From Gracilaria domingensis (taxonomy: Eukaryota; Rhodophyta; Florideophyceae; Gracilariales; Gracilariaceae), in NCBI GenBank assembly GCA_022539475.1, contig VCMS01000314.1, positions 1-63,192 on the forward strand: a stretch of 63,192 nt of DNA, in the 5' to 3' direction. The notes beneath the pieces were generated by a model that was not told the DNA's origin, did no database searches, and saw only the letters and a list, made by a program, of their open reading frames with translations. This document shows positions 1-63,192 of the stretch, piece after piece (the stretch's first letter is position 1; each line of letters begins with the position of its first letter). The position numbers and the translations under genes are program-made.

Positions 1-181
1 CTTCGGACTTCCTGTTTCTTTTACTGTGCAGTCGTACTGCTCTGACCACAAGGGGTTAGCGTTCCGTCTCTGTATTAGAGTTGTTGCCGCGTGGGCTTAA
101 TACACATCGTCGTCTCCCGGAAGCCGCGGTCTGTTGCCGCTTGCCGCACGTCCCCGCCGCAGGATGCCCTCCTTTTCTTTC
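1..181 (+). repeat. Left part of the 5' LTR of element B, cut by element A
   Basis: This stretch matches, with many small indels, an LTR copy read on the minus strand near 34,560-34,830: both share a run around GTTGCCGCTTG followed by CGCAC, a CACATCGTC block and a pyrimidine tract ending in CTTTC. The match breaks at 181, where the LTR of element A starts, and the pyrimidine tract resumes at 12,495. The LTR must begin before position 1. The indel density is the same as in the next 4 kb, so the base-level sequence should be treated with care. Confidence 0.7.
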
Positions 182-986
182 TGTAGTGCAACGCTATTGC
201 GACTCCTTCGCTGAGTTGCGATTCATTAACATGCACGTCGATTGCCGAAGCCGAAGGTGGTGCGCACACAGATGAGTGAACTGTGAGATCAGCCCATCTT
301 GGGTATACTTAAATTAGAATAGTGTCATGAGCGCGCACGGCTAGCGGCTGGGGTCACACACTTGTGGAAGTTGCACCCATTAGTTGGGTATTTTAGATAT
401 TTATTCTATATTTTCGCTACACCGCTTGACAGTGCGTTGGCACTGCTACACTACGTACGATAAGGTTGAGCTGCCAACCCATTTCGGGGAAGTAAACGGA
501 CTAACCGAGTTTCGGCTCTGATGTTTCACCCTTGGGGACCGAATCCTCCTCCCGGAGAGTGCGGACACCTTGTGCAGGTCATCATGCCGCCTCACAGCAA
601 ATCGATAAACACCACTACCGCTTTTCGCGTGTGTACTTGTGTGTGATTTCTTTATTTCTGTCCCTGTTATACAGTAGCACTACTTGGTGTACCGGTGCAT
701 ACCGTTCGTGGCTCGACACACGCTCGCGTTGGCTATTACCGCTCTCGCGTGTCATCGCCACACTCGTGGGTACCGCGTGCTACCACGTACGCTACTGCCG
801 ACTTGTTCGGTTCTCTCTACCGCTGACGCTTCTTTTCGCCGCTCGCTCCCTCCATACTTGGAAGGTCGACCCGTCTTACACCCGGCATGCCTGTCGTACC
901 TGTGGAGCGCTCTACTCGTGCTCGCCTCTTAGAGAGGTCTGAACCGCCTTTTCGTGTTCTTCCCCATCGCTGGGTTTTGCACAACA
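182..986 (+). repeat. 5' LTR of element A
   Basis: It aligns over its whole length to 11,679-12,494. The differences are dominated by single-base insertions and deletions scattered every 10-20 bases rather than by substitutions. It starts TGTAG and ends ACAACA, the TG...CA pattern expected of LTRs. Confidence 0.8.
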
Positions 987-1014
987 AAATGGGCGTTCTC
1001 CCGGACTTTAGAAG
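987..1014 (+). other. Degraded primer-binding site of element A
   Basis: Directly after the LTR a garbled version of the primer site seen intact in B, C and D can be recognised: pieces TTCTCCCG, GACT and TTAGAA occur in the right order with extra bases between them. The intact form is TGGTCTCCCGACCTAGAA. Confidence 0.5.
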
Positions 1015-1499
1015 TCGCGGCGTACAGCAAGTTGGTTTCTGATCAGATTTCCGGTTTGCCGGTTCGTATCTGTCCTGAGATACCACTACACAGTTCTACT
1101 GGAAGGCTTGCCGACAGACGTCTGTTAGTACTGCCTTTCCTCATTTGCGGTTGGTGTTTGGACACGGTTTACTAACCGGTGGGCAACTTACCTATTCACG
1201 TAGGTGTGATCCCAGTCGTACGGTTGTTGTCAACCCGTTTTGGTGTGTCTACCGTTCCCAGCAATCTGGTCGAATCAGCCCTAATTCCGATACGGCTGTT
1301 CCGTTGTACGGTCGCTCGGTCCGATTGTCGGTAATCGTCACTCGTGTCGAGGACGCTACACTCATCGAAGCGTTAATTGTGTTTTGCTTTGTTGCTTCCC
1401 AGTTTTCTGCGTTGTATCTCGTCGTGGACGATGTGTCGGGCAAGCTGCTCGAAGCCCCTACGAAGTCTCGCTCCGTTGGCTCGGCTTGCCCCCACGTCT

Positions 1500-3550
1500 C
1501 GGGTCTGTCCTGAACCCCTACAAAGGGTGATGCGAAAGAAACGCGGAAAACCGAAACAGCCGTGACAAAGTCGTCTGACGCCCCAGGCTGGGCCCGCATC
1601 TGCTCCTTTGGAGGGGCAGATTACCCCTGGCTCGCGTGCCGAAGGATGCGCTCGTAAAACGATTGGAACTCAAGTCGCTAGTGCTTGAGGCTCAGACTGC
1701 TTTCATGAGGAGTTCTCATGAAGCCACCTCGTGTTCCGAGGTGCGACACACTTCGTTTGAAGGTTGACACAGCCCTCAAACGAGGTGTATCAGAGATCTG
1801 CGATTTACGAGGATGTTAATGCCCTCTTGGAGTCTTCAAGGATATCCCAGTTTTCACCCGAGGAGGCTAAACACGAAGTTCATTCGGGATCCTTGCCGTT
1901 TTGAGACGTTAGAGACCACCCATCCGTGAGGATGACGGCCCTGCTGCCGGCCTCTGCGGATGATCTCATGTAGCCACGTTGACCGGAAGCTCCCGAAGAG
2001 TCGCTCTAAGAAGAGGAAGTCGACGAGTATGACTCGGATTCGTCACAGTCTCTGGTATTCAAAACCGCTCGGCGGAGTTCCCTTATCATCGAGCTCGTTC
2101 AAGTGACGGTGAACGTCCGCTCGTTCTACGCGTCGCGGAGATTCTAGGTCCACCTATTGGTGTTGTTGGTACCGGAAACGAGGGCGAAAGCACTCAGGCT
2201 TTGAGGAAACTGGACCGACGAATCCCTTGGTTCAAAAAGGTGTTATCTTACCCGAGCTATTACCGTTTGAAGATTGCAAGTCTGAACCGGACGCCCCGTT
2301 GGCCACGGTTAAGTGAAAGGGAAACTGCATCAAACGCGGATTTCCTTAACCTTTCGCAACCAGTGTTCACTGGGAGGAGTCCCAGTTCTGGTGCTTGACT
2401 TTCGTTCACGCGGTGTTAGCGGAAAAGCTGACATCCCGGCAATGAGTTGACGGGGCAAGCTTATGTTGCTTACCGTTATTTTCTACGGGACTCGCTGAGA
2501 TCAGTTATAACTCTGTAAAGAGTTCATCTTCGCGCCGTCTGAAGGACGGGCAACCCTGCTGGCCGAAGCAGATGCATATTTGTTGCGCTCCGTATCACAA
2601 ATACCTCTATCGAGGAAGCAATCAACCGCGTTGCGGGAGACGAAAACAACGGCCCGAAAGGAGTCGGAAACCGAGTACTCGGACGCCTGAATTAAGGCAT
2701 TCCACCGTGATGTGGTCCAATGGTTACTCTCAACGAAGCGCTGTACGCTGTTTATCAGACGGATTGAATCCGGCTATTCGCCACTCTGGTGGCCCAGCCA
2801 ACCGGAAAGACCGAAGAAGACTACCTATCTGGAGGGTAGTCAGTACGCGAAGGCGGAGGAGACGCCGTTGGCGCACGCACGGATACCGGTTTCAACCAAA
2901 GCGTTGACTCGAAGGAGGGTTGCGTCATCGGCTTCACTGCCCTACCCGCAGACTTTCTGGTCACGATGTGGATACTTACAACTCGCACAGGTGGACCTGG
3001 ATCTATTCGGACTACGGAGTTGCCTTACTTCAGAAGCCTCGTCGAAGGACGGAAGATGTGCGCTGCGTTACGCAGACCGTCCACGCGTTCCGCGGTCTCA
3101 AGGACCTTAATGCCAGGAGAGTCGTGTACAGCGACCTGCGTTGGTGCACCCAGCGAACGGTTGAAGTTCCAAGACCCAGCGGAGTTCCGGAAAGGGACCA
3201 ACCTCTGATCTGTTCACGTGTTACAACCACGTGTCATGCAGCCCGAACTGCAACCCTTCGATGAGGAAATGCCCACGCGTGGCAATTTTGAAGCGACTGA
3301 CCCCCGCCGAACAGGGCGTCGTGCCGTTAACCGCAGTATCTGCGTGCGAAGGTTGAGTACCCCGGTAGGTGTCTGCTGCAGAATTGGCTGCGTACGGCAC
3401 TCTTAGGTTCGACCCAGCGTCAATGTTTCACCGGCTCAAGCCTGCGGCAACCGCGTTGCGGGTAGTTCTGTCGCTGTTTCCACAGGAATCTGTGAAGATG
3501 CCTGCGCACAGACGCCGTTCCCGTTAGAACGATGGAACTCAGTTAAACTG
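1500..3550 (+). pseudogene. gag of element A, shattered by indels
   Basis: No reading frame is open for long, but pieces matching the Gag of C and D appear in order across all three frames: a coiled-coil piece near 1,810, a Lys/Ser-rich patch near 2,010, the LLSYRYYRL block near 2,240, the DQYNSVRGSS block near 2,495, the STRLNKAFHR block near 2,670-2,700, and a gag-end-like CAGTTAAACTGAG near 3,540. Gag would form the particle core. The frame switches roughly every 15-40 bases, far more than in any other gene here, which points to sequence error at least as much as to decay. The ends are approximate. Confidence 0.6.
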
Positions 3551-4550
3551 AGTACGGGAGTCCTCCCAATGGAGAGCGCCCGATCGCAGGTCTACGCGCC
3601 CGAGGCGTCACCCGCCTCGCTTCCCAGGTCAAAAATCCTTCGAAAACAGACCGTTCTTAGACGTGGACTCTACCACCATCGGGGGGTTACGTCGCCCGTG
3701 ATACGTTCAGGAACAACCGGATCCCGGATCGAGTCATTGCTGGCCCGAAGCGGAAACACAAGATATTTTGCTGACCTTGGCCTATCCACCAGTATTGGTG
3801 CGTCCATCTCCTCTGTCTTGGATACATGGCTGGCCCAACTCATTGTTGGAGTCTTACACCCGCCGAAGTCCGTTTGTCGAAGTCCGCTCTGGACCCGTCA
3901 TACGTGGCAATGCTAACAATAACCCCGTTACAAACGGCTGAAATGTTCACGATTGTCAGGATGGAACTGCCATCGAGCAGGGAGAATCAGATGGTCTGCA
4001 ACGTCTCGCTAGCCGCCTGCTCATTCTAGGGTTGTGACTTCTGCGCTGCGACAGATATGTCGAAGCCATACGACCGCGTGCGCGTGAAGTGGGAAATGGA
4101 AGATGGTTCGGTTGTACCGATTGTTCGTCGCTCATTACGCCGAGCGTCAGCTAAGCTGGTACCACTACCCGCTCCTCTACAGGATTCCTCACCTCCGAAG
4201 GAGTCGCCGAAGCTCGCGTAGCGCGTGCAATTTCTACTCCGCCAGAATCCCAGGTTTGGGTGATGTTACTGCCGCACCGCGTGGTTTGCGGGTGTTCAAC
4301 CATTGAACTCGTTATACGAGAAGTATCAGGTCGCGTTGGCGAACGGAGTTGTTCAAATCAACAGCGAAAACCCCTTTCGGGTTATGTTGGCCAACTTTGG
4401 CAAAAAGCCCCAGTATCTGGTGAAGAACCAAGTAATTGGTACTGTCTTACCGCACCCTACGGCGCTTATCCCTACAAAGGTGACTGCCGCCGAGATGCTC
4501 GGGCTTGCTGAAGAACGCACTGGGGTGCTTCACCCTAAGGAGGGGGAGGA
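3551..4550 (+). pseudogene. Protease and protease-RT spacer of element A, frameshifted
   Basis: The first part corresponds to the aspartic protease of C and D: a broken LRRPWIRS-like start near 3,670 and a SVLDTG-like active-site block near 3,815, with frame changes between them. From about 4,303 the frame becomes clean and encodes the conserved spacer (YQVALANGV, then the LANFGKK-like and LPHPTALIPTK blocks). It then shifts by one base near the first internal polypurine tract (4,531-4,550) into the frame used by RT. Aspartic proteases of this family cut Gag-Pol inside the particle; this copy could not do so as written. Confidence 0.65.
4531..4550 (+). promoter_or_regulatory. Internal polypurine tract 1 of element A
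   Basis: The bases CACCCTAAGGAGGGGGA (4,531-4,547) are identical over 17 nt to the 3' polypurine tract at 11,660-11,676. Such tracts resist RNase H and prime plus-strand DNA. A role as an additional plus-strand primer is inferred; the tract also encodes a Lys-Glu-Gly-Glu peptide in the pol frame of the sister elements. Confidence 0.55.
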
Positions 4551-7500
4551 GAATCGTCGCGCTCGTCTGCGTCGGACCCGCCCCAGACGGTTGAACACAC
4601 GAATGACTCGGAAGCTAGGACCGTTCCTACGAGTTATGACAAGATTGACCCTATTAAAGAGTTAGAAGAATTGAATCTCGGTCATGTACCGGTTTCACAC
4701 CGTGAGAAGTTGCGCAACATGTTGCGAGAGTTTACACCAATGTGGGATGGTTCCCTCGGAGAGGTTTCAACTACGGAACACCGGATTGACCTCCTGCCGG
4801 AGACCAAGCCGATTGCTCAGCACCCTTACAGGGCAGGCCCGAAAGCACGGGAAGAGGAAGAGTTTCAGATCAACAAAATGCTCCGCGCTGGCGTGATAGA
4901 ACCGGCCCAGTCGCCGTGGGCATCTCCAGTTGTACTGGCTCCGAAACCCGATGGGTCCTGGCGCTTTTGTATCGACTATCGTCGCTTGAACGATGTCACC
5001 GTCAAAGACGTGTACCCCATACCTCGTATGGACGAGTATATCGACTCGCTTGGCGATGCTACTGTGTTCTCCACTTTGGATGCAAACTGGGGTTACTGGC
5101 AAGTACCAGTTAGACCGGAAGACCGTGACAAGACCGCGTTTACCTGTCATTCAGGACTATACCGCTTTAAGCGTATGCCGTTCGGGTTAACGAACGCCCC
5201 CGCTACGTTTCAGCGTGCTCTGGACATTTTGTTAGCTCGCTTCAAATGGCGGAGTTGCTTGGTATACCTCGATGACATCATCGTGTTTTCCAACAGTTTG
5301 GACGATCACCTCGAACATGTTCGGGAGATAATGACCGCTTTGCGGGATGCTGGAATTACTCTCAAATTGAGGAAGTGTGAGTTTTTCACTGACTCAGTGA
5401 AGTATCTGGGCCATGTCATACGTCCAGGACGGTTACTGATCGAGGAAGCTCGCGTGAAGTCCCTCAAAGAGGCGAAGCACCCCACTACACAGACAGAGCT
5501 ACGCTCCTTTCTGGGGCTATGCAACGTTTATAGACGGTTCATTTCTCGCTTCGCAAAGATCGCGGGACCGCTCAACGAACTCCTGAAGAAGGGACAACCG
5601 CCCAAATTGGGACCACTTACCCCCACGCAAGTGGAGGCCTTCAACTCTCTTAAAGAGGCTGTTACCACGGCACCCGTGTTAGCGTTACCAAAGAACGGGT
5701 TGCCGTACACCGTGGATACGGATTCGAGCGATTACCAAATTGGCTGCGCTCTCTTTCAGACTACACCCGAAGGGGAACGCAAACCAATTGGCTATTGGTC
5801 TCGTACACTCAACGTGCACGAGCGCAATTACTCGGTATCCGAGAAGGAGTGTCTCGCCATGGTATGGGCTTTGCAGACTCTACGACCATATCTTATGGGT
5901 GTGCACTTTACCGTCAATACGGACCATTCCGCCTTGCGTTGGTTAATGTCAGTCACGGAGCCTTCCGGACGCTTAATGCGTTGGCGTCTTCGGCTTGCCG
6001 AGTTTGACTACGAGGTCACCTATAAGAAGGGCTGTTTAAACGCGCAAGCGGATGCTCTTTCACGTCTAGGAACTGAAGGTGAAGCTTTACCCGTCGATGA
6101 CGAGGATGAAGATATCCTCTGTTTCCTCATGGAGGAGGGTGATGAAGACTACGACATCGTGTCGGACGACATCTGTGATGATTTGCTCGTCGCAGACGGT
6201 GAAGACCCGGAATCCGGTACATTCGTCCCCATTACTCCAGAAGAGCTGGTGCGGGAACAGCAATCTGACCCGTTCTGTACGAGGATACGCTCCCAAATTA
6301 ATGGTGGTGCTAACATCCCGTTCGGGGTCAACACACAAGGTTACCTCGTCAGAGTGGTTCGTTCTGCCCCACAGATTGTGGTTCCTCACTCCTTACAAAC
6401 AAGGGTATTGCATCTCTCGCATCACTCGCGGATGGCTTCCCATCCGGGTGCTAAGCGGTTATACACGACACTGCGTCAGGATTTCTACTGGCCCGCGTTA
6501 GCGTTGGACTGCTACACCACCGTGAAGGCGTGTACACATTGTGCTCGCGAGCGAGTTAAACAGCGTCGCCATGCGAAGAAACTAACACTTTTCCCCGCAA
6601 GGGCGCCGTTGGAGTTTATTGCCATCGATATACTCGGTGAGTTCTTGCGTACTTCCCGAGGAAATCGGTTCTTACTCGTTATTACGGATAGATTCAGTAA
6701 GCTAGTCCGGACAGTTCCGTTGAAGTCGATTACAGCACGCAGTGTTGCGGAGGCATTCGTTCGCCATTGGGTTATGGTCTACGGTCCCCCGGTCAATCTC
6801 CTCTCAGATAATGGTCCGCAGTTTACTGCACGTTTCTTCCAGGATGTCTGTCGGATACTCGACGTGAAGAATCTCTTCACGACGACGTATCATCTCCAAT
6901 GCAATGGGCAAGTCGAACGGTTTAACCGGACAATGCTCTCCGCGTTGCGGGCTTATACAGTTGAACACCCGAAAACTTGGGATCTCTACACGGATACCGT
7001 GACGTATGCGTATAATACGCAAGTTCACAGAGTAACTGGTTTATCGCCCTTTGAGCTCGTGCTCTCACGGACACCACCGCCAGTTGCGGTTGAACCATCA
7101 GCAAAGCTGGATACGTCACCGTCAATACGGGATCACTACTTGCAATGGAAGCAGTGGTTATCCGCAATGGTACCTGTCGCCAGGTCGTCAATGGCGAAAG
7201 CACAACACGCTTACAAGCGGAACTTTGATGCCCGGGTACGGAGACCACTACCGCCACTGAAAGTGGGAAACCTCGCCTTTGTCAGGAAGGAGTACTACAA
7301 CCCTGAAAAGGAGCGGCGCTACAAGCTTTCACCCATCGCTGATGGTCCGTACCGCGTTGTCAGCGTGAACAAGGACACAGCCGTACTGGAAGTTGGTGAC
7401 GCTCATGAGCGTTTCTCCCGCGATCGCGTGGTAAGAGGTCCAACCGTTCACACGGAAGTACTTTCGGACACACAGCAGGAAGCTGGACAGACAGAGAACC

Positions 7501-9080
7501 GAGGAACCTCGTCGCAGAACACTACACCCACTGTGGGGCTCCGTCACCCAACACGGGGTCTCGCAGATGTACCGATTATATCGTCGCAAGCCGAGGTATC
7601 GGAACATACACCGCTGGTGAAATCGCGTTTCACAGCGTCTGTTACACCGTCAACTGACGTGATGACTGCTCCCCGTAACGCTCCACCTAAGGAGGGGGAG
7701 GGGAATTCACGCGTTGTCGCGGAGAGTGAGTCACCGGTGTCGCTACCGTCGCAGCACCGTGATTCACGGGAAAGTAATGAAGCAGAGGCAGAGTCGCCTC
7801 AGGACACCGTCGAAGACGTAGTTGCTACGGACACCACTGTCAGTGGGAAGGATCACCCGCTGTCGCGTGTTGAAGTCGCGAAGGACGCGCCGCAGTCGGC
7901 CGCTTTCGCGCAGAACTCTGCGGAGGATACACAACCTTCCACGAAGGATCGCGACCTTCAGGAAGGACACCGCACGCAACGAACGGACTCAAGGTTGTCC
8001 CAGGATACTGGTATTGCTCACCCATCTGGGGAATTGTCACAGGAACACGCGCCCATCGTCGCACGGACGCAGGACGCGGAGCATGCTCTCGTTCGCGAAG
8101 TTTCCACGGCAAGGCCGGAAGTTGATCAAGAACACCCGACTTCTCGGCAAAGCAAGGCTACAGCGAAGCTGGATACTGTATCACGGAGTATTCCGGACGC
8201 GCAGTCGCCGCATTCCGCCGATGACGACAGCCGCAAACCGCCTTCGCAGGCGCGCTGTAGGGTAGTCACGGCAGATCCCGGTATCGTTGACACTGCAGAG
8301 CAGGAAGAAGAGAAGACGCTCGCTGAAGCGAAGATCAAGCACCCCGGTTCGGGTAATGGTAGTGTACCGTTGCACCCAGCTTTGGGGAAGTCGCAAGTCG
8401 CACGTCATGACGTTTCACCAAGTCATGACGGCGCACCGCTCGTTGGAGATACAGATTACAGCCCTGATTTAGGGAAAACGCAAACTGCATCTGCAGGAGC
8501 GCTTGCGCACCACAAATCTTGGGGTACGCAGCGCGCGCCACACAATGGGCCAATCACAGCTCGTGGCAGTGCCACCACCGCGAAACGTCGCGTGTCGTCA
8601 CGTGAACCGGCACGTGCCGTGGTGAACAATCCGCCTCCGCGTTCGCCTTCACCGTCAGGACGGGAACTACCGCATGAACTAGCCGTTCGCGGACCCGCCG
8701 AAGCGGCGAAGCTGCTTGAGAAGACCCGGATTCCGGAAGCGACCACTCAGCGGAGGACACACTTACCGCCGAAGGCGTCAGGAGAAACTCACAGCACCGC
8801 TGGTGACTATGTAACGGCACCGCCGCGGCACGCTGACGACCCTTCGCAGGAAGAGCTCGAGCGGGGAGTTTACTCGAAAGAGTTCGTTGTCGACCACATA
8901 GTGGGGCACAGTTGGAACCCGAAGGGGTATGTTCAGTACCAGGTACGCTGGTATGGCTATCCGCCGTCGCGGGACTCGGACGAACCCGTGGAGCACCTAC
9001 CCCGATCGAAGATCGTGCAGTACCACCGTCGTACTAACACGGCGTTGCCGGCTAATCTACATCAAGCGATGGTCGGTTAA
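4551..9080 (+). CDS. pol: Element A pol: reverse transcriptase, RNase H, integrase, chromodomain
   Basis: This single open frame has no natural ATG; it is the 3' part of a Gag-Pol read-through. The following residue numbers count from position 4,671. RT covers about 35-300 with YLDD at 199-202 and a GYWQVPV block near 141. RNase H spans about 345-465 with VDTDSSD, SEKECLA, NTDHSAL and ADALSR. Integrase has the HHCC zinc site (H581/H585, H591, C621, C624) and the catalytic D653, D713, E749, the last two separated by 35 residues as in retroviral integrases. The usual HPQ before the Glu is HLQ here. A Ser/Thr/Glu-rich linker of about 450 residues follows, then a chromodomain in the last 70 residues (VRWYGYPP, EPVEHLPRS). 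Chromodomains of this kind guide integration to marked chromatin. Apart from the upstream indels the frame is intact. Confidence 0.9.
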   Translation, partial: ESSRSSASDPPQTVEHTNDSEARTVPTSYDKIDPIKELEELNLGHVPVSHREKLRNMLREFTPMWDGSLGEVSTTEHRIDLLPETKPIAQHPYRAGPKAREEEEFQINKMLRAGVIEPAQSPWASPVVLAPKPDGSWRFCIDYRRLNDVTVKDVYPIPRMDEYIDSLGDATVFSTLDANWGYWQVPVRPEDRDKTAFTCHSGLYRFKRMPFGLTNAPATFQRALDILLARFKWRSCLVYLDDIIVFSNSLDDHLEHVREIMTALRDAGITLKLRKCEFFTDSVKYLGHVIRPGRLLIEEARVKSLKEAKHPTTQTELRSFLGLCNVYRRFISRFAKIAGPLNELLKKGQPPKLGPLTPTQVEAFNSLKEAVTTAPVLALPKNGLPYTVDTDSSDYQIGCALFQTTPEGERKPIGYWSRTLNVHERNYSVSEKECLAMVWALQTLRPYLMGVHFTVNTDHSALRWLMSVTEPSGRLMRWRLRLAEFDYEVTYKKGCLNAQADALSRLGTEGEALPVDDEDEDILCFLMEEGDEDYDIVSDDICDDLLVADGEDPESGTFVPITPEELVREQQSDPFCTRIRSQINGGANIPFGVNTQGYLVRVVRSAPQIVVPHSLQTRVLHLSHHSRMASHPGAKRLYTTLRQDFYWPALALDCYTTVKACTHCARERVKQRRHAKKLTLFPARAPLEFIAIDILGEFLRTSRGNRFLLVITDRFSKLVRTVPLKSITARSVAEAFVRHWVMVYGPPVNLLSDNGPQFTARFFQDVCRILDVKNLFTTTYHLQCNGQVERFNRTMLSALRAYTVEHPKTWDLYTDTVTYAYNTQVHRVTGLSPFELVLSRTPPPVAVEPSAKLDTSPSIRDHYLQWKQWLSAMVPVARSSMAKAQHAYKRNFDARVRRPLPPLKVGNLAFVRKEYYNPEKERRYKLSPIADGPYRVVSVNKDTAVLEVGDAHERFSRDRVVRGPTVHTEVLSDTQQEAGQTENRGTSSQNTTPTVGLRHPTRGLADVPIISSQAEVSEHTPLVKSRFTASVTPSTDVMTAPRNAPPKEGEGNSRVVAESESPVSLPSQHRDSRESNEAEAESPQDTVEDVVATDTTVSGKDHPLSRVEVAKDAPQSAAFAQNSAEDTQPSTKDRDLQEGHRTQRTDSRLSQDTGIAHPSGELSQEHAPIVARTQDAEHALVREVSTARPEVDQEHPTSRQSKATAKLDTVSRSIPDAQSPHSADDDSRKPPSQARCRVVTADPGIVDTAEQEEEKTLAEAKIKHPGSGNGSVPLHPALGKSQVARHDVSPSHDGAPLVGDTDYSPDLGKTQTASAGALAHHKSWGTQRAPHNGPITARGSATTAKRRVSSREPARAVVNNPPPRSPSPSGRELPHELAVRGPAEAAKLLEKTRIPEATTQRRTHLPPKASGETHSTAGDYVTAPPRHADDPSQEELERGVYSKEFVVDHIVGHSWNPKGYVQYQVRWYGYPPSRDSDEPVEHLPRSKIVQYHRRTNTALPANLHQAMVG
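7685..7704 (+). promoter_or_regulatory. Internal polypurine tract 2 of element A
   Basis: ACCTAAGGAGGGGGAGGGGA lies in the linker between integrase and chromodomain and repeats the core of the 3' tract. The same site in B (19,249-19,265) and C (27,154-27,174) carries the same motif. Confidence 0.5.
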
Positions 9081-9239
9081 CACACGTCGCTGGAGACGGA
9101 AGCTTATCGCGTACCGCGCACGAACGGTTCTACGAACCACAACACTCAATCGAGGAACGCTGCGACAACCTCCAGAGGAGTACTGTACCGCTACTCGCGT
9201 GGTGAGGAGACACTCTATTGAGAGGACAGTTGAAGTTCG

Positions 9240-9440
9240 AATAGTAACGCCCTCAGGAAGAGGAGAAGTTAAGAAGCACTCGCAAGAGGAAGAAGACTCT
9301 ATGAAGAGGAAAAGGAAGCTCAGAAGAGAAGAAGCACTCGTAAGAGGAAGAAGCACTCGTAAGAGGAAGATCACCCCGGAAGGGAGAAGTTAAGAAGTAT
9401 ACACCTTGGAAGAAGGGAAGAAGTCTTGAGATCAAGAGAA
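9240..9440 (+). repeat. Purine-rich repetitive tract between pol and the antisense gene of element A
   Basis: About 200 bases downstream of the pol stop are mostly A and G, with repeated units such as GAAGCACTCGTAAGAGGAA (two adjacent copies near 9,325-9,365, with variants upstream). On the other strand this forms a pyrimidine tract just after the stop codon of the antisense gene. Comparable tracts lie after pol in B, C and D. Confidence 0.6.
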
Positions 9441-9553
9441 GTTCACAGTTTACTGGTCAATGTTACTATGTTGTGGCTCGCTAGTCGAGCACACAACGGC
9501 CAAGTTATTGGGTATCAGCTAGGAAGGACTCCCTAGAGGAGAAGCTGCACGAG

Positions 9554-11662
9554 TTACTCGGATTCCTGCTGGTCTCCAGCGTTCGCAAGCTGCGCAATTA
9601 GCGCGTCGCGCATCTGCGAGACGTCGCCAGATGTCGAGTCGGAGATACCAGCCTCGCTGAGGAATTGAGCTATCACGGCAGCCCGTGCTTCGTCGGTAAG
9701 TCTCGCGTTCGCGGCTTCGTTCGGCGTAGCCGACGCCGCCATCGCAGGCGAAGCAACATTCTCCGCTGGAGTCGGAACCGCCACAGGCGTAGGAACAGGA
9801 GCCACTACGGGCCCAGGAGCCGCTAGAGGCGCAGAGGGAACATTCACCGGAGTCGGGAAGATCGCGTTGACACCCGCTTGGGGACCTGGCACTGCTGAAG
9901 CAGGTACTGCCCCCTCCACCGGAGCTGCTGCGAAGTTGTCATCGCCATAGTCGTCACCGTCATCGGGAGCGTCATCAACCATGATGTTTTGATCCCCGAC
10001 AGGGTGAAAGAACTCATCAGTCATGATGAAACCCGTTGGGTGCCCCGGAGGGATGACTCGCTCGGCATTCCGAAGAAGTTCCGCCTCGGCGTTGGTAATC
10101 GGCACCCGTGTCCAGGGGTCGTAGTAGATGTAATCACCCGACAGTGGGGACCTGCGACCCGGAGACCGGTCAATGGCAAGATCGCCTTCGTCGCGCGCGC
10201 TCTGCGAACGAGGAACCTGGTTCCAGTCGACTCCATCAATCACTCGCAAGAGGCATACCACTTCCGAGAAGTTTCCATTACCGCCAAGCGGGATAGTGAG
10301 ATCCAAGGCTCGGATGAGTTGCCGCAAGCGCGGGGGAATGAACCACAGTCGATACTGGTCATATACCTCGTTGAGGAGGTACACCGCTGTTCGCGCCGCC
10401 CACTCCGTGAGGACAACGCTCCACCATCCCGTAAACGGGTTTGTCACGAGCCTACTACCCACATACGTGAGACAGGGGGGGAGTTCCACGTAACAGCCAC
10501 GGCAGACCTCCACGGACGCCCACACAAAGGAGAGAGGAACATATCTCCCACGCATGTGGCGCGGACGAATCCGGTTTGACTCCGTGTTTTGATACGGGAT
10601 AAGGTAACCCCATCGGGAGCGGGCACGTCGTTCGGGACGGATCATTGTTTGAAGGTAGTTGGACCGCGGTACGCGTGGGAGATATCGAAATTCTGCACGC
10701 AGAAGCGGACGGGTCCAGCACAGGAGATCCTGGTGAACGGGGACGTTCTGGTAACGCTCCACCCCACCGGCGAGCCGGGCAAGATTCTCTCCATATTGGA
10801 TTTCGCCGAGTGTTCGGAAGAAGGCCACGTCGAAACGGAAGTTCGCCGGAATCGGGCGCTCAGAGTAGGTGCGATACATTCGCATGTGCGCTACGCGGAC
10901 CATAGCCGCTCGTGCGGAGTTGTGCGACTGACCACGATTGTGGACGAGGGCGTTGGTAGGCACGGTAATCCGGTAATGCCAGTCGAACGTCACCGTCATC
11001 CAGACGTGAACGCCTCCTGGGAGGTGGCCGCTGCCATCAGCATACGCCTCGACGAGGGAACGGTTAGTCACGCCTTGCGGGTGGAACCAGGGAGCCCGTA
11101 AGAACGGTGTTGGATTTGTGCGCGGGTCGACGTTGTCGAGTTCGTCGTACGACGCCCAGGCGCCCGCATGCGGGTTGACAACCTGTTGAACCGGAACGGC
11201 AGGAGCAATCCAGTTCCACTGCGGTACAGTCGCCGGAGGCGGAAGTTGACCACCCGTTTGGGGAAGAGGGGCAGTATGGAATCCCGGATTGACCGGTTGA
11301 GGGAGCGGAACGCCAGCGGAAGCCGGCTGTGAAGGAGGCACTCCAGAGGAGGAAGGGTGTGAAACACCAGCAAACCCACCAAAGTATTGGTTTTGGGACC
11401 CGCCAGGCGGTTGATCGTCACCCTGATTGGGGTTAGGCATCGCGGAAGCGGCGCGAGGAAGAGAAGAAAGCGCTGGAAGCGAGAGAGGAGGAAGCGAACG
11501 CCGAGGTATCGGAGGAGACACTACCGCAGTACGCGTGGAGAGGGGTGGACCGGAGTCGCCGTTAGAAGAGACCGGGGAGGCTGGATTGGAGACCGTCATG
11601 CCGACGTGCTTAAATACACTCCAGAGGAGGAAAGCGAAACCGCTCGCGTGGTCGTCTCGCAC
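9554..11662 (-). CDS. Antisense ORF of element A, unknown family (702 codons)
   Basis: This frame runs opposite to pol, tail to tail with it, and begins 17 bp from the 3' LTR. The protein has a Pro/Ser/Gln-rich N-terminus (about 1-185), a dense core (about 188-555) and an Ala/Pro/Val-rich tail that ends in a short helical segment. The core is shared with the ORFs at 32,043-33,857 and 42,617-44,506. Landmarks are APWFHP, LPGGVH, RTLGEI-YG, LRAEFRYL, GYLIP-QN, RGC--ELP-C, WAAR, IPPRLR, LDL and YYDPW. There is no signal peptide, clear membrane span, zinc knuckle or polymerase/protease motif, so it does not look like Env, Gag or Pol. Met1 may not be the true start: Met75 begins an MPNPNQG motif that recurs in the other two proteins as MNP-Q. 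I cannot assign a function. Confidence 0.75.
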   Translation of the reverse strand: MRDDHASGFAFLLWSVFKHVGMTVSNPASPVSSNGDSGPPLSTRTAVVSPPIPRRSLPPLSLPALSSLPRAASAMPNPNQGDDQPPGGSQNQYFGGFAGVSHPSSSGVPPSQPASAGVPLPQPVNPGFHTAPLPQTGGQLPPPATVPQWNWIAPAVPVQQVVNPHAGAWASYDELDNVDPRTNPTPFLRAPWFHPQGVTNRSLVEAYADGSGHLPGGVHVWMTVTFDWHYRITVPTNALVHNRGQSHNSARAAMVRVAHMRMYRTYSERPIPANFRFDVAFFRTLGEIQYGENLARLAGGVERYQNVPVHQDLLCWTRPLLRAEFRYLPRVPRSNYLQTMIRPERRARSRWGYLIPYQNTESNRIRPRHMRGRYVPLSFVWASVEVCRGCYVELPPCLTYVGSRLVTNPFTGWWSVVLTEWAARTAVYLLNEVYDQYRLWFIPPRLRQLIRALDLTIPLGGNGNFSEVVCLLRVIDGVDWNQVPRSQSARDEGDLAIDRSPGRRSPLSGDYIYYDPWTRVPITNAEAELLRNAERVIPPGHPTGFIMTDEFFHPVGDQNIMVDDAPDDGDDYGDDNFAAAPVEGAVPASAVPGPQAGVNAIFPTPVNVPSAPLAAPGPVVAPVPTPVAVPTPAENVASPAMAASATPNEAANARLTDEARAAVIAQFLSEAGISDSTSGDVSQMRDALIAQLANAGDQQESE

Positions 11663-11678
11663 CCTAAGGAGGGGGAAA
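11660..11678 (+). promoter_or_regulatory. 3' polypurine tract of element A
   Basis: CACCCTAAGGAGGGGGAAA sits directly before the 3' LTR (TGTAG). This is the standard plus-strand priming position. Confidence 0.8.
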
Positions 11679-12494
11679 TGTAGTGCAACGCTATTGCGGG
11701 ACTCCTTCGCTGATGCGATTCATAACATGCACGGCGATGCCGGGAGGTGGTGGCACACAGTATGAGTAACTGGTGAGATCAGCCCATTCTTGGGTATACT
11801 TAATATTAGAATTAGTGTCATGAGGCGCACGGCTTAGCCGGTGGGTCACACACGTGTGGGAAGTTTGCACCCATTAGTTGGGGTATTTTAGATGTTTATT
11901 CTAGATATTTTCGCTACACCGCTTGACAGTGGGTTGGCACTCTACACTACTTAGTAGGTTGAGCTGCACCCATTGTCGGGGAAGTAAACGGACTAACCGA
12001 GTGTTCGGCTCTGATGTTTCACCCTTGGTGACCGATATCCTCCTCCCGGAGAGTCGACACCTTGTGCAGGGCTCATCATCCGCCTCGCGGCATCATTAAC
12101 ACCACTACCGCTTTCGCGTGTTTACTTTGTGTGTGATTTCTTTATTTCTGTCCCTGTTATACAGGTAGCACTACTTGGTGTACCGGTGCATACCGTTCGT
12201 GGCTCGACACACTCGCGTGGGCTATTACCGCTCTCGCGTGTCATCGCCCCACTCGTGGGTACCGCGTGCTACGCACGTGACGCTACTGCCGACTTGTGTC
12301 GTGTGTTCTCTACCGCTGGACGCTTCTTCTTCGCCGCTTCGCTCCCTCCATTACTTGGGAAGGGTCGACCCCGGTCTTACACCCGGCATTGCCGTGTCGT
12401 ACCTGTGGGAGCGCTCTACTGCTGTGCTTGCCTCCTGAGAGAGGGTCTGAACCGCCTTTGCGTGTCTTTCCCCATCGCTGGGTTTTGCACAACA
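11679..12494 (+). repeat. 3' LTR of element A
   Basis: The 816-bp LTR starts TGTAGTGCAACG and ends CACAACA. It is the cleaner of the two LTR copies of A. A TATA-like AGTATACC on the reverse strand near 11,795 lies about 130 bp before the start of the antisense gene and could serve it, but this is only a guess. Confidence 0.85.
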
Positions 12495-12765
12495 TCTTCC
12501 TCTGGTTTCCCTTCGTTTTCCCCCTTTTGCCTAGGGCCTACACCGCTCTACGGTACCTTCCTTCTCAACCATTCCGTCGCTTCTCGCCGGATTCCTGGAT
12601 CAGGCCCGTTCACCCCTCAACCTCCGTAGGTATATCCCGTACCACGGGCGGTCTTACACCCGCACTATCCGTGTTCGGAGGGCTCACCACTGAGTTCACC
12701 TCGTCTAGAGGGCAAGGACTCGAACGCCTTGAGAGACGATCCCATCGCTGGGGTTTTGCTCTACA
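12495..12765 (+). repeat. Right part of the 5' LTR of element B
   Basis: The pyrimidine-rich start continues the LTR left at position 181. The end (CATCGCTGGGGTTTTGC, then TCTACA) matches the ends of the other LTRs and is followed directly by an intact primer site. A related LTR is seen in reverse at 34,390-35,045 (shared blocks ACGGGCGGT and ACCCGC-CTATCCGT). Confidence 0.75.
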
Positions 12766-12767
12766 AG

Positions 12768-12785
12768 TGGTCTCCCGACCTAGAA
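12768..12785 (+). other. Primer-binding site of element B
   Basis: TGGTCTCCCGACCTAGAA lies 2 bases after the LTR and is identical to the sites of C and D. Its complement reads as a tRNA 3' end: CCA, discriminator A, acceptor strand TCGGGAG and T-stem CTAGG. A C1-G72 pair with A73 is the hallmark of eukaryotic tRNA-Tyr, so that tRNA is the inferred primer. Confidence 0.75.
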
Positions 12786-12981
12786 CGGGTTGGATTCTTT
12801 CTCTCGTTCCCGTTCTTGTCGAGGAGTCTCACGATTAGTGATCAATTGGTTTTTGGAAGCTACTGTGGAACAGTGGACTCTCTAGAGTGTTTTATTTGTT
12901 GTTCGTTACTTACTCTTTGGAGTATCGACACCTCTCGTTGTTAATTTGATCTTACCGCAGTTCGGTACACCGTGGCCCGGT

Positions 12982-15078
12982 ATGGCGCCACCTGCGCCGA
13001 ACTCTCGAAACGGTGTGGCCAGAGATGCTGGTGTGCCTCCGCCTAGGCCTCCGCGTTCTCGCGCCTCCGTACCTGCAAGGTCGCCTGAGAATGAACAGGT
13101 TCCGGAACCCCGGAGAGCTTCGTCAGTCACGTCGGGTCCGATGGCCGCTTCTACGGCAGGAGCTCCGCCCGTTACGGATACTCCGGCAACGGAGAGACCA
13201 AACGATGTGGTTGAAACCCCTGGATACTCGTAACTCGAGGCTCAACTGCGTGTCAGTCAACTCGCGCCAAACTCGTTGTTCGAGGATCTGCAGTATCTCA
13301 GACGGAAGCTTGACCAAGCTGAAATCGGAGATCCGACCAATGACATTCGTGTCTTACGTCAAGACGTGAATTCCATTTTGGAAAGTCTGGGTGCACCAGC
13401 CGCTTTTGTTCAAGCTTACCATTCCTCTATTCAAGAGCATCGAGCTGAAATCGATCGCCTAACCACTCGTTTGTCTACTCTCGAAGAGATCATCCGGATG
13501 GATAACGCATCTGATGCGAAGAATGCTAAGGAAGAAGCCTCTAAGCGCTCGGCACGCCAGTCTCCGTATCACGGAAATCGACGATCCAAAAACGAACTCC
13601 GTTACGACTCGGATTCGTTTAGTTCCAATTCTAGCGTTCGCTCTGCGAAATCTACTTCATCCAGTTCTTCGGACAGTGAAGAAGACCGAGAACGGTATGT
13701 GAGTAGATCCCACGAGACGGAGTCGAAAGCGACATATGCCACTCAAGGAGTTATTCGCTCTCGCGAGAAAGGTAGACGTCATCTTGGACTCAAGGAGTTG
13801 AAACAAACGAATCTCCTCTACAGGAAGCTGTTGTCGTATCGGTATTACCGATTGGGCGATTCATCGTCAAGTCGCACCTCGCGAAGCACCGGTAAGGTGA
13901 AGGACCACATCAGAAGACTGAATATCGTCTTTACGAATAAATTCGATGGCGAAGATCCAATTCTGGTACTGGACTTCCTGGCCCGCTTTGTGCAGGAAGC
14001 CGACATTCTCGGTATGAACGAGGCGCAACCGTTTCTCGCTTTACCCTATTTTCTGTCAGGGATGGCTGAAGATCAGTTTAACTCGGTCCGAGGGTGGTCC
14101 CGTGCATCTGATGGAGGTGTCAGCTGTTGGCTGGAAGCGCTCCAGTACCTCCTGAGGTCCTATGCAACAGGAAGCGCGATTCACAACGCGACGTTCGCTC
14201 TACGAGATACTAAACAGAAGACTGAAGAGACCGAAACGGTTTACTCAACTCGGTTGAACAAAGCGTTTCATCGCTGTGGAAATGTGTACTCCGCTCAGGA
14301 GAGATGCACGATGTTCGTGGATGGGTTGGACCCTTCTATCAAGGCTTTGGTGGCGCGATATTGCGAAGGGAAACGTAGGATTACGTATCTGGAATTGGTC
14401 CAGTACGCCCAGGCTGAAGGCGAAGTCCTCCGTGCTCGGCGCCCGCCGAAACCCCGTCGCTCAAGAGCGTTGCTCGTCAACGAGTCATCTCCATCTCTTT
14501 CCTTGGAACGTGGAAACTCCGTGAACCCGGATATGGATAACGTCCACTGCGTTGGAAGTACTCCCGATTCGTACGGGTCTTCTGATATTCCGTCGTCGTC
14601 GACTCCGATCTCGGAAGGTGACTCCGCACTCTATATGAGAGGAACACGGGTACAGGCCGCTCCACTCGCTTAAGCGACCAACTGCAGCCGTTTCTCACGC
14701 CCATGATGGGTGAATGCGCAACCGCAACGACTTCCAGATGGTAATCGATCTTTCGATAAGTCGGTGACGACCATCTGTCATATTTGTTACCGACCCGGTC
14801 ATATTGCACCTTTGTGCATGTTGCCCGCTCGGGAGTTTCCGAAAATTATCGAGTGGTATGAGTCCTTGTCACCAGCTGACCGTGCTCGTGTTCCGAGTAA
14901 GAATTATGAAGAGCAAAGGGCCAAGTTTGGCAATCCTGTTACAGGACAGAACGTTCGAACTGAGCAATCTCGGAACCAGGCTGAACAGATAACTGTGATC
15001 AACCCCGAACCCGGGAATTCTGTTTCGCACTCTGAGCAGAGTTTGCCGTCGCCGGCCAACCCCGCTCAGAAAGACTAA
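12982..15078 (+). pseudogene. gag: gag of element B, three in-frame stops
   Basis: Read in one frame from ATG 12,982 the sequence gives a complete Gag: a Pro/Ser-rich N-terminus, a coiled coil (from about 13,235, with DIRVLRQDVN), a Ser/Asp/Glu-rich stretch (about 13,600-13,700), the capsid-like block from about 13,790 to 14,430 with STRLNKAFHRCGN, and a CCHC knuckle (CHICYRPGHIAPLC) near 14,775. Stops at 13,231 (TAA), 14,671 (TAA) and 14,704 (TGA) are base changes, not frameshifts. The end reads Gln-Lys-Asp-stop, like Gln-Lys-Asn-stop in C and D. Gag forms the particle and binds RNA; this copy cannot make it. Confidence 0.85.
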
Positions 15079-18000
15079 ACTTGGGAGTTCCCCCTGCGGG
15101 AGGGGCGTCTTCTGAGCCGAAGTCGGAGACGCCCGAGGCGCCGCCGCTTCGCTCCCAGGTCACTTTCCTTAAAAGAAAGATCCTTGCGAGGAAGATGGCT
15201 CAATCTGACGTGGACTCAGAGCTTTTAACGGTTCTCCGTCGTCCGTGGGTACGGTACCGAAATTTCCCTATCCCGGATAGAGTCCTTGTGATGGCCAAAA
15301 GGAATTATAAGGTTTACGACGAATTCGGCTTATCAAACCAGTTTATGGTTCGTCAACTGTCTGTTTTAGACACGGGCGCTGCGCCCAATCTCATTCCCTC
15401 TTCGTTAGTGCCCCCGGCACTTCGGGAATTCGTTCGCTATGGTCCAGGTTTGGATATTGCTGACGCGAACAATAACCCGTTGCCCACGGTTGGTTACTTA
15501 ACTCTCACAGTGAGACTTGGCACCCACGTGGTGAAACTTGACTTTGTTGTCTGAGAATCACTCGCTGCACCGGCTATACTCGGTTGTGATTTTTGCGACC
15601 GCTTCGTCGAAGCGATACGCCCAAGGGCGAAAACCGTGGAAATGGAAGACGGTACAACCATTCCGATCATTCGGAAGCCGTTGAGGGGCGCAATCCGGAA
15701 GCGCGTCCCGTTACCTGTGGCTCAGGAGGTTCCAAACGTGGATCCGAAATCAATAAAGCTTCGCAAAGCGAAATCCGTTTCAATCCCGCTAGAATCCCAG
15801 GTGTGGGTGCAGTGCGTCTCCAAACAACATGTAATTCGACTAGTTCAACCGTCTTCATCGTTATACGATTAGCGACAGCTCGCTTTAGCTAATGTTGTTG
15901 TTTCTATCGAGCCCGATCAACCTTTCAAGGTACTGGATGCCAACTTTGGCAAAACCACTCAGTGGCTAGTCAAACACTAGGTACTGGATTCGGTCCTGCC
16001 GCATCCGAAGGCCCTCGTACAGACGAGAATCGCAACGTCCGAGGTTCTCGGTGTGCCCGAAGCTAAGGAGGTGGAGGTGCGTCCTGGAAACTCGGTTTTG
16101 TCGGAATCCTCCAGAAATGGAAACTCCGCCGTACCGGAAGCAATCGCTACTGAAGAGGTGAACCTAGTTAGTTCGGGCCACGAACGACCGTTCATTCCGG
16201 TTAAATCAGCGCTACCCCCTGGCACAGAACAGACGAATCCTGTTGAGGAATTAGAGAAGTTGAATCTGGACCATGTCTCAGCGTCTCATCGCGAGAAGTT
16301 GCGAGACATGCTCAGAGAATTTACTCCCATGTGGGACGGCTCTCTTGGAACAATTGGAATTACGGAGCACCGTATTGATCTGCTCCCAGATACTCGCCCA
16401 ATCGCGCAACACCCGTATCGGGCAGGCCCGAAAGCGCGGGAAGGAGAAAAGTCTCCAGTCGAGAAGATGCTACGTGCCGACGTAATTGAGCCAGCTCAGT
16501 CGTCATGGGCATTGCCCGTTGTACTTGTTCCGAAGTCGGATGGATCGTGTCGTATTTGCATCGATTACAGGCGACTCAACGCCGTTACCGTCAAAGACGT
16601 ATATCCGATTCCACGGATGGATGAGTACATCGACTCGCTGGGAAGCGCCAGAGTATTTACCGCCCTTGAAGCCAATTGGGGTTACTGGCAGGTTCCAATT
16701 CGAAAGGAAGATCGCGACAAGACCGCGTTTGTATGTCACCAAGGACTGTACCGTCTCAAACGGATGCCCTTCGGGCTAACGAATGCTCCCGTTATGGTTC
16801 AGCGCGCGACTGACATTCTGTTGGCCAGATTCAAGTGGAAGACTTGTCTTGTGTACTTGGACGACATTGTCGTACTTTCCAAGAGTATGGATGAACATAT
16901 GTTCCATGTGAGGGAAGTGATGGAGGTTCTGCGTGACGCAGGTGTTACTTTAAAGCTCAAGAAATGCGAATTCTTTACCGACTCGGTGACCACATTATCC
17001 GCCCAGGGAAACTCTCGGTCGACGAGGTAAGGGTGAAGTCGCTGAAGGAAGCGAAACACCCGACAACTCAAACGGAACTCCGATCATTTCTCGGTTTTTG
17101 TAATGTCTACCGTCGGTTCGTCCCGAATTTCGCTGATACTGCAGCTCCTCTCAACTCTCTCCTCAGGAAAGGACAGCCAGTTAAACTGGAACCATTCGGC
17201 AATGCGGAAGTATCCGCCTTTTCGTCGTTAATCGACGCTGTTACGTCTCTGCCGATTTTGGCGTTACCCACTCCAGGGCTTCCATATGAAGTTGATACAG
17301 ATTCCAGTGACCACCAAGTGGGGTGTGCATTGTTTCAAGTCTCGAAGGAAGGCGAGAGATGTCCAGTTGGATACTGGTCTCGTTCATTGAACGTGCGTGA
17401 GCGTAATTACTCAGTCTCTGAGAAGGAGTGTCTCGCCATCGTTTGGGCTCTGTCTACCTTAAGACCCTATCTCATGGGAACCCATTTTCAGATACATACC
17501 GATCATTCGGCTCTCGGCTGGATTATGGAGATCTCCGAGCCGTCGGGTGGGCTCATGTGTTGGCGTCTCCGTCTATCGGAATTTGATTTTGATGTCCGGT
17601 ACAAACGGGGCACCCTGAATATGCAGGCTGATGCGCTTTCCCGCTTAGAAACGTCTGGAAAAGCAGAACCTGTCGACGACGACGACATACCATGCTTCTT
17701 GGTGGAAGACTGGGAGGAAGACTCCGAAATTACGGATGACGTCTGTGACGATATTCTCGCCACAGAAACGGCCGAGCCACCGCCTGGCTTATTTGAACCC
17801 ATTGCCGCTGAAGAAGTAATACGTGAACAACACGGGGATCCTTTCTGTACTCAGATAAGGGACCGACGCAACGGGGGATTCAAGATACCCTTTCTAACCA
17901 ACGATCAGGAATTCCTTGTTAGGATTGTTGGGCCACGTCCTCGAATTGTGGTTCCACACTCCCTACAATGGAGGGTTCTCCATATATACCACTATGCAAA

Positions 18001-19593
18001 GATTGGGGGACACTCTGGTGGCAGGAAGTTCTATCTAACTCTCCGAAGAGACTTTCATTGGCCAGCTATGGCATTCGACTGCTACGCAGTACGCCGTTCA
18101 TGCACGGAATGCGCCAAGAACAACGTCAAACTCCGACGAAATCCGAATTCGATGACGCTGTGCCCAGCCCGGGCTCCTTTGGAGTTCGTCGCTATCGACA
18201 TTCTGGGCCAATTAATTCGAACCGCACGCGGTCACAGGTACCTCCTGGTTATCACGGACAGGTTTTCGAAGTTAATGCGAGCGGTTCCGTTGAAGCGGAT
18301 CACTGCAGCAGCAGTTGCACAAGCATTTGTGACGCATTGGGTCTTCACTTACGGGCCACCCGTTAATCTGCTTTCAAACAATGGCTCGCAGTTTGCGTCA
18401 AAGTTCTTTATGGACGTATGCCGTATCTTGGATGTCAAGAATTTGTTTACAACAACCTATCATCCCCAGTGTAATGGGCAGGTAGAACGATTTAATCCTA
18501 CAATGCTTAACGCATTACGATCCTATGTTGCGGATCACGCAAAGGATTGGGACTTGCACACCGATGCTACTACGTACGCGTATAACACCCAGGTGCATCG
18601 GGTAACGAAGCTTTGGCCGTTTGAACTCGTTCTTTCGAGAATACCGCCACCGGTAGCAATCGAATCACAAGTGACGCTAGCGTCTTTCCCGTCACCACGG
18701 ATGTACAAGGACACCTGGAAAAATTGGTTAACCAAGATGGTACCGGTAGCCCGGAAGGCCATGGAAAAGGCACAGCTTACGTACAAACGTAATTTCGATC
18801 GCCCAATTCGCGGCACATCAGTGGTGGTCGAGCCCAACAGCTTTGTGTTCTTTCGGAAGGAGTATTATAATCCTGACAAAGAAAAGAAACACAAGCTCTC
18901 TCCCATCGCTGATGCACCATATCGCGTCATTTCCGTCAATCCGGATACCGTCGTACTCGACGTTGACGGACGTCATGCACGAATCTCGCGTGACCCCGTT
19001 GTGCCCGCCCCGACGTCACCCACCGCAACCGGGCCCACCTCAACCAATACCCAATCAGGTGATCCTCAACAAGAGGCAGAACCGTCGCGTCCGGCGATTT
19101 TTTCGCACCCGGATCGAGGATTAATTGATCTACCTACAGTAGGTCCTTCTGACCACAGAAATGAACTTCCTCCTACTTGGACGAATTCCAACGACTCTGC
19201 ACCAGTATTTACAAGAGTAACCCTCCACCCCATCTCCTGATGGCGCCACCTAAGAAGGGGGAGGATACCGCAGCTGCTGCGAAAGGCACTGACGCTCCAG
19301 TGTCGCCCGGTTCCCCAACCACGGGAAATGTGATCCACGCTGACAATCCAGTCGCTCCCGTGGGAGAATCTAGTGGCACAGTTGCCTTGCCGCACCCCAA
19401 CCGTGAGGATCCCGCCGTATCGGTCTCCGTTACCACGGAACGTGCCTGCGAGAGGCGCGACGCTGCCGCAGCAGCAGCTACCCACTCTGGGACCTCTACC
19501 CGCTTGAACTCGCGTATCCGTGCTGAGAAGCATAGCCGAACTGTGAAAACGGTTTCCGCTGATCCGGACCAGCCGCTGCACGCGGAAGAATAG
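15066..19593 (+). pseudogene. pol: pro-pol of element B, several stops and a 10-base deletion
   Basis: The frame is -1 relative to gag and open across the junction. The protease has the DTGAAPN active site near 15,370. In-frame stops lie at 15,552 (at a conserved Cys), 15,870 and 15,978. RT is intact over 16,250-16,980 with YLDDIVV. A 10-base deletion near 16,988, compared with A, then shifts the frame. RNase H and integrase are open to 19,240, with the HHCC zinc site near 18,000-18,120. The second catalytic Asp of integrase is Asn here (LLSNNGSQF near 18,370). After another shift near 19,238 the linker runs to a stop at 19,593. It resumes beyond element C at 31,035. Confidence 0.85.
19249..19265 (+). 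promoter_or_regulatory. Internal polypurine tract 2 of element B
   Basis: CCTAAGAAGGGGGAGGA lies in the integrase-chromodomain linker at the same place as the tract at 7,685 in A. A weaker copy of the first internal tract is at 16,063-16,078 (CTAAGGAGGTGGAGGT). Confidence 0.45.
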
Positions 19594-19928
19594 CATTGCA
19601 ACCTTGAAAGGGAAAGCCTCGTGAACGAGTTGTGCTGAGTATTACCACTCATTTTGGATTCCCTTGTGAGACTTTTAATGCTTTCTTGGAAGCCGACACT
19701 CTACAGTGTGAACCACATCGCGTGTGGAGACTTGGAACTCTGGCACCACTGCAAGAAGTGCAATCTCCGTGACACGGGGCCTGGCAGAACCACGCGCGTG
19801 CCACGCGACGCACGTTACAACGTGGAAAGCCCTAATGAGCGGTCGGCGACCTTTCGGGAACGGATGGCGGAGCACGGCACGCGCACGATTGTCGTGGTCG
19901 CCAATCTGTGGCGTGGAGCCAATCAGAG
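19594..19928 (+). other. Linker remnant of element B up to the insertion point of C
   Basis: This stretch has no open frame of note. By position it is the decayed Ser/Glu-rich linker of B pol. It ends with CAGAG (19,924-19,928), the left copy of the target duplication of element C. Confidence 0.5.
19924..19928. repeat. Target site duplication of element C, left copy (CAGAG)
   Basis: The 5 bases CAGAG before the 5' LTR are repeated exactly after the 3' LTR at 31,035-31,039. Five bases is the usual size for Ty3/Gypsy integrases. Confidence 0.9.
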
Positions 19929-20790
19929 TGTAGAGCAAAATGCTCCTCGATGGGGATGCACTTCCGTGCTTTTCATATAGGTTTGATCCGTAACCGGCTT
20001 CGCCACCTCATTTATGAGAGGGGATTGCGACTACCGGCCCATTTTGGGTTATGCCTAGGAAGGTTAGTATTTCTGCACACGTGTGCCAAGTTGGGCCGAT
20101 CGCGCGGGGGGTGTGGCAAGCATGCCACGGGGGCACACCTGTAGTGTATTGGCCGGCAGCGCCGGATAGTTAGATATTTTAATTGATATTTTCAAGTGAC
20201 GTATATAAGTGGCGGCACTTGCCGCCACTGTACGGGAAGTAAACCTCAACGAGGCTTTTGGCTCTGATCTTCTTGCCGCTTGCGCACGGTCACAAGCCCC
20301 ATCCTGGGGAATACCGCCGCAGTTCCGGGCTGATCAACCAACCTCCGTCCCTGAGGAGTACTAATCCGTTGTCACGGCACTTTTCTTATCTATTTTATTG
20401 TTTTCATTTCCGTCTTACGGCTTTCGCTACTCTGCCCTACATTGTAGGTTTGTCCCATTTGTCTCGGGAGTTTTCCCGCTTATCGCGAGTTAGTGCTCCG
20501 CAGTGCGGCTCGTTTGTTGATCTTTTGTCGTCCCATACCGTTGGGCTGGATACCCCCACTCGCTGTGGCTCGCCGGAACCATTCGGATACCTACGCCGAT
20601 TCTACCCCCCCCCTCTACCTCCGACTGCACGCCCAGATCGGGGTCACCCGGATTTACACCCGGCTCGTGTTGGCCCTATCGGAGGGTTCTGTCACTGCGC
20701 CTACCCCTGTAGGGAGCAGGGTTCGAACACCCCTGTCGGTGCTCTTCCGCGACGCGGCTGTCGTTTTCCCGTCAGCGGTTTTGCACCACA
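19929..20790 (+). repeat. 5' LTR of element C
   Basis: It begins TGTAGAGCAAAATGC and ends GCACCACA. A TATA-like GTATATAAG lies near 20,200, followed at once by a perfect 8-bp-stem hairpin (GTGGCGGC / GCCGCCAC), which is a good candidate for the sense promoter. A tract of nine C bases occurs near 20,604. Confidence 0.9.
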
Positions 20791-20793
20791 AAC

Positions 20794-20811
20794 TGGTCTC
20801 CCGACCTAGAA
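20794..20811 (+). other. Primer-binding site of element C
   Basis: TGGTCTCCCGACCTAGAA begins 3 bases after the LTR. It is the same 18-mer as in B and D and complements the inferred tRNA-Tyr 3' end. Confidence 0.8.
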
Positions 20812-20953
20812 TCGGCTTTATTGGCCAACAATCGTTGGAGTTGGTTCGTTTGTTTGGAGCCCAGATAGTTGGGAATATCCGTTCTTACGGTTCTCTCATT
20901 GTCCGTTTTCGGAAGTTGTTTGGTTGCCAATTGGCCGACTGTGTCCGTGAACG

Positions 20954-22963
20954 ATGTCGTCCCGTCGCAGGAGTAGCGCGCCACGTGCCGCTTCTGTGCC
21001 AGGTTCGTCCGGCTTGCCGGCAAGTTTGCCTCCGTTGCCAAGGGACGCACTGGAGGTCCCAGGCAATGGCGACCCGAAACCGGCTTCCCGCGGCCGCCGT
21101 TCTGATAACGGGACCCCACCCACTCGTGGGCCAACCGAGACCGCACCTGCGGCTGATGCCGCCGCAGCGGTTGACGTTATGTCGTCGCGGTCCGACGAGT
21201 ATACCCTCCGTGAATTAGAGGCTCAGGTTCGCATCCTGAAGAACTCCCAAGTGGGCCTCATCCGGGATATTACGAAACTCCGGCAACGGCTCGATGAAGC
21301 CGGTGTCCGGGATGTTTCGAGCGACGTCCGTGTTCTACGGTCTGATGTCAACCAGATTATGGAACACCGACAGGTGTCGGCTGGTCTGCACGAGCAGGCT
21401 GCCGCACGCCTGGACCGCCTGGCTACCCGTCTGGAGACGGTCGAGCAAATCATCGTATCTGATGCTGTTGCGCCGGGAGCCCCGGTGTCTGAGGGTTCTC
21501 AGCACTCGCGCCGTTCCCGGGATCGTCCGGCAAAGAAGAAGGTCAAGGTTGAGTCTGACTCGTCTTCTTCATCCTCTTCTGATGTGGAGGGCCCCAAAAA
21601 GGGATCGTCTACCGACTCTTCGGACAGCGCGGAAGAGCGCTCTCGCTATCGTGCATCCCGTTCGCGGGCTACTGAAGTCACTTCTGGTGTTGCACGAGGC
21701 CGTACGAAAGGACGGAGACACCTCGGATTGAAGGAGTTGAAGCCGACAAACTTACTGTATCGGGAGCTACTATCTTACCGATATTATCGGCTTGATGACA
21801 CGACGCCACAGAGGACCCCACGTGGGACTGGCAAAGTGCGAAATCATCTCCGACAAATGGAGCTCACGCTAAAGCCCCACAAGTTCTCTGGGGAAGATCC
21901 AATTCTTGTCTTGGATTTTCTTAGCCGCTTCGTAGCGGAAGCCGATGTACTTCGGATGAGTGAGGCACAGGCCTACATCGCGCTCCCGTACTTTTTGACG
22001 GGTGTAGCCGAAGATCAATTCAATTCGGTTCGTGGGTCGTCTCGCGCCTCCGAAGGAGGAGTTACGTGCTGGCCGGAAGCGGTACAATATCTCCTGCGCT
22101 CTTACGCGACAGGCAATGCGATACAAGGTGCTATACTCGCGCTACGAGACACGAAGCAAGCAGCCGAAGAGTCGGAAACCGTTTATTCGACCCGCCTCAA
22201 TAAGGCTTTCCACAGATGTGGCAACGTGTTCTCCGCAGCCGAGCGGTGTACGATGTTTGTTGATGGACTGGACCGATCAATTCGGACATTGGTAGCCCAT
22301 TATCGGGAGAACAAACGCCGGATTACCTATCTGGAACTCGTTCAATTTGCCCAAGCTGAGGGAGATGCAGCTCGAGCACGCGCTGGTATCAAGACGCGCA
22401 CGCGCCGACTCCTTCATGTAGAAGGCCGAGACTCCTCACTGCCTCACTCGCGAGGTTCTGTTCAAGGGGGTTATGATAACCTACACCTGTTACAGGACGA
22501 TGGTTCAATGCCGAGTTCGGAATTGCTGTCGACGACGGAGCAGTGTACAGTGGACGCAGACCCCGCTCTGTACGCCGGACGTCAAGTCCCGGCATTGCCC
22601 GTGCCGCACTCTGGCGGATATCGAAGCCAACGCCCTGGATGGAGGGACCCGTATCCTCCTCGACAGGAGCGCCGGCCGCCCAACGCGGATCTTCTTCGTC
22701 ACCTTATTTGTCATACCTGTTACAGGCCAGGGCACATCGCTCCGAATTGCTTAATGCCCATACGGGATATGGCGAAGATAGTGCCTCAGTATGAGTCGTT
22801 GACGCCCGCCGAGCGGGAACGTGTTCCCGACAAATCGTACCTTCGTGCGAAGGCGGAGACTCAGCCTGGAAACCAGGAAACGGTACCATCGAATGGTGGA
22901 ACTGTAGCCGCCCCTGCGGAATCGCAACCTCCGCAGATTGGCGGCGACGCTCAGAAAAACTGA
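20954..22963 (+). CDS. gag: Element C Gag
   Basis: An intact 669-codon Gag starts at ATG 20,954 (MSSRRRSSAPRAA). In order it has a basic/Ala-Pro N-terminus, a coiled coil at about 75-165 (ELEAQVRIL, then DVRVLRSDVNQI), a Ser/Asp-rich acidic stretch at about 190-230, the retrotransposon Gag capsid block at about 250-480 (LDFLSRFV, STRLNKAFHRCGN, CTMFVDGLD), and one CCHC zinc knuckle near residue 586 (CHTCYRPGHIAPNC). It ends Gln-Lys-Asn-stop, where the -1 shift into pol is expected. Gag assembles the particle and packages RNA. Confidence 0.92.
   Translation: MSSRRRSSAPRAASVPGSSGLPASLPPLPRDALEVPGNGDPKPASRGRRSDNGTPPTRGPTETAPAADAAAAVDVMSSRSDEYTLRELEAQVRILKNSQVGLIRDITKLRQRLDEAGVRDVSSDVRVLRSDVNQIMEHRQVSAGLHEQAAARLDRLATRLETVEQIIVSDAVAPGAPVSEGSQHSRRSRDRPAKKKVKVESDSSSSSSSDVEGPKKGSSTDSSDSAEERSRYRASRSRATEVTSGVARGRTKGRRHLGLKELKPTNLLYRELLSYRYYRLDDTTPQRTPRGTGKVRNHLRQMELTLKPHKFSGEDPILVLDFLSRFVAEADVLRMSEAQAYIALPYFLTGVAEDQFNSVRGSSRASEGGVTCWPEAVQYLLRSYATGNAIQGAILALRDTKQAAEESETVYSTRLNKAFHRCGNVFSAAERCTMFVDGLDRSIRTLVAHYRENKRRITYLELVQFAQAEGDAARARAGIKTRTRRLLHVEGRDSSLPHSRGSVQGGYDNLHLLQDDGSMPSSELLSTTEQCTVDADPALYAGRQVPALPVPHSGGYRSQRPGWRDPYPPRQERRPPNADLLRHLICHTCYRPGHIAPNCLMPIRDMAKIVPQYESLTPAERERVPDKSYLRAKAETQPGNQETVPSNGGTVAAPAESQPPQIGGDAQKN
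22954..22960 (+). promoter_or_regulatory. Candidate -1 frameshift site between gag and pol, element C
   Basis: The bases G-AAA-AAC directly precede the gag TGA. The -1 frame is open here and runs into protease. D has the identical CAGAAAAACTGA; B has CAGAAAGACTAA. The heptamer is A-rich like known slippery sites but its first base does not fit the perfect X-XXY-YYZ rule. Confidence 0.55.
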
Positions 22964-25900
22964 GCAAGGGAGCCTCCAGCAATGGAGAGGCGCCCCCAGC
23001 GACGGGGTTTAGTGCGCCTGAGGCTGAGAAGCCTCGCTCCCCGGTCACAATCTTTTCGAGGAAACTGGCCACTACAGACGTGGACTCTGAGCACCTTGGT
23101 GTCTTGCGTCGCCCCTGGATACGGTCTAAGAACAGCCGGTTCCCGGATAGAGTCCTGGTCATGGCGAAACGTAACTACAAAGTTTACGCCGACCTGGGTG
23201 TTTCCGACCAGTACATGGTTCGGCAGTTGTCCGTACTCGATACAGGAGCTGGGCCAAATTTCTTGGTTGAATCGATGATTCCGCCGCACTTGCGGTCTCG
23301 CGTTCGTGCGGCGCCGCAGATTGATATAGCGGATGCGAACAATCGGCCACTTTCGACTGTGGGAGTAATAGACCTGCTCGTCAGGCTTGGCCGCTACGTG
23401 GCGAAGCTCGATTTCTTGGTTTGCAAGCAACTCGCTGCGCCGGTTATCCTCGGCTGCGACTTCTGTGACCGCTTCGTCGATGCAATTCGACTGCGGAAGC
23501 GAACCATCGAAATGGAAGATGGGACTACTGTACCGATCGTTCGGCGTCCCCTACGCCGGGCTCTGAAGAAGCAAGTCCCTTTGCCTGCGGCACAGAAGCC
23601 TACAGCCGATGAACGGAAGTCTACAAAGCTCCGAGTAGCTCGGTCTATTTCCATCCCGCCTGAATCACAGGTCTGGGTTACTGTGACGTCCCCACAATGT
23701 GGCTTACAAACGGTACAACCGTTGCCTGCGTTACAGGAGAAGCATCAGCTTGCCCTCGCTAATGGGATTGTTTTCGTCGAACCCGAGAAGCCTTTTCAGG
23801 TGCTGGTTGCGAACTTCAGCCGTTTTCCTCAACGGTTGGTTAGGAGCCAAGTTATTGGTTCGTTGCTTTCGCAACCTGCGGCTATAGTGCCTACTCAGGT
23901 TTCTATTGCCGAGGTTCTCGGAATCCTCGAAGCTGAGGAGGGGGTGGCGGAACGGAACAATTCCGAAACGAATACTGGACCGAACAGTTCGTCGGAAGAT
24001 GCTACGCCGACTTCGTCGGATGCAAATAACCGCAGCCTGTCAAAGGAGGCAATGCCGACCTCGTCGGACAGAAATGATACGGACCTGAGTGCTGCTGACA
24101 CGAAGGATAAGGCAGTACAGGAACTGGAGTCTCTGGATCTTGAACACGTCCCAAAGACTCACCGCGATAAATTGCGGCACATGCTTGAGGAGTTCACGCC
24201 CATGTGGGATGGCACACTGGGTAAGATTGGTATTACCGAACATCGGATTGATTTGCTACCGAATACTCGGCCCATTTCGCAACACCCTTACAGGGCGGGA
24301 CCGACAGCTCGGCAGGAGGAGAAAGCTCAAGTTGAGAAGATGCTCCGCGCTGGAGTTATCCAGCCGGCTCAGTCACCTTGGGCATCGCCGGTGGTGCTCG
24401 CGCCCAAAGCTGATAGGTCTTGGCGATTTTGCATCGATTACCGCAAGCTAAACACGGCTACAGTCAAGGATGTATATCCTATCCCACGAATGGATGAATG
24501 CATCGATTCGTTGGGCGACGCGAAAGTGTTCACAACCCTAGATGCGAATTGGGGCTATTGGCAAGTTCCCGTGAGGGCTGAGGATCGGGACAAGACAGCC
24601 TTCGTTTGTCATGAAGGATTGTACCGATTCAATCGGATGCCCTTTGGGTTAACGAACGCGCCAGCCACTTTTCAACGAGCTGTGGATATTTTGCTAGCCC
24701 GCTTTAAGTGGAAGACTTGCCTGGTATACCTGGATGACATCATTGTCTACTCCAGCAACCTGGATGAGCACTTGACCCACGTACGGGATGTGATGCGAGT
24801 CCTACGCGATGCAGGCATTACGCTCAAGCTCAAGAAGTGTGAGTTCTTTACCGAAACCGTCAGGTATCTCGGCCATGTTATCCGTCCGGGACGGCTTTCG
24901 ATTGACGAAGTACGCGTGAAATCCCTCAAAGAGGCTAACATCCGAAGACGCAGACGGAACTCCGATCTTTTCTCGGCTTGTGCAATGTGTATCGCCGCTT
25001 CATTCCGAACTTCGCGGATATCGCTGCACCTCTGAACGAGCTTCTTCGCAAAGGACAGCCAGTCGATCTGGAAGAATTCGACGACCGCAAGGTCGCGGCT
25101 TTCTCGTCGCTCGTGGACGCGGTGACATCGCCACCTGTTTTATCCCTGCCTAGGGCTGGTTTGCAATATGCAGTAGATACGGATGCGAGCGACTACCAAG
25201 TCGGCTGTGCCCTATTCCAGACCACCAATGATGGCGAGCGATTGCCAATTGGGTATTGGTCAAGGAGCCTCAACGTTCACGAGAGGAATTACTCGGTATC
25301 CGAGAAGGACTGCTTGGCAGTTGTCTGGGCATTACAGACACTGCGGCCCTATCTTATGGGGACCCGCTTCATTGTTCATACCGATCATTCGGCATTACGC
25401 TGGCTACTCTCTATAGCAGAGCCATCTGGCCGCTTGATGCGGTGGAGACTTCGCTTGTCGGAATTCGACTTCGAAATCCGTTACAAGAAAGGACTCCTGA
25501 ACACTCAGGCTGATGCACTGTCCCGCTTGGAAACAGCGGCTGAAGCTGCGCCAGTCGATGATCTGGAGATACCGTGCTTCCTCGTGGAAGACGGCTCGAG
25601 CGATGCCGATGAAGAATCGGAAGGATGGGACATCTACGATGCTGTTTTAGCCGTGTCAGACACGCAACCCGAACCGGGCTCTTTCGTACCGATCAAGCCG
25701 GAGGAACTCATCCGGGAGCAGCACACCGACCGTTTTTGTACGGAGATTCGTAGTCGTCTAAACGGTGGAGCACAGTTGCCTTTCGTCGAGAACGACCAAG
25801 GATTTCCAATCCGAACTGTCGGAAACAGGCCACAGATTGTGGTTCCGCACTCACTTCAGTCACGAGTACTGCATTTGTCGCACTATGCGAAGTTGTCAGC

Positions 25901-27153
25901 CCACCCTGGTGGCAGGAAGTTGTACTAAACCTTACGGAAGGACTTTTACTGGCCAGCAATGGCTTTCGACGCGTATGACACTGTTCGCGGATGTTCTGAC
26001 TGCGCGAATAACCGCGTCAAGCTCCATAAGTATTCCAAGAAGTTGGCACTATTCCCTGCTAGGGCTCCACTGGAGTTTGTGGCGATCGATCTACTCGGCG
26101 AGTTTATTCGCACCCGCCGGGGAAACCGGTTTTTGCTTGTTATCACCGACCGCTTTTCTAAGCTGGTACGGACTGTGCCTTTGAAGAAGGTTACTGCTAG
26201 TGCGGTCGCCCAAGCTTTCGTTACTCACTGGGTTTTTGTCTACGGACCGCCGATTGACTTACTATCGGATAACGGACCGCAGTTCACGGCTAAGTTTTTT
26301 CAGGACGTATGCCGCATCTTGCGGATCCAAAACTGGTTTACGACAACATATCATCCCCAGAGTAATGGGCAGGTTGAGCGTTTTAACCGCACGATGCTCA
26401 ACGCATTGCGGACGTTTGTTGCCCAGCATCCGTCGGAATGGGATCAGTACACCGATGCGGTGACTTATGCCTACAATACGCAGGTTCACCGCACGACTCA
26501 GATCTCGCCGTTCGAGCTTGTGCTATCACGCGTCCCAACTTCGGTGGCTATCGAGCCACAGCCAACTTTGGATAAGTTCCCGTCGCCCCGTCTACACAGG
26601 GACGCCTGGAAGGACTGGCTTAAGAACATTATCCCTACAGTTGGGCAGCATATCGCTAAGGCCCAGGCCGCATACAAGCGGAATTTCGACGCTAGAGTGC
26701 GTAAGAATGCCCCTCAGATCAGGGAAGGTAGCTTTGCCTTCGTACGGAAGGAGTGCTACAACCCTGAAAAGGAGAAGCGCCACAAGCTTTCTCCTATCGC
26801 GGACGGCCCGTTCCGAGTTATTGCTGTCACTGACACAACGGTTGTCCTTGATATCAAGGGAGAGCACGAGCGTTTGTCGCTAGATCGCGAAACGCCTGCG
26901 CCAAAGCCTGTTTCGCAGGATTCGCTACCGTCATCGTCGGCCCCTACCGCACCCACGGTGGAAACAGCCGTCGGAACGGAAACAGGCGCCGCGGCGGGTA
27001 CTCGCACTCAACCGTCTGTGTTGCTGCATCCGGATCGCGGACTTGCTCATTTGCCTGCTAAGCCGGAATCTGACCGGTCGGTCTCCAATGCCGCACATGT
27101 GCACACGCGGATAAGGGCCCCCATGGGGATACTCACCGCCACCCCCGACACTC

Positions 27154-27174
27154 CCACTGAGGAGGGGGAGGAGG
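27154..27174 (+). promoter_or_regulatory. Internal polypurine tract 2 of element C
   Basis: The motif CTGAGGAGGGGGAGGAGG lies in the linker of pol at the same place as in A and B. Further copies in C are at 23,931-23,947 (with one T break) and 28,885-28,904 (after the pol stop). Confidence 0.5.
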
Positions 27175-28520
27175 CAGGTCGCTCTTTTTCGTTGTCGCCG
27201 TCGTCGACGGAGTCGCCTTCGCAGGCCTCTGTATCGCACGCAAGTCGTGATGAATGCACGTCAACGCGCGACACACAGCCGGAGAGCCGGAAAGAAGAGA
27301 ACGACGCGCAGCTACCGCGGAAGCCTCAAGAAGAGGAAGATCACTCTCGCTCACCACCGCCGTCGCGGACGGAGTTACGTTTGCAGGCCCAAGAACGGGA
27401 ACACAGTACCGATGTGGTACGTGATTTGCAGCCGGAGAGCCGGAGGGATCGCACAGTTTCGCGGAGTCCTTCTGAGAAGGATGCCACCTCGGTGACGATT
27501 GCAGCCGGAAGATCGGAAGAGAAGGACGCGCCGTTACCACGGAAGGATGAGGTGGAAGGCACCACTATGGTGAATCGCAAAGCCGGAAGTCCGGAGAAAG
27601 AAGAGTTAGTTCGAAAAAACCGTGCTGTTACGGCAGACCCGACTTCGGGAGATTTTGGTGCAGCACCGAGTGCCAAAGCCGTCAAAAAGACGGAACCAAC
27701 CACCAGTGTGGCGAACAGTCAAGCCACAGCAAGTGGGCAGCACTCAAGCACTGACGACGCGTGCACGTCGCGCCAAGTGTCGAGCTCCGTGGGAGATCCG
27801 CCTCCAACCGAGGATTACAGTGCGCAAGCCGGGCACATGCCAGCCACAGACCTGGCGCCGTCTAAAAACGGTTCAAAAAATTCCGAATTTGAATCGGCTC
27901 TTGACAGCCATGCAAAGGCGCAGGTGTCGCAAATCGCAGCGCGCGGCGAACTGCCGCCACGGCACGTGCCAGAACACCACTCGCTGGCTCACCGCTCTGC
28001 GGACCGTTCACCGTCGCAACGGGAGATTGTGCCGGAACTCCGGAAGCTCTCTATTCGAGAAGACCGAAGCACGGTCACAGCCCAGCAGCATGGGGAGAAG
28101 AACCAGGAATCTGGAAGCATGATGGTCAGGAAAGTACCATGGTCACGGAGACCAAAGCCTGGCGTACAGAATGTACTGCCGTCAGGACGGAAGCCGATCA
28201 CGAACGACGATGCCCACGACGGGAGAAGCGACGACTACGCCCCGAAAGAGGATTCTTCAAGCAAGCCGCACACAGAGCGGAGTGTTCTCGATGAGGAATA
28301 TGTCATCGACCGTCTGGTAAGTCACGGCTACGCCCCTGACGGGGAACTACTGTATCGAGTCCGTTGGTACGGCTACGCCTCTTCAGAGGATACGCAGGAG
28401 CCCATTGAGCACTTGCCTCGCTCGAAGGTCTTGCAGTACCACCGTCGCACACGGACACCGATACCGGCTACGCTGGACAAGGCCCAAGTGGGTTGACCAC
28501 CCACGTCCCTATTGAGCGCA

Positions 28521-28826
28521 GCCGTCTCAGACGGAATATGCCGCCTCATGCGGACAGTATTGCATTACGCAAGAATATGCCGCGTCAAGCGGATGCAACT
28601 TGAAGTTAACTTGAGATCACTTAGCCGCCTCAGGCGGACCAGGCCGCTCTAAGCGGACAGCTTTTTTTTTTTTTGCTGAGCAGACAAGCCGCGAAACGCG
28701 GAAGCCACTTACAGTGGAGAAGGAGAAGGAGAAGATGAAGAAGAAAGAAGCCTTCGAAGAAGGAGAAGAAGCCAGGACACTGGAATGAAGACTAAGAAGT
28801 TTCATCGCTACAGCCGCTTTGGCGGA
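28521..28826 (+). repeat. Series of seven GCCG...CGGA mini-hairpins after pol, element C
   Basis: Units of 14-15 bases of the form GCCGN...NCGGA lie at 28,521, 28,540, 28,579, 28,624, 28,643, 28,688 and 28,813. The outer CCG/CGG is constant. The inner pairs differ but mostly stay complementary (TC/GA, CC/GG, CT/AG, CG/CG), with loops of 3-5 bases. A T12 run (28,664 onward), a purine tract (28,705-28,790) and a C14 run (near 28,836) lie among or after them. Similar units appear singly at 29,723 and in the same region of B. Confidence 0.6.
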
Positions 28827-28899
28827 AAGTTACCCCCCCCCCCCCCTGTGGGACATTCGCAACAGCCTCCAACGAGGTATTGCCTACTGAGGAGGGGGA

Positions 28900-29930
28900 G
28901 GAAACGAAGAAAAATTTGAGCCAAGCCGATAATGGCTGGATGATTTATCACTACTATCTGAGGCTCGTCCACTCACGTACACCACCCTCTGGAGGCGCTT
29001 TGTAGCGTACGGTGCCGAATAACGTCGGTTTCTTTGCCGCAGAGACGGATTTACATTCGCCATTACTGGGGAATTGCGCTTGACCGTTCTCGCTGTTCAC
29101 GGTTTCATAGCCCAGTTTTCTTGGGGTGTATGCACGCTCATGGGTGTCTGGAATCTGTTTCACCGTTCTACGGCATGTACCGAGTCCGTCTGTTACCGGT
29201 ATGCCTTCATTGGTGACGAAGGTCTGAGCACTACAGTACTGCTGGTACACTGGATCGGACTTGTGCTGTATCCGTTACACGGCATTCCTGAGTATCTCAG
29301 AATCGCTAGGCCACCTCTATGGATGTTGTTAAGCCCCTCTATGAGGTCTCTTTCCTTGTGAGAAGGTTGAACGCCAAGTTCCGAAGTCATCTCGGTCGGT
29401 CAATCAACTTGCCCTCTTGGGATGTCCGAACTGGAACGATCACGTTTGACCCACTTAATCAAGGGCAAATTCCGATTTCTCGGTGTGAATCAACTCTTAT
29501 TAGAGAGACTTAAACTTGACCGAAACGGCTTGTTGCCGTCTGCAGCGGTTCCGGAGTTATGGCGTTCGCGAAACACCCCTTCGTCGAGCTATTTTTAGCA
29601 CAACTTGGGGGTGCGCTATCTCCGCAACTCGGCCGCCGATTGCAACAGGAACTGCCATCCGAATAGAGATTCGGCAGAGCTACAAGGCACGCGGAAGAAA
29701 GCCGAAGTCGGTTACCGTTCAAGCCGCTCAGCGGAGGTGTTCAGTTCGCCGATTTTCGGTTATCTCCAGGGTACCTGAACCGAAACGACTTCGTTTGGGG
29801 ACTTTCCTGGTCTCCAAATCCCGCTTTCTTGGACTCAATCGTCTCTTACGAGTCAGAAAAATCTCTGGTAGAGCTCGTTTGTTCCGTGTTTGACGGCAAG
29901 CCGAAAACGCGGAACTGCCGAAATTGGTGA
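28900..29930 (+). other. Possible decayed sense ORF between pol and 3' LTR, element C
   Basis: Translated on the + strand, frames around 29,040-29,360 and then 29,319-29,930 give amino-acid sequence richer in Trp, Phe and Leu than random, for example LYEVSFLVRRLNAKF, HPFVELFLAQLGG and NDFVWGLSWSPN, with stops at about 29,511 and 29,665. I do not recognise a family. It occupies the place of the antisense ORF of A, B and D but shows none of its motifs on either strand. It could be a captured fragment or chance. Confidence 0.3.
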
Positions 29931-30158
29931 AGGGCCTACTGTAGCCGACACCAGTCGAGAATTTTCGCTAGAGAACGATCACTGTCATGGACTAGAGCCT
30001 CTCTGGGGAGGATTTAGGACTGGCTGGGACGTTTGTATGGGGAGGCACAGCCGCTCGGTTGCGGAAGGGGAACCCAACAGTGGGGATTTCAGCCCATGAT
30101 CTGGGTAACCTGCCGGCAGTTCGGACGCGTCGAGCCGATGGAGCCGGGTGTCTCAGCC

Positions 30159-30173
30159 TGAGAAGGGGGAGAT
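30159..30173 (+). promoter_or_regulatory. 3' polypurine tract of element C
   Basis: CTGAGAAGGGGGAGA directly precedes the 3' LTR. Confidence 0.8.
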
Positions 30174-31034
30174 GTAGAGCAAAATGCCCCTCGATGGGGA
30201 TGCACTTCAGTGCTTTTCATATAGGTTTGATCCGTTACCGGCTTCGCCACCTCATTTATGAGAGGGGATTGCGACTACCGGCCCATTTTGGGTTATGCCT
30301 AGGAAGGTTAGTATTTCTGCACACGTGTGCCAAGTTGGGCCGATCGCGCGGGGGCCGTGGCAAGCATGCTACGGGGGCACACCTGTAGTGTATTGGCCGG
30401 CAGCGCCGGATAGTTAGATATTTTAATTGATATTTTCAAGTGACGTATATAAGTGGCGGCACTTGCCGCCACTGTACGGGAAGTAAACCTCAACGAGGCT
30501 TTTGGCTCTGATCTTCTTGCCGCTTGCGCACGGTCACAAGCCCCATCCTGGGGAATACCGCCGCAGTTCCGGGCTGATCAACCAACCTCCGTCCCTGAGG
30601 AGTACTAATCCGTCGTCACGGCACTTTTCTTATCTATTTTATTGTTTTCATTTCCGTCTTACGGCTTTCGCTACTCTGCCCTACATTGTAGGTTTGTCCC
30701 ATTTGTCTCGGGAGTTTTCCCGCTTATCGCGAGTTAGTGCTCCGCAGTGCGGCTCGTTTGTTGATCTTTTGTCGTCCCATACCGTTGGGCTGGATACCCC
30801 CACTCGCTGTGGCTCGCCGGAACCATTCGGATACCTACGCCGATTCTACCCCCCCCCTCTACCTCCGACTGCACGCCCAGATCGGGGTCACCCGGATTTA
30901 CACCCGGCTCGTGTTGGCCCTATCGGAGGGTTCTGTCACTGCGCCTACCCCTGTAGGGAGCAGGGTTCGAACACCCCTGTCGGTGCTCTTCAGCGACGCG
31001 GCTGTCGTTTTCCCGTCACCGGTTTTGCACCACA
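30174..31034 (+). repeat. 3' LTR of element C
   Basis: The 861-bp copy is near-identical to 19,929-20,790 and ends GCACCACA. It is followed by the duplicated CAGAG. Confidence 0.92.
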
Positions 31035-31039
31035 CAGAG
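31035..31039. repeat. Target site duplication of element C, right copy (CAGAG)
   Basis: It is an exact repeat of 19,924-19,928. Confidence 0.9.
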
Positions 31040-31420
31040 CTCTTGGCACAAGCCCCGTGGACCGGGTGAACCGCCGCCCTGCCAATGGAGTGCCGTACGC
31101 ACCTCCGTCACCGAAACGGTTATCCCCGTGAAGGCCGGGATATTCGTCAACCGGAAGTACTACCGTTTGCCGGTCTCTCGACTCTCGTCGAATAACGTGA
31201 TACCGTTGGACTCGTCTGATCGAGAGCTTTGCAACTACCTCTCTAGCTCGAAGATAGGACGCGTAGGACGCGAGTTACAGTACGGCCGCCACAGCGGAAT
31301 GCGTGGAAAACCGCGGAAGTAAGCCCGTCTCCAGCGCTTCGAAAGCTTCACATGCGTGATTTTAGGCAGCTACAGAACCTCTCCAGGTGAGACTGCGTCA
31401 GCAGGAGTGGCCCATTCGCC

Positions 31421-31653
31421 ATGGAGGCCGGCGAACAGGAAGTGTTCCCACAAGAATTCGTTATCGAGCGCATCGTGAGTCACGTCGTGAACTCCGATGG
31501 GGAGACTAATACGAAGTCCGTTGATAAGGATACTCCCCTGAGAAGGATACTTTCAAGCCGATCGAACATCTGCCTCGATCGAAGGTTCTCGCCTACTACC
31601 GGCGCAAGCGCTTACCGCCACCTCCAAACTTTGACGCAGCCCAGGTAGGTTGA
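31421..31653 (+). pseudogene. Chromodomain end of element B pol
   Basis: The start (EVFPQEFVIERIVSH) is clean, and the end (PIEHLPRSKVLAYYRR, closing with AQVG-stop) is in another frame. Between them one base is inserted, and the conserved Trp-Tyr of the VRWYGY motif has become TGA-TAA. The 31,040-31,420 stretch upstream is the rest of the decayed linker. This confirms that B continues across element C. Confidence 0.8.
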
Positions 31654-32042
31654 CAGTACTACTGTGCCGTGAGGTGAACCGACGGGCCCACTTGTGGGAG
31701 AATTATTGATGGTACTACCAAGACGTTTGGGTTGTTCCTACGGAAGGAAGTATTGAAGGGATGAAAGAAGAAAGATGATTTCCGTCTAACGGACGCCGAT
31801 TTATCGGAAAGAAGCGAACTACCGTCCAACGGTCCGTGTGAATATGTCGTGAAGCTACACGCGTAATGGAGAATCGTATTGGAACGATGGTGCGCTAAAG
31901 GCATAGAACCGTAATCCGGTTATGAAGGAACTGATATCGAAGTCGATTTTATTCTAAGGACAAGTTGTAGTGCTAGCTATTGCGGAGTGCGTTGGTCGCA
32001 GAGCCTACCACAGCCCATCATGGAGGAAACCCACCGTTGGGA
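31654..32042 (+). other. Spacer between chromodomain and antisense gene of element B
   Basis: No gene is seen. A short purine-rich tract (31,741-31,776) and three mini-hairpins of the CCG/CGG type (31,781-31,793, 31,796-31,808, 31,821-31,833) echo the layout of element C. Confidence 0.5.
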
Positions 32043-33857
32043 TCAATGCCATCCTGTCGAAGGACCGGCACCTCCAGGGTTGGACGGCTTCGCTTGGGGA
32101 GGCTGACTCGCGAAAGCCTGCGCGCCCAATGCCAACAGCTGGCTGAGGTCGTACATATCCGGTGGAACCAGCACCCCAAGTCCGAGGAGTTGGTTGCACA
32201 TCGCTATCACGCGAGGGTCAATATTCCCCTGCGAAGGGCCTACGCCCCAACCGATAGGAGCAGCTGGCGCAGCCGCCCCTCCGGCAACCGAAACCTCTGT
32301 GGAAGCCGCCGACGGGCCTCCCGTTGCCGGGTCTTCCACAGTATCATCCACCATTGGATCGTCCTCCACTGCTACGGGGTAATAGTTGTCGGAAAACATG
32401 AACCCAATAGGGTGATCGCTCGGAACCACTCGAGGAAGCCCGCGTAGGACGATAACCCGCTCCTTCGGGAGGGTAACTACCTCCCAGAGATCGTAATACA
32501 CGAAGTCACCGGCACCCAGATGTCTTCGCCCTAACAAACGGTCGTAGTGCGAACGAGTGCCCCTGGGGACGTTTTCCGCCGGAATGGTACTCCAATCAGT
32601 AGAATCGATGAGATCGATAAGGCTTATAACTTCGCTGACGTTGTCGTCCGAACTGAGCGCGGTGTATAAGTCCAGTGATCTAATCACATTCCGTAACCTC
32701 GGAGGCAAATACCAAACGCGGTTCTGGTCGTATGCTTCCCATAGCATGAACGCGGCAACGCGAGCGGCCGATTCGGCGATGAAGAGCATCCAATACTCCG
32801 AGTACGGATTCGCAATCATGCCTGACCCTACATAAGAGATGCACGAAGGCAATTCCGGGAAACACCCGCGTGGTACCTCATAGTGAGCCCACCATGATGG
32901 GAGTGGAGCGAATCGACCCGCTAGTGCGTCCGGACGCAAACGTTCAACCTCCATGTTCTGGGGTGGAATCAGATACCCGAACCGGGATCGCCATTTGTGT
33001 TCGTTTCGCAGTCGGTCAAAGAAGCTTCCCTCTCCCGAAGGGCGATGAAGATATCGGAACTCCGCTCGCAGAATAGACCTGTTGAACAGGAGAATGTCAG
33101 CTGGCATCGCCTCCGGGAAGTTTTCCGCCGCTTGGAAGTCCGTGAGGTTCGCGCCATACTTGATCTCTCCGTACGTTCGGAACCGGGAAAGATGGAACCC
33201 GTATGACTCGGAAATCCTCTCGGGGAACGAGGCTCGGTCCTTCCGAAAGTATGCCAATCGTGCCATAGCCGCGCGCGCTTCATCCAGCGTTTCGTATCCA
33301 CGGCCGCGCCGTTTCCGTGACAACACGTGAGGTGCGACCGCCACGCGGTGTCTCCAATCCCAGGAATCCACCATATCTCGGTGTAGGCCGCCAGGCAGCA
33401 TACCGTTCTCGGTGTATGAATCCATCAACGCACTGTTGCGAACCGCTGTCGCGTGAAGCCAGGGCGCTCTGAAATAGGCCCAGCTTTCTCCGGTAGTCGG
33501 AGCTTGAACAAGGAGCGATTCACGCGCTATCCAGCCAGCTGGAGTCGCCAGCAAGGGCACCGCCTGAACGGAGTTCCACGCCGCGACGTCGACTGGGTTC
33601 GGTGTAGTCGTGTGATGTTGATCCTGAGGCAAAGGAGCGGAGGCGAAACCGCCGAGGTATCCTGTCCCAGGAGTTCCGGGACCCGAAACGTTGGGAGCCC
33701 CGGCTTGGGAATGCTGCTTGTCGCCCTGGTGAGGGTTCATCGAATCGTTGATCGCGGAGAAAACTTTAAGTACTGAATCGTCTGAGTGCAGAGAAGTTGA
33801 GTGCGCTTGCGCCTGTGTCTCGTTGTGACGAGGAACCGGAATCTCGGATAGTTTCAT
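32043..33857 (-). CDS. Antisense ORF of element B, unknown family (604 codons)
   Basis: This uninterrupted frame on the reverse strand ends towards pol and starts 81 bp from the 3' LTR. The core matches the proteins at 9,554-11,662 and 42,617-44,506: APWLHATAV, LPGGLH, RTYGEIKYG, LRAEFRYL, GYLIPPQN, RGC--ELPSC, SAARVAAF, DQNRVWYLPPRLR, SLDL and GDFVYYDLWE. Over one 118-residue block I count 76 identities to the D protein by hand. The N-terminus is Gln/His/Pro-rich with a MNPHQGD motif at Met40. The tail ends in a short helical part (VLVPPDMYDLSQLL) that D matches as IIVPDHLTTMAGIL. The gene is open although gag and pol of B are ruined. Function unknown. Confidence 0.75.
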   Translation of the reverse strand: MKLSEIPVPRHNETQAQAHSTSLHSDDSVLKVFSAINDSMNPHQGDKQHSQAGAPNVSGPGTPGTGYLGGFASAPLPQDQHHTTTPNPVDVAAWNSVQAVPLLATPAGWIARESLLVQAPTTGESWAYFRAPWLHATAVRNSALMDSYTENGMLPGGLHRDMVDSWDWRHRVAVAPHVLSRKRRGRGYETLDEARAAMARLAYFRKDRASFPERISESYGFHLSRFRTYGEIKYGANLTDFQAAENFPEAMPADILLFNRSILRAEFRYLHRPSGEGSFFDRLRNEHKWRSRFGYLIPPQNMEVERLRPDALAGRFAPLPSWWAHYEVPRGCFPELPSCISYVGSGMIANPYSEYWMLFIAESAARVAAFMLWEAYDQNRVWYLPPRLRNVIRSLDLYTALSSDDNVSEVISLIDLIDSTDWSTIPAENVPRGTRSHYDRLLGRRHLGAGDFVYYDLWEVVTLPKERVIVLRGLPRVVPSDHPIGFMFSDNYYPVAVEDDPMVDDTVEDPATGGPSAASTEVSVAGGAAAPAAPIGWGVGPSQGNIDPRVIAMCNQLLGLGVLVPPDMYDLSQLLALGAQAFASQPPQAKPSNPGGAGPSTGWH

Positions 33858-33920
33858 GGTGGACAGCGCTTATATATTCGATCGCTGATGAGTCTCCGCT
33901 TGCAAACCGGATGTTTCCTG

Positions 33921-33937
33921 CGCTGAGGAGGGGGATA
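33921..33937 (+). promoter_or_regulatory. 3' polypurine tract of element B
   Basis: CGCTGAGGAGGGGGATA directly precedes the LTR start TGTAGAGC. Confidence 0.75.
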
Positions 33938-34390
33938 TGTAGAGCAAAACGTGCTCGCCCGGTACACGGGGAAGGATTTCATAAACCCCTGGTAAGGATG
34001 ATTCCGGGTACTCGGAAGGTATGAGTATTGGCCCACGGATGGGACACGTTTTGGCAGTATTGAGGTATGGCACCCTGAGGGGTCGGCCATGAGGTGGCGC
34101 AGATGAGTATTGGTCGCGAGTACTCGTCTGTAGGAATGGGTGTGTTTACACATGTCTTATTATGATTGTCGGATATTTTACTGGCCGCTGCCGCGGGTTG
34201 TCACGTGCACCACGTGTATGAACCTGCTTAGGTGTGCACTAGATTATTTAATTTAGTTTAACTAATTTATCGGTTACGATATAAAAGGTGAACTCCCGGT
34301 CACCTCCTCGTTCAGTAAAGGGTAGCCGAGTAGCCGAGTTCGGCTCTGAACAAAGTTCGCCTGCGCGAAGTGTAAAACTCCCTCCGGAGG
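33938..34390 (+). repeat. 3' LTR of element B, left part
   Basis: It starts TGTAGAGCAAAACG like the LTR of C. A TATA-like GATATAAAAGG lies near 34,279, followed by GAGTTCGGCTCTGAA, which matches the start of the transcribed region in A and C LTRs. After about 34,370-34,410 the sequence reads as an LTR on the other strand, so the U5 end of this LTR is missing. The junction position is approximate. Confidence 0.65.
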
Positions 34391-35045
34391 CAATCGTGGT
34401 GCTCGAATCCTTGCTCCCTTGGGAGGTAGACTCAGCAGAAGAGCCCTCCATATACGGATAGCGCGGGTGGAAAACCGCCCGTACTTCGGGAATACCACGG
34501 AGGTGACGGCGAGAATCGCCAAGAGGGGATCTGTAAGCAAACGTCCGAGAGTCGGAGATCTCTGATCGGAGGCTGAAAGAGAGGAACCCAGGTTGACGGG
34601 GTGCCTCGAAAAAGAGGGAAAAGATAGGGAAAAGAATGGGAAAAAGGGGAAAGGAAAGAAAAGGAAAAGGGGCAGACCGGAGGGCGGGGTCGTGCGACAA
34701 GCGGCAACAGACCCGGGCCGAGGGTGACGATGTGTACAAAGCCCACGCTGCAGACCTCTATACAGAGTCGATACAATATCTGAACACCACAGTAGCAGAC
34801 ACCTGCAAGTAAATGTGCGAACACAGTCCGAAGACAAACAGAGTGTTAGATCAGGGTATCTGAGTGATCCCTTGGGGATGAAATAAGCGAAACCGTAGGC
34901 GGTGACCCTCCTCGCAGAGTTGTGCACTACGCGCAGGCGCTCAAGTCAGAGCCGCGGACAAGGTTGAGTTTACTTTGTGGTGGTGCCGGCGAGATCGCCA
35001 TCACCTAAGTAGGTTTCCACAAATTAAACTAAATAATGAAACTAA
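34391..35045 (-). repeat. Inverted LTR fragment of an element related to B
   Basis: On the minus strand this reads from a late U3 (ATTATTTAGTTTAATT near 35,030), through the leader GGCTCTGACTTG near 34,950, to a U5 end near 34,400 with ACGGGCGGTTTTCCACCC, which matches 12,631-12,680. It also matches window positions 1-181. It lacks a TG start, so it is truncated in U3. It meets the B LTR head to head. Confidence 0.65.
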
Positions 35046-35427
35046 GTAGTGCCAAATACGGCAGAGCCACACAAGTCTGTTTTCTCGTTTTGCTAGTTTA
35101 GCACACTAGAACACGATGATCGGACGAAATTAGTCAAAAAATCTGCAAAAATTGCGTATAGGGCTATGTGCAACCAATTAATTTCAATTTTTTGTTTACT
35201 ACGCTTTCATGTACTATGGCGTTTTCTCCATTCAATGCAGAACAGTTGACGAACGCCACGATTGCTAGTATATGTTCACGAAATGAAAGTATCGGACCTA
35301 TTATTTGCTGTCGTGTGAGGACATCATGTGATGTCCACCTGTGCCGCCATATTTTCGTTCGCTAATTTTCTGCAAGTACTCTAGAATAGTCATCATTACT
35401 ACGACTACCTAATACAAAATTCATCTT
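35046..35427. other. No gene seen
   Basis: This AT-richer spacer shows no open frame of note and no repeat or LTR end that I can recognise. The inverted LTR loses similarity at its left end. Confidence 0.5.
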
Positions 35428-35483
35428 ATGGAACCGCGCGCATGCATTTCGCCACCCCCATACAACTTCAAGTTGCATTCTAC

Positions 35484-36255
35484 TTACAAGAGTCCACCGC
35501 CACCACCCTCCTCTATCTCCACATCGGCGAAAGACAATGGCCCAAACCCTTTCCCCACATCATCGCCCCCTTCCTCCTCCTTTTCCTCTTCCTCCACATC
35601 CTCCCAGCTCCACTTCTCCAGATATCCCACAACGCTGCTTCCCTTCCACACCCGCTTCGGAAAACATCTGAACCCAAGCCTAGTCTTCTTCTTTTTCTCC
35701 ATCTTCTCCTTCTTATCTTTTCCAACCTTCGGCCTTACTTCATCCTCCTCCGCCTCTAGCTTCCTCGCCACGATTGGCCTCTTCTCCCCGTACTTCCTCT
35801 TTCGGCTCCTCTTCTTTCCTTCATTACCCGCAGCAATTTCATTCCCACCCAAACTCTCCGTAGCCCGCACAAAGTCGCTCGCATCCTCATTTGCATCCAC
35901 ACTAGCTTCATCGACCCCGACCCCGACCCTGACCCCGACCCCGTTCACAATCCTCATCGCAGGAGTCACCGGAAAACCTCGGACTTTACGTACATCCTCC
36001 TGCTTCTCACTGAGTTCCTTCAGCTTCCCCTCCAGCTCCTACACTCAACCCATCAACTCTTTTTGCCCATCCTTCAATCCCCTTAGCTCCCTAGCAACAA
36101 ATCCTGCGACTTTCTTCCTCAGTCGACGCACGTCCTCACCAATGCGGCTCCCTATCGCCCCTGTGCACCCCAAAATCGCCATCGATCACCAGTCCAGCTC
36201 ATCCTTGTCCTCCCCTTCATCTTCCTCCGCAAAAATCCTCTTAATCTTCTGATGC
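35484..36255 (-). pseudogene. Decayed charged coiled-coil protein gene, unknown
   Basis: Reading the minus strand in one frame gives IGEDVRRLRKKVAGFVAREL, then ELEGKLKELSEKQEDVRKV, then a long Lys/Arg/Glu-rich region (RSRKRKYGEKRP, KVGKDKKEKMEKKKK) and an acidic stretch. Stops occur near 36,053, 36,047 and 36,195. The heptad-like Leu/Val spacing argues for real former coding. The opposite-strand ORF (35,428-36,252) is only Pro/Ser low complexity from the same bases. It could be a host gene remnant or the end of another mobile element. Confidence 0.4.
35914..35944. repeat. GACCCC hexamer microsatellite
   Basis: About five tandem GACCCC units with one T variant lie within the decayed ORF, where they encode the alternating Gly-Val stretch on the minus strand. 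Confidence 0.7.
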
Positions 36256-36344
36256 GGTCTTTCCCCATCGCTGGGATCCCACGGCCACTTCACGTTCGAA
36301 TGAGAATTGCCGCTCATGATCAGATTTCAATGAGCGGGAACGTA

Positions 36345-36455
36345 TCGGAAGGAAGAAGGGAAAGGAAACGGAAAGGGAGGGAAGGGAACGGGAACGGGAA
36401 CGGAGGGGAACGAAAACGGAAGGGATCCGAAACGGAAGGGATCCGAAACGGGAGA
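36345..36455. repeat. Purine-rich simple repeat
   Basis: This tract is built of GGAACG and GAAAGG-like units, with GGAAGGGATCCGAAAC repeated twice near 36,416-36,448. It shows no coding potential. Confidence 0.6.
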
Positions 36456-36561
36456 AGACGAAACTCTATTCGTGCGTAGGCGCTCCGTGAACTTATCACG
36501 GCGCGAAAACCATGTCATGTATGTACGCGCTTTCACTTCCACTGCCTAGCACCTGTTCTTA

Positions 36562-36828
36562 TGTTGTAGATACTGAACGCTTAGGATAAACAAGAAGTGG
36601 TTTTAATCACTGAGACGCGGCTTGACTTCTATCTTCCGTCAAACTGGAGTTCTCTTCTACTCTTTTATACTGTTTCAATAAAGTTCTATAATGTTCTAGA
36701 CTTCTATAGAATTTCTGTCACTACGCATTAATTGTTTCTACTTATATGTTCTATAGAATATTCTAGAACTCTCTGGAAGGTAGCAGTTTCTAGTTGTTAT
36801 CTAGAAGCTTCCAGACGCTTCTACTACA
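36562..36828 (-). repeat. 3' LTR of a Ty1/Copia element
   Basis: On the minus strand the 267-bp LTR starts TGTAGTAGAAGC and ends CTACAACA. It is preceded by a GAGGGAGGG polypurine tract right after the pol stop. It contains several TCTAGAA-type repeats. I found no matching 5' LTR in the window. Confidence 0.65.
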
Positions 36829-36835
36829 CCCTCCC

Positions 36836-39800
36836 TCAACTTGATATCTGCTGTAGTCCTAAGTTTTCCATAAAGCGATAGTGCTTAATTTTCTGTAGTG
36901 CCTTTGTGAATATATCAGCTCTCATTTGGTCGGTGGGACAGTAACTGATTTCCACTTCACCATTTTCCAAGCATTCTTGAATGTAAAAATATCGGATAGC
37001 AACATGCTTAGATTTTCCGTGACTTCCTTCCATTTTGGAAATAGCAATGGTTGATTGATTATCCACAAACAGTTGAATAAAATCAATATCGCATAAAAAG
37101 TCGTCCAATAATTTCTTGAGCCATTTTCCTTCCTTCACTGCTTCGGAGAGAGCAATTAATTCTGCTTCGGTAGATGAAAGTGCTACACAATTTTGTTTTT
37201 GACTGGACCACGACAGCAAACAGTTCCCTTAAAACGCTGAAAATCCAGATAAAGATTTTCTGTTTTCTGTAGTACCCCAACTAGAATCACTGTAGACATC
37301 TAGTGTTGGGTTTTCCGACTTCCTGTACATTAAGCAAATATTTCTTGTTCCTCCAATGTACCTTAGTATTCTTTTGCAGGCCTTCCAGTGCTCCAAACTA
37401 TGGCATTCTGAATATTGGCTCAATGTTCCTACTGCATACGCCAGATCCGGGCGTGTTACAAGCATTAAATACATGACCGATCAAATTAATTCCCTGTAGG
37501 GAACAGTATGCATTTCGTACTCTGAATCACATTTGAAAAATTTTCTGTTTGCTTCAACTACAGTATTTATACTCCGACTTTCGTCCATACCAAATCTCAT
37601 TAGAACTGTTGATACGTAGGAGTTTTGACCTAATTTCATTGTTCCTTGTTCTTGATTATAATCAATTTCAATTCTAAGAACATGACGAATTTTCCCTAGG
37701 TCCTTCATATCAAAGCGAGAGCAAAGTTTGCTCTTGACAATTTCCAAAGACGCCAAAGCCTCACTTGCAATTACAATGTCATCGACATAAAGCGAAATTA
37801 ATATTTTGGAGCCCTCAATACTTCCAATAAATATTCCTTGATCGCCATTTGCCTTAATAAAATTCATGTCGCCAAGCACAGAGCTTATCATTCTGTACCA
37901 AGCCCTAGGCGCTTGTTTTAAACCGTACATTGCCTTCTTGAGCTTGCAGACGTAATCAGGGTGTTCTGAATTTTTAAAAGCTTCTGGTTGTCCACGAAAA
38001 TTTCCTCTTCCAGATGGCCGTTTAAAAATGCTGTTCTTACATCCATCTGATGTATATGCATTTTGCTATGTAACGCAAAGGCCGGCATAGTTCTTAATGA
38101 AGCAATTCTTACCACAGGAGCATATGTCTCGAAGTAATCAATTCCAGGACGTTGTTGGAAACCTCGACACACCAAGCGAGCCTTATAAGTTTTTTCTTGG
38201 TTCCTTGTCTGTGGCTTGATTTTAAAAACCCATTTCAGCGATAACGGTTTCATTTCTGGAGATCTCTGTACCAATTCCCATGTTTCGTTTTCGTGGAGTG
38301 ATTTCATTTCGTTTGCCATCGCAATTTTCCAAAAATTATTTTCCTTACATGAAAGAGCTTCTTCGACAGAGTGTGGTTCAATTTCATTTGCCATCATCAT
38401 TACGGCTCCGGCTGTTGTGTCTTCATATGAATCTTCATGATCGTAAGATAGCCAGGCTGGCTGCTTTCTAATCCTTCCACTTCTTATGGGTGCTTCTGGG
38501 GTATCTGCAGTATTAACAGAATTTTTTTCTGTACTTGTAGGTTGTTCTATATTTTCTTCTGTGCTTTCGAAAAGTTTCTCCGATGATGCAGTACTGTTAT
38601 TCATTTCCATTTCAATTGCTCGGTTTTCTGGTGCTTCCAGAAATTTTGCTGTACCAGAAACTACAAGTCGTTTTGTAGAGTCATCCATGAGACGGTAGTT
38701 TGGACCAATATATCCCAGAAAAGTACAAAGTCTGGATTTTGGATCCATTTTCTTTCTGTTTTCACTTGGAATAAATACATATGCCTTACATCCGAATACC
38801 CGTAGATGCGACACATCTGGCTTTTGTCCAGACCAATTTTCATGTGGACTTTGATCGCCTAATATCTTTGTGGGCATATAATTCCTTAGGCAATTTGCAG
38901 TCTGTATTGCCTCGGCCTAAAATTGACGAGAGAGGTTATGATAAAATAACATACATCGAGCCTTTTCACAGAGCGTACGATTTGCTCTTTCCGCAATACC
39001 ATTCTGTTATGGTTGATAAGCTCCAGTTGGTTCGTGAAAAAGTTCTTTGGCCTTGAAATACTTTTCCGTTGCCTTTGAAATATACTCACCACCTCGATCG
39101 CTCCTAATTCTTTTCACAGATGTCCCTGTTTGATTTTCTATAAGGTTCAGAAATTCCTTGATTTTGTTGCGCGCTTCGTCCTTTGTCCTTAAAAAATAGA
39201 CAAATGATTTCCTTGTGTAATCATCTATAAAAGTCATAAAATAATGTTTTCCACCTTTCGATTTCACACTCATAGGGCCGCAAAGGTAAGTGTGTACCAG
39301 CTGCAATTTTTCTTTCGAATAGAAGTTTCCAATTGCAGGAAATGAGCGCGAAACCATTTTTCCAAGAGCAAAGCCTCTGCATGTCCCGATATCTTTCAGT
39401 TCTAATTTTTCGGGAAGCCCTACGGCAGTTCCATTAGAAATTATCTGAGATAATACAGATTTTCCAGCGTGTCCAAAACGTGCGTGCCATGATTCTTGCT
39501 GGCTGAGGGTTGCCGCATATGCTGAGTAGGACCTGTGTTCAGCTACAAATCCGTTAAAAGAATATGTTCCATTCTTTTTCTTCACATTAAGAATTAAATA
39601 ATGTGTTCCTTTCTGAAATATTTTGCAACACTGGTTTTCAAAATTAACCTTGTGCCCTCTTTCATCGATTTGACCGACTGGTAAAATATTGGTAGCAATA
39701 TCTGGCAACGAACAGAACGTCCCGAATTTTAAGGCCATCGTTTTCCTTGTTCTGAACAATATTCAATGTAACTGTTGCTTTCTTGTCTGAAGTTACAGTA

Positions 39801-40678
39801 GTTCCATCGCCAAGATGAATATTAACGCGGTCAATAATTTCAATTGAGTCTTCTGAAAGCCAAGATAAATTATTAGTCATATGAAATGACGCTCCTGAAT
39901 CAATGTACCAGGTTCGAAATATTTTTCTCAGATTATTCTGAGCCATCAAAAATGTTCCAGAGCTTCCATGTTCTGTGGTCTTTTCGCTAGAATTTTGTTC
40001 TGCCTTTTTGCGCTTTCTGCAGTCCGCGAATTTATATCCTTTCTTATGACAGAAATGGCATTTGTACGGAAATGCCCTTTTTCCAGAGTTTGACTTCGTC
40101 TGTAGTTAATTACCAGACACTTGTCCTTCGTTGCTGGAATTTTGTCTCGACTCCTGACGAAGTATTCGAGCATGTATTTCTTCTACGCTCAATTTTTCTG
40201 CGATATTTTCCAGTGTCACCACGAGACTTTCGTACGATTTTGGAAGACTTCTTAATAATCGCATAATATATTCTTCCTTTGACTTCTGTACAGCAAGCTG
40301 TTGAAGTTTTGTTTTGAGCTTTTTAAGCTCTTCTATATGTTCCTTGGCAGACTCATTTTCGCCTAATTTCTTAGAAACAAAACGCTCTTCAACATCCATT
40401 TTGTGAGCAATACCTTTGTTTTCATAAACCTCGGTGAGAGATTGCCAGGCTTCCGTACCACTTTTGGCTTCCTGAACATAAACAATTTGATTGTCATCGA
40501 CTGACAAACAAATGTCTATAAGAGCCTTTTCATTGGCTTGGGTATTATTTTCTTCTTCCGAAACGGCTTTCCAGTAGTCCTTCTTCTTTAGATAATTAAT
40601 CATTCTGAACTTCCAGGAGAAATAATTATCCCCATTTAGCTTCTCGAATTTGAAAGGGTTTCGGTCTTCGGAATCCAT
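36836..40678 (-). pseudogene. Ty1/Copia gag-pol, single-frame polyprotein, decayed
   Basis: The gene reads from ATG 40,678: Gag (KLNGDNYFSWKFRMINYLKK, 190 codons), stop TAA at 40,106, a CCHC-like knuckle near 40,045 whose His is Tyr (CHFCHKKGYKFADC), protease (IDSGASFHMTNN, near 39,890), integrase (WHARFGHAG near 39,485, FIDDYTRKS near 39,215, RSDRGGEY near 39,095), a frameshift near 39,010, then RT (KARLVCRGFQQ, QMDVRTAFLNG), another frameshift near 37,960, YVDDIVIA near 37,785, stop TGA at 37,481, RNase H with a stop at 37,229, and an intact end (ALSSTEAELIALSEAVKE, QMRADIFTKAL). The domain order integrase before RT is diagnostic of Copia. The 5' LTR is missing; only 83 bases separate the ATG from the next gene. 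Confidence 0.88.
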
Positions 40679-40761
40679 TTTTACAGTTCGATAAAACGGA
40701 TGTACGCTACGGCACTCTTCGTCTTTACCGTTCTTCGAATAATAGATTTCTTTCGTCCTCT

Positions 40762-41598
40762 TTAAGGTCCTTTGTCTGCTTTCTTCAGCCCCGGGGGTAG
40801 AATTTCCGGGACTGTGTCGTCGAAAGGATCCGTGTCGTCTCCTCGCGTCTCAACATTCAGCGCTGAATCAGAGTCCGTGTCACTGCTGAAGGAGATTTGA
40901 TGAGCTTTAAGTAAGCTTCCGACCCGTTTCCCTTTGAGCTTACGCAGATGATTGATGACGAATGTTTCATCTTGGGGAACTTCGCTTACTTTCGCCTTCT
41001 TCTGAGCCCTCTGGTTGTTATCGCTCATCATCTTCCTTCGTCGACGACTTCTACTGGTGCTTTTTCTCAACCCCGCACCACTTGGATCCACTAAAACCAC
41101 GTCGCTTCCCACTTCCTGGACGTCTTTCACGACATTCTTCGCCTTAACCAGTTTAGAACGCGACGCCCGAGTATCCGGTTTAGTAACTTGGGTCGTAGGC
41201 GTGGCGTTTTTCCCCCTCCCGCCGTAGAAGACGGCCCCACAGTCGAATTGAAATCCACCCCGACGGACTTCTTCAGCTTTTCACGAGCGTAATCCACCCT
41301 TCTCGATATCTTTGTGCCCCAAAAGCTTCTTTGTCGCTGCAGTTTCCAGTCGTGCGGCTTGTGTCGCAAGATATTCACGAAGGCTGAGTTTCTCAAATCT
41401 AGTGACTTCAATCTGCATCTCGTACACTTCCTTCAGAGAGAGTTTCTTTGTTTTCGATACTTCAACGGCCAGCTCATTTAGGGACCGGCAGCATATAAAG
41501 AAATACTTTCGTATGTCTTCGAAGCGGCCCTTCAGTTTGGACTCTCGTCTATTCGCAAAATATGCTGCCAGGGCGTCCAGAGTGAAATCGGTTGTGTC
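40762..41598 (-). pseudogene. 3' half of a ParB-like gene, left of element D
   Basis: The frame enters from element D at the target duplication and continues TTDFTLDALAAYFANRRES, then an alpha-helical part (LAVEVSKTKKLSLKEVYEMQ, SLREYLATQAARLE). Single-base shifts near 41,293 and about 41,215 lead into a basic, low-complexity C-terminus (SRSRRRRKMM, KGKRVGSLLKAHQISF, DDTDPFDDTVPEILPPG) that stops at 40,762. Joined to 53,557-55,316 it makes one gene. The indels mean it is broken, or that the sequence has homopolymer errors. Confidence 0.6.
41594..41598. repeat. Target site duplication of element D, left copy (GTGTC)
   Basis: GTGTC here is repeated exactly at 53,557-53,561 on the other side of element D. 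Confidence 0.9.
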
Positions 41599-42573
41599 TG
41601 TGGGGCAAACTCGGAAGAGTGAAACCCCACCAGACTGTCCGAAGGTCCGCTCTCGTGAGAGAGGGCAGACCAGTGACAGAGCCCTCTGTACCACCGTAAC
41701 TCGGTTGTAAGGCCGAAGTGGCAACTGGCTATACCTACAGAGGTGATAGGCCACGTGGTGAGGAAACGATGAGAAACTCCTGAGATGGGGTGGTATCGGC
41801 AACGATGAAACACGACCAACGACAGGTGTAGTCCCGAGAGGGAAAGCAACAGAAAAAAACAACCAAACAACACCCACACGCGACGGGTAGGGCCTCCTCG
41901 GCACTGTGCCCGGAGCGGGGCGAGATCCTCCAACGGTAATGCACGGGTTTCCGTAAACACGGCAAAACTCTGTACAGAGTCGGATCACTTCGTAATCTAG
42001 TCCTATACCTCCTTGGTACGACCCTCAGGTCCCGACATCAACGACAGATGTTCCTCAAAGGTACCGAGAGGGTAGGACCACCGTAACCAGACGTGGCTAT
42101 ACTCGCGAGAGTGATAACCCACGTAGGCGGCTGGCGCCAGAGCCTCACTCGTGTAGAGTCCACTCAGGAGAGCGCTACTCGACAAAGAGTTCACTTAGAA
42201 GTGCTCGGGTTGACTTTACAAAGGTGCTCGCGACGACGAGGTCGAGCTCACCTAAGTAAGTCTAAACTAACTATGTACACGTGGTGCACACCCGCGGGGG
42301 TCCGTACACGTGGCTAGCCCAGTGTCAGGCACCTCAGGTGCACTACCTATTGTCCCGTAATATGCACACACACGGTGGTGTAGTACACGCGTCCACCTAG
42401 CGGTATTGGCCAGCAATGGCAACCCTGATTACAGGTAACTGTGGGAAAGCCATTCCAAAAGTAACCGCCAAAATTGGGTCCAACTCATAACTCTTCGAGT
42501 GCATCCTCGCATCACTCCCCTGAGTATATGAGACGCATCATCCTGATAACCACGCAAAATGCGTTGCTCCACA
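41599..42573 (-). repeat. 3' LTR of element D
   Basis: In element sense it starts TGTGGAGCAACG and ends CCCCACA. It differs from the 5' copy by two one-base indels and about three substitutions. Read on the + strand, GAGTATATGAGAC near 42,522 is a TATA-like site about 95 bp before the antisense gene. Confidence 0.92.
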
Positions 42574-42590
42574 TCTCCCCCTCCTTAGAG
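42574..42590 (-). promoter_or_regulatory. 3' polypurine tract of element D
   Basis: On the minus strand CTCTAAGGAGGGGGAGA directly precedes the 3' LTR. A matching internal copy (CTAAGGAGGGGGAGGGA) lies at 49,281-49,298 in pol. Confidence 0.8.
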
Positions 42591-42616
42591 CCGAGAACGA
42601 CTTCGAGGCTGAAGTT

Positions 42617-44506
42617 TTGTGCGAAACGCAAGTACGTAAATACGTCACAATCATGAGCGGTACCAACTCCTCGGTTTCTATACCTCGCAAGCGCGATACA
42701 CACTCAAGCGAACAGAGTATTCAAGTATCCGAACTCGATCACAGTACATCATCTGTCATTCCGATGAACCCGAATCAGTTTCCTCATCACCCGACGGGTC
42801 AGGCGAGCGCGTCAAACTACCCTCAGCCGGGTTCTGCGACGGCTCCACTGCCTCAGTCTCAACCGATGGTCCCGGTGAACGTTCCGTTATGGAATTCAGC
42901 GCAAGCGATGCAGCTGATGGCGAACCAAGCTGGTTGGATATCGAAGGAATCTCTCGCAGTACGCGATCCACTCCGTGATGGGTTTGCGTTCAGCCGTGCA
43001 CCGTGGTTTCATCCGGTAGCTGTTAACGATGACACTCTCCTGGAGTCGTATGCCGAAAACGGCTTCCTACCGGGCGGTCTGCCGTTAGCGGTAGTGCAAT
43101 CCCCAGAATGGAAAGTTCGTATAGCGATCGACCCGATGCTCCTCCGGTACGATACCCGCGAGGGTGAGAATCTGAACACCGCGCGCGCGGAACAGGCGAA
43201 GTTGGCGTACAAGAGACTCAGTCGAGTGCACCTCGAGCACCTGGTTCCACCGTCATATGGGTTCGATACTCCGTTCTACCGTACTTTCGGTGAAGTCCGA
43301 TATGGAGACAACTTGGCGACGTTCGACCATGCGCGGTACGCTGGCGATGGCCCGACCACATCGAGGTTGATGTTGTGCTGGAATCGGCCCATACTCCGAG
43401 CGGAGTTCCGTTATCTTCGCAAGAACGCTTCCCAGGGTGGGTTCGTCAACCGCATTCGGTTTGAGCGGAAAGCTCGTTCCCGTCATGGGTATCTGATTCC
43501 GTACCCGAATATCGAGACCGAGAGGTACAGACCGCAGGCCTTTGTTGGACGGTTCCCTCCTCTACCAGATTGGTGGCGTGATGTGGAGGTACCCAAAGGG
43601 TGTTTTGCAGAACTGCCTTCGTGCTTGAGTTACATCGGCTCCCGATTGATCAGCGATCCGCGTTCAGGATGGTGGGGTCTGGTAGCCGGCGAGTGGGCGG
43701 CACGCGTAGCAGCGTTTCTCCTCTGGGAGGCTTACGACAACTACCGTGTTTGGTATATTCCGCCGATGCTTCGCAACATTATCCGCTCGCTGGATTTGCA
43801 CACTCCCTTGGGGTCCGAAGAGAACGTGGATGAGATCCATTACATCTTGGATGTTATCGATGGAGTCGATTGGGAAACGGTGCCCCGTTCGCAGCGTGGG
43901 AAAGGTCCTCGTCGTCACTACGACCGCTCACCCTGTAGGAGACATCCCACCGCAGGAGATTTCGTGTATTACGACCCATGGGAGGGTACGATGACGACTA
44001 GCGCATATGCCGAGTGGGCAGCGAACCAGCCACGGTCGATTCCAGACAGTCACCCAGTTGGGTTCATGTTCAGTGACAACTGGGTCGCCCCAGTAGATCT
44101 GGATGATCCGAACATGGATACCGGTGGAGAGGCGGCGGGAGCACTCGTCGAGATGGACCAGGAGTTGGTGAACGACCTACCGGCGGCGAATCAGGTGTTG
44201 CACGCCAGCGGCGGGGTACCCCAGGCTCCTGTGGGTTGGAATGTTCCGACTCAAGCGAGTGTTCCGGTGGTGGGTCCGGCCCCTGTAGCGGCTACCGTTC
44301 CTTCGGTCCTTCCGGCCCCGACAGCTCCGGTCGCTCCGGGAGATTCTCCGGCGAACATCGCGATGTTGCGCGCCAGTCTCCAGAACGCTGGAATTATCGT
44401 GCCCGATCATCTCACCACTATGGCAGGGATACTGGCTTACGCCGTTCCGCACCCTTCGCAGGGTCCCTCCGGTAGCGGCGGTGCCGGTCCCTCATCGGGG
44501 GTGTAA
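42617..44506 (+). CDS. Antisense ORF of element D, unknown family (629 codons)
   Basis: This gene runs opposite to pol and starts 43 bp from the LTR. The N-terminus is Ser/Gln/Pro-rich; an MNPNQF motif at Met50 matches MPNPNQG and MNPHQGD in the other two, so translation may start there. The core, from about residue 118 to 490, shows APWFHPVAV, LPGGLP, RTFGEVRYG, LRAEFRYL, GYLIPYPN, KGCFAELPSC, GEWAARVAAFLLWEAYD, IPP-LRN-IRSLDL and GDFVYYDPWEG. The tail is Ala/Pro/Val-rich and closes with a two-helix-like part (ANIAMLRASLQNAG, VPDHLTTMAGILAYA). The absence of known catalytic, zinc-finger, signal or membrane motifs leaves the role open; a particle component, a regulator like the antisense proteins of some retroviruses, or an RNA-binding factor are all possible. 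Confidence 0.8.
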   Translation: MCETQVRKYVTIMSGTNSSVSIPRKRDTHSSEQSIQVSELDHSTSSVIPMNPNQFPHHPTGQASASNYPQPGSATAPLPQSQPMVPVNVPLWNSAQAMQLMANQAGWISKESLAVRDPLRDGFAFSRAPWFHPVAVNDDTLLESYAENGFLPGGLPLAVVQSPEWKVRIAIDPMLLRYDTREGENLNTARAEQAKLAYKRLSRVHLEHLVPPSYGFDTPFYRTFGEVRYGDNLATFDHARYAGDGPTTSRLMLCWNRPILRAEFRYLRKNASQGGFVNRIRFERKARSRHGYLIPYPNIETERYRPQAFVGRFPPLPDWWRDVEVPKGCFAELPSCLSYIGSRLISDPRSGWWGLVAGEWAARVAAFLLWEAYDNYRVWYIPPMLRNIIRSLDLHTPLGSEENVDEIHYILDVIDGVDWETVPRSQRGKGPRRHYDRSPCRRHPTAGDFVYYDPWEGTMTTSAYAEWAANQPRSIPDSHPVGFMFSDNWVAPVDLDDPNMDTGGEAAGALVEMDQELVNDLPAANQVLHASGGVPQAPVGWNVPTQASVPVVGPAPVAATVPSVLPAPTAPVAPGDSPANIAMLRASLQNAGIIVPDHLTTMAGILAYAVPHPSQGPSGSGGAGPSSGV

Positions 44507-44876
44507 GATGACCAGCAGGGCTGGAGGACTTGGTCCTTAGTATAAGATAGAAACAGTAAAACCATCTAGTGGTAACTTTCGCTTCACCCCTTTTGCCTGT
44601 TCTCCACGAACTAGATCGATCTTCGATTACTTCTTCACTCACACTGTGTTCAAGTGTACTTCACTTCTTTGGTGCTTCTTCTACTCTAACCGTTTTAAAT
44701 CGGTACAACCGGCATTTCGGTATGCTCTTCTTTCTTTCTTCTCACTTCCTCTAGTTAAGTCTTCACCGCTTCATTGGTCTTCTTCCTTCCTTCATCCCCA
44801 CACAGAAGGGGTCAACTATCCATTCTGAGTCTTCCGCATCGCGGTATAGTTGAAAGCTCCTCACCGGGAACGGTTC
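44507..44876 (-). repeat. Purine-rich (element sense) spacer after the chromodomain of element D
   Basis: On the + strand this is pyrimidine-rich (CTTCTTC runs between 44,625 and 44,800) and lies just after the stop of the antisense gene. Small CCG/CGG hairpins occur at 44,709-44,720 and 44,834-44,844. No gene is seen. Confidence 0.55.
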
Positions 44877-45230
44877 TTATCCCACCTGGGCTTGGTCCAG
44901 GTTGGACGGCAAGGCTGACCGAGTGCGACGGTGGTATGAAACGATCTTCGACCTAGGTAGGTGCTCGACCGGCTCCATGGTGTCCTCCTCGGCGGAGTAG
45001 CCATACCATCGCACTTGGTACAGTACCGTCCCATCGGGGTCTAAAACATGACGTACGATACGTTCGATCACGTATTCCTGCGGGTACACCTCGGTGTTTG
45101 ACTGCTCTCCTTCACCCATTGTGGTTCCGTACCTTCGAGGGTGGCGAGGTGGTGGCCGGCTAACCTCTAGAGGGGTTCCTCTTGGACTTAACCAGTCACG
45201 ACTCACTAGGAGTTCCTCGCTGCACGACAA
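44877..45230 (-). CDS. Chromodomain segment of element D
   Basis: An intact chromodomain (EVYPQEYVIERIVRH, YQVRWYGYSAEEDT, EPVEHLPRSKIV, ending AQVG-stop) occupies the last 70 codons. It is in the same frame as pol but separated from it by 1.1 kb with several in-frame stops, and it has only a TTG or an internal ATG (in TTMGEGEQS) as possible starts. Chromodomains of this group bind histone marks and direct integration. Whether this one is translated at all is unclear. Confidence 0.6.
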   Translation of the reverse strand: MSCSEELLVSRDWLSPRGTPLEVSRPPPRHPRRYGTTMGEGEQSNTEVYPQEYVIERIVRHVLDPDGTVLYQVRWYGYSAEEDTMEPVEHLPRSKIVSYHRRTRSALPSNLDQAQVG

Positions 45231-46352
45231 CTACAACTTACGCCAGGAGCGTCCAATCTTCAACCTGAAAGGTTCTTCTTGAAATACTCTCCTTCTTGAG
45301 TCTGACGAGCTTCGGCTCGTTTTGGTTGAGCTTCCGACCGTCCAACGGTAGCTTCGGGATTCTGAGCTCCCTCTTGCTATCCAGAAGGATCGTCCGTGCG
45401 ACGGAGAACGGGCAGGGTTTCGCTCGTGCGCCATGGAGGCGGATTGACCAATCACGGTGCATATCGCGGCCTTCTGGTTGGCCAGGCGGTGGCACGTGTG
45501 AGCCACGAGTTACCCTAACAGGTGTCCGTTCGCCTACGGTTGGCGACCGTACATCGCGCACCGTGCACGTGTGGTACTCGCGCACGCGACTTACTGTCAG
45601 CAGTTCCCCGCGTCGGCGGTGCTCTCCGTACGTCACCACGTCACACAACGTGTTACTCTCCACTTGGGTGTGTCATGAGTCTTCTGCCACGCGGCGTGGG
45701 TGCACCATCGACGGTTTCCAAACTCGTACTTCGTACTTCACCTTTCCAAGGTTGTCTTCCCAAATAATACGCCGGTAAGTACGACTTCTCGTTTCCTCAA
45801 ACCACGGCGTGGTTAACACCGGTCGGTAACATTGAGCTGATCTACCGCTTGCGGCTCTGCGTTCTCCGGGAAGCCCGGGTCTACAGATACTGTCTTCTCC
45901 GCTCTGCGGGTGGTGACCTCACTCAGTTGTGGTGTTCCCGACGGGGTTACGTTATCCACAGCGGTGTGTACCCCTTGGGTGGGTCGTGTCGTTTCCAGCG
46001 CATTGCTCAACGAACTCGACGGAGTATCACCACGAAGTACAGCGCCTCGGCGCACCACAACGCTATCGGTAGAGACCGCGAGATGGTGCGTATGCGACAG
46101 GTGACGCCGGTTACGTTCGACATTTCCAGTCCGTGCAACGGGTTGTGCTACCCGCGTGGGTGATTCTGACCTTCCTTAGCGGTGGCACGGGAGCCACGAC
46201 GTCCGGTGGGGGTCAACTCTAGTTGAGTTTCCTCTTCGTCTCCGCAACGGGTTGTGCTACCCGCGTGGGTGATTCTGACTTCGGTAGATCCGATAGCCGC
46301 GATCAGGCGGAGAGTCGCAGGCGCGAAGATACGATCTGTTCGTCCCTGTAGC
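45231..46352 (-). pseudogene. Linker region of element D pol, stop-ridden
   Basis: This corresponds to the long Ser/Thr/Glu linker between integrase and chromodomain in A and C. In the pol frame stops occur soon after 46,353 and repeatedly afterwards, although 45,813-46,058 is open and linker-like (TPSSSLSNALETTRPTQG). A 36-bp direct repeat lies at 46,135-46,170 and 46,244-46,279. Confidence 0.6.
46135..46279. repeat. 36-bp direct repeat pair in the linker of element D
   Basis: Two exact copies (46,135-46,170 and 46,244-46,279) beginning GCAACGGGTTGTGCTACCCG are separated by 73 bases. They are probably a local duplication made during reverse transcription or replication. Confidence 0.85.
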
Positions 46353-49300
46353 TCACCCAGTGGGTAACGTGAACGTAGGGTGGTGGGCCAGCGCGACACG
46401 GTCTAACGATATCCGTTCGTGGAGATTATTGATATCCAATACTACGGTATCGTCCGTGACGGAAATAACCTTGTAGGGTCCTTCCGCGATAGGCGAGAGC
46501 TTGTGGCGGCGTTCCTTCTCCGGATTATAGTATTCTTTGCGGAGAAATACCATATCGTCTGGTTTGACCTTTGGTAATGGGGTCTTAACCTTCGCGTCGA
46601 AGTTGCGCTTATAAGCGGCCTGCGCCTTATCCATCGCTGTGCGAGCGACCGGTACCATTTTGGTTAACCAATCCTTCCAAGCGTTCCTGTATAACCCAAC
46701 AGATGGGTACGTAGAAAGCGTTTCTTGAGCCTCGATTGCAACCGGTGGCGGTACTCTTGACAATACCAACTCAAAAGGTGCTAGCTTCGTTACCCGGTGG
46801 ACTTGGGTGTTGTACGCATACGTAATAGCGTCCATATACAAATCCCAATCCTTAGGATGATCTGCCACATAAGATCTTAATGCATTCAGCATGGTACGGT
46901 TAAATCGTTCTACTTGACCATTTGTTTGGGGGTGGTAGGTGGTCGTAAATAGATTCTTGACACTCAAGATCCGACAGACGTCCTGGAAAAACTTCGACGT
47001 GAACTGTGAACCGTTATCTGATAATAGATGAACCGGTGGACCGTACACAAAGACCCAGTGGGTGAAAAAAGCTTGTGCAACCACGGTGGCCGTAATCCGT
47101 TTCAGCGGGACTGTCCGTACCAACTTAGAGAACCGATCGGTGATAACCAGAAGGTATCGATTACCTCTTGCGGTTCTGATCAATTCACCTAAGATATCGA
47201 TAGCGATAAACTCCAAAGGAGACCGTGCTGGGAACAGCGTTAACTTCTTCGAGTACTTACGAAGTTTCACGTTATTCTTAGCGCACTCGGTGCAAGAGCG
47301 TCGTACTGCGTAGCAGTCCAATGCCATTGACGGCCAGTAAAAATCCCTACGCAGGGTCAAGTATAGTTTTCGACCTCCCGGGTGGGCTCCTACCTTCACA
47401 TAGTGAGTCATGACCAACACACGGTTTTGCAGCGAGTATGGGACCACAATTTGGGTATACGCTTCGACTAACCTAACCAGGTACCCCTGATCGTTAACCT
47501 GAAAAGGTATACGATCTCCTCCATTGAGACGAGCGCGAATTCGCGTACTAAACTCATCCGTTTGCTGTTCTCGGATCATCTCCTCGGGAGTGATGGGTAC
47601 AAAAGATCCAGTCAAGGGATCCAACTTCTCAGAAGTGAGCAGGATGTCGTCACAGATGTCATCCGACAAGGATTCGACCCAACCTGCTTGTTCTTCCACC
47701 ATAAAGCATGGTATGTCCAGATCGTCAACTGGTGCCGCTTCTGCATCTGTCCCCAAGCGGGAGAGTGCATCTGCCTGCAGATTCAACGTTCCTTTTTTGT
47801 ACGTAACTGTGAAATCGAACTCCGATAACCTCAAGCGCCAACGCATCAAGCGTCCTGATGGTTCCGAGATTTCCATGAGCCATCGGAGAGATGAGTGGTC
47901 CGTATGTACCGTAAAATGGTTGCCCATAAGATATGGCCTCAGTGTAGTTAGAGCCCATACAACGGCTAAGCACTCTTTCTCCGAAACTGAGTAGTTACGT
48001 TCGTGTACGTTCAAGGATCGCGACCAGTATCCAATTGGATGTCTCGCGCCGTCTTCCGTGACCTGAAACAGGGCGCAACCAACCTGGTGTGCACTGGCGT
48101 CAGTGTCTATTTCGAATGGAAGTCCTAGCTTTGGCAAAGCCAAGATTGGCGGTGACGTTACTGCGTCAATTAATGCCGAAAAGGCAGACGCTTCCGCGTC
48201 GCCTAGGAGTTCCAGTTGAACTGGTTGACCTTTTCTCAAAAGGTGGTTAAGGGGGGTCGCAATATCTGCGAAGTTCGGGACAAAACGCCGATATACATTA
48301 CAAAGACCCAGAAAACTGCGGAGTTCCGTTTGTGTCGTAGGGTGTTTCGCTTCCTTCAGCGACTTCACGCGAACTGTGTCAACTGAGAGCTGTCCAGGTC
48401 GAATGATATGCCCTAGGTATTTGACAGAATCTGTGAAGAACTCGCACTTCTTGAGTTTCAGCGTAATGCCCGCGTCCCTGAGGACTCTCATGACGTCCCG
48501 GACGTGTGTTAAGTGGTCATCAAGGTTATCGGAGAACACGATGATATCGTCAAGATACACCAAGCAGGTCTTCCACTTGAATCGAGCCAAGAGGATATCG
48601 ATAGCACGTTGAAACGTAGCCGGCGCGTTGGTTAATCCGAACGGCATTCGTTTAAACCGGTACAAACCTTGGTGGCACACAAAAGCAGTTTTGTCCTTAT
48701 CCTTTTCACGGATCGGAACTTGCCAGTATCCCCAATTGGCATCCAAGGCGGTGAACACTGTAGCACTCCCAAGCGAGTCAATGTATTCGTCCATCCTGGG
48801 TATGGGATAAACGTCTTTGACGGTGACCGAATTTAGACGACGGTAATCAATACAGAATCGCCACGATCCGTCCGCTTTTGGAACTAGCACCACAGGTGAG
48901 GCCCAAGCGGATTGAGCCGCCTCTATGACGCCAGCGCGTAACATCTTCTCAACCTGAGATTGCTCTTCTTCCCTAGCTTTGGGACCAGCCCGGTATGGGT
49001 GTTGGGAAATGGGGCTAGTACCTGGAAGTAGGTCAATACGGTGTTCCGTGATTCCAATTGTCCCGAGGGATCCATCCCACATGGAGGTGAACTCCCTCAA
49101 CATTTTTCTTAGCTTACCTCTATGAGATTCAGGTACATGATTAAAATTCAACTGTTCCAGTTCCTTGACAGGGTCTGTATCTTCCGTTCCTGGTGGCAAC
49201 GCTTTACCCTCGGTGGGTGCCAGCGATTCGGTAACTTCGCTCGCCGGGGTAACCGATGCGGTAAACGCGGTTTCCGCTGATCCCTCCCCCTCCTTAGCAT

Positions 49301-50278
49301 CGGTTATACCGAGAACATCCGCAACGGGTATCTTCGTCGGTACGATAGCAGCAGGGTGTGGGAGAGTGGTACCAAGGATTTGGTTTTTAGCTAACCACTG
49401 TCGGGTTGTGCCAAAGTTGGCGACCAAAACTCTGAATGGTTTGTCGGGTTCCACCGAGATTACTCCGTTCGCCAAAGCGAGTTGCTTCTGATCATACAAT
49501 GATGGCAATGGTTGTACCACACGTAGACCAGACTGCTTAGTAGTTATGGTGACCCAAACTTGGGATTGCGCAGGGATTGCGATGGCATGAGCCACATGGA
49601 GCTTAGATGATACCGGGTCGACGGTTGGAACTTCCTGTGCAGCAGGGAGCGGGACGCGCTTGCGTGTAGCTCTCTTTAGCGGTTTCCTTACAATCGGTAT
49701 TTCGGAACCATCATCCATGGTAACAACTCGAGCTCGAGGTCGAATCGCTTCAACAAAACGATCACAAAAGTCACAACCGAGTATCACCGGTGCGGGAATG
49801 CTTTTGCAAACCATGAAATCCACTTTAACCATACAGGTTCCTAATCGTACCATGAGAGGTATGTACCCAAGAGTACGCAACGGGTTATTGTTGGCATCCG
49901 CGATATCCAAACCTGGACCATGACGAATTTCATCCCGTAGCGCGGGTGGCACCAACTCAAGGTGAATCAGGTTCGGTGCAGCTCCTGTATCCAACACAGA
50001 CAACTGTCGAACCATGAACTGGTTAGACAAGCCAAGATCGGCATAAACTTTGTAGTTTCTCTTGGCCATCACAAGAACTCTTTCCGGAATACGGAGATTA
50101 CGGGACCGTATCCACGGACGACGTAGAACCGAAAGGTGTTCTGAGCTCACGTCAGTTTTAGCCGCTATCCTTGAAAGGATTCTAACAGCTGGGGAGCGAA
50201 GCTGTGACGCCTCGGGCGCCTTTAACTTCGGCTCGGAAGGCGCCCCTCCCGTAGGGGAAACTCCCGAAGTCAGTTTTT
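46353..50278 (-). CDS. pol: Element D pro-pol: protease, RT, RNase H, integrase
   Basis: The frame is -1 to gag and open from the frameshift site. Residues are numbered from 50,150. The protease DTGAAPN is at 54-60. RT is at about 365-630 with YLDD at 532-535. RNase H is at about 680-797 (IDTDAS, SEKEC, HTDHSS, ADALSR). Integrase has an HHCC zinc site (H916, H923, C953, C956) and catalytic D985, D1045, E1081 with 35 residues between the last two. All core motifs are intact, so reverse transcription and integration could in principle work. The frame stops shortly after integrase, at 46,353, before the linker and chromodomain that A and C have fused. Confidence 0.93.
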
Positions 50279-52339
50279 CTGAACGGGGCTCACCGAATTC
50301 GGTGCGTGAACTCCGTTCGGGGGGCCTAACTGAACCCCATGCGTAGGTACTTCGCCTTGAACCTGGTTCGAAGGTGCCTGTGCCGGAACGGAGGGCTGAG
50401 CATAGACCGGAACCGGTAATCCCAGTTCAGCTCTGGCCTTATCATATTCCTTTCGTGGAACAGATTCCTTTTCCTCGGGCGTGAGGGCGTCGTAATACGC
50501 AATAATTTTCGGCCTGTGCGACGGCGGAAATACGCACTGCGTCGATACGTGACCTGGAAGGTAGCACTGGTAACATATGACCGAGGCCGGTTTGTCCCGA
50601 GGGCGATTGTCCACTTGACGTTGTGGTGCTGTGTCCTTCCACCCTGGACGGTTCAGACGCGACGAATTGTTAGCGTAAGGCAGCGGGGCTGCAGGCACCC
50701 GGACACCTTGGGCATACAATGCGGGGTCTTCTTCCGTGCTCGGAATCGAGGTTGACGGCAGGTCCGTAGATCCGTAAGAATCGGGGTTACTTCCGATGAA
50801 GTGGACGTTATCAGCATCACCGACAGCGGTTTCACGTCGCAAAACCGACATCGATGGTGACGAACTCTCCGCGAGTAGCGCTTTCGAGCGGCGCTGCCCC
50901 GGGTTGCGGGCTCGATACGTCTCTCCTTCCGCCTGGGCGTAATTAACCAACTCTAGGTACGTCATTCGGCGTTTTTCCTCGCGTCGGCGAGCGACCAACG
51001 ACCGAATGGTGGGGTCCAAACCATCAACAAACATGGTACACCGCTCCTGTGCGGAATACACATTACCACATCGGTGAAACGCTTTGTTCAACCGCGTTGA
51101 ATAAACCGTTTCAGATTCTCCACTCTTCTGTCTAGTGTCGCGAACAGCAAGAGTAGCGCTGTAAATCGCGTTGGAAGTCGCGTACGACCTGAGAAGGTAG
51201 TTCACGGCTTCCGGCCAACACGTGACTCCTCCTTCCGAGGCTCTCGAGGTTCCTCGAACTGAGTTGTACTGATCTTCCGCAGTCCCTGTTAGGAAGTACG
51301 GCAGTGCCACATATGCCTGTGCTTCACTCATACCGAGTATATCGGCCTCCTGGACGAACCTGGCAAGGAAATCCAAGACAAGGATAGGATCTGTCCCCGA
51401 GAACTTCCTTGTTTCAAGAGTAACATTCAACCTTCGAATGTAGTCCTTCACCTTACCGGTTCCTCGCGAGGAGCGATTCGAAGTAACATCCTCCAACCGA
51501 TAATAGCGATACGACAACAGCTTTGTGTAGAGCGGGTCCGTCGGCTTTAACTCTTTGAGTCCCAAGTGGCGCCGTCCTTTCACGCGTGATCTCATCACTG
51601 CCTGAGTAGACTGCGTCGCTTTCGACCGTGTCGAACGTGACCTATGACGGTTGTCATCACTATCAGATGAATCTGACGAACTGTCTTCAGTCATGCCGCT
51701 CGAGTCAGAGCGCGATGAATCCGAATCATAGTGAACTCGTTTTGGGTGTCGACGTTTCTGCTTCACCGAACGATGGTCTTCATCCGCAGATGGATTTCCT
51801 TGAGGAACCTGTGCGTCCACAGCTTCATCCATACGGATTGTATCCTCCAGCGTTTCCAAGCGCGAACGAATTCGACCGATATCGGTGCGCATTTCCTCGA
51901 CAAATGCCCGGTACTCCGTGACGAAGACGTCTGGGGTACCCAGATTTTCCATAATGGAATTCACGTCCCTTCTCAGAAGACGTAAGTCTCCTGAGACATC
52001 CCTCACCTGGGCATTATCAACCTGCGTCCTCAACGAGGTAACATCCTGTAGGAGTTCCACGTGAGCAGCGTGATTAATATCCAAGCGGGATTCCAACCTA
52101 GCCAACTCGGCTACGGTAGCAGCGTTAGGGTTAACCATGGATGGTGTCTCAACGACGGGTTGAGCAGAACCTACGTTTTCCTTAGGTGCTTCCGTAACTG
52201 AGCGCGTTCTCCGGGGGCGGGGTACGACCTCAAGAGATTGCGCCTCATCTGGGATAGACCGGGACGTCGGTGCAACGGGTGGAACCGCAGCTGACGACCG
52301 CGCTGAACCAGCTCGAGAACCTCGAGGCGGTTGCGGCAT
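50270..52339 (-). CDS. gag: Element D Gag
   Basis: An intact Gag starts at the Met of MPQPPRGSRAGS (52,339), which resembles the N-terminus of C Gag; an in-frame upstream Met at 52,408 is less likely. It has a coiled coil (ARLESRLDIN, then DVRDLR-like DVSGDLRLLRRDVN), a Ser/Asp-rich stretch (YDSDSSRSDSSG), the capsid block (LDFLARFVQEAD, STRLNKAFHRCGN, CTMFVDGLDP) and a CCHC knuckle (CYQCYLPGHVSTQC) near 50,560. It ends Gln-Lys-Asn-stop within CAGAAAAACTGA, where ribosomes are expected to slip -1 into protease. Confidence 0.92.
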   Translation of the reverse strand: MPQPPRGSRAGSARSSAAVPPVAPTSRSIPDEAQSLEVVPRPRRTRSVTEAPKENVGSAQPVVETPSMVNPNAATVAELARLESRLDINHAAHVELLQDVTSLRTQVDNAQVRDVSGDLRLLRRDVNSIMENLGTPDVFVTEYRAFVEEMRTDIGRIRSRLETLEDTIRMDEAVDAQVPQGNPSADEDHRSVKQKRRHPKRVHYDSDSSRSDSSGMTEDSSSDSSDSDDNRHRSRSTRSKATQSTQAVMRSRVKGRRHLGLKELKPTDPLYTKLLSYRYYRLEDVTSNRSSRGTGKVKDYIRRLNVTLETRKFSGTDPILVLDFLARFVQEADILGMSEAQAYVALPYFLTGTAEDQYNSVRGTSRASEGGVTCWPEAVNYLLRSYATSNAIYSATLAVRDTRQKSGESETVYSTRLNKAFHRCGNVYSAQERCTMFVDGLDPTIRSLVARRREEKRRMTYLELVNYAQAEGETYRARNPGQRRSKALLAESSSPSMSVLRRETAVGDADNVHFIGSNPDSYGSTDLPSTSIPSTEEDPALYAQGVRVPAAPLPYANNSSRLNRPGWKDTAPQRQVDNRPRDKPASVICYQCYLPGHVSTQCVFPPSHRPKIIAYYDALTPEEKESVPRKEYDKARAELGLPVPVYAQPSVPAQAPSNQVQGEVPTHGVQLGPPNGVHAPNSVSPVQKN

Positions 52340-52562
52340 ACTGGAAACCAGTAGGCAATCTGATCCAGATGATCCAGTTAAACTCGTACACGAGTCCCCA
52401 AAGAACAAGAAAACTCAATAAACCTTCTCGGTAAACCACCACGTCAGCGGTTCACGTTCAAAAGTTGTCAACCTCCAAAACTCTAAAGAGTCCCCTGATC
52501 GTTGTCAGAAAACGGTGATCCGTCGACAATCAAGTCAATTCCACGACAGTGACCTAAAACGG

Positions 52563-52580
52563 TTCTAGGTCGGGAGACCA
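52563..52580 (-). other. Primer-binding site of element D
   Basis: On the minus strand TGGTCTCCCGACCTAGAA begins 3 bases after the 5' LTR. It is identical to B and C. Confidence 0.8.
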
Positions 52581-52583
52581 CTT

Positions 52584-53556
52584 TGTGGGGCAAACTCGGA
52601 AGAGTGAAACCCACCAGACTGTCCGAAGGTCCGCTCTCGTGAGAGAGGGCAGACCAGTGACAGAGCCCTCTGTACCACCGTAACTCGGTTGTAAGGCCGA
52701 AGTGGCAACTGGCTATACCTACAGAGGTGATAGGCCACGTGGTGAGGAAACGATGAGAAACTCCTGAGATGGGGTGGTATCGGCAACGATGAAACACGAC
52801 CAACGACAGGTGTAGTCCCGAGAGGGAAAGCAACAGAAAACAACAACCAAACAACACCCACACGCGACGGGTAGGGCCTCCTCGGCACTGTGCCCGGAGC
52901 GGGGCGAGATCCTCCAACGGTAATGCACGGGTTTCCGTAAACACGGCAAAACTCTATACAGAGTCGGATCACTTCGTAATCTAGTCCTATACCTCCTTGG
53001 TACGACCCTCAGGTCCCGACATCAACGACAGATGTTCCTCAAAGGTACGAGAGGGTAGGACCACCGTAACCAGACGTGGCTATACTCGCGAGAGTGATAA
53101 CCCACGTAGGCGGCTGGCGCCAGAGCCTCACTCGTGTAGAGTCCACTCAGGAGAGCGCTACTCGACAAAGAGTTCACTTAGAAGTGCTCGGGTTGACTTT
53201 ACAAAGGTGCTCGCGACGACGAGGTCGAGCTCACCTAAGTAGGTCTAAACTAACTATGTACACGTGGTGCACACCCGCGGGGGTCCGTACACGTGGCTAG
53301 CCCAGTGTCAGGCACCTCAGGTGCACTACCTATTGTCCCGTAATATGCACACACACGGTGGTGTAGTACACGCGTCCACCTAGCGGTATTGGCCAGCAAT
53401 GGCAACCCTGATTACAGGTAACTGTGGGAAAGCCATTCCAAAAGTAACCGCCAAAATTGGGTCCAACTCATAACTCTTCGAGTGCATCCTCGCATCACTC
53501 CCCTGAGTATATGAGACGCATCATCCTGATAACCACGCAAAATGCGTTGCTCCACA
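52584..53556 (-). repeat. 5' LTR of element D
   Basis: The 973-bp partner of 41,599-42,573 starts (element sense) TGTGGAGC and ends CCCCACA next to the primer site. Confidence 0.93.
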
Positions 53557-53561
53557 GTGTC
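53557..53561. repeat. Target site duplication of element D, right copy (GTGTC)
   Basis: It is an exact repeat of 41,594-41,598. Confidence 0.9.
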
Positions 53562-54722
53562 CTCATCCAAAGAAAAGAACTCATCACTGGAGATACATGT
53601 AATACCAATTTCATTTTACTCCCGACACCCACTTTCCAAATGCTTCAGCAATCGAGGACTCTTAGCCACCTTCAAACCCATCTCCGCAAACCTCTATAGA
53701 TGCCTGATATGGTACTGACCTATGATTCCGCATAAACTTAAGGCACCCGCTACAGCGGTCCTTTTCATGTTGTTCAACACTTTCTTCTCCTCTTCAACCA
53801 TCGCGGTTATAAAGGACACAATGGATTGAACCTTGTCGGCGACGTTCATAAGTCGGGCCTGCTTCAGTCCATCGTTCAAAGCATTACCCAGGCTCAGAAG
53901 CTCCCTCGCTTTCATCTTTTGTCCATCCTTTCTCCTCCATAAGGAAACGGTAAGTCCTTTACACAGTTTCCTTATCTTTGCATCCTCCTCACATAGTTCC
54001 TTGAGTGCCACAAGACGATGGGCCCCATCTATGAGGATACACGTAACCTTCACGTGATTGCCCTCCACTATCTCCTTCTCAGACTTACCCGAGATCAAAA
54101 TAGCAACACTCATCGTTCCAAGGGCCTGAAGAAACCTTTTCTTTGAATCTCCGCCTTCAGAGCTTCACATGCTCCCGAACTGTTCCTCTAACAGTTGCGT
54201 TCGGGATTTCGATTAGGTCGATGTCCACCTTCACGGACTCGTACTCATAATAATCCAGGGTGAACTTGAGCGATGCCAGACTCATATCCACGTCATCCGA
54301 AGGTAATTCATCACCTTCGTCGAATAGTTCATTGACGTTTCCAGTCAAGCTCTCCTTCACCAAGACAACGTCATCATCATACACTTTATCCAAATCCATA
54401 ACTTCCATCCTAGCTCCACTGCGACTCCCAGCCATTGCAATCGCTTCAGCAGTGCTTTTTCTGGACGACCCATACTGCACATTCATATCTGGTTGCTTCC
54501 GTAATGCAGAAACCGCACTCTCTGGAGTTGTGGTCAATTGTGCAGTTCCTACCTTTGTACCACCCTGGTTTTGCTTAGATGGAGTTTTAGGTACAGGCCC
54601 AGGCGCTGGGGGCGGTACTTCCTTCCCCCCTTTGTTCTTCTGTTGTTTGCCTGGTGTTCTGGCCTGGGCTACCTGAGGTGGCAACCGCTTCCCACTCGGT
54701 GTACGCGGGGGTTTCGATGTTT

Positions 54723-54784
54723 CTGCCATAAGCACTCGTTCCTTCCTGTCGTGAACGCCGCATTGATATGCCCTGATTTCTTAC
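54723..54784 (-). other. Predicted 62-nt spliceosomal intron
   Basis: On the minus strand the segment starts GTAAGAAATC and ends CTTATGGCAG. Its removal joins the two long open frames of the ParB-like gene in phase (VP then K-TSKPPRTPSGK). Retaining it forces a premature switch to a non-coding-looking frame. Confidence 0.55.
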
Positions 54785-55316
54785 TGGGCACCTGCGGCGA
54801 GGTGTTCTGAACGGTCTCACTCGAATCCATGAAGTTCAAGTCCCAAGCATAGAAGCCCATCTTGTTTAAGTTTGCAACGGTCCTCGGAATGGAGTCTTCA
54901 TCCGTACCCTTAAAGGGATACGAGTACTGTGTATGAAGCTCCTTCGATACATCAGCTCGCCATATACCGACTATATCCTCTTCCGGCTTCCCTTCCAGTG
55001 TGTGATAATGCATTTCTCTTCGATATTCTTTGCTGTCGCCGGCTGACTCGATGGCCACCACATCAGCCATGCCAATTGGAACCTTGTCCCCTCCATTCCC
55101 CGCGATAAGAAGCGTCACTTTGTCCCCCAGTGCGGGTTTCGCTTTTCCCGGGTTAGAGCTCATACTCGTCTCCGGATTCTGTGCTTCCTCACTACTCTTC
55201 TTCGCTCCTTCTTTTGTCTTCTTCACACTTCGAAAATGCGGCGCCATGGGGTTGGGAACTTTCCGCGACTTTCGGGAGCGCCTCATCTGCCGGTTCCTTA
55301 ATTTTCTTGGCTCCAT

Positions 55317-55633
55317 TATATAGCGTGTTTGAATTTAGCTTCGTCAAACAACTATAAAGCTTGAATGCAGAACAAAGCGGTAATCGTATAATGCTCTTAT
55401 CACGTCAGCAAACGGCGCACCCGCTCTGTTTGAACACGGTACACGCTTCGCTGTGGGTTGGAGTGTCGCATCCGTTCGTATCGCTGATTTGTAGTGCAGC
55501 ACACGAAAATGCTGGCGTGAACATTCGCATCACTTTGAAAGAGTGGAATAGGCGGTTAGAGACGGTGTAGAAGGCTTAGATGCATACCAGACAGCATGCT
55601 CAACCCCCACGGTTCCCCCCTGGTACCCTCCTG
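55317..55633. other. Upstream region of the ParB-like gene, no gene seen
   Basis: I see no open frame of substance here. It may hold the promoter of the minus-strand gene starting at 55,316. Confidence 0.4.
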
Positions 55634-55703
55634 TGGTGGCCAGATGCGACGTGTTCAGACCGCGGTGCAGACCGCGGTCTGAACACGTCGCATGCGGCCA
55701 CCA
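55634..55703. repeat. Long near-perfect palindrome
   Basis: Arms of about 33 bp begin TGGTGGCC and contain ATGCGACGTGTTCAGACCGC (55,644 on), returning as GCGGTCTGAACACGTCGCAT up to 55,693 and then GGCCACCA. The centre is about 4 bases. It would form a strong cruciform or hairpin. Confidence 0.85.
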
Positions 55704-56708
55704 CGCCACCCTACGGGGGGTGGGAAAGCAGGTTGTAGGTACAACGTACAGCTGAGTAGAGCTACGCAGAGCACATTTGTCGTTTCATATCGCAGTTTAT
55801 ACCTATCTACACAGAGGCAAGAAACCATTTCGCGCGGATTTTGTTTAATCGATGTTCAGTTTGAATGCCGAAGAGCAGAGCCATTCGAGAATGAGGGTAG
55901 TGGTGGCAGCACCAATCGAAATTGTACGGGTATTATGGTCATGGCTGTGTGTCGTGAAAGCAGTCTCAGAAGGCCCCAATCACGTTCAGTGGCGGAAGGC
56001 GACTGTACAGATTGTGTCATTGACGTGTTCTGCTCTTAGTGTGGGTGCAAAGAAGTGTGTTGGCGCTGCATCATCAACACGGTGTGAGCCAGAAAGTGCA
56101 ATCCACGCAATATGCGCCAGCTCGTATCAAAGTGAGCGCCTGAGACAGACATCCATCCCGGCAGTGGGTGTGTAGCGCAGTCATTAGGCATACTGAGATC
56201 AGCAGCTGCGGCCACGGCGGCTGCAGTCGTCAAGGCAGCGCAATTATGGGTGTTTTGCGACTTGGACGGTGGTCTTCATTACGTGAAAGTCGCGGCGGAC
56301 ACCTGGCGAAAAGGAATGTGAGCGCTGTAAAACGTCATGCTCGTTACTACATTGGTACTACCAGCACGGGGAGTGGGAAGACCTCTTGTTGTTGAGTGCG
56401 ACGGATGCGGTGGTCGAAAGTTGCGATGACGATGGCGTCTGGACGCCTTGCGCCTGCGCAATGCAACCGCTCTTTGGGTGCGCGTCGGCGTTGGAGCGCA
56501 AGCGGCGAGAGTAGAGGCGGAGAGCGTACAGCAGATTTATATGCAGCCCTATGATGGCGGCTATGATGATGATGCAGATAATGATGTGGGGGGAGCCGGT
56601 CGGTGGCGGAGAAACAGCGATTCTGAGTCGTATAGGACTATATCTTCTCTGCCCCATGCGCGCTGCGACCCCTCTACACGTGGCCTGATACCTGGTACCA
56701 CAGTCTCC

Positions 56709-56733
56709 AGACCGCGGTCTGAACACGTCGCAT
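56709..56733 (-). repeat. Third copy of the palindrome arm
   Basis: The 25-base arm ending CTGAACACGTCGCAT is repeated exactly about 1 kb to the right of the palindrome. The pair could be the inverted ends of a small non-autonomous DNA element of about 1.1 kb (55,634-56,740), but I see no clear target duplication. Confidence 0.5.
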
Positions 56734-56739
56734 CAGGCC

Positions 56740-59700
56740 CCCAGGGGGGTCACTACTTGGTGATTCTACACAAGTCTGCGTACTACACCGCTCTCGCAAC
56801 CCTGTTCACACCCTCCTGCGTACGACTGACACCCGCTCAATACGAATTTAGAATAACGTTTTCATCATTGCCGTCTACTACTCTTTCGAGAACTCCTCCA
56901 GCGAGTTTCATCGCCACCGTCTATACCGCTTTCGTGAGCTCTTGCGAGAGTTACATGACGCCCGTCGGAAAACAGACCCCTCTGTGGTCTTAACAGCAGA
57001 GCGATGTCGACTACCGCATCTTCCGTGGCATCTACGGAGTCTAGCGCCGGTGAGAAGGATATTATAACGACGCGGTTCTTTCGTTTGTTCAGCATACTTC
57101 TCGAGCTGAGAGGACTCCTTTGCAGCGTCTCAAGGTGGCATTAGTTCCCCTCGTCAGGTTGGATACAAGGCTCTGTTGAAAACGTTGTCGCAAACCGTGC
57201 CAGTCCTGGCTTGTGCACGGGAATTTCTCACGCATGTTACGAAGAGCACGTACGCAAACTATACGCCGCAGGAGCTGGTGAAGATAAGTACCGATGTTAG
57301 GTTCATAAGTCGGATCTAGAAGTATGTCCGTATCATTGAGGTGGAGACTGTGAGTGAGGATCATCGGCGTGAGGATCTTTTCGAATCTGGAGTTTGAAAT
57401 AAGAATGGGGAGGGGAAATTCTTCTATAGAGGTGTGTTCTGAACTTATTCACAAGAGCATGGTTCCTCGAATCCAAGCGCAGGCGCACAGAAAACTACTT
57501 CAAATTGAGCCTGCTACTCGTTTTCAGCAAGTTGGCTCTATCTATCCCTATGAAGCGTCATCACTACTGGCGAAATGGCGTACTCCCGGTGCCGAAGAAG
57601 CGAGGACTGCAACTGGTTCTCGGAGACAGATACCGCTTTGTTGATGTTTCTTCATGTCAAAACCAAGCGCAACATAAGGCGGATGGTTATGCTGTGGCAA
57701 GATGCGTATGTCTAGCGCATTAGGATCCTATTTCCCAGGTCTTGGATTCTCGTGGACGCAGAACAAATGCTGTTTACCGTTCTTGCCATGGAGAAAGCGA
57801 GCGCTTTGTTTACGCGCAATTGGAGTCCCTTCTTCCGATACAGCCCAGCATCGTGTGCAAAACATTTGGGATCCGAAGTGAGCAAATCACAGAGTCAACG
57901 CTACCATGTGCCTCGGGCTCACACCCTTTCTGATGATATCATACGAACCTAACGGATTCTGTCAAAGAGTTCGTTTCCTATGTTTCCGATCTTGAACAGA
58001 GGTTGTTGTCTTACAACGATTTCTGTACAAAATGTCGGCTACTACAAGTTGAAACTGCTAGGAATGCTTTCGAAGCGGAACTTTCGGAACACATTTTCCA
58101 TCTCGTTTTGATCTTTCTCCGATGCATATATTGGCTACTCCCTTCGTACCGCTATTTTCCACATGAACTGAACCTTCCAGCAGCCATTCCGAGGCGCCAC
58201 TCCGTCACGACGTCAGGAAGAAGTCAACCACGCGTCACGTTGAAGAATTGAGGATACGTTACGAAACAAGAAAAACCACTTCTCCTCCAGGCCCAATAAT
58301 ACATGGCCGGTGGGTTAAAATAAAAAAAAAACAACCAAAAAAGATAAAAACACCTTTCGGAATGTCATGATCATAGACGACACGGATGATGACGACGATG
58401 GATGCGCCACCCCTTTCTAATTTTTCCTTGGTATTCTCCACTCACGACCTTTGGAGCCATGGTAAGGACGACGAGGCTCGCGGATCCTCAAAACACAATC
58501 GTGGTCAAAGAGAACACTGGACGCAACCAGTTCCTCCCATGCATTGCCCCGTTGTTATGAAGAGTTAGTGGGTGCTCATGGTACTGTTCTTTTCCGATAA
58601 TTCCCCTAGGGAGCCAATGCTTCAACTCGTACTCACGACCCACCTTTGGTATAACGTGACAGTGAGCATGATGATTCTCGACGAATAATGGTTAATACGA
58701 CATGAAATGATCGGCTCAATCTGCTCTCGGGCCCTGCGTCCAATTTTATAATGATTCTGTGCGAATCGAAAACAGTTCGCGGGCTCTGGGAGGAGATTCT
58801 ACGTGAGCCAAAATTCGGAGAATGCACTCGGGCCAGGCCAAAGTCTTCGTCCTCTTCAGTCGACCCCACACGAGGCATTCATCCGCTCTCGTACGCACCC
58901 CAATTGAAGAACCCCTAGAAAGAAACAACACGTGTTCTCTGCCAACCGAAATGTGCCCGTGCACGGGATCCCGATGGCAAACCGTACGGGAGCAGCAAAG
59001 TAGGATGGCTGTGACACTACAAAAAATTTCAACTACGTTCCCGACGCAGCAACATTACCCCAGCGAGCATTACTCCACTATCATCAAGGTTCTCCGCATC
59101 TGGAGCCTGTGAAGGACTCCGTGGAGCGGTAATGAACGTTTCCAAAACTCACACTCACAGGTTCAAGAGATTCCCGAACCAGAAACCGAGTATCAAGCTG
59201 CTAAGGAAACTCATTGCCGGTCCTCAAATCCCGGGCGTTGTGGTTGAATACCCCTATAGTGGAAACATTTTCCCGGTGCCTTGAGCGGTCATGGACAATG
59301 GAAAGAGCCCACGCTCATTGATGTGAAGAGGAACATGACGCAGGCCTATACGCTCCAATGCTGAAACACAATGCTGTAGATAATGTATGCAGAGGAAAGG
59401 CTTTATGTCAGGTACTGAGTCTTCAACCAGCAAAAATAAACTACGCACTCTCAGTAATGACTCAGTTCACGCCTCGTATATTAGTACAGACAAAGTTTCC
59501 AGAAGGCGAACCAAAGATCCTCGCGTATATGGACCGTCCACCCAAAAGGACCTACTCCGCCTCCAATGTTCCCGTTTCCATACAATCATTCCTCACATCG
59601 CAACTTTTCCAGCAAACCGTATCTCATCGCGCAGCACAAGGAGAAACCTCTGTAACGAGCGTGGCCCTCTGAATATCCAGGGCACATTGGAGACGATGGA

Positions 59701-60840
59701 TTGTTACAGAGTTGTCGCTCGCCCGCTGAAGCAGATGTGTGAGTTGCATACAGAAAGAAATCAAAGATCCAAACCACCGCTATAAGTGCGAGAATTGGGA
59801 GATTTTCACGTAGTGAAGTTATTCGGTAAAGGGAGCGTGTTGGGTATGGTTTATGATGTGGAGGGCATGGTATATCTGTGACATAAGCCGACGCAATCCA
59901 ACACAGATGCAAAATACAGCGGAAACGGATGCTCATCTTCTCTGCTATCTCGACACCTACATTCCAACCGTTTCTCGTTCTAGACCTCAGGACATATTGC
60001 TATGGAAGTGATCAGCTGAAACGAGCAGCATATGAACAGCACACGCTTCCTCACTTATGAATCCGAAAATCAATACTGCGAACATTCGCCTGAGGTAGTA
60101 CCGCTCCACTTCTGTATAGCCGGGCACCCCTACCCAATTTCCAATGATGCCTTCGATACCGGAGATAGGCGAGCCGAACGCTGTAACGTCAGGATTTGGC
60201 GAGCACCTGGAGTCATCTCACCAAGACCCTACGTTACCCAAATTCATTAATTCGACAGCCCTTTCCAGCACTACGAGCTACCACATTGGGGCAACCCACA
60301 CTCGCCCAAGCTAGACTACCGTGGTTGATGTGAACGCGCCTACAAGCGAATACTTTCCATTCGACACCGATCGACACTGTACATAGAATACTATGGACCA
60401 GCTATTCCATAGGAGAGTATTTGTAACTCTCCCCATGCTTATATTAGTTTGAGATCAGTACAAATTGTCTGTATGTGTTTTCATAAACTACTGTGCGCGT
60501 CATTTATTGAATGCATTCCATCCATTCCAAGGAAACTATCTGTTTTGCAGAATCGACAATGGCACCAAGAGGACCAACATTGTTCCGTGCCTAAGCGCAA
60601 AGAAAGCTACTAAGAATAATCTACACGGTCCAGAGCTACCACCTCAAAAAGCACCACATCCTTCAGAACTAACACCTTACACCCTAGAGAGCGTTGCGGA
60701 GAAAGAAAACAGAAGACCTTCATCATGACGAGACCCGACAGACGGACCTCGGCACATAGAACAAAAGCCACATGAAAAAACGCCCATGGGAAAAGTGGAA
60801 ATTTGGTATGGAATGCTTTGCCCCACAGTGGATTTCAGCC
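56740..60840. other. Gene-poor stretch with only short broken frames
   Basis: Frames are under 130 codons, overlap on both strands and resemble nothing I know. A piece near 57,750-57,950 (VDAEQMLFTVLAMEKASALF, then TRNWSPFFRYSPASC) reads a little like coding sequence. An A-rich run lies at 58,317-58,350. I see no LTR ends, tRNA or other RNA gene. Confidence 0.4.
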
Positions 60841-61100
60841 TCACTCAGGGCTCAACACCACTTGAACCTCTACATCACCGGCCGCCACAAGGTTCAAAGC
60901 TTCCACCTTCGGCTTTTCGACCGCACACTGCGAGTCGAACTCAGAAAGCTTCCTTTCCCACTCCATAATCCGACATAACCCTTCCTTTTCACGCGAATTT
61001 TGAAGCGCAATCATGGGCTCCACAAAAGTCCAGTCAACGCGGACACGACCGGGTAGGGAAGGATCACCACAACCGAATACCCGCGAAATGTATTTGGACG
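60841..61100 (-). pseudogene. Possible coding remnant, minus strand
   Basis: The minus strand gives GRVRVDWTFVEPMIALQNSR, then RIMEWERKLSEFDSQCAVEK and VVAAGDVEVQ-like residues before a stop at 60,841. The amphipathic pattern suggests a coiled-coil exon or remnant, with no family that I recognise. Confidence 0.3.
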
Positions 61101-62540
61101 TCAGCTACAGCGCCAAATGACCCCTCCGCCTGCCGCCGACCCGAAGAAAGTGACTCGACGACGAGCCTCCCCGTGTCAGGGCCTTACTGGATACAATCCG
61201 TCTCGAAGTCATCTACTTCCGAGATTCCGAAGGAGCAAAATCACACCCGAAAAGCTGGGTCGTTATACGAGCCACAACCGTGAAGTGACAAGCAAAGCGA
61301 CAAGTAGCCAGTGTGCTACCACATCACAGTCAACGTGGGCCTGCAGGCGCACCTCGATTTCAAACCACACCACAATGGCTGCAGAGACAGGCCAAGACAT
61401 TAATACGATAGTGCGAATGCGTGCGAAGAGAACTGGTGCCGAGAGACGTCCACGCAAGCGAAAGAAACGGACAACGACACAACACTCACGTCCAGAAACA
61501 ATGATCACGAAATGAGCTATGACAACATAAATGACATTCTCACTGCACGCCCCTCCAGACCGACGACGCGCGCACATACACACGATTACATTCTAACCTC
61601 ACTAGCTATGGACGAGAAGAGATGCCAACTGTATCCAACGCGCCCAAATTACGTGCGCTCGCAACATCGCAAAGGGAGATCAAAAATCGGAACGATTCCC
61701 TTCAATGCCAGATCTCTAGCCTAAGGACGAGACAAGATCCCTACCAGCATACATATACAGCCCTCACTGGCTATCCTCGCGCCCGCACTTGCCCGAGGAA
61801 GCAGCTTTCCTCGACAACCGTAACAACACCTATCCATTCACCCGAAAGCCCGTACGACCGGCAAAACCAGTCCGACACGACGAACACCAGCCTGCTCTCG
61901 TCCAATCGGTCCGTACCCACGCAGAACTACAAGCGTTCAAAAACCACAACATGCCAGACCACAAGCTCCTACTTCTCCAACCCGATTTCACTTTGGCGAG
62001 ATGCGTAGGACAAGCGACAAGAGGTGGACCGAGCCGGCTCCAGACACTTACAAGAGAAGACGATGAACGAAAGCGTCCTACACCCTATAGTCGCGACCGA
62101 GTACTAGCCCCCCAGAAAACTGACCACATTCCACAGCTTCCATCTCCTTTACTCTTCTGCCTGCACCTCCTGGGATACGAAAACGAAGGTTCGAAGACCG
62201 ATGACACAACCTAACGCCACGCTACGACTGCTCGGACAAGATGGCACGACTGAAACGCAGGCACTTTTCGAGCTAAACCGAGGAAATTACACAGTCTCCG
62301 AAGCATGCAGCCGTAAGAACTGCAGCACAGAAACAGCACCCGTAGGACTAGAGCTAACACCGGTGGGCAGCCCAACGATCGTTCTAATACAATCACTTCG
62401 AGAACGCACTGAGCGAGACGCAACACGGGAGGAGTTGATACTCGCACAGGAAGGAAACGAAAAGATCCACGCAGCATCTGATTCAGATGAGACGACCGAC
62501 GTACACTCGTCACGCAGTACGCGAAGACAGTGACACAGTC
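61101..62540 (+). pseudogene. Possible decayed coding region, plus strand
   Basis: Several overlapping + strand frames give plausible peptide pieces in sequence: RKRKKRTTTQHSRP near 61,455, REIKNRNDSLQCQISSLR near 61,680, MPDHKLLLLQPDFTLARCVG near 61,950-62,010 and REELILAQEGNEKIHAAS near 62,425. No single frame holds throughout. The bases are A/C-rich on this strand, which may by itself create open frames. Confidence 0.3.
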
Positions 62541-62819
62541 CATACTGCGATACGCGAAAGGACGAGACAAGCAATTCGTGCTTCGCGATCGAGTTCACGC
62601 CGAGAAATGAGGGGAATCCGAATTGAGACACTCCGGACCTGAGATCAGTACAGTGTCCTGTGTCGTTCGATCGGGAAACGAGAATGTTCCACGCTGTCCA
62701 AATGGACGGTCGCGATGGAACCAGAGCGTATACTCCAATCGATTCGTGGTAGGGGTCATAACTTGCTAAAGCAAATCGTGGAACGGAGTAATGAAACCTC
62801 GTTGGGAATCCGATCCGGG

Positions 62820-63192
62820 AGCGATGAAGATGGAGAAACTGCACAGACAGCTGACCAGCGACATGCTGCTTACGGAAGAGTTGAGCATGCCATTGAGTGA
62901 TGCCGGTTGGGTGTTCGAAAAACGCACATCCAAAGGAGAAGTTGTTGATGGGTACACGGTATGACATTGTTGTGAACCACCATCTCATGAGAGGAGAGGA
63001 GATATACCCTAAACAAGCGGAGAACTATGCGGAGCAAGTTCTCTCCGTTAGATGAAAAGGGTGTCGAGATTCTCTCACATGGATAGACATCCAAGAAGAG
63101 GAGACATCACCATTTCCGGGTTCAAAAATTCGTTGGCGAAGAACAAGCCGCAAGACTTGCTGTTTAGAAACGTCTATACCTACAGATCTTAC
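62820..63192 (+). pseudogene. Frameshifted coding remnant running off the right edge
   Basis: Reading + strand with two frame changes gives KLHRQLTSDMLLTEELSM and GWVFEKRTSKGEVVDGYT, then YDIVVNHHLMRGEEIYPKQA, then from ATG 63,052 an open frame (RGDITISGFKNSLAKNKPQD) to the last base. The three pieces join within a few bases of each other, which supports a real, broken gene. The family is unknown. Confidence 0.4.

What the first reader, a model, noticed from the sequence alone, without database searches (positions are those of the whole stretch)
9554..11662. A long antisense gene of unknown family is conserved in three of four Gypsy elements
A (9,554-11,662), B (32,043-33,857) and D (42,617-44,506) each carry, between pol and the 3' LTR, an open frame of 600-700 codons on the strand opposite to gag-pol. 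The proteins share a core with the same ordered motifs (APW-H, LPGG, RT-GE--YG, LRAEFRYL, GYLIP, ELP-C, AAR, PP-LR, LDL, YYD-W); B and D match at 76 of 118 residues in one block by hand count. The spacing of invariant Trp, Cys and Pro shows selection on the protein. It has no Gag, Pol or Env motif. Antisense ORFs are known in some plant Gypsy elements and antisense proteins in some retroviruses, but I know of no protein like this one.
Basis: partly seen in the sequence, partly recalled or inferred. Interest (0 to 1): 0.9.

Follow-up and report, generated by a model that had tools for sequence, protein, structure and literature searches.

The report
Antisense accessory gene in algal retrotransposons
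Jumping genes of a red seaweed carry, back to front near one end, an extra protein gene that selection clearly preserves but that matches no known protein family; land-plant jumping genes have a similar backward gene, but a different protein was described there.

Summary
Three long antisense ORFs encode one protein family, but the "B" copy (32,043-33,857) belongs to element C, which element B (19,929-31,034) interrupts; B has no such gene. The window is from a red alga; a hypothetical protein of Gracilariopsis chorda is 65% identical to one family in this genome. Core dN/dS is 0.10-0.21 in 8 of 9 pairs (0.35 in the ninth), and in four pairs tested no other frame is as low. In 45 of 48 flanked copies the pol tail lies downstream in opposite orientation. 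The best TATA-like match lies 48-51 bp from the polypurine tract in 9 of 9 representatives (strong in 7); three gene-less copies lack it. No Pfam, NCBIfam, PHROGs, PDB-sequence or PDB-fold match was found, though two models are confident (pTM 0.82, 0.85). Antisense accessory ORFs are known in plant (Grande, RIRE2, Retand) and fungal elements, so the kind is known; the protein family, predicted fold, lineage and chromodomain-element setting appear new. Best guess: a trans-acting, probably nuclear, regulator of the element, expressed antisense from near the LTR edge. That function is inferred, not shown.

The parts
9554..11662 (-). aORF of element A, 702-codon open frame; stop-to-stop frame runs to 11,719, inside the 3' LTR; conserved second ATG (M-P-N-P-N-Q) at 11,440, first ATG after the TATA-like box at 11,599
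32043..33857 (-). aORF of element C (not B), 604 codons; first ATG at 33,857, conserved second ATG (MNPHQ) at 33,740
42617..44506 (+). aORF of element D (element lies on the - strand); first ATG after the TATA-like box at 42,653, conserved second ATG (MNPNQ) at 42,764
11609..11616 (-). TATA-like box TATTTAAG of aORF A, 51 bp from the PPT edge
   Evidence: position worked out by hand from it
33869..33876 (-). TATA-like box TATATAAG of aORF C, 50 bp from the PPT edge
   Evidence: position worked out by hand from it
42633..42640 (+). weak TATA-like site of aORF D (6 of 8 positions), 48 bp from the PPT edge
   Evidence: position worked out by hand from it
182..12494 (+). element A: LTRs 182-986 and 11,679-12,494 (89% identical), inserted in the 5' LTR of C; chromodomain pol ends at 9,080
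1..34389 (+). element C, cut by the window start: 5' LTR pieces 1-181 and 12,495 onward; gag-pol ORFs within 13,276-19,240; body resumes at 31,035; 3' LTR starts at 33,938
19929..31034 (+). element B nested in C: LTRs 19,929-20,790 and 30,173-31,034 (99% identical), TSD CAGAG; no aORF
28990..30120 (+). segment of B without a long ORF that stands where other members of its family carry a 610-codon aORF
41599..53556 (-). element D: LTRs 41,599-42,573 and 52,584-53,556 (99.5% identical), TSD GTGTC

Best explanation
Shown: the ORFs are a real protein-coding accessory gene of a red-algal group of chromodomain Gypsy elements, under purifying selection, antisense to pol between pol and the 3' LTR in every copy where pol could be seen, and ranking in divergence like pol among the window's three. 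Inferred: it is transcribed antisense from a promoter near the LTR/PPT edge, and its product (short N-terminal tail often with a basic IPR-type motif, basic Trp-containing globular core, acidic low-complexity linker, conserved C-terminal tail) works in trans, probably in the nucleus, to regulate transcription, silencing or chromatin state of the element, as has been proposed for the plant antisense proteins. Relatives that lack the gene could then use the protein of sister copies. The confidence given is for the inferred mechanism; for 'real selected antisense accessory gene' it is about 0.95.
For: Core dN/dS 0.10-0.21 in 8 of 9 pairs; frame control in four pairs. Pol tail downstream in opposite orientation in 45 of 48 loci, not found in 3; LTR 17 bp (20 of 20 A loci) or 44 bp (8 of 8 D loci) upstream of the ORF; a further 37 of 37 aORFs paired with an integrase are antisense to it. 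Best TATA-like match 48-51 bp from the PPT in 9 of 9 representatives; 7 of 9 have at least 7/8 matches between 30 and 65 bp, where 1000 base shuffles give a mean of 0.34 and at most 3. Three aORF-less copies (B, L076, L078) score at most 4/8 there. Identity ranks alike for pol and aORF core in the pairs A-C, A-D, C-D (61.8/72.7/73.1% and 41.5/46.1/50.9%). Core pI 8.0-9.6, C-terminal part pI 4.1-4.3, no membrane-like stretch. 65% identity to a Gracilariopsis chorda protein over nearly its whole length. Among the 39 integrases nearest to B's, 11 have an aORF and 11 the alternative segment.
Against: No transcript, localisation or binding data are available here. The TATA-like box starts only 5-20 nt before the first following ATG in 8 of 10 representatives, too close for an ordinary start site about 30 nt downstream (recalled) unless translation begins at the second ATG; yet in those 8 a basic IPR-type motif (read by eye) lies between the two ATGs, which favours the first. 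In the 610-codon family an in-frame ATG precedes the box. The site is weak in D and L071 (6/8). The gene-less controls are close relatives of one another. The pattern would equally fit a structural or assembly factor acting in trans. The C-terminal tail matched no nucleic-acid-binding domain convincingly, and no fold match of any kind was found.
Confidence: 0.38

Rival explanations
1. A structural or assembly protein of the particle or pre-integration complex (an extra capsid, packaging or import factor), made from an antisense message and supplied in trans.
For: The gene diverges somewhat faster than gag but ranks like pol; the core is globular with a confident model; gene-less copies exist beside those with it.
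Against: An antisense message is separate from the genomic RNA, an awkward route for a stoichiometric particle protein (inference); no Gag-like domain in the protein; no fold match to a capsid.
Confidence: 0.22
2. A self-limiting or trans-dominant control protein (working like Ty1 p22, recalled) that keeps copy number in check.
For: Antisense expression from the element's own end is a simple route to copy-dependent control; the segment that replaces the gene in B has 39 genome matches.
Against: A self-limiting gene is easily lost, yet it is kept with low dN/dS in the A and C groups. For most of the 39 copies the loss of the gene was not established.
Confidence: 0.15
3. A host or viral gene captured by an ancestor of these elements and kept as a passenger, or a degenerate second mobile element.
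For: The protein has no recognised relative among gag, pol or env; antisense orientation fits insertion of a foreign unit.
Against: All 48 loci with flanks have a pol tail or an LTR match nearby, but these were the best matches only, so an element-free copy could have been missed. No relative confirmed in viral contigs or prokaryote genomes, each scanned with two peptide patterns only. A mere passenger would not keep dN/dS near 0.15. Capture long ago followed by use is not excluded and is compatible with the best explanation.
Confidence: 0.15
4. The functional product is the antisense RNA (for example a source of double-stranded RNA), and the open frame is incidental.
For: Antisense transcripts without coding capacity exist in other elements (PMC7264820, passages).
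Against: For the pair L029-L057, codon-position differences of 151/103/309 and dN/dS 0.15 in the aORF frame against 0.29-2.30 in the other five frames.
Confidence: 0.04

Closest known systems
Antisense additional ORFs (aORF-3R) of plant Gypsy elements: maize Grande gene23, rice RIRE2, Silene Retand ORF4
   Same: Between pol and 3' LTR, antisense to gag-pol, conserved across copies and species; own promoter and nuclear localisation reported for gene23 (PMC7264820 and PMC11963269, passages read; the original gene23 paper was not read).
   Different: Retand is a non-chromovirus lineage whose aORF mostly carries Transposase_28 (PF04195); here pol carries a chromodomain and PF04195 has no match in the whole genome at E<=10 (none of that call's 14 control genomes passed the family's cut-off, so it has no positive control).
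Fungal Boty antisense ORF (Botrytis, Sclerotinia)
   Same: Same position and orientation according to PMC7264820 (passage).
   Different: No sequence comparison was made here; the Boty protein was not fetched.
Antisense genes of deltaretroviruses (HBZ, APH-2)
   Same: Antisense gene of a retroelement; HTLV has an antisense promoter inside the 3' LTR (PMC7264820, PMC11963269, passages).
   Different: HBZ and APH-2 are bZIP regulators (recalled); no bZIP or other Pfam domain was found here.
Hypothetical protein BWQ96_10156 of Gracilariopsis chorda (P0002)
   Same: Same family, 392 of 600 aligned positions identical to the 610-codon aORF of this genome.
   Different: Annotated only as a hypothetical protein; its genomic context could not be examined here.

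Membership tests
Antisense additional ORF of Gypsy elements (aORF-3R class) | Lies between pol and the 3' LTR | tested here: met
   A, C and D in the window; 45 of 48 loci with flanks show the pol tail downstream, 3 show none
Antisense additional ORF of Gypsy elements (aORF-3R class) | Opposite strand to gag-pol | tested here: met
   45 of 45 loci with a detected pol tail; 37 of 37 aORF-integrase pairs
Antisense additional ORF of Gypsy elements (aORF-3R class) | Present in most copies of the family | tested here: inconclusive
Antisense additional ORF of Gypsy elements (aORF-3R class) | Protein conserved by selection | tested here: met
   core dN/dS 0.10-0.21 in 8 of 9 pairs, 0.35 in the ninth; frame control in four pairs
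Antisense additional ORF of Gypsy elements (aORF-3R class) | Transcribed from its own promoter | not testable with these tools
   Only a positioned TATA-like box; no RNA data
Antisense additional ORF of Gypsy elements (aORF-3R class) | Nuclear product (reported for gene23) | not testable with these tools
   No localisation data; only a basic IPR-type motif read by eye
Retand lineage aORF (TRP28) | Transposase_28 domain PF04195 | tested here: not met
   0 matches in the genome at E<=10 (no positive control); 0 of 14 members in hmmscan
Retand lineage aORF (TRP28) | Non-chromovirus Gypsy element | tested here: not met
   Chromo domain PF00385 in pol of A and B; matching pol tail beside D and C copies
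Env or Env-like protein | Transmembrane segment | tested here: not met
   Highest 19-residue hydropathy mean 1.2-1.4
Gag | Known Gag domain or CCHC knuckle | tested here: not met
   No Pfam match in the aORF proteins; gag is a separate ORF in B, C and D

The most novel reading that the evidence does not exclude
A protein superfamily with a previously unseen fold, found so far only in sequences that are red-algal where named, that gives Gypsy retrotransposons an antisense-encoded, trans-acting regulator (for example an anti-silencing or LTR-activating factor), evolved independently of the plant Grande/Retand antisense proteins and so showing convergent evolution of antisense control genes in LTR retrotransposons.
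Probability: 0.3. Interest if true: 0.75.

Novelty: new variant of a known kind. Interest (0 to 1): 0.58.

Why it matters
Antisense accessory genes of Gypsy elements have been known in plants since the 1990s (references dated 1997 and 1999 in PMC7264820) without a known function. Here a second, apparently unrelated protein occupies the same slot in a group far from land plants. It comes with a positioned TATA-like box and with close relatives that lack the gene: a natural comparison that makes the cis/trans question directly testable. If the fold is new, it also adds a protein family carried in many copies in this genome.

Tried and rejected
Plant TRP28 origin: no match (no positive control). 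Viral or prokaryotic origin: 3 and 15 pattern hits, none confirmed as a relative. SAP/LEM-like reading of the C-terminal tail: one E=0.038 Thymopoietin match and one E=0.0096 Sas-5 match among 8 tails, no such match in 6 more tails; dropped. Remnant of an aORF in element B: best profile score below zero; one tblastn hit with P0010 at E=6.7e-4, 26% identity, is not backed by the profile. TATA box as a part of plus-strand priming: kept only as a minor possibility, because B and two siblings lack it. The wider group of alternative-segment copies (C14 type) as aORF-less: not established, because L075, L077 and L079 show no LTR edge within the 301 bp read; only B, L076 and L078 have the segment confirmed beside the LTR, and the 98% copy on C22 was not read. 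An earlier count gave a TATA score for L078 before it had been computed; one search computed it (4/8). dN/dS results left out of the headline: pairs with L054 gave 0.51-0.90, except 0.26 with L055; L054 shows out-of-register stretches and was not used in the region analysis. The pair L029-L032 gave core 0.35 and a leader value of 4.44 on dS 0.037. Young copies give 0.36-0.62 (D), 0.47-0.67 (C) and 0.19-0.52 (A without L054 and L055), as expected where copies decay after insertion. In the region analysis the A 'pre-ATG' bound was set at residue 93 although the conserved ATG is residue 75, so the A leader values mix leader and N-terminus. One C-tail sub-region of the C pairs had saturated dS.

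Full report
What is there. The window (contig 314 of a 77.9-Mb, 680-contig genome) comes from a red alga: the only organism names among relatives of the protein are Gracilariopsis chorda and Agarophyton chilense. It holds four Gypsy elements; Pfam finds RVT_1, RNase H, integrase and chromodomain in the pol ORF of A, and integrase and chromodomain in the pol ORF of B that was scanned. Self-comparison gives LTR pairs for A (182-986/11,679-12,494, 89%), B (19,929-20,790/30,173-31,034, 99%) and D (41,599-42,573/52,584-53,556, 99.5%). B and D have perfect 5-bp target duplications (CAGAG, GTGTC); A's is imperfect. Six other copies of the C family were compared with the window: all six run from about 19,440-19,928 straight into 31,035-34,389, and carry matches to window 1-181 joined to 12,495 onward. 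So A sits in C's 5' LTR, B sits inside C, and the antisense gene at 32,043-33,857 belongs to C. B has no such gene and no recognisable remnant.

Real and selected. The open frames exceed every one of 300 base shuffles. In four pairs the aORF frame has dN/dS 0.15-0.19, against 1.00-2.56 in four of the other five frames and 0.27-0.33 in the one frame whose third positions coincide. By region, the core gives 0.10-0.21 in eight of nine pairs and 0.35 in the ninth (L029-L032); N-terminal and C-terminal parts are mostly looser. Young copies give higher values: 0.36-0.62 in D, 0.47-0.67 in C. Five of the compared copies carry stops (1 to 5 each), which were skipped. All values are simple Nei-Gojobori estimates, and dS above 1 is imprecise. 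Between the window's elements aORF core identity is 41.5, 46.1 and 50.9% (A-C, A-D, C-D), where pol has 61.8, 72.7 and 73.1% and gag (C-D) 61.8%.

Genome-wide. Searches with the three proteins gave 70, 71 and 73 matches, all lists capped by the tool; 50 of the 70 D matches have no stop. Searches with P0003 and P0010 showed further families, with open frames such as 594, 610, 623 and 703 codons. In 48 loci with flanks (8 D, 20 A, 20 C) the pol tail lies downstream in opposite orientation in 45 and was not found in 3. The D LTR ends 44 bp and the A LTR 17 bp before the ORF. These loci were found by the gene, so they say nothing about elements without it.

Elements without the gene. Element B's LTR is 85-90% identical to that of three copies (L069, L072, L073) that carry a 610-codon frame of the same gene or an altered one (594, 640); both flanks match, but in B the gene's place is taken by about 1.1 kb without a long ORF. 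That segment has 39 matches in the genome. Of 131 integrase matches, 37 have an aORF, 19 the segment and 75 neither in my lists; among the 39 closest to B's integrase the numbers are 11, 11 and 17. For this count I used 46 of the 66 aORF rows, leaving out 20 that look like the D family. Only B, L076 and L078 were seen to have the segment directly beside the LTR; L075, L077 and L079 showed no LTR edge within the 301 bp read, so absence of the gene there is open. The gene is therefore not needed in cis for persistence of at least the B subfamily; supply in trans is the simplest reading, not a proof.

Promoter candidate. Reading in the antisense direction from the PPT, the best match to TATAWAWR lies 48-51 bp away in 9 of 9 representatives. 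At least 7 of 8 positions match, between 30 and 65 bp, in 7 of 9; 1000 base shuffles reach at most 3 of 9, mean 0.34. The representatives include distant members of the A and C groups, and six further near relatives in the same call gave at least 7/8 in five and 6/8 in one. B, L076 and L078 score at most 4/8 in that stretch; they are close relatives and not independent. Against a plain TATA promoter: the first ATG follows the start of the box by only 5-20 nt in 8 of 10 representatives and by 101 nt in two of one family; a basic IPR-type motif (such as IPRK or IPVPRR, read by eye) after it in those 8 suggests translation from that ATG; and in the 610-codon family an in-frame ATG precedes the box. 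In the C group the stretch between the two ATGs gave dN/dS 0.36, 0.44, 0.87 and 0.87 in the four distant pairs, so its coding status is unsettled. The second ATG (M-N-P-N-Q or similar) is also widely conserved, though changed in single copies such as L040.

Known context. In the held library seven searches (listings seen) showed no paper that describes this gene in red algae. [quoted passage not shown] PMC12477816 (passages) mentions accessory genes of algal transposons, none of them this one. Most subscription papers are not held, so absence in print is not certain.

How it most likely works. A positioned antisense promoter candidate near the LTR edge, a soluble multi-part protein without membrane or Gag features, tight selection, and gene-less relatives that persist fit a trans-acting regulator somewhat better than a particle protein, but neither is shown. 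I rate that mechanism 0.38, a structural or assembly role 0.22, a self-limiting role 0.15.

Noticed in passing
window 34,390-34,954: C's body is followed directly by inverted LTR fragments of the same family, so C's 3' LTR is cut or rearranged.
   Followed up: partly
window 182-986 and 11,679-12,494: Element A's own LTRs are only 89% identical although its aORF and pol frames are open and other A copies match its 3' LTR at 97.7-99.1%; an exchange between subfamilies may explain it better than age.
   Followed up: no
window 9,271-9,370: A 19-bp tandem repeat lies in the spacer between pol and aORF of element A; the spacer length varies from 480 to 636 bp among the 19 A loci with a detected pol tail.
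   Followed up: no
window 986-4,700: Element A's gag is only 31-33% identical to that of D and B and has no ORF of 250 aa or more.
   Followed up: no
window 28,990-30,120: The segment replacing the aORF in B has 39 genome matches, many of them with nearly the same score at 82% identity to B, so it has multiplied in its own right.
   Followed up: partly
window 36,836-39,759: ORFs on the - strand with the look of Copia-type pol pieces (recalled motifs; no family search made).
   Followed up: no
window 35,428-36,252: A 274-aa Ser/Pro-rich open frame of unknown nature.
   Followed up: no
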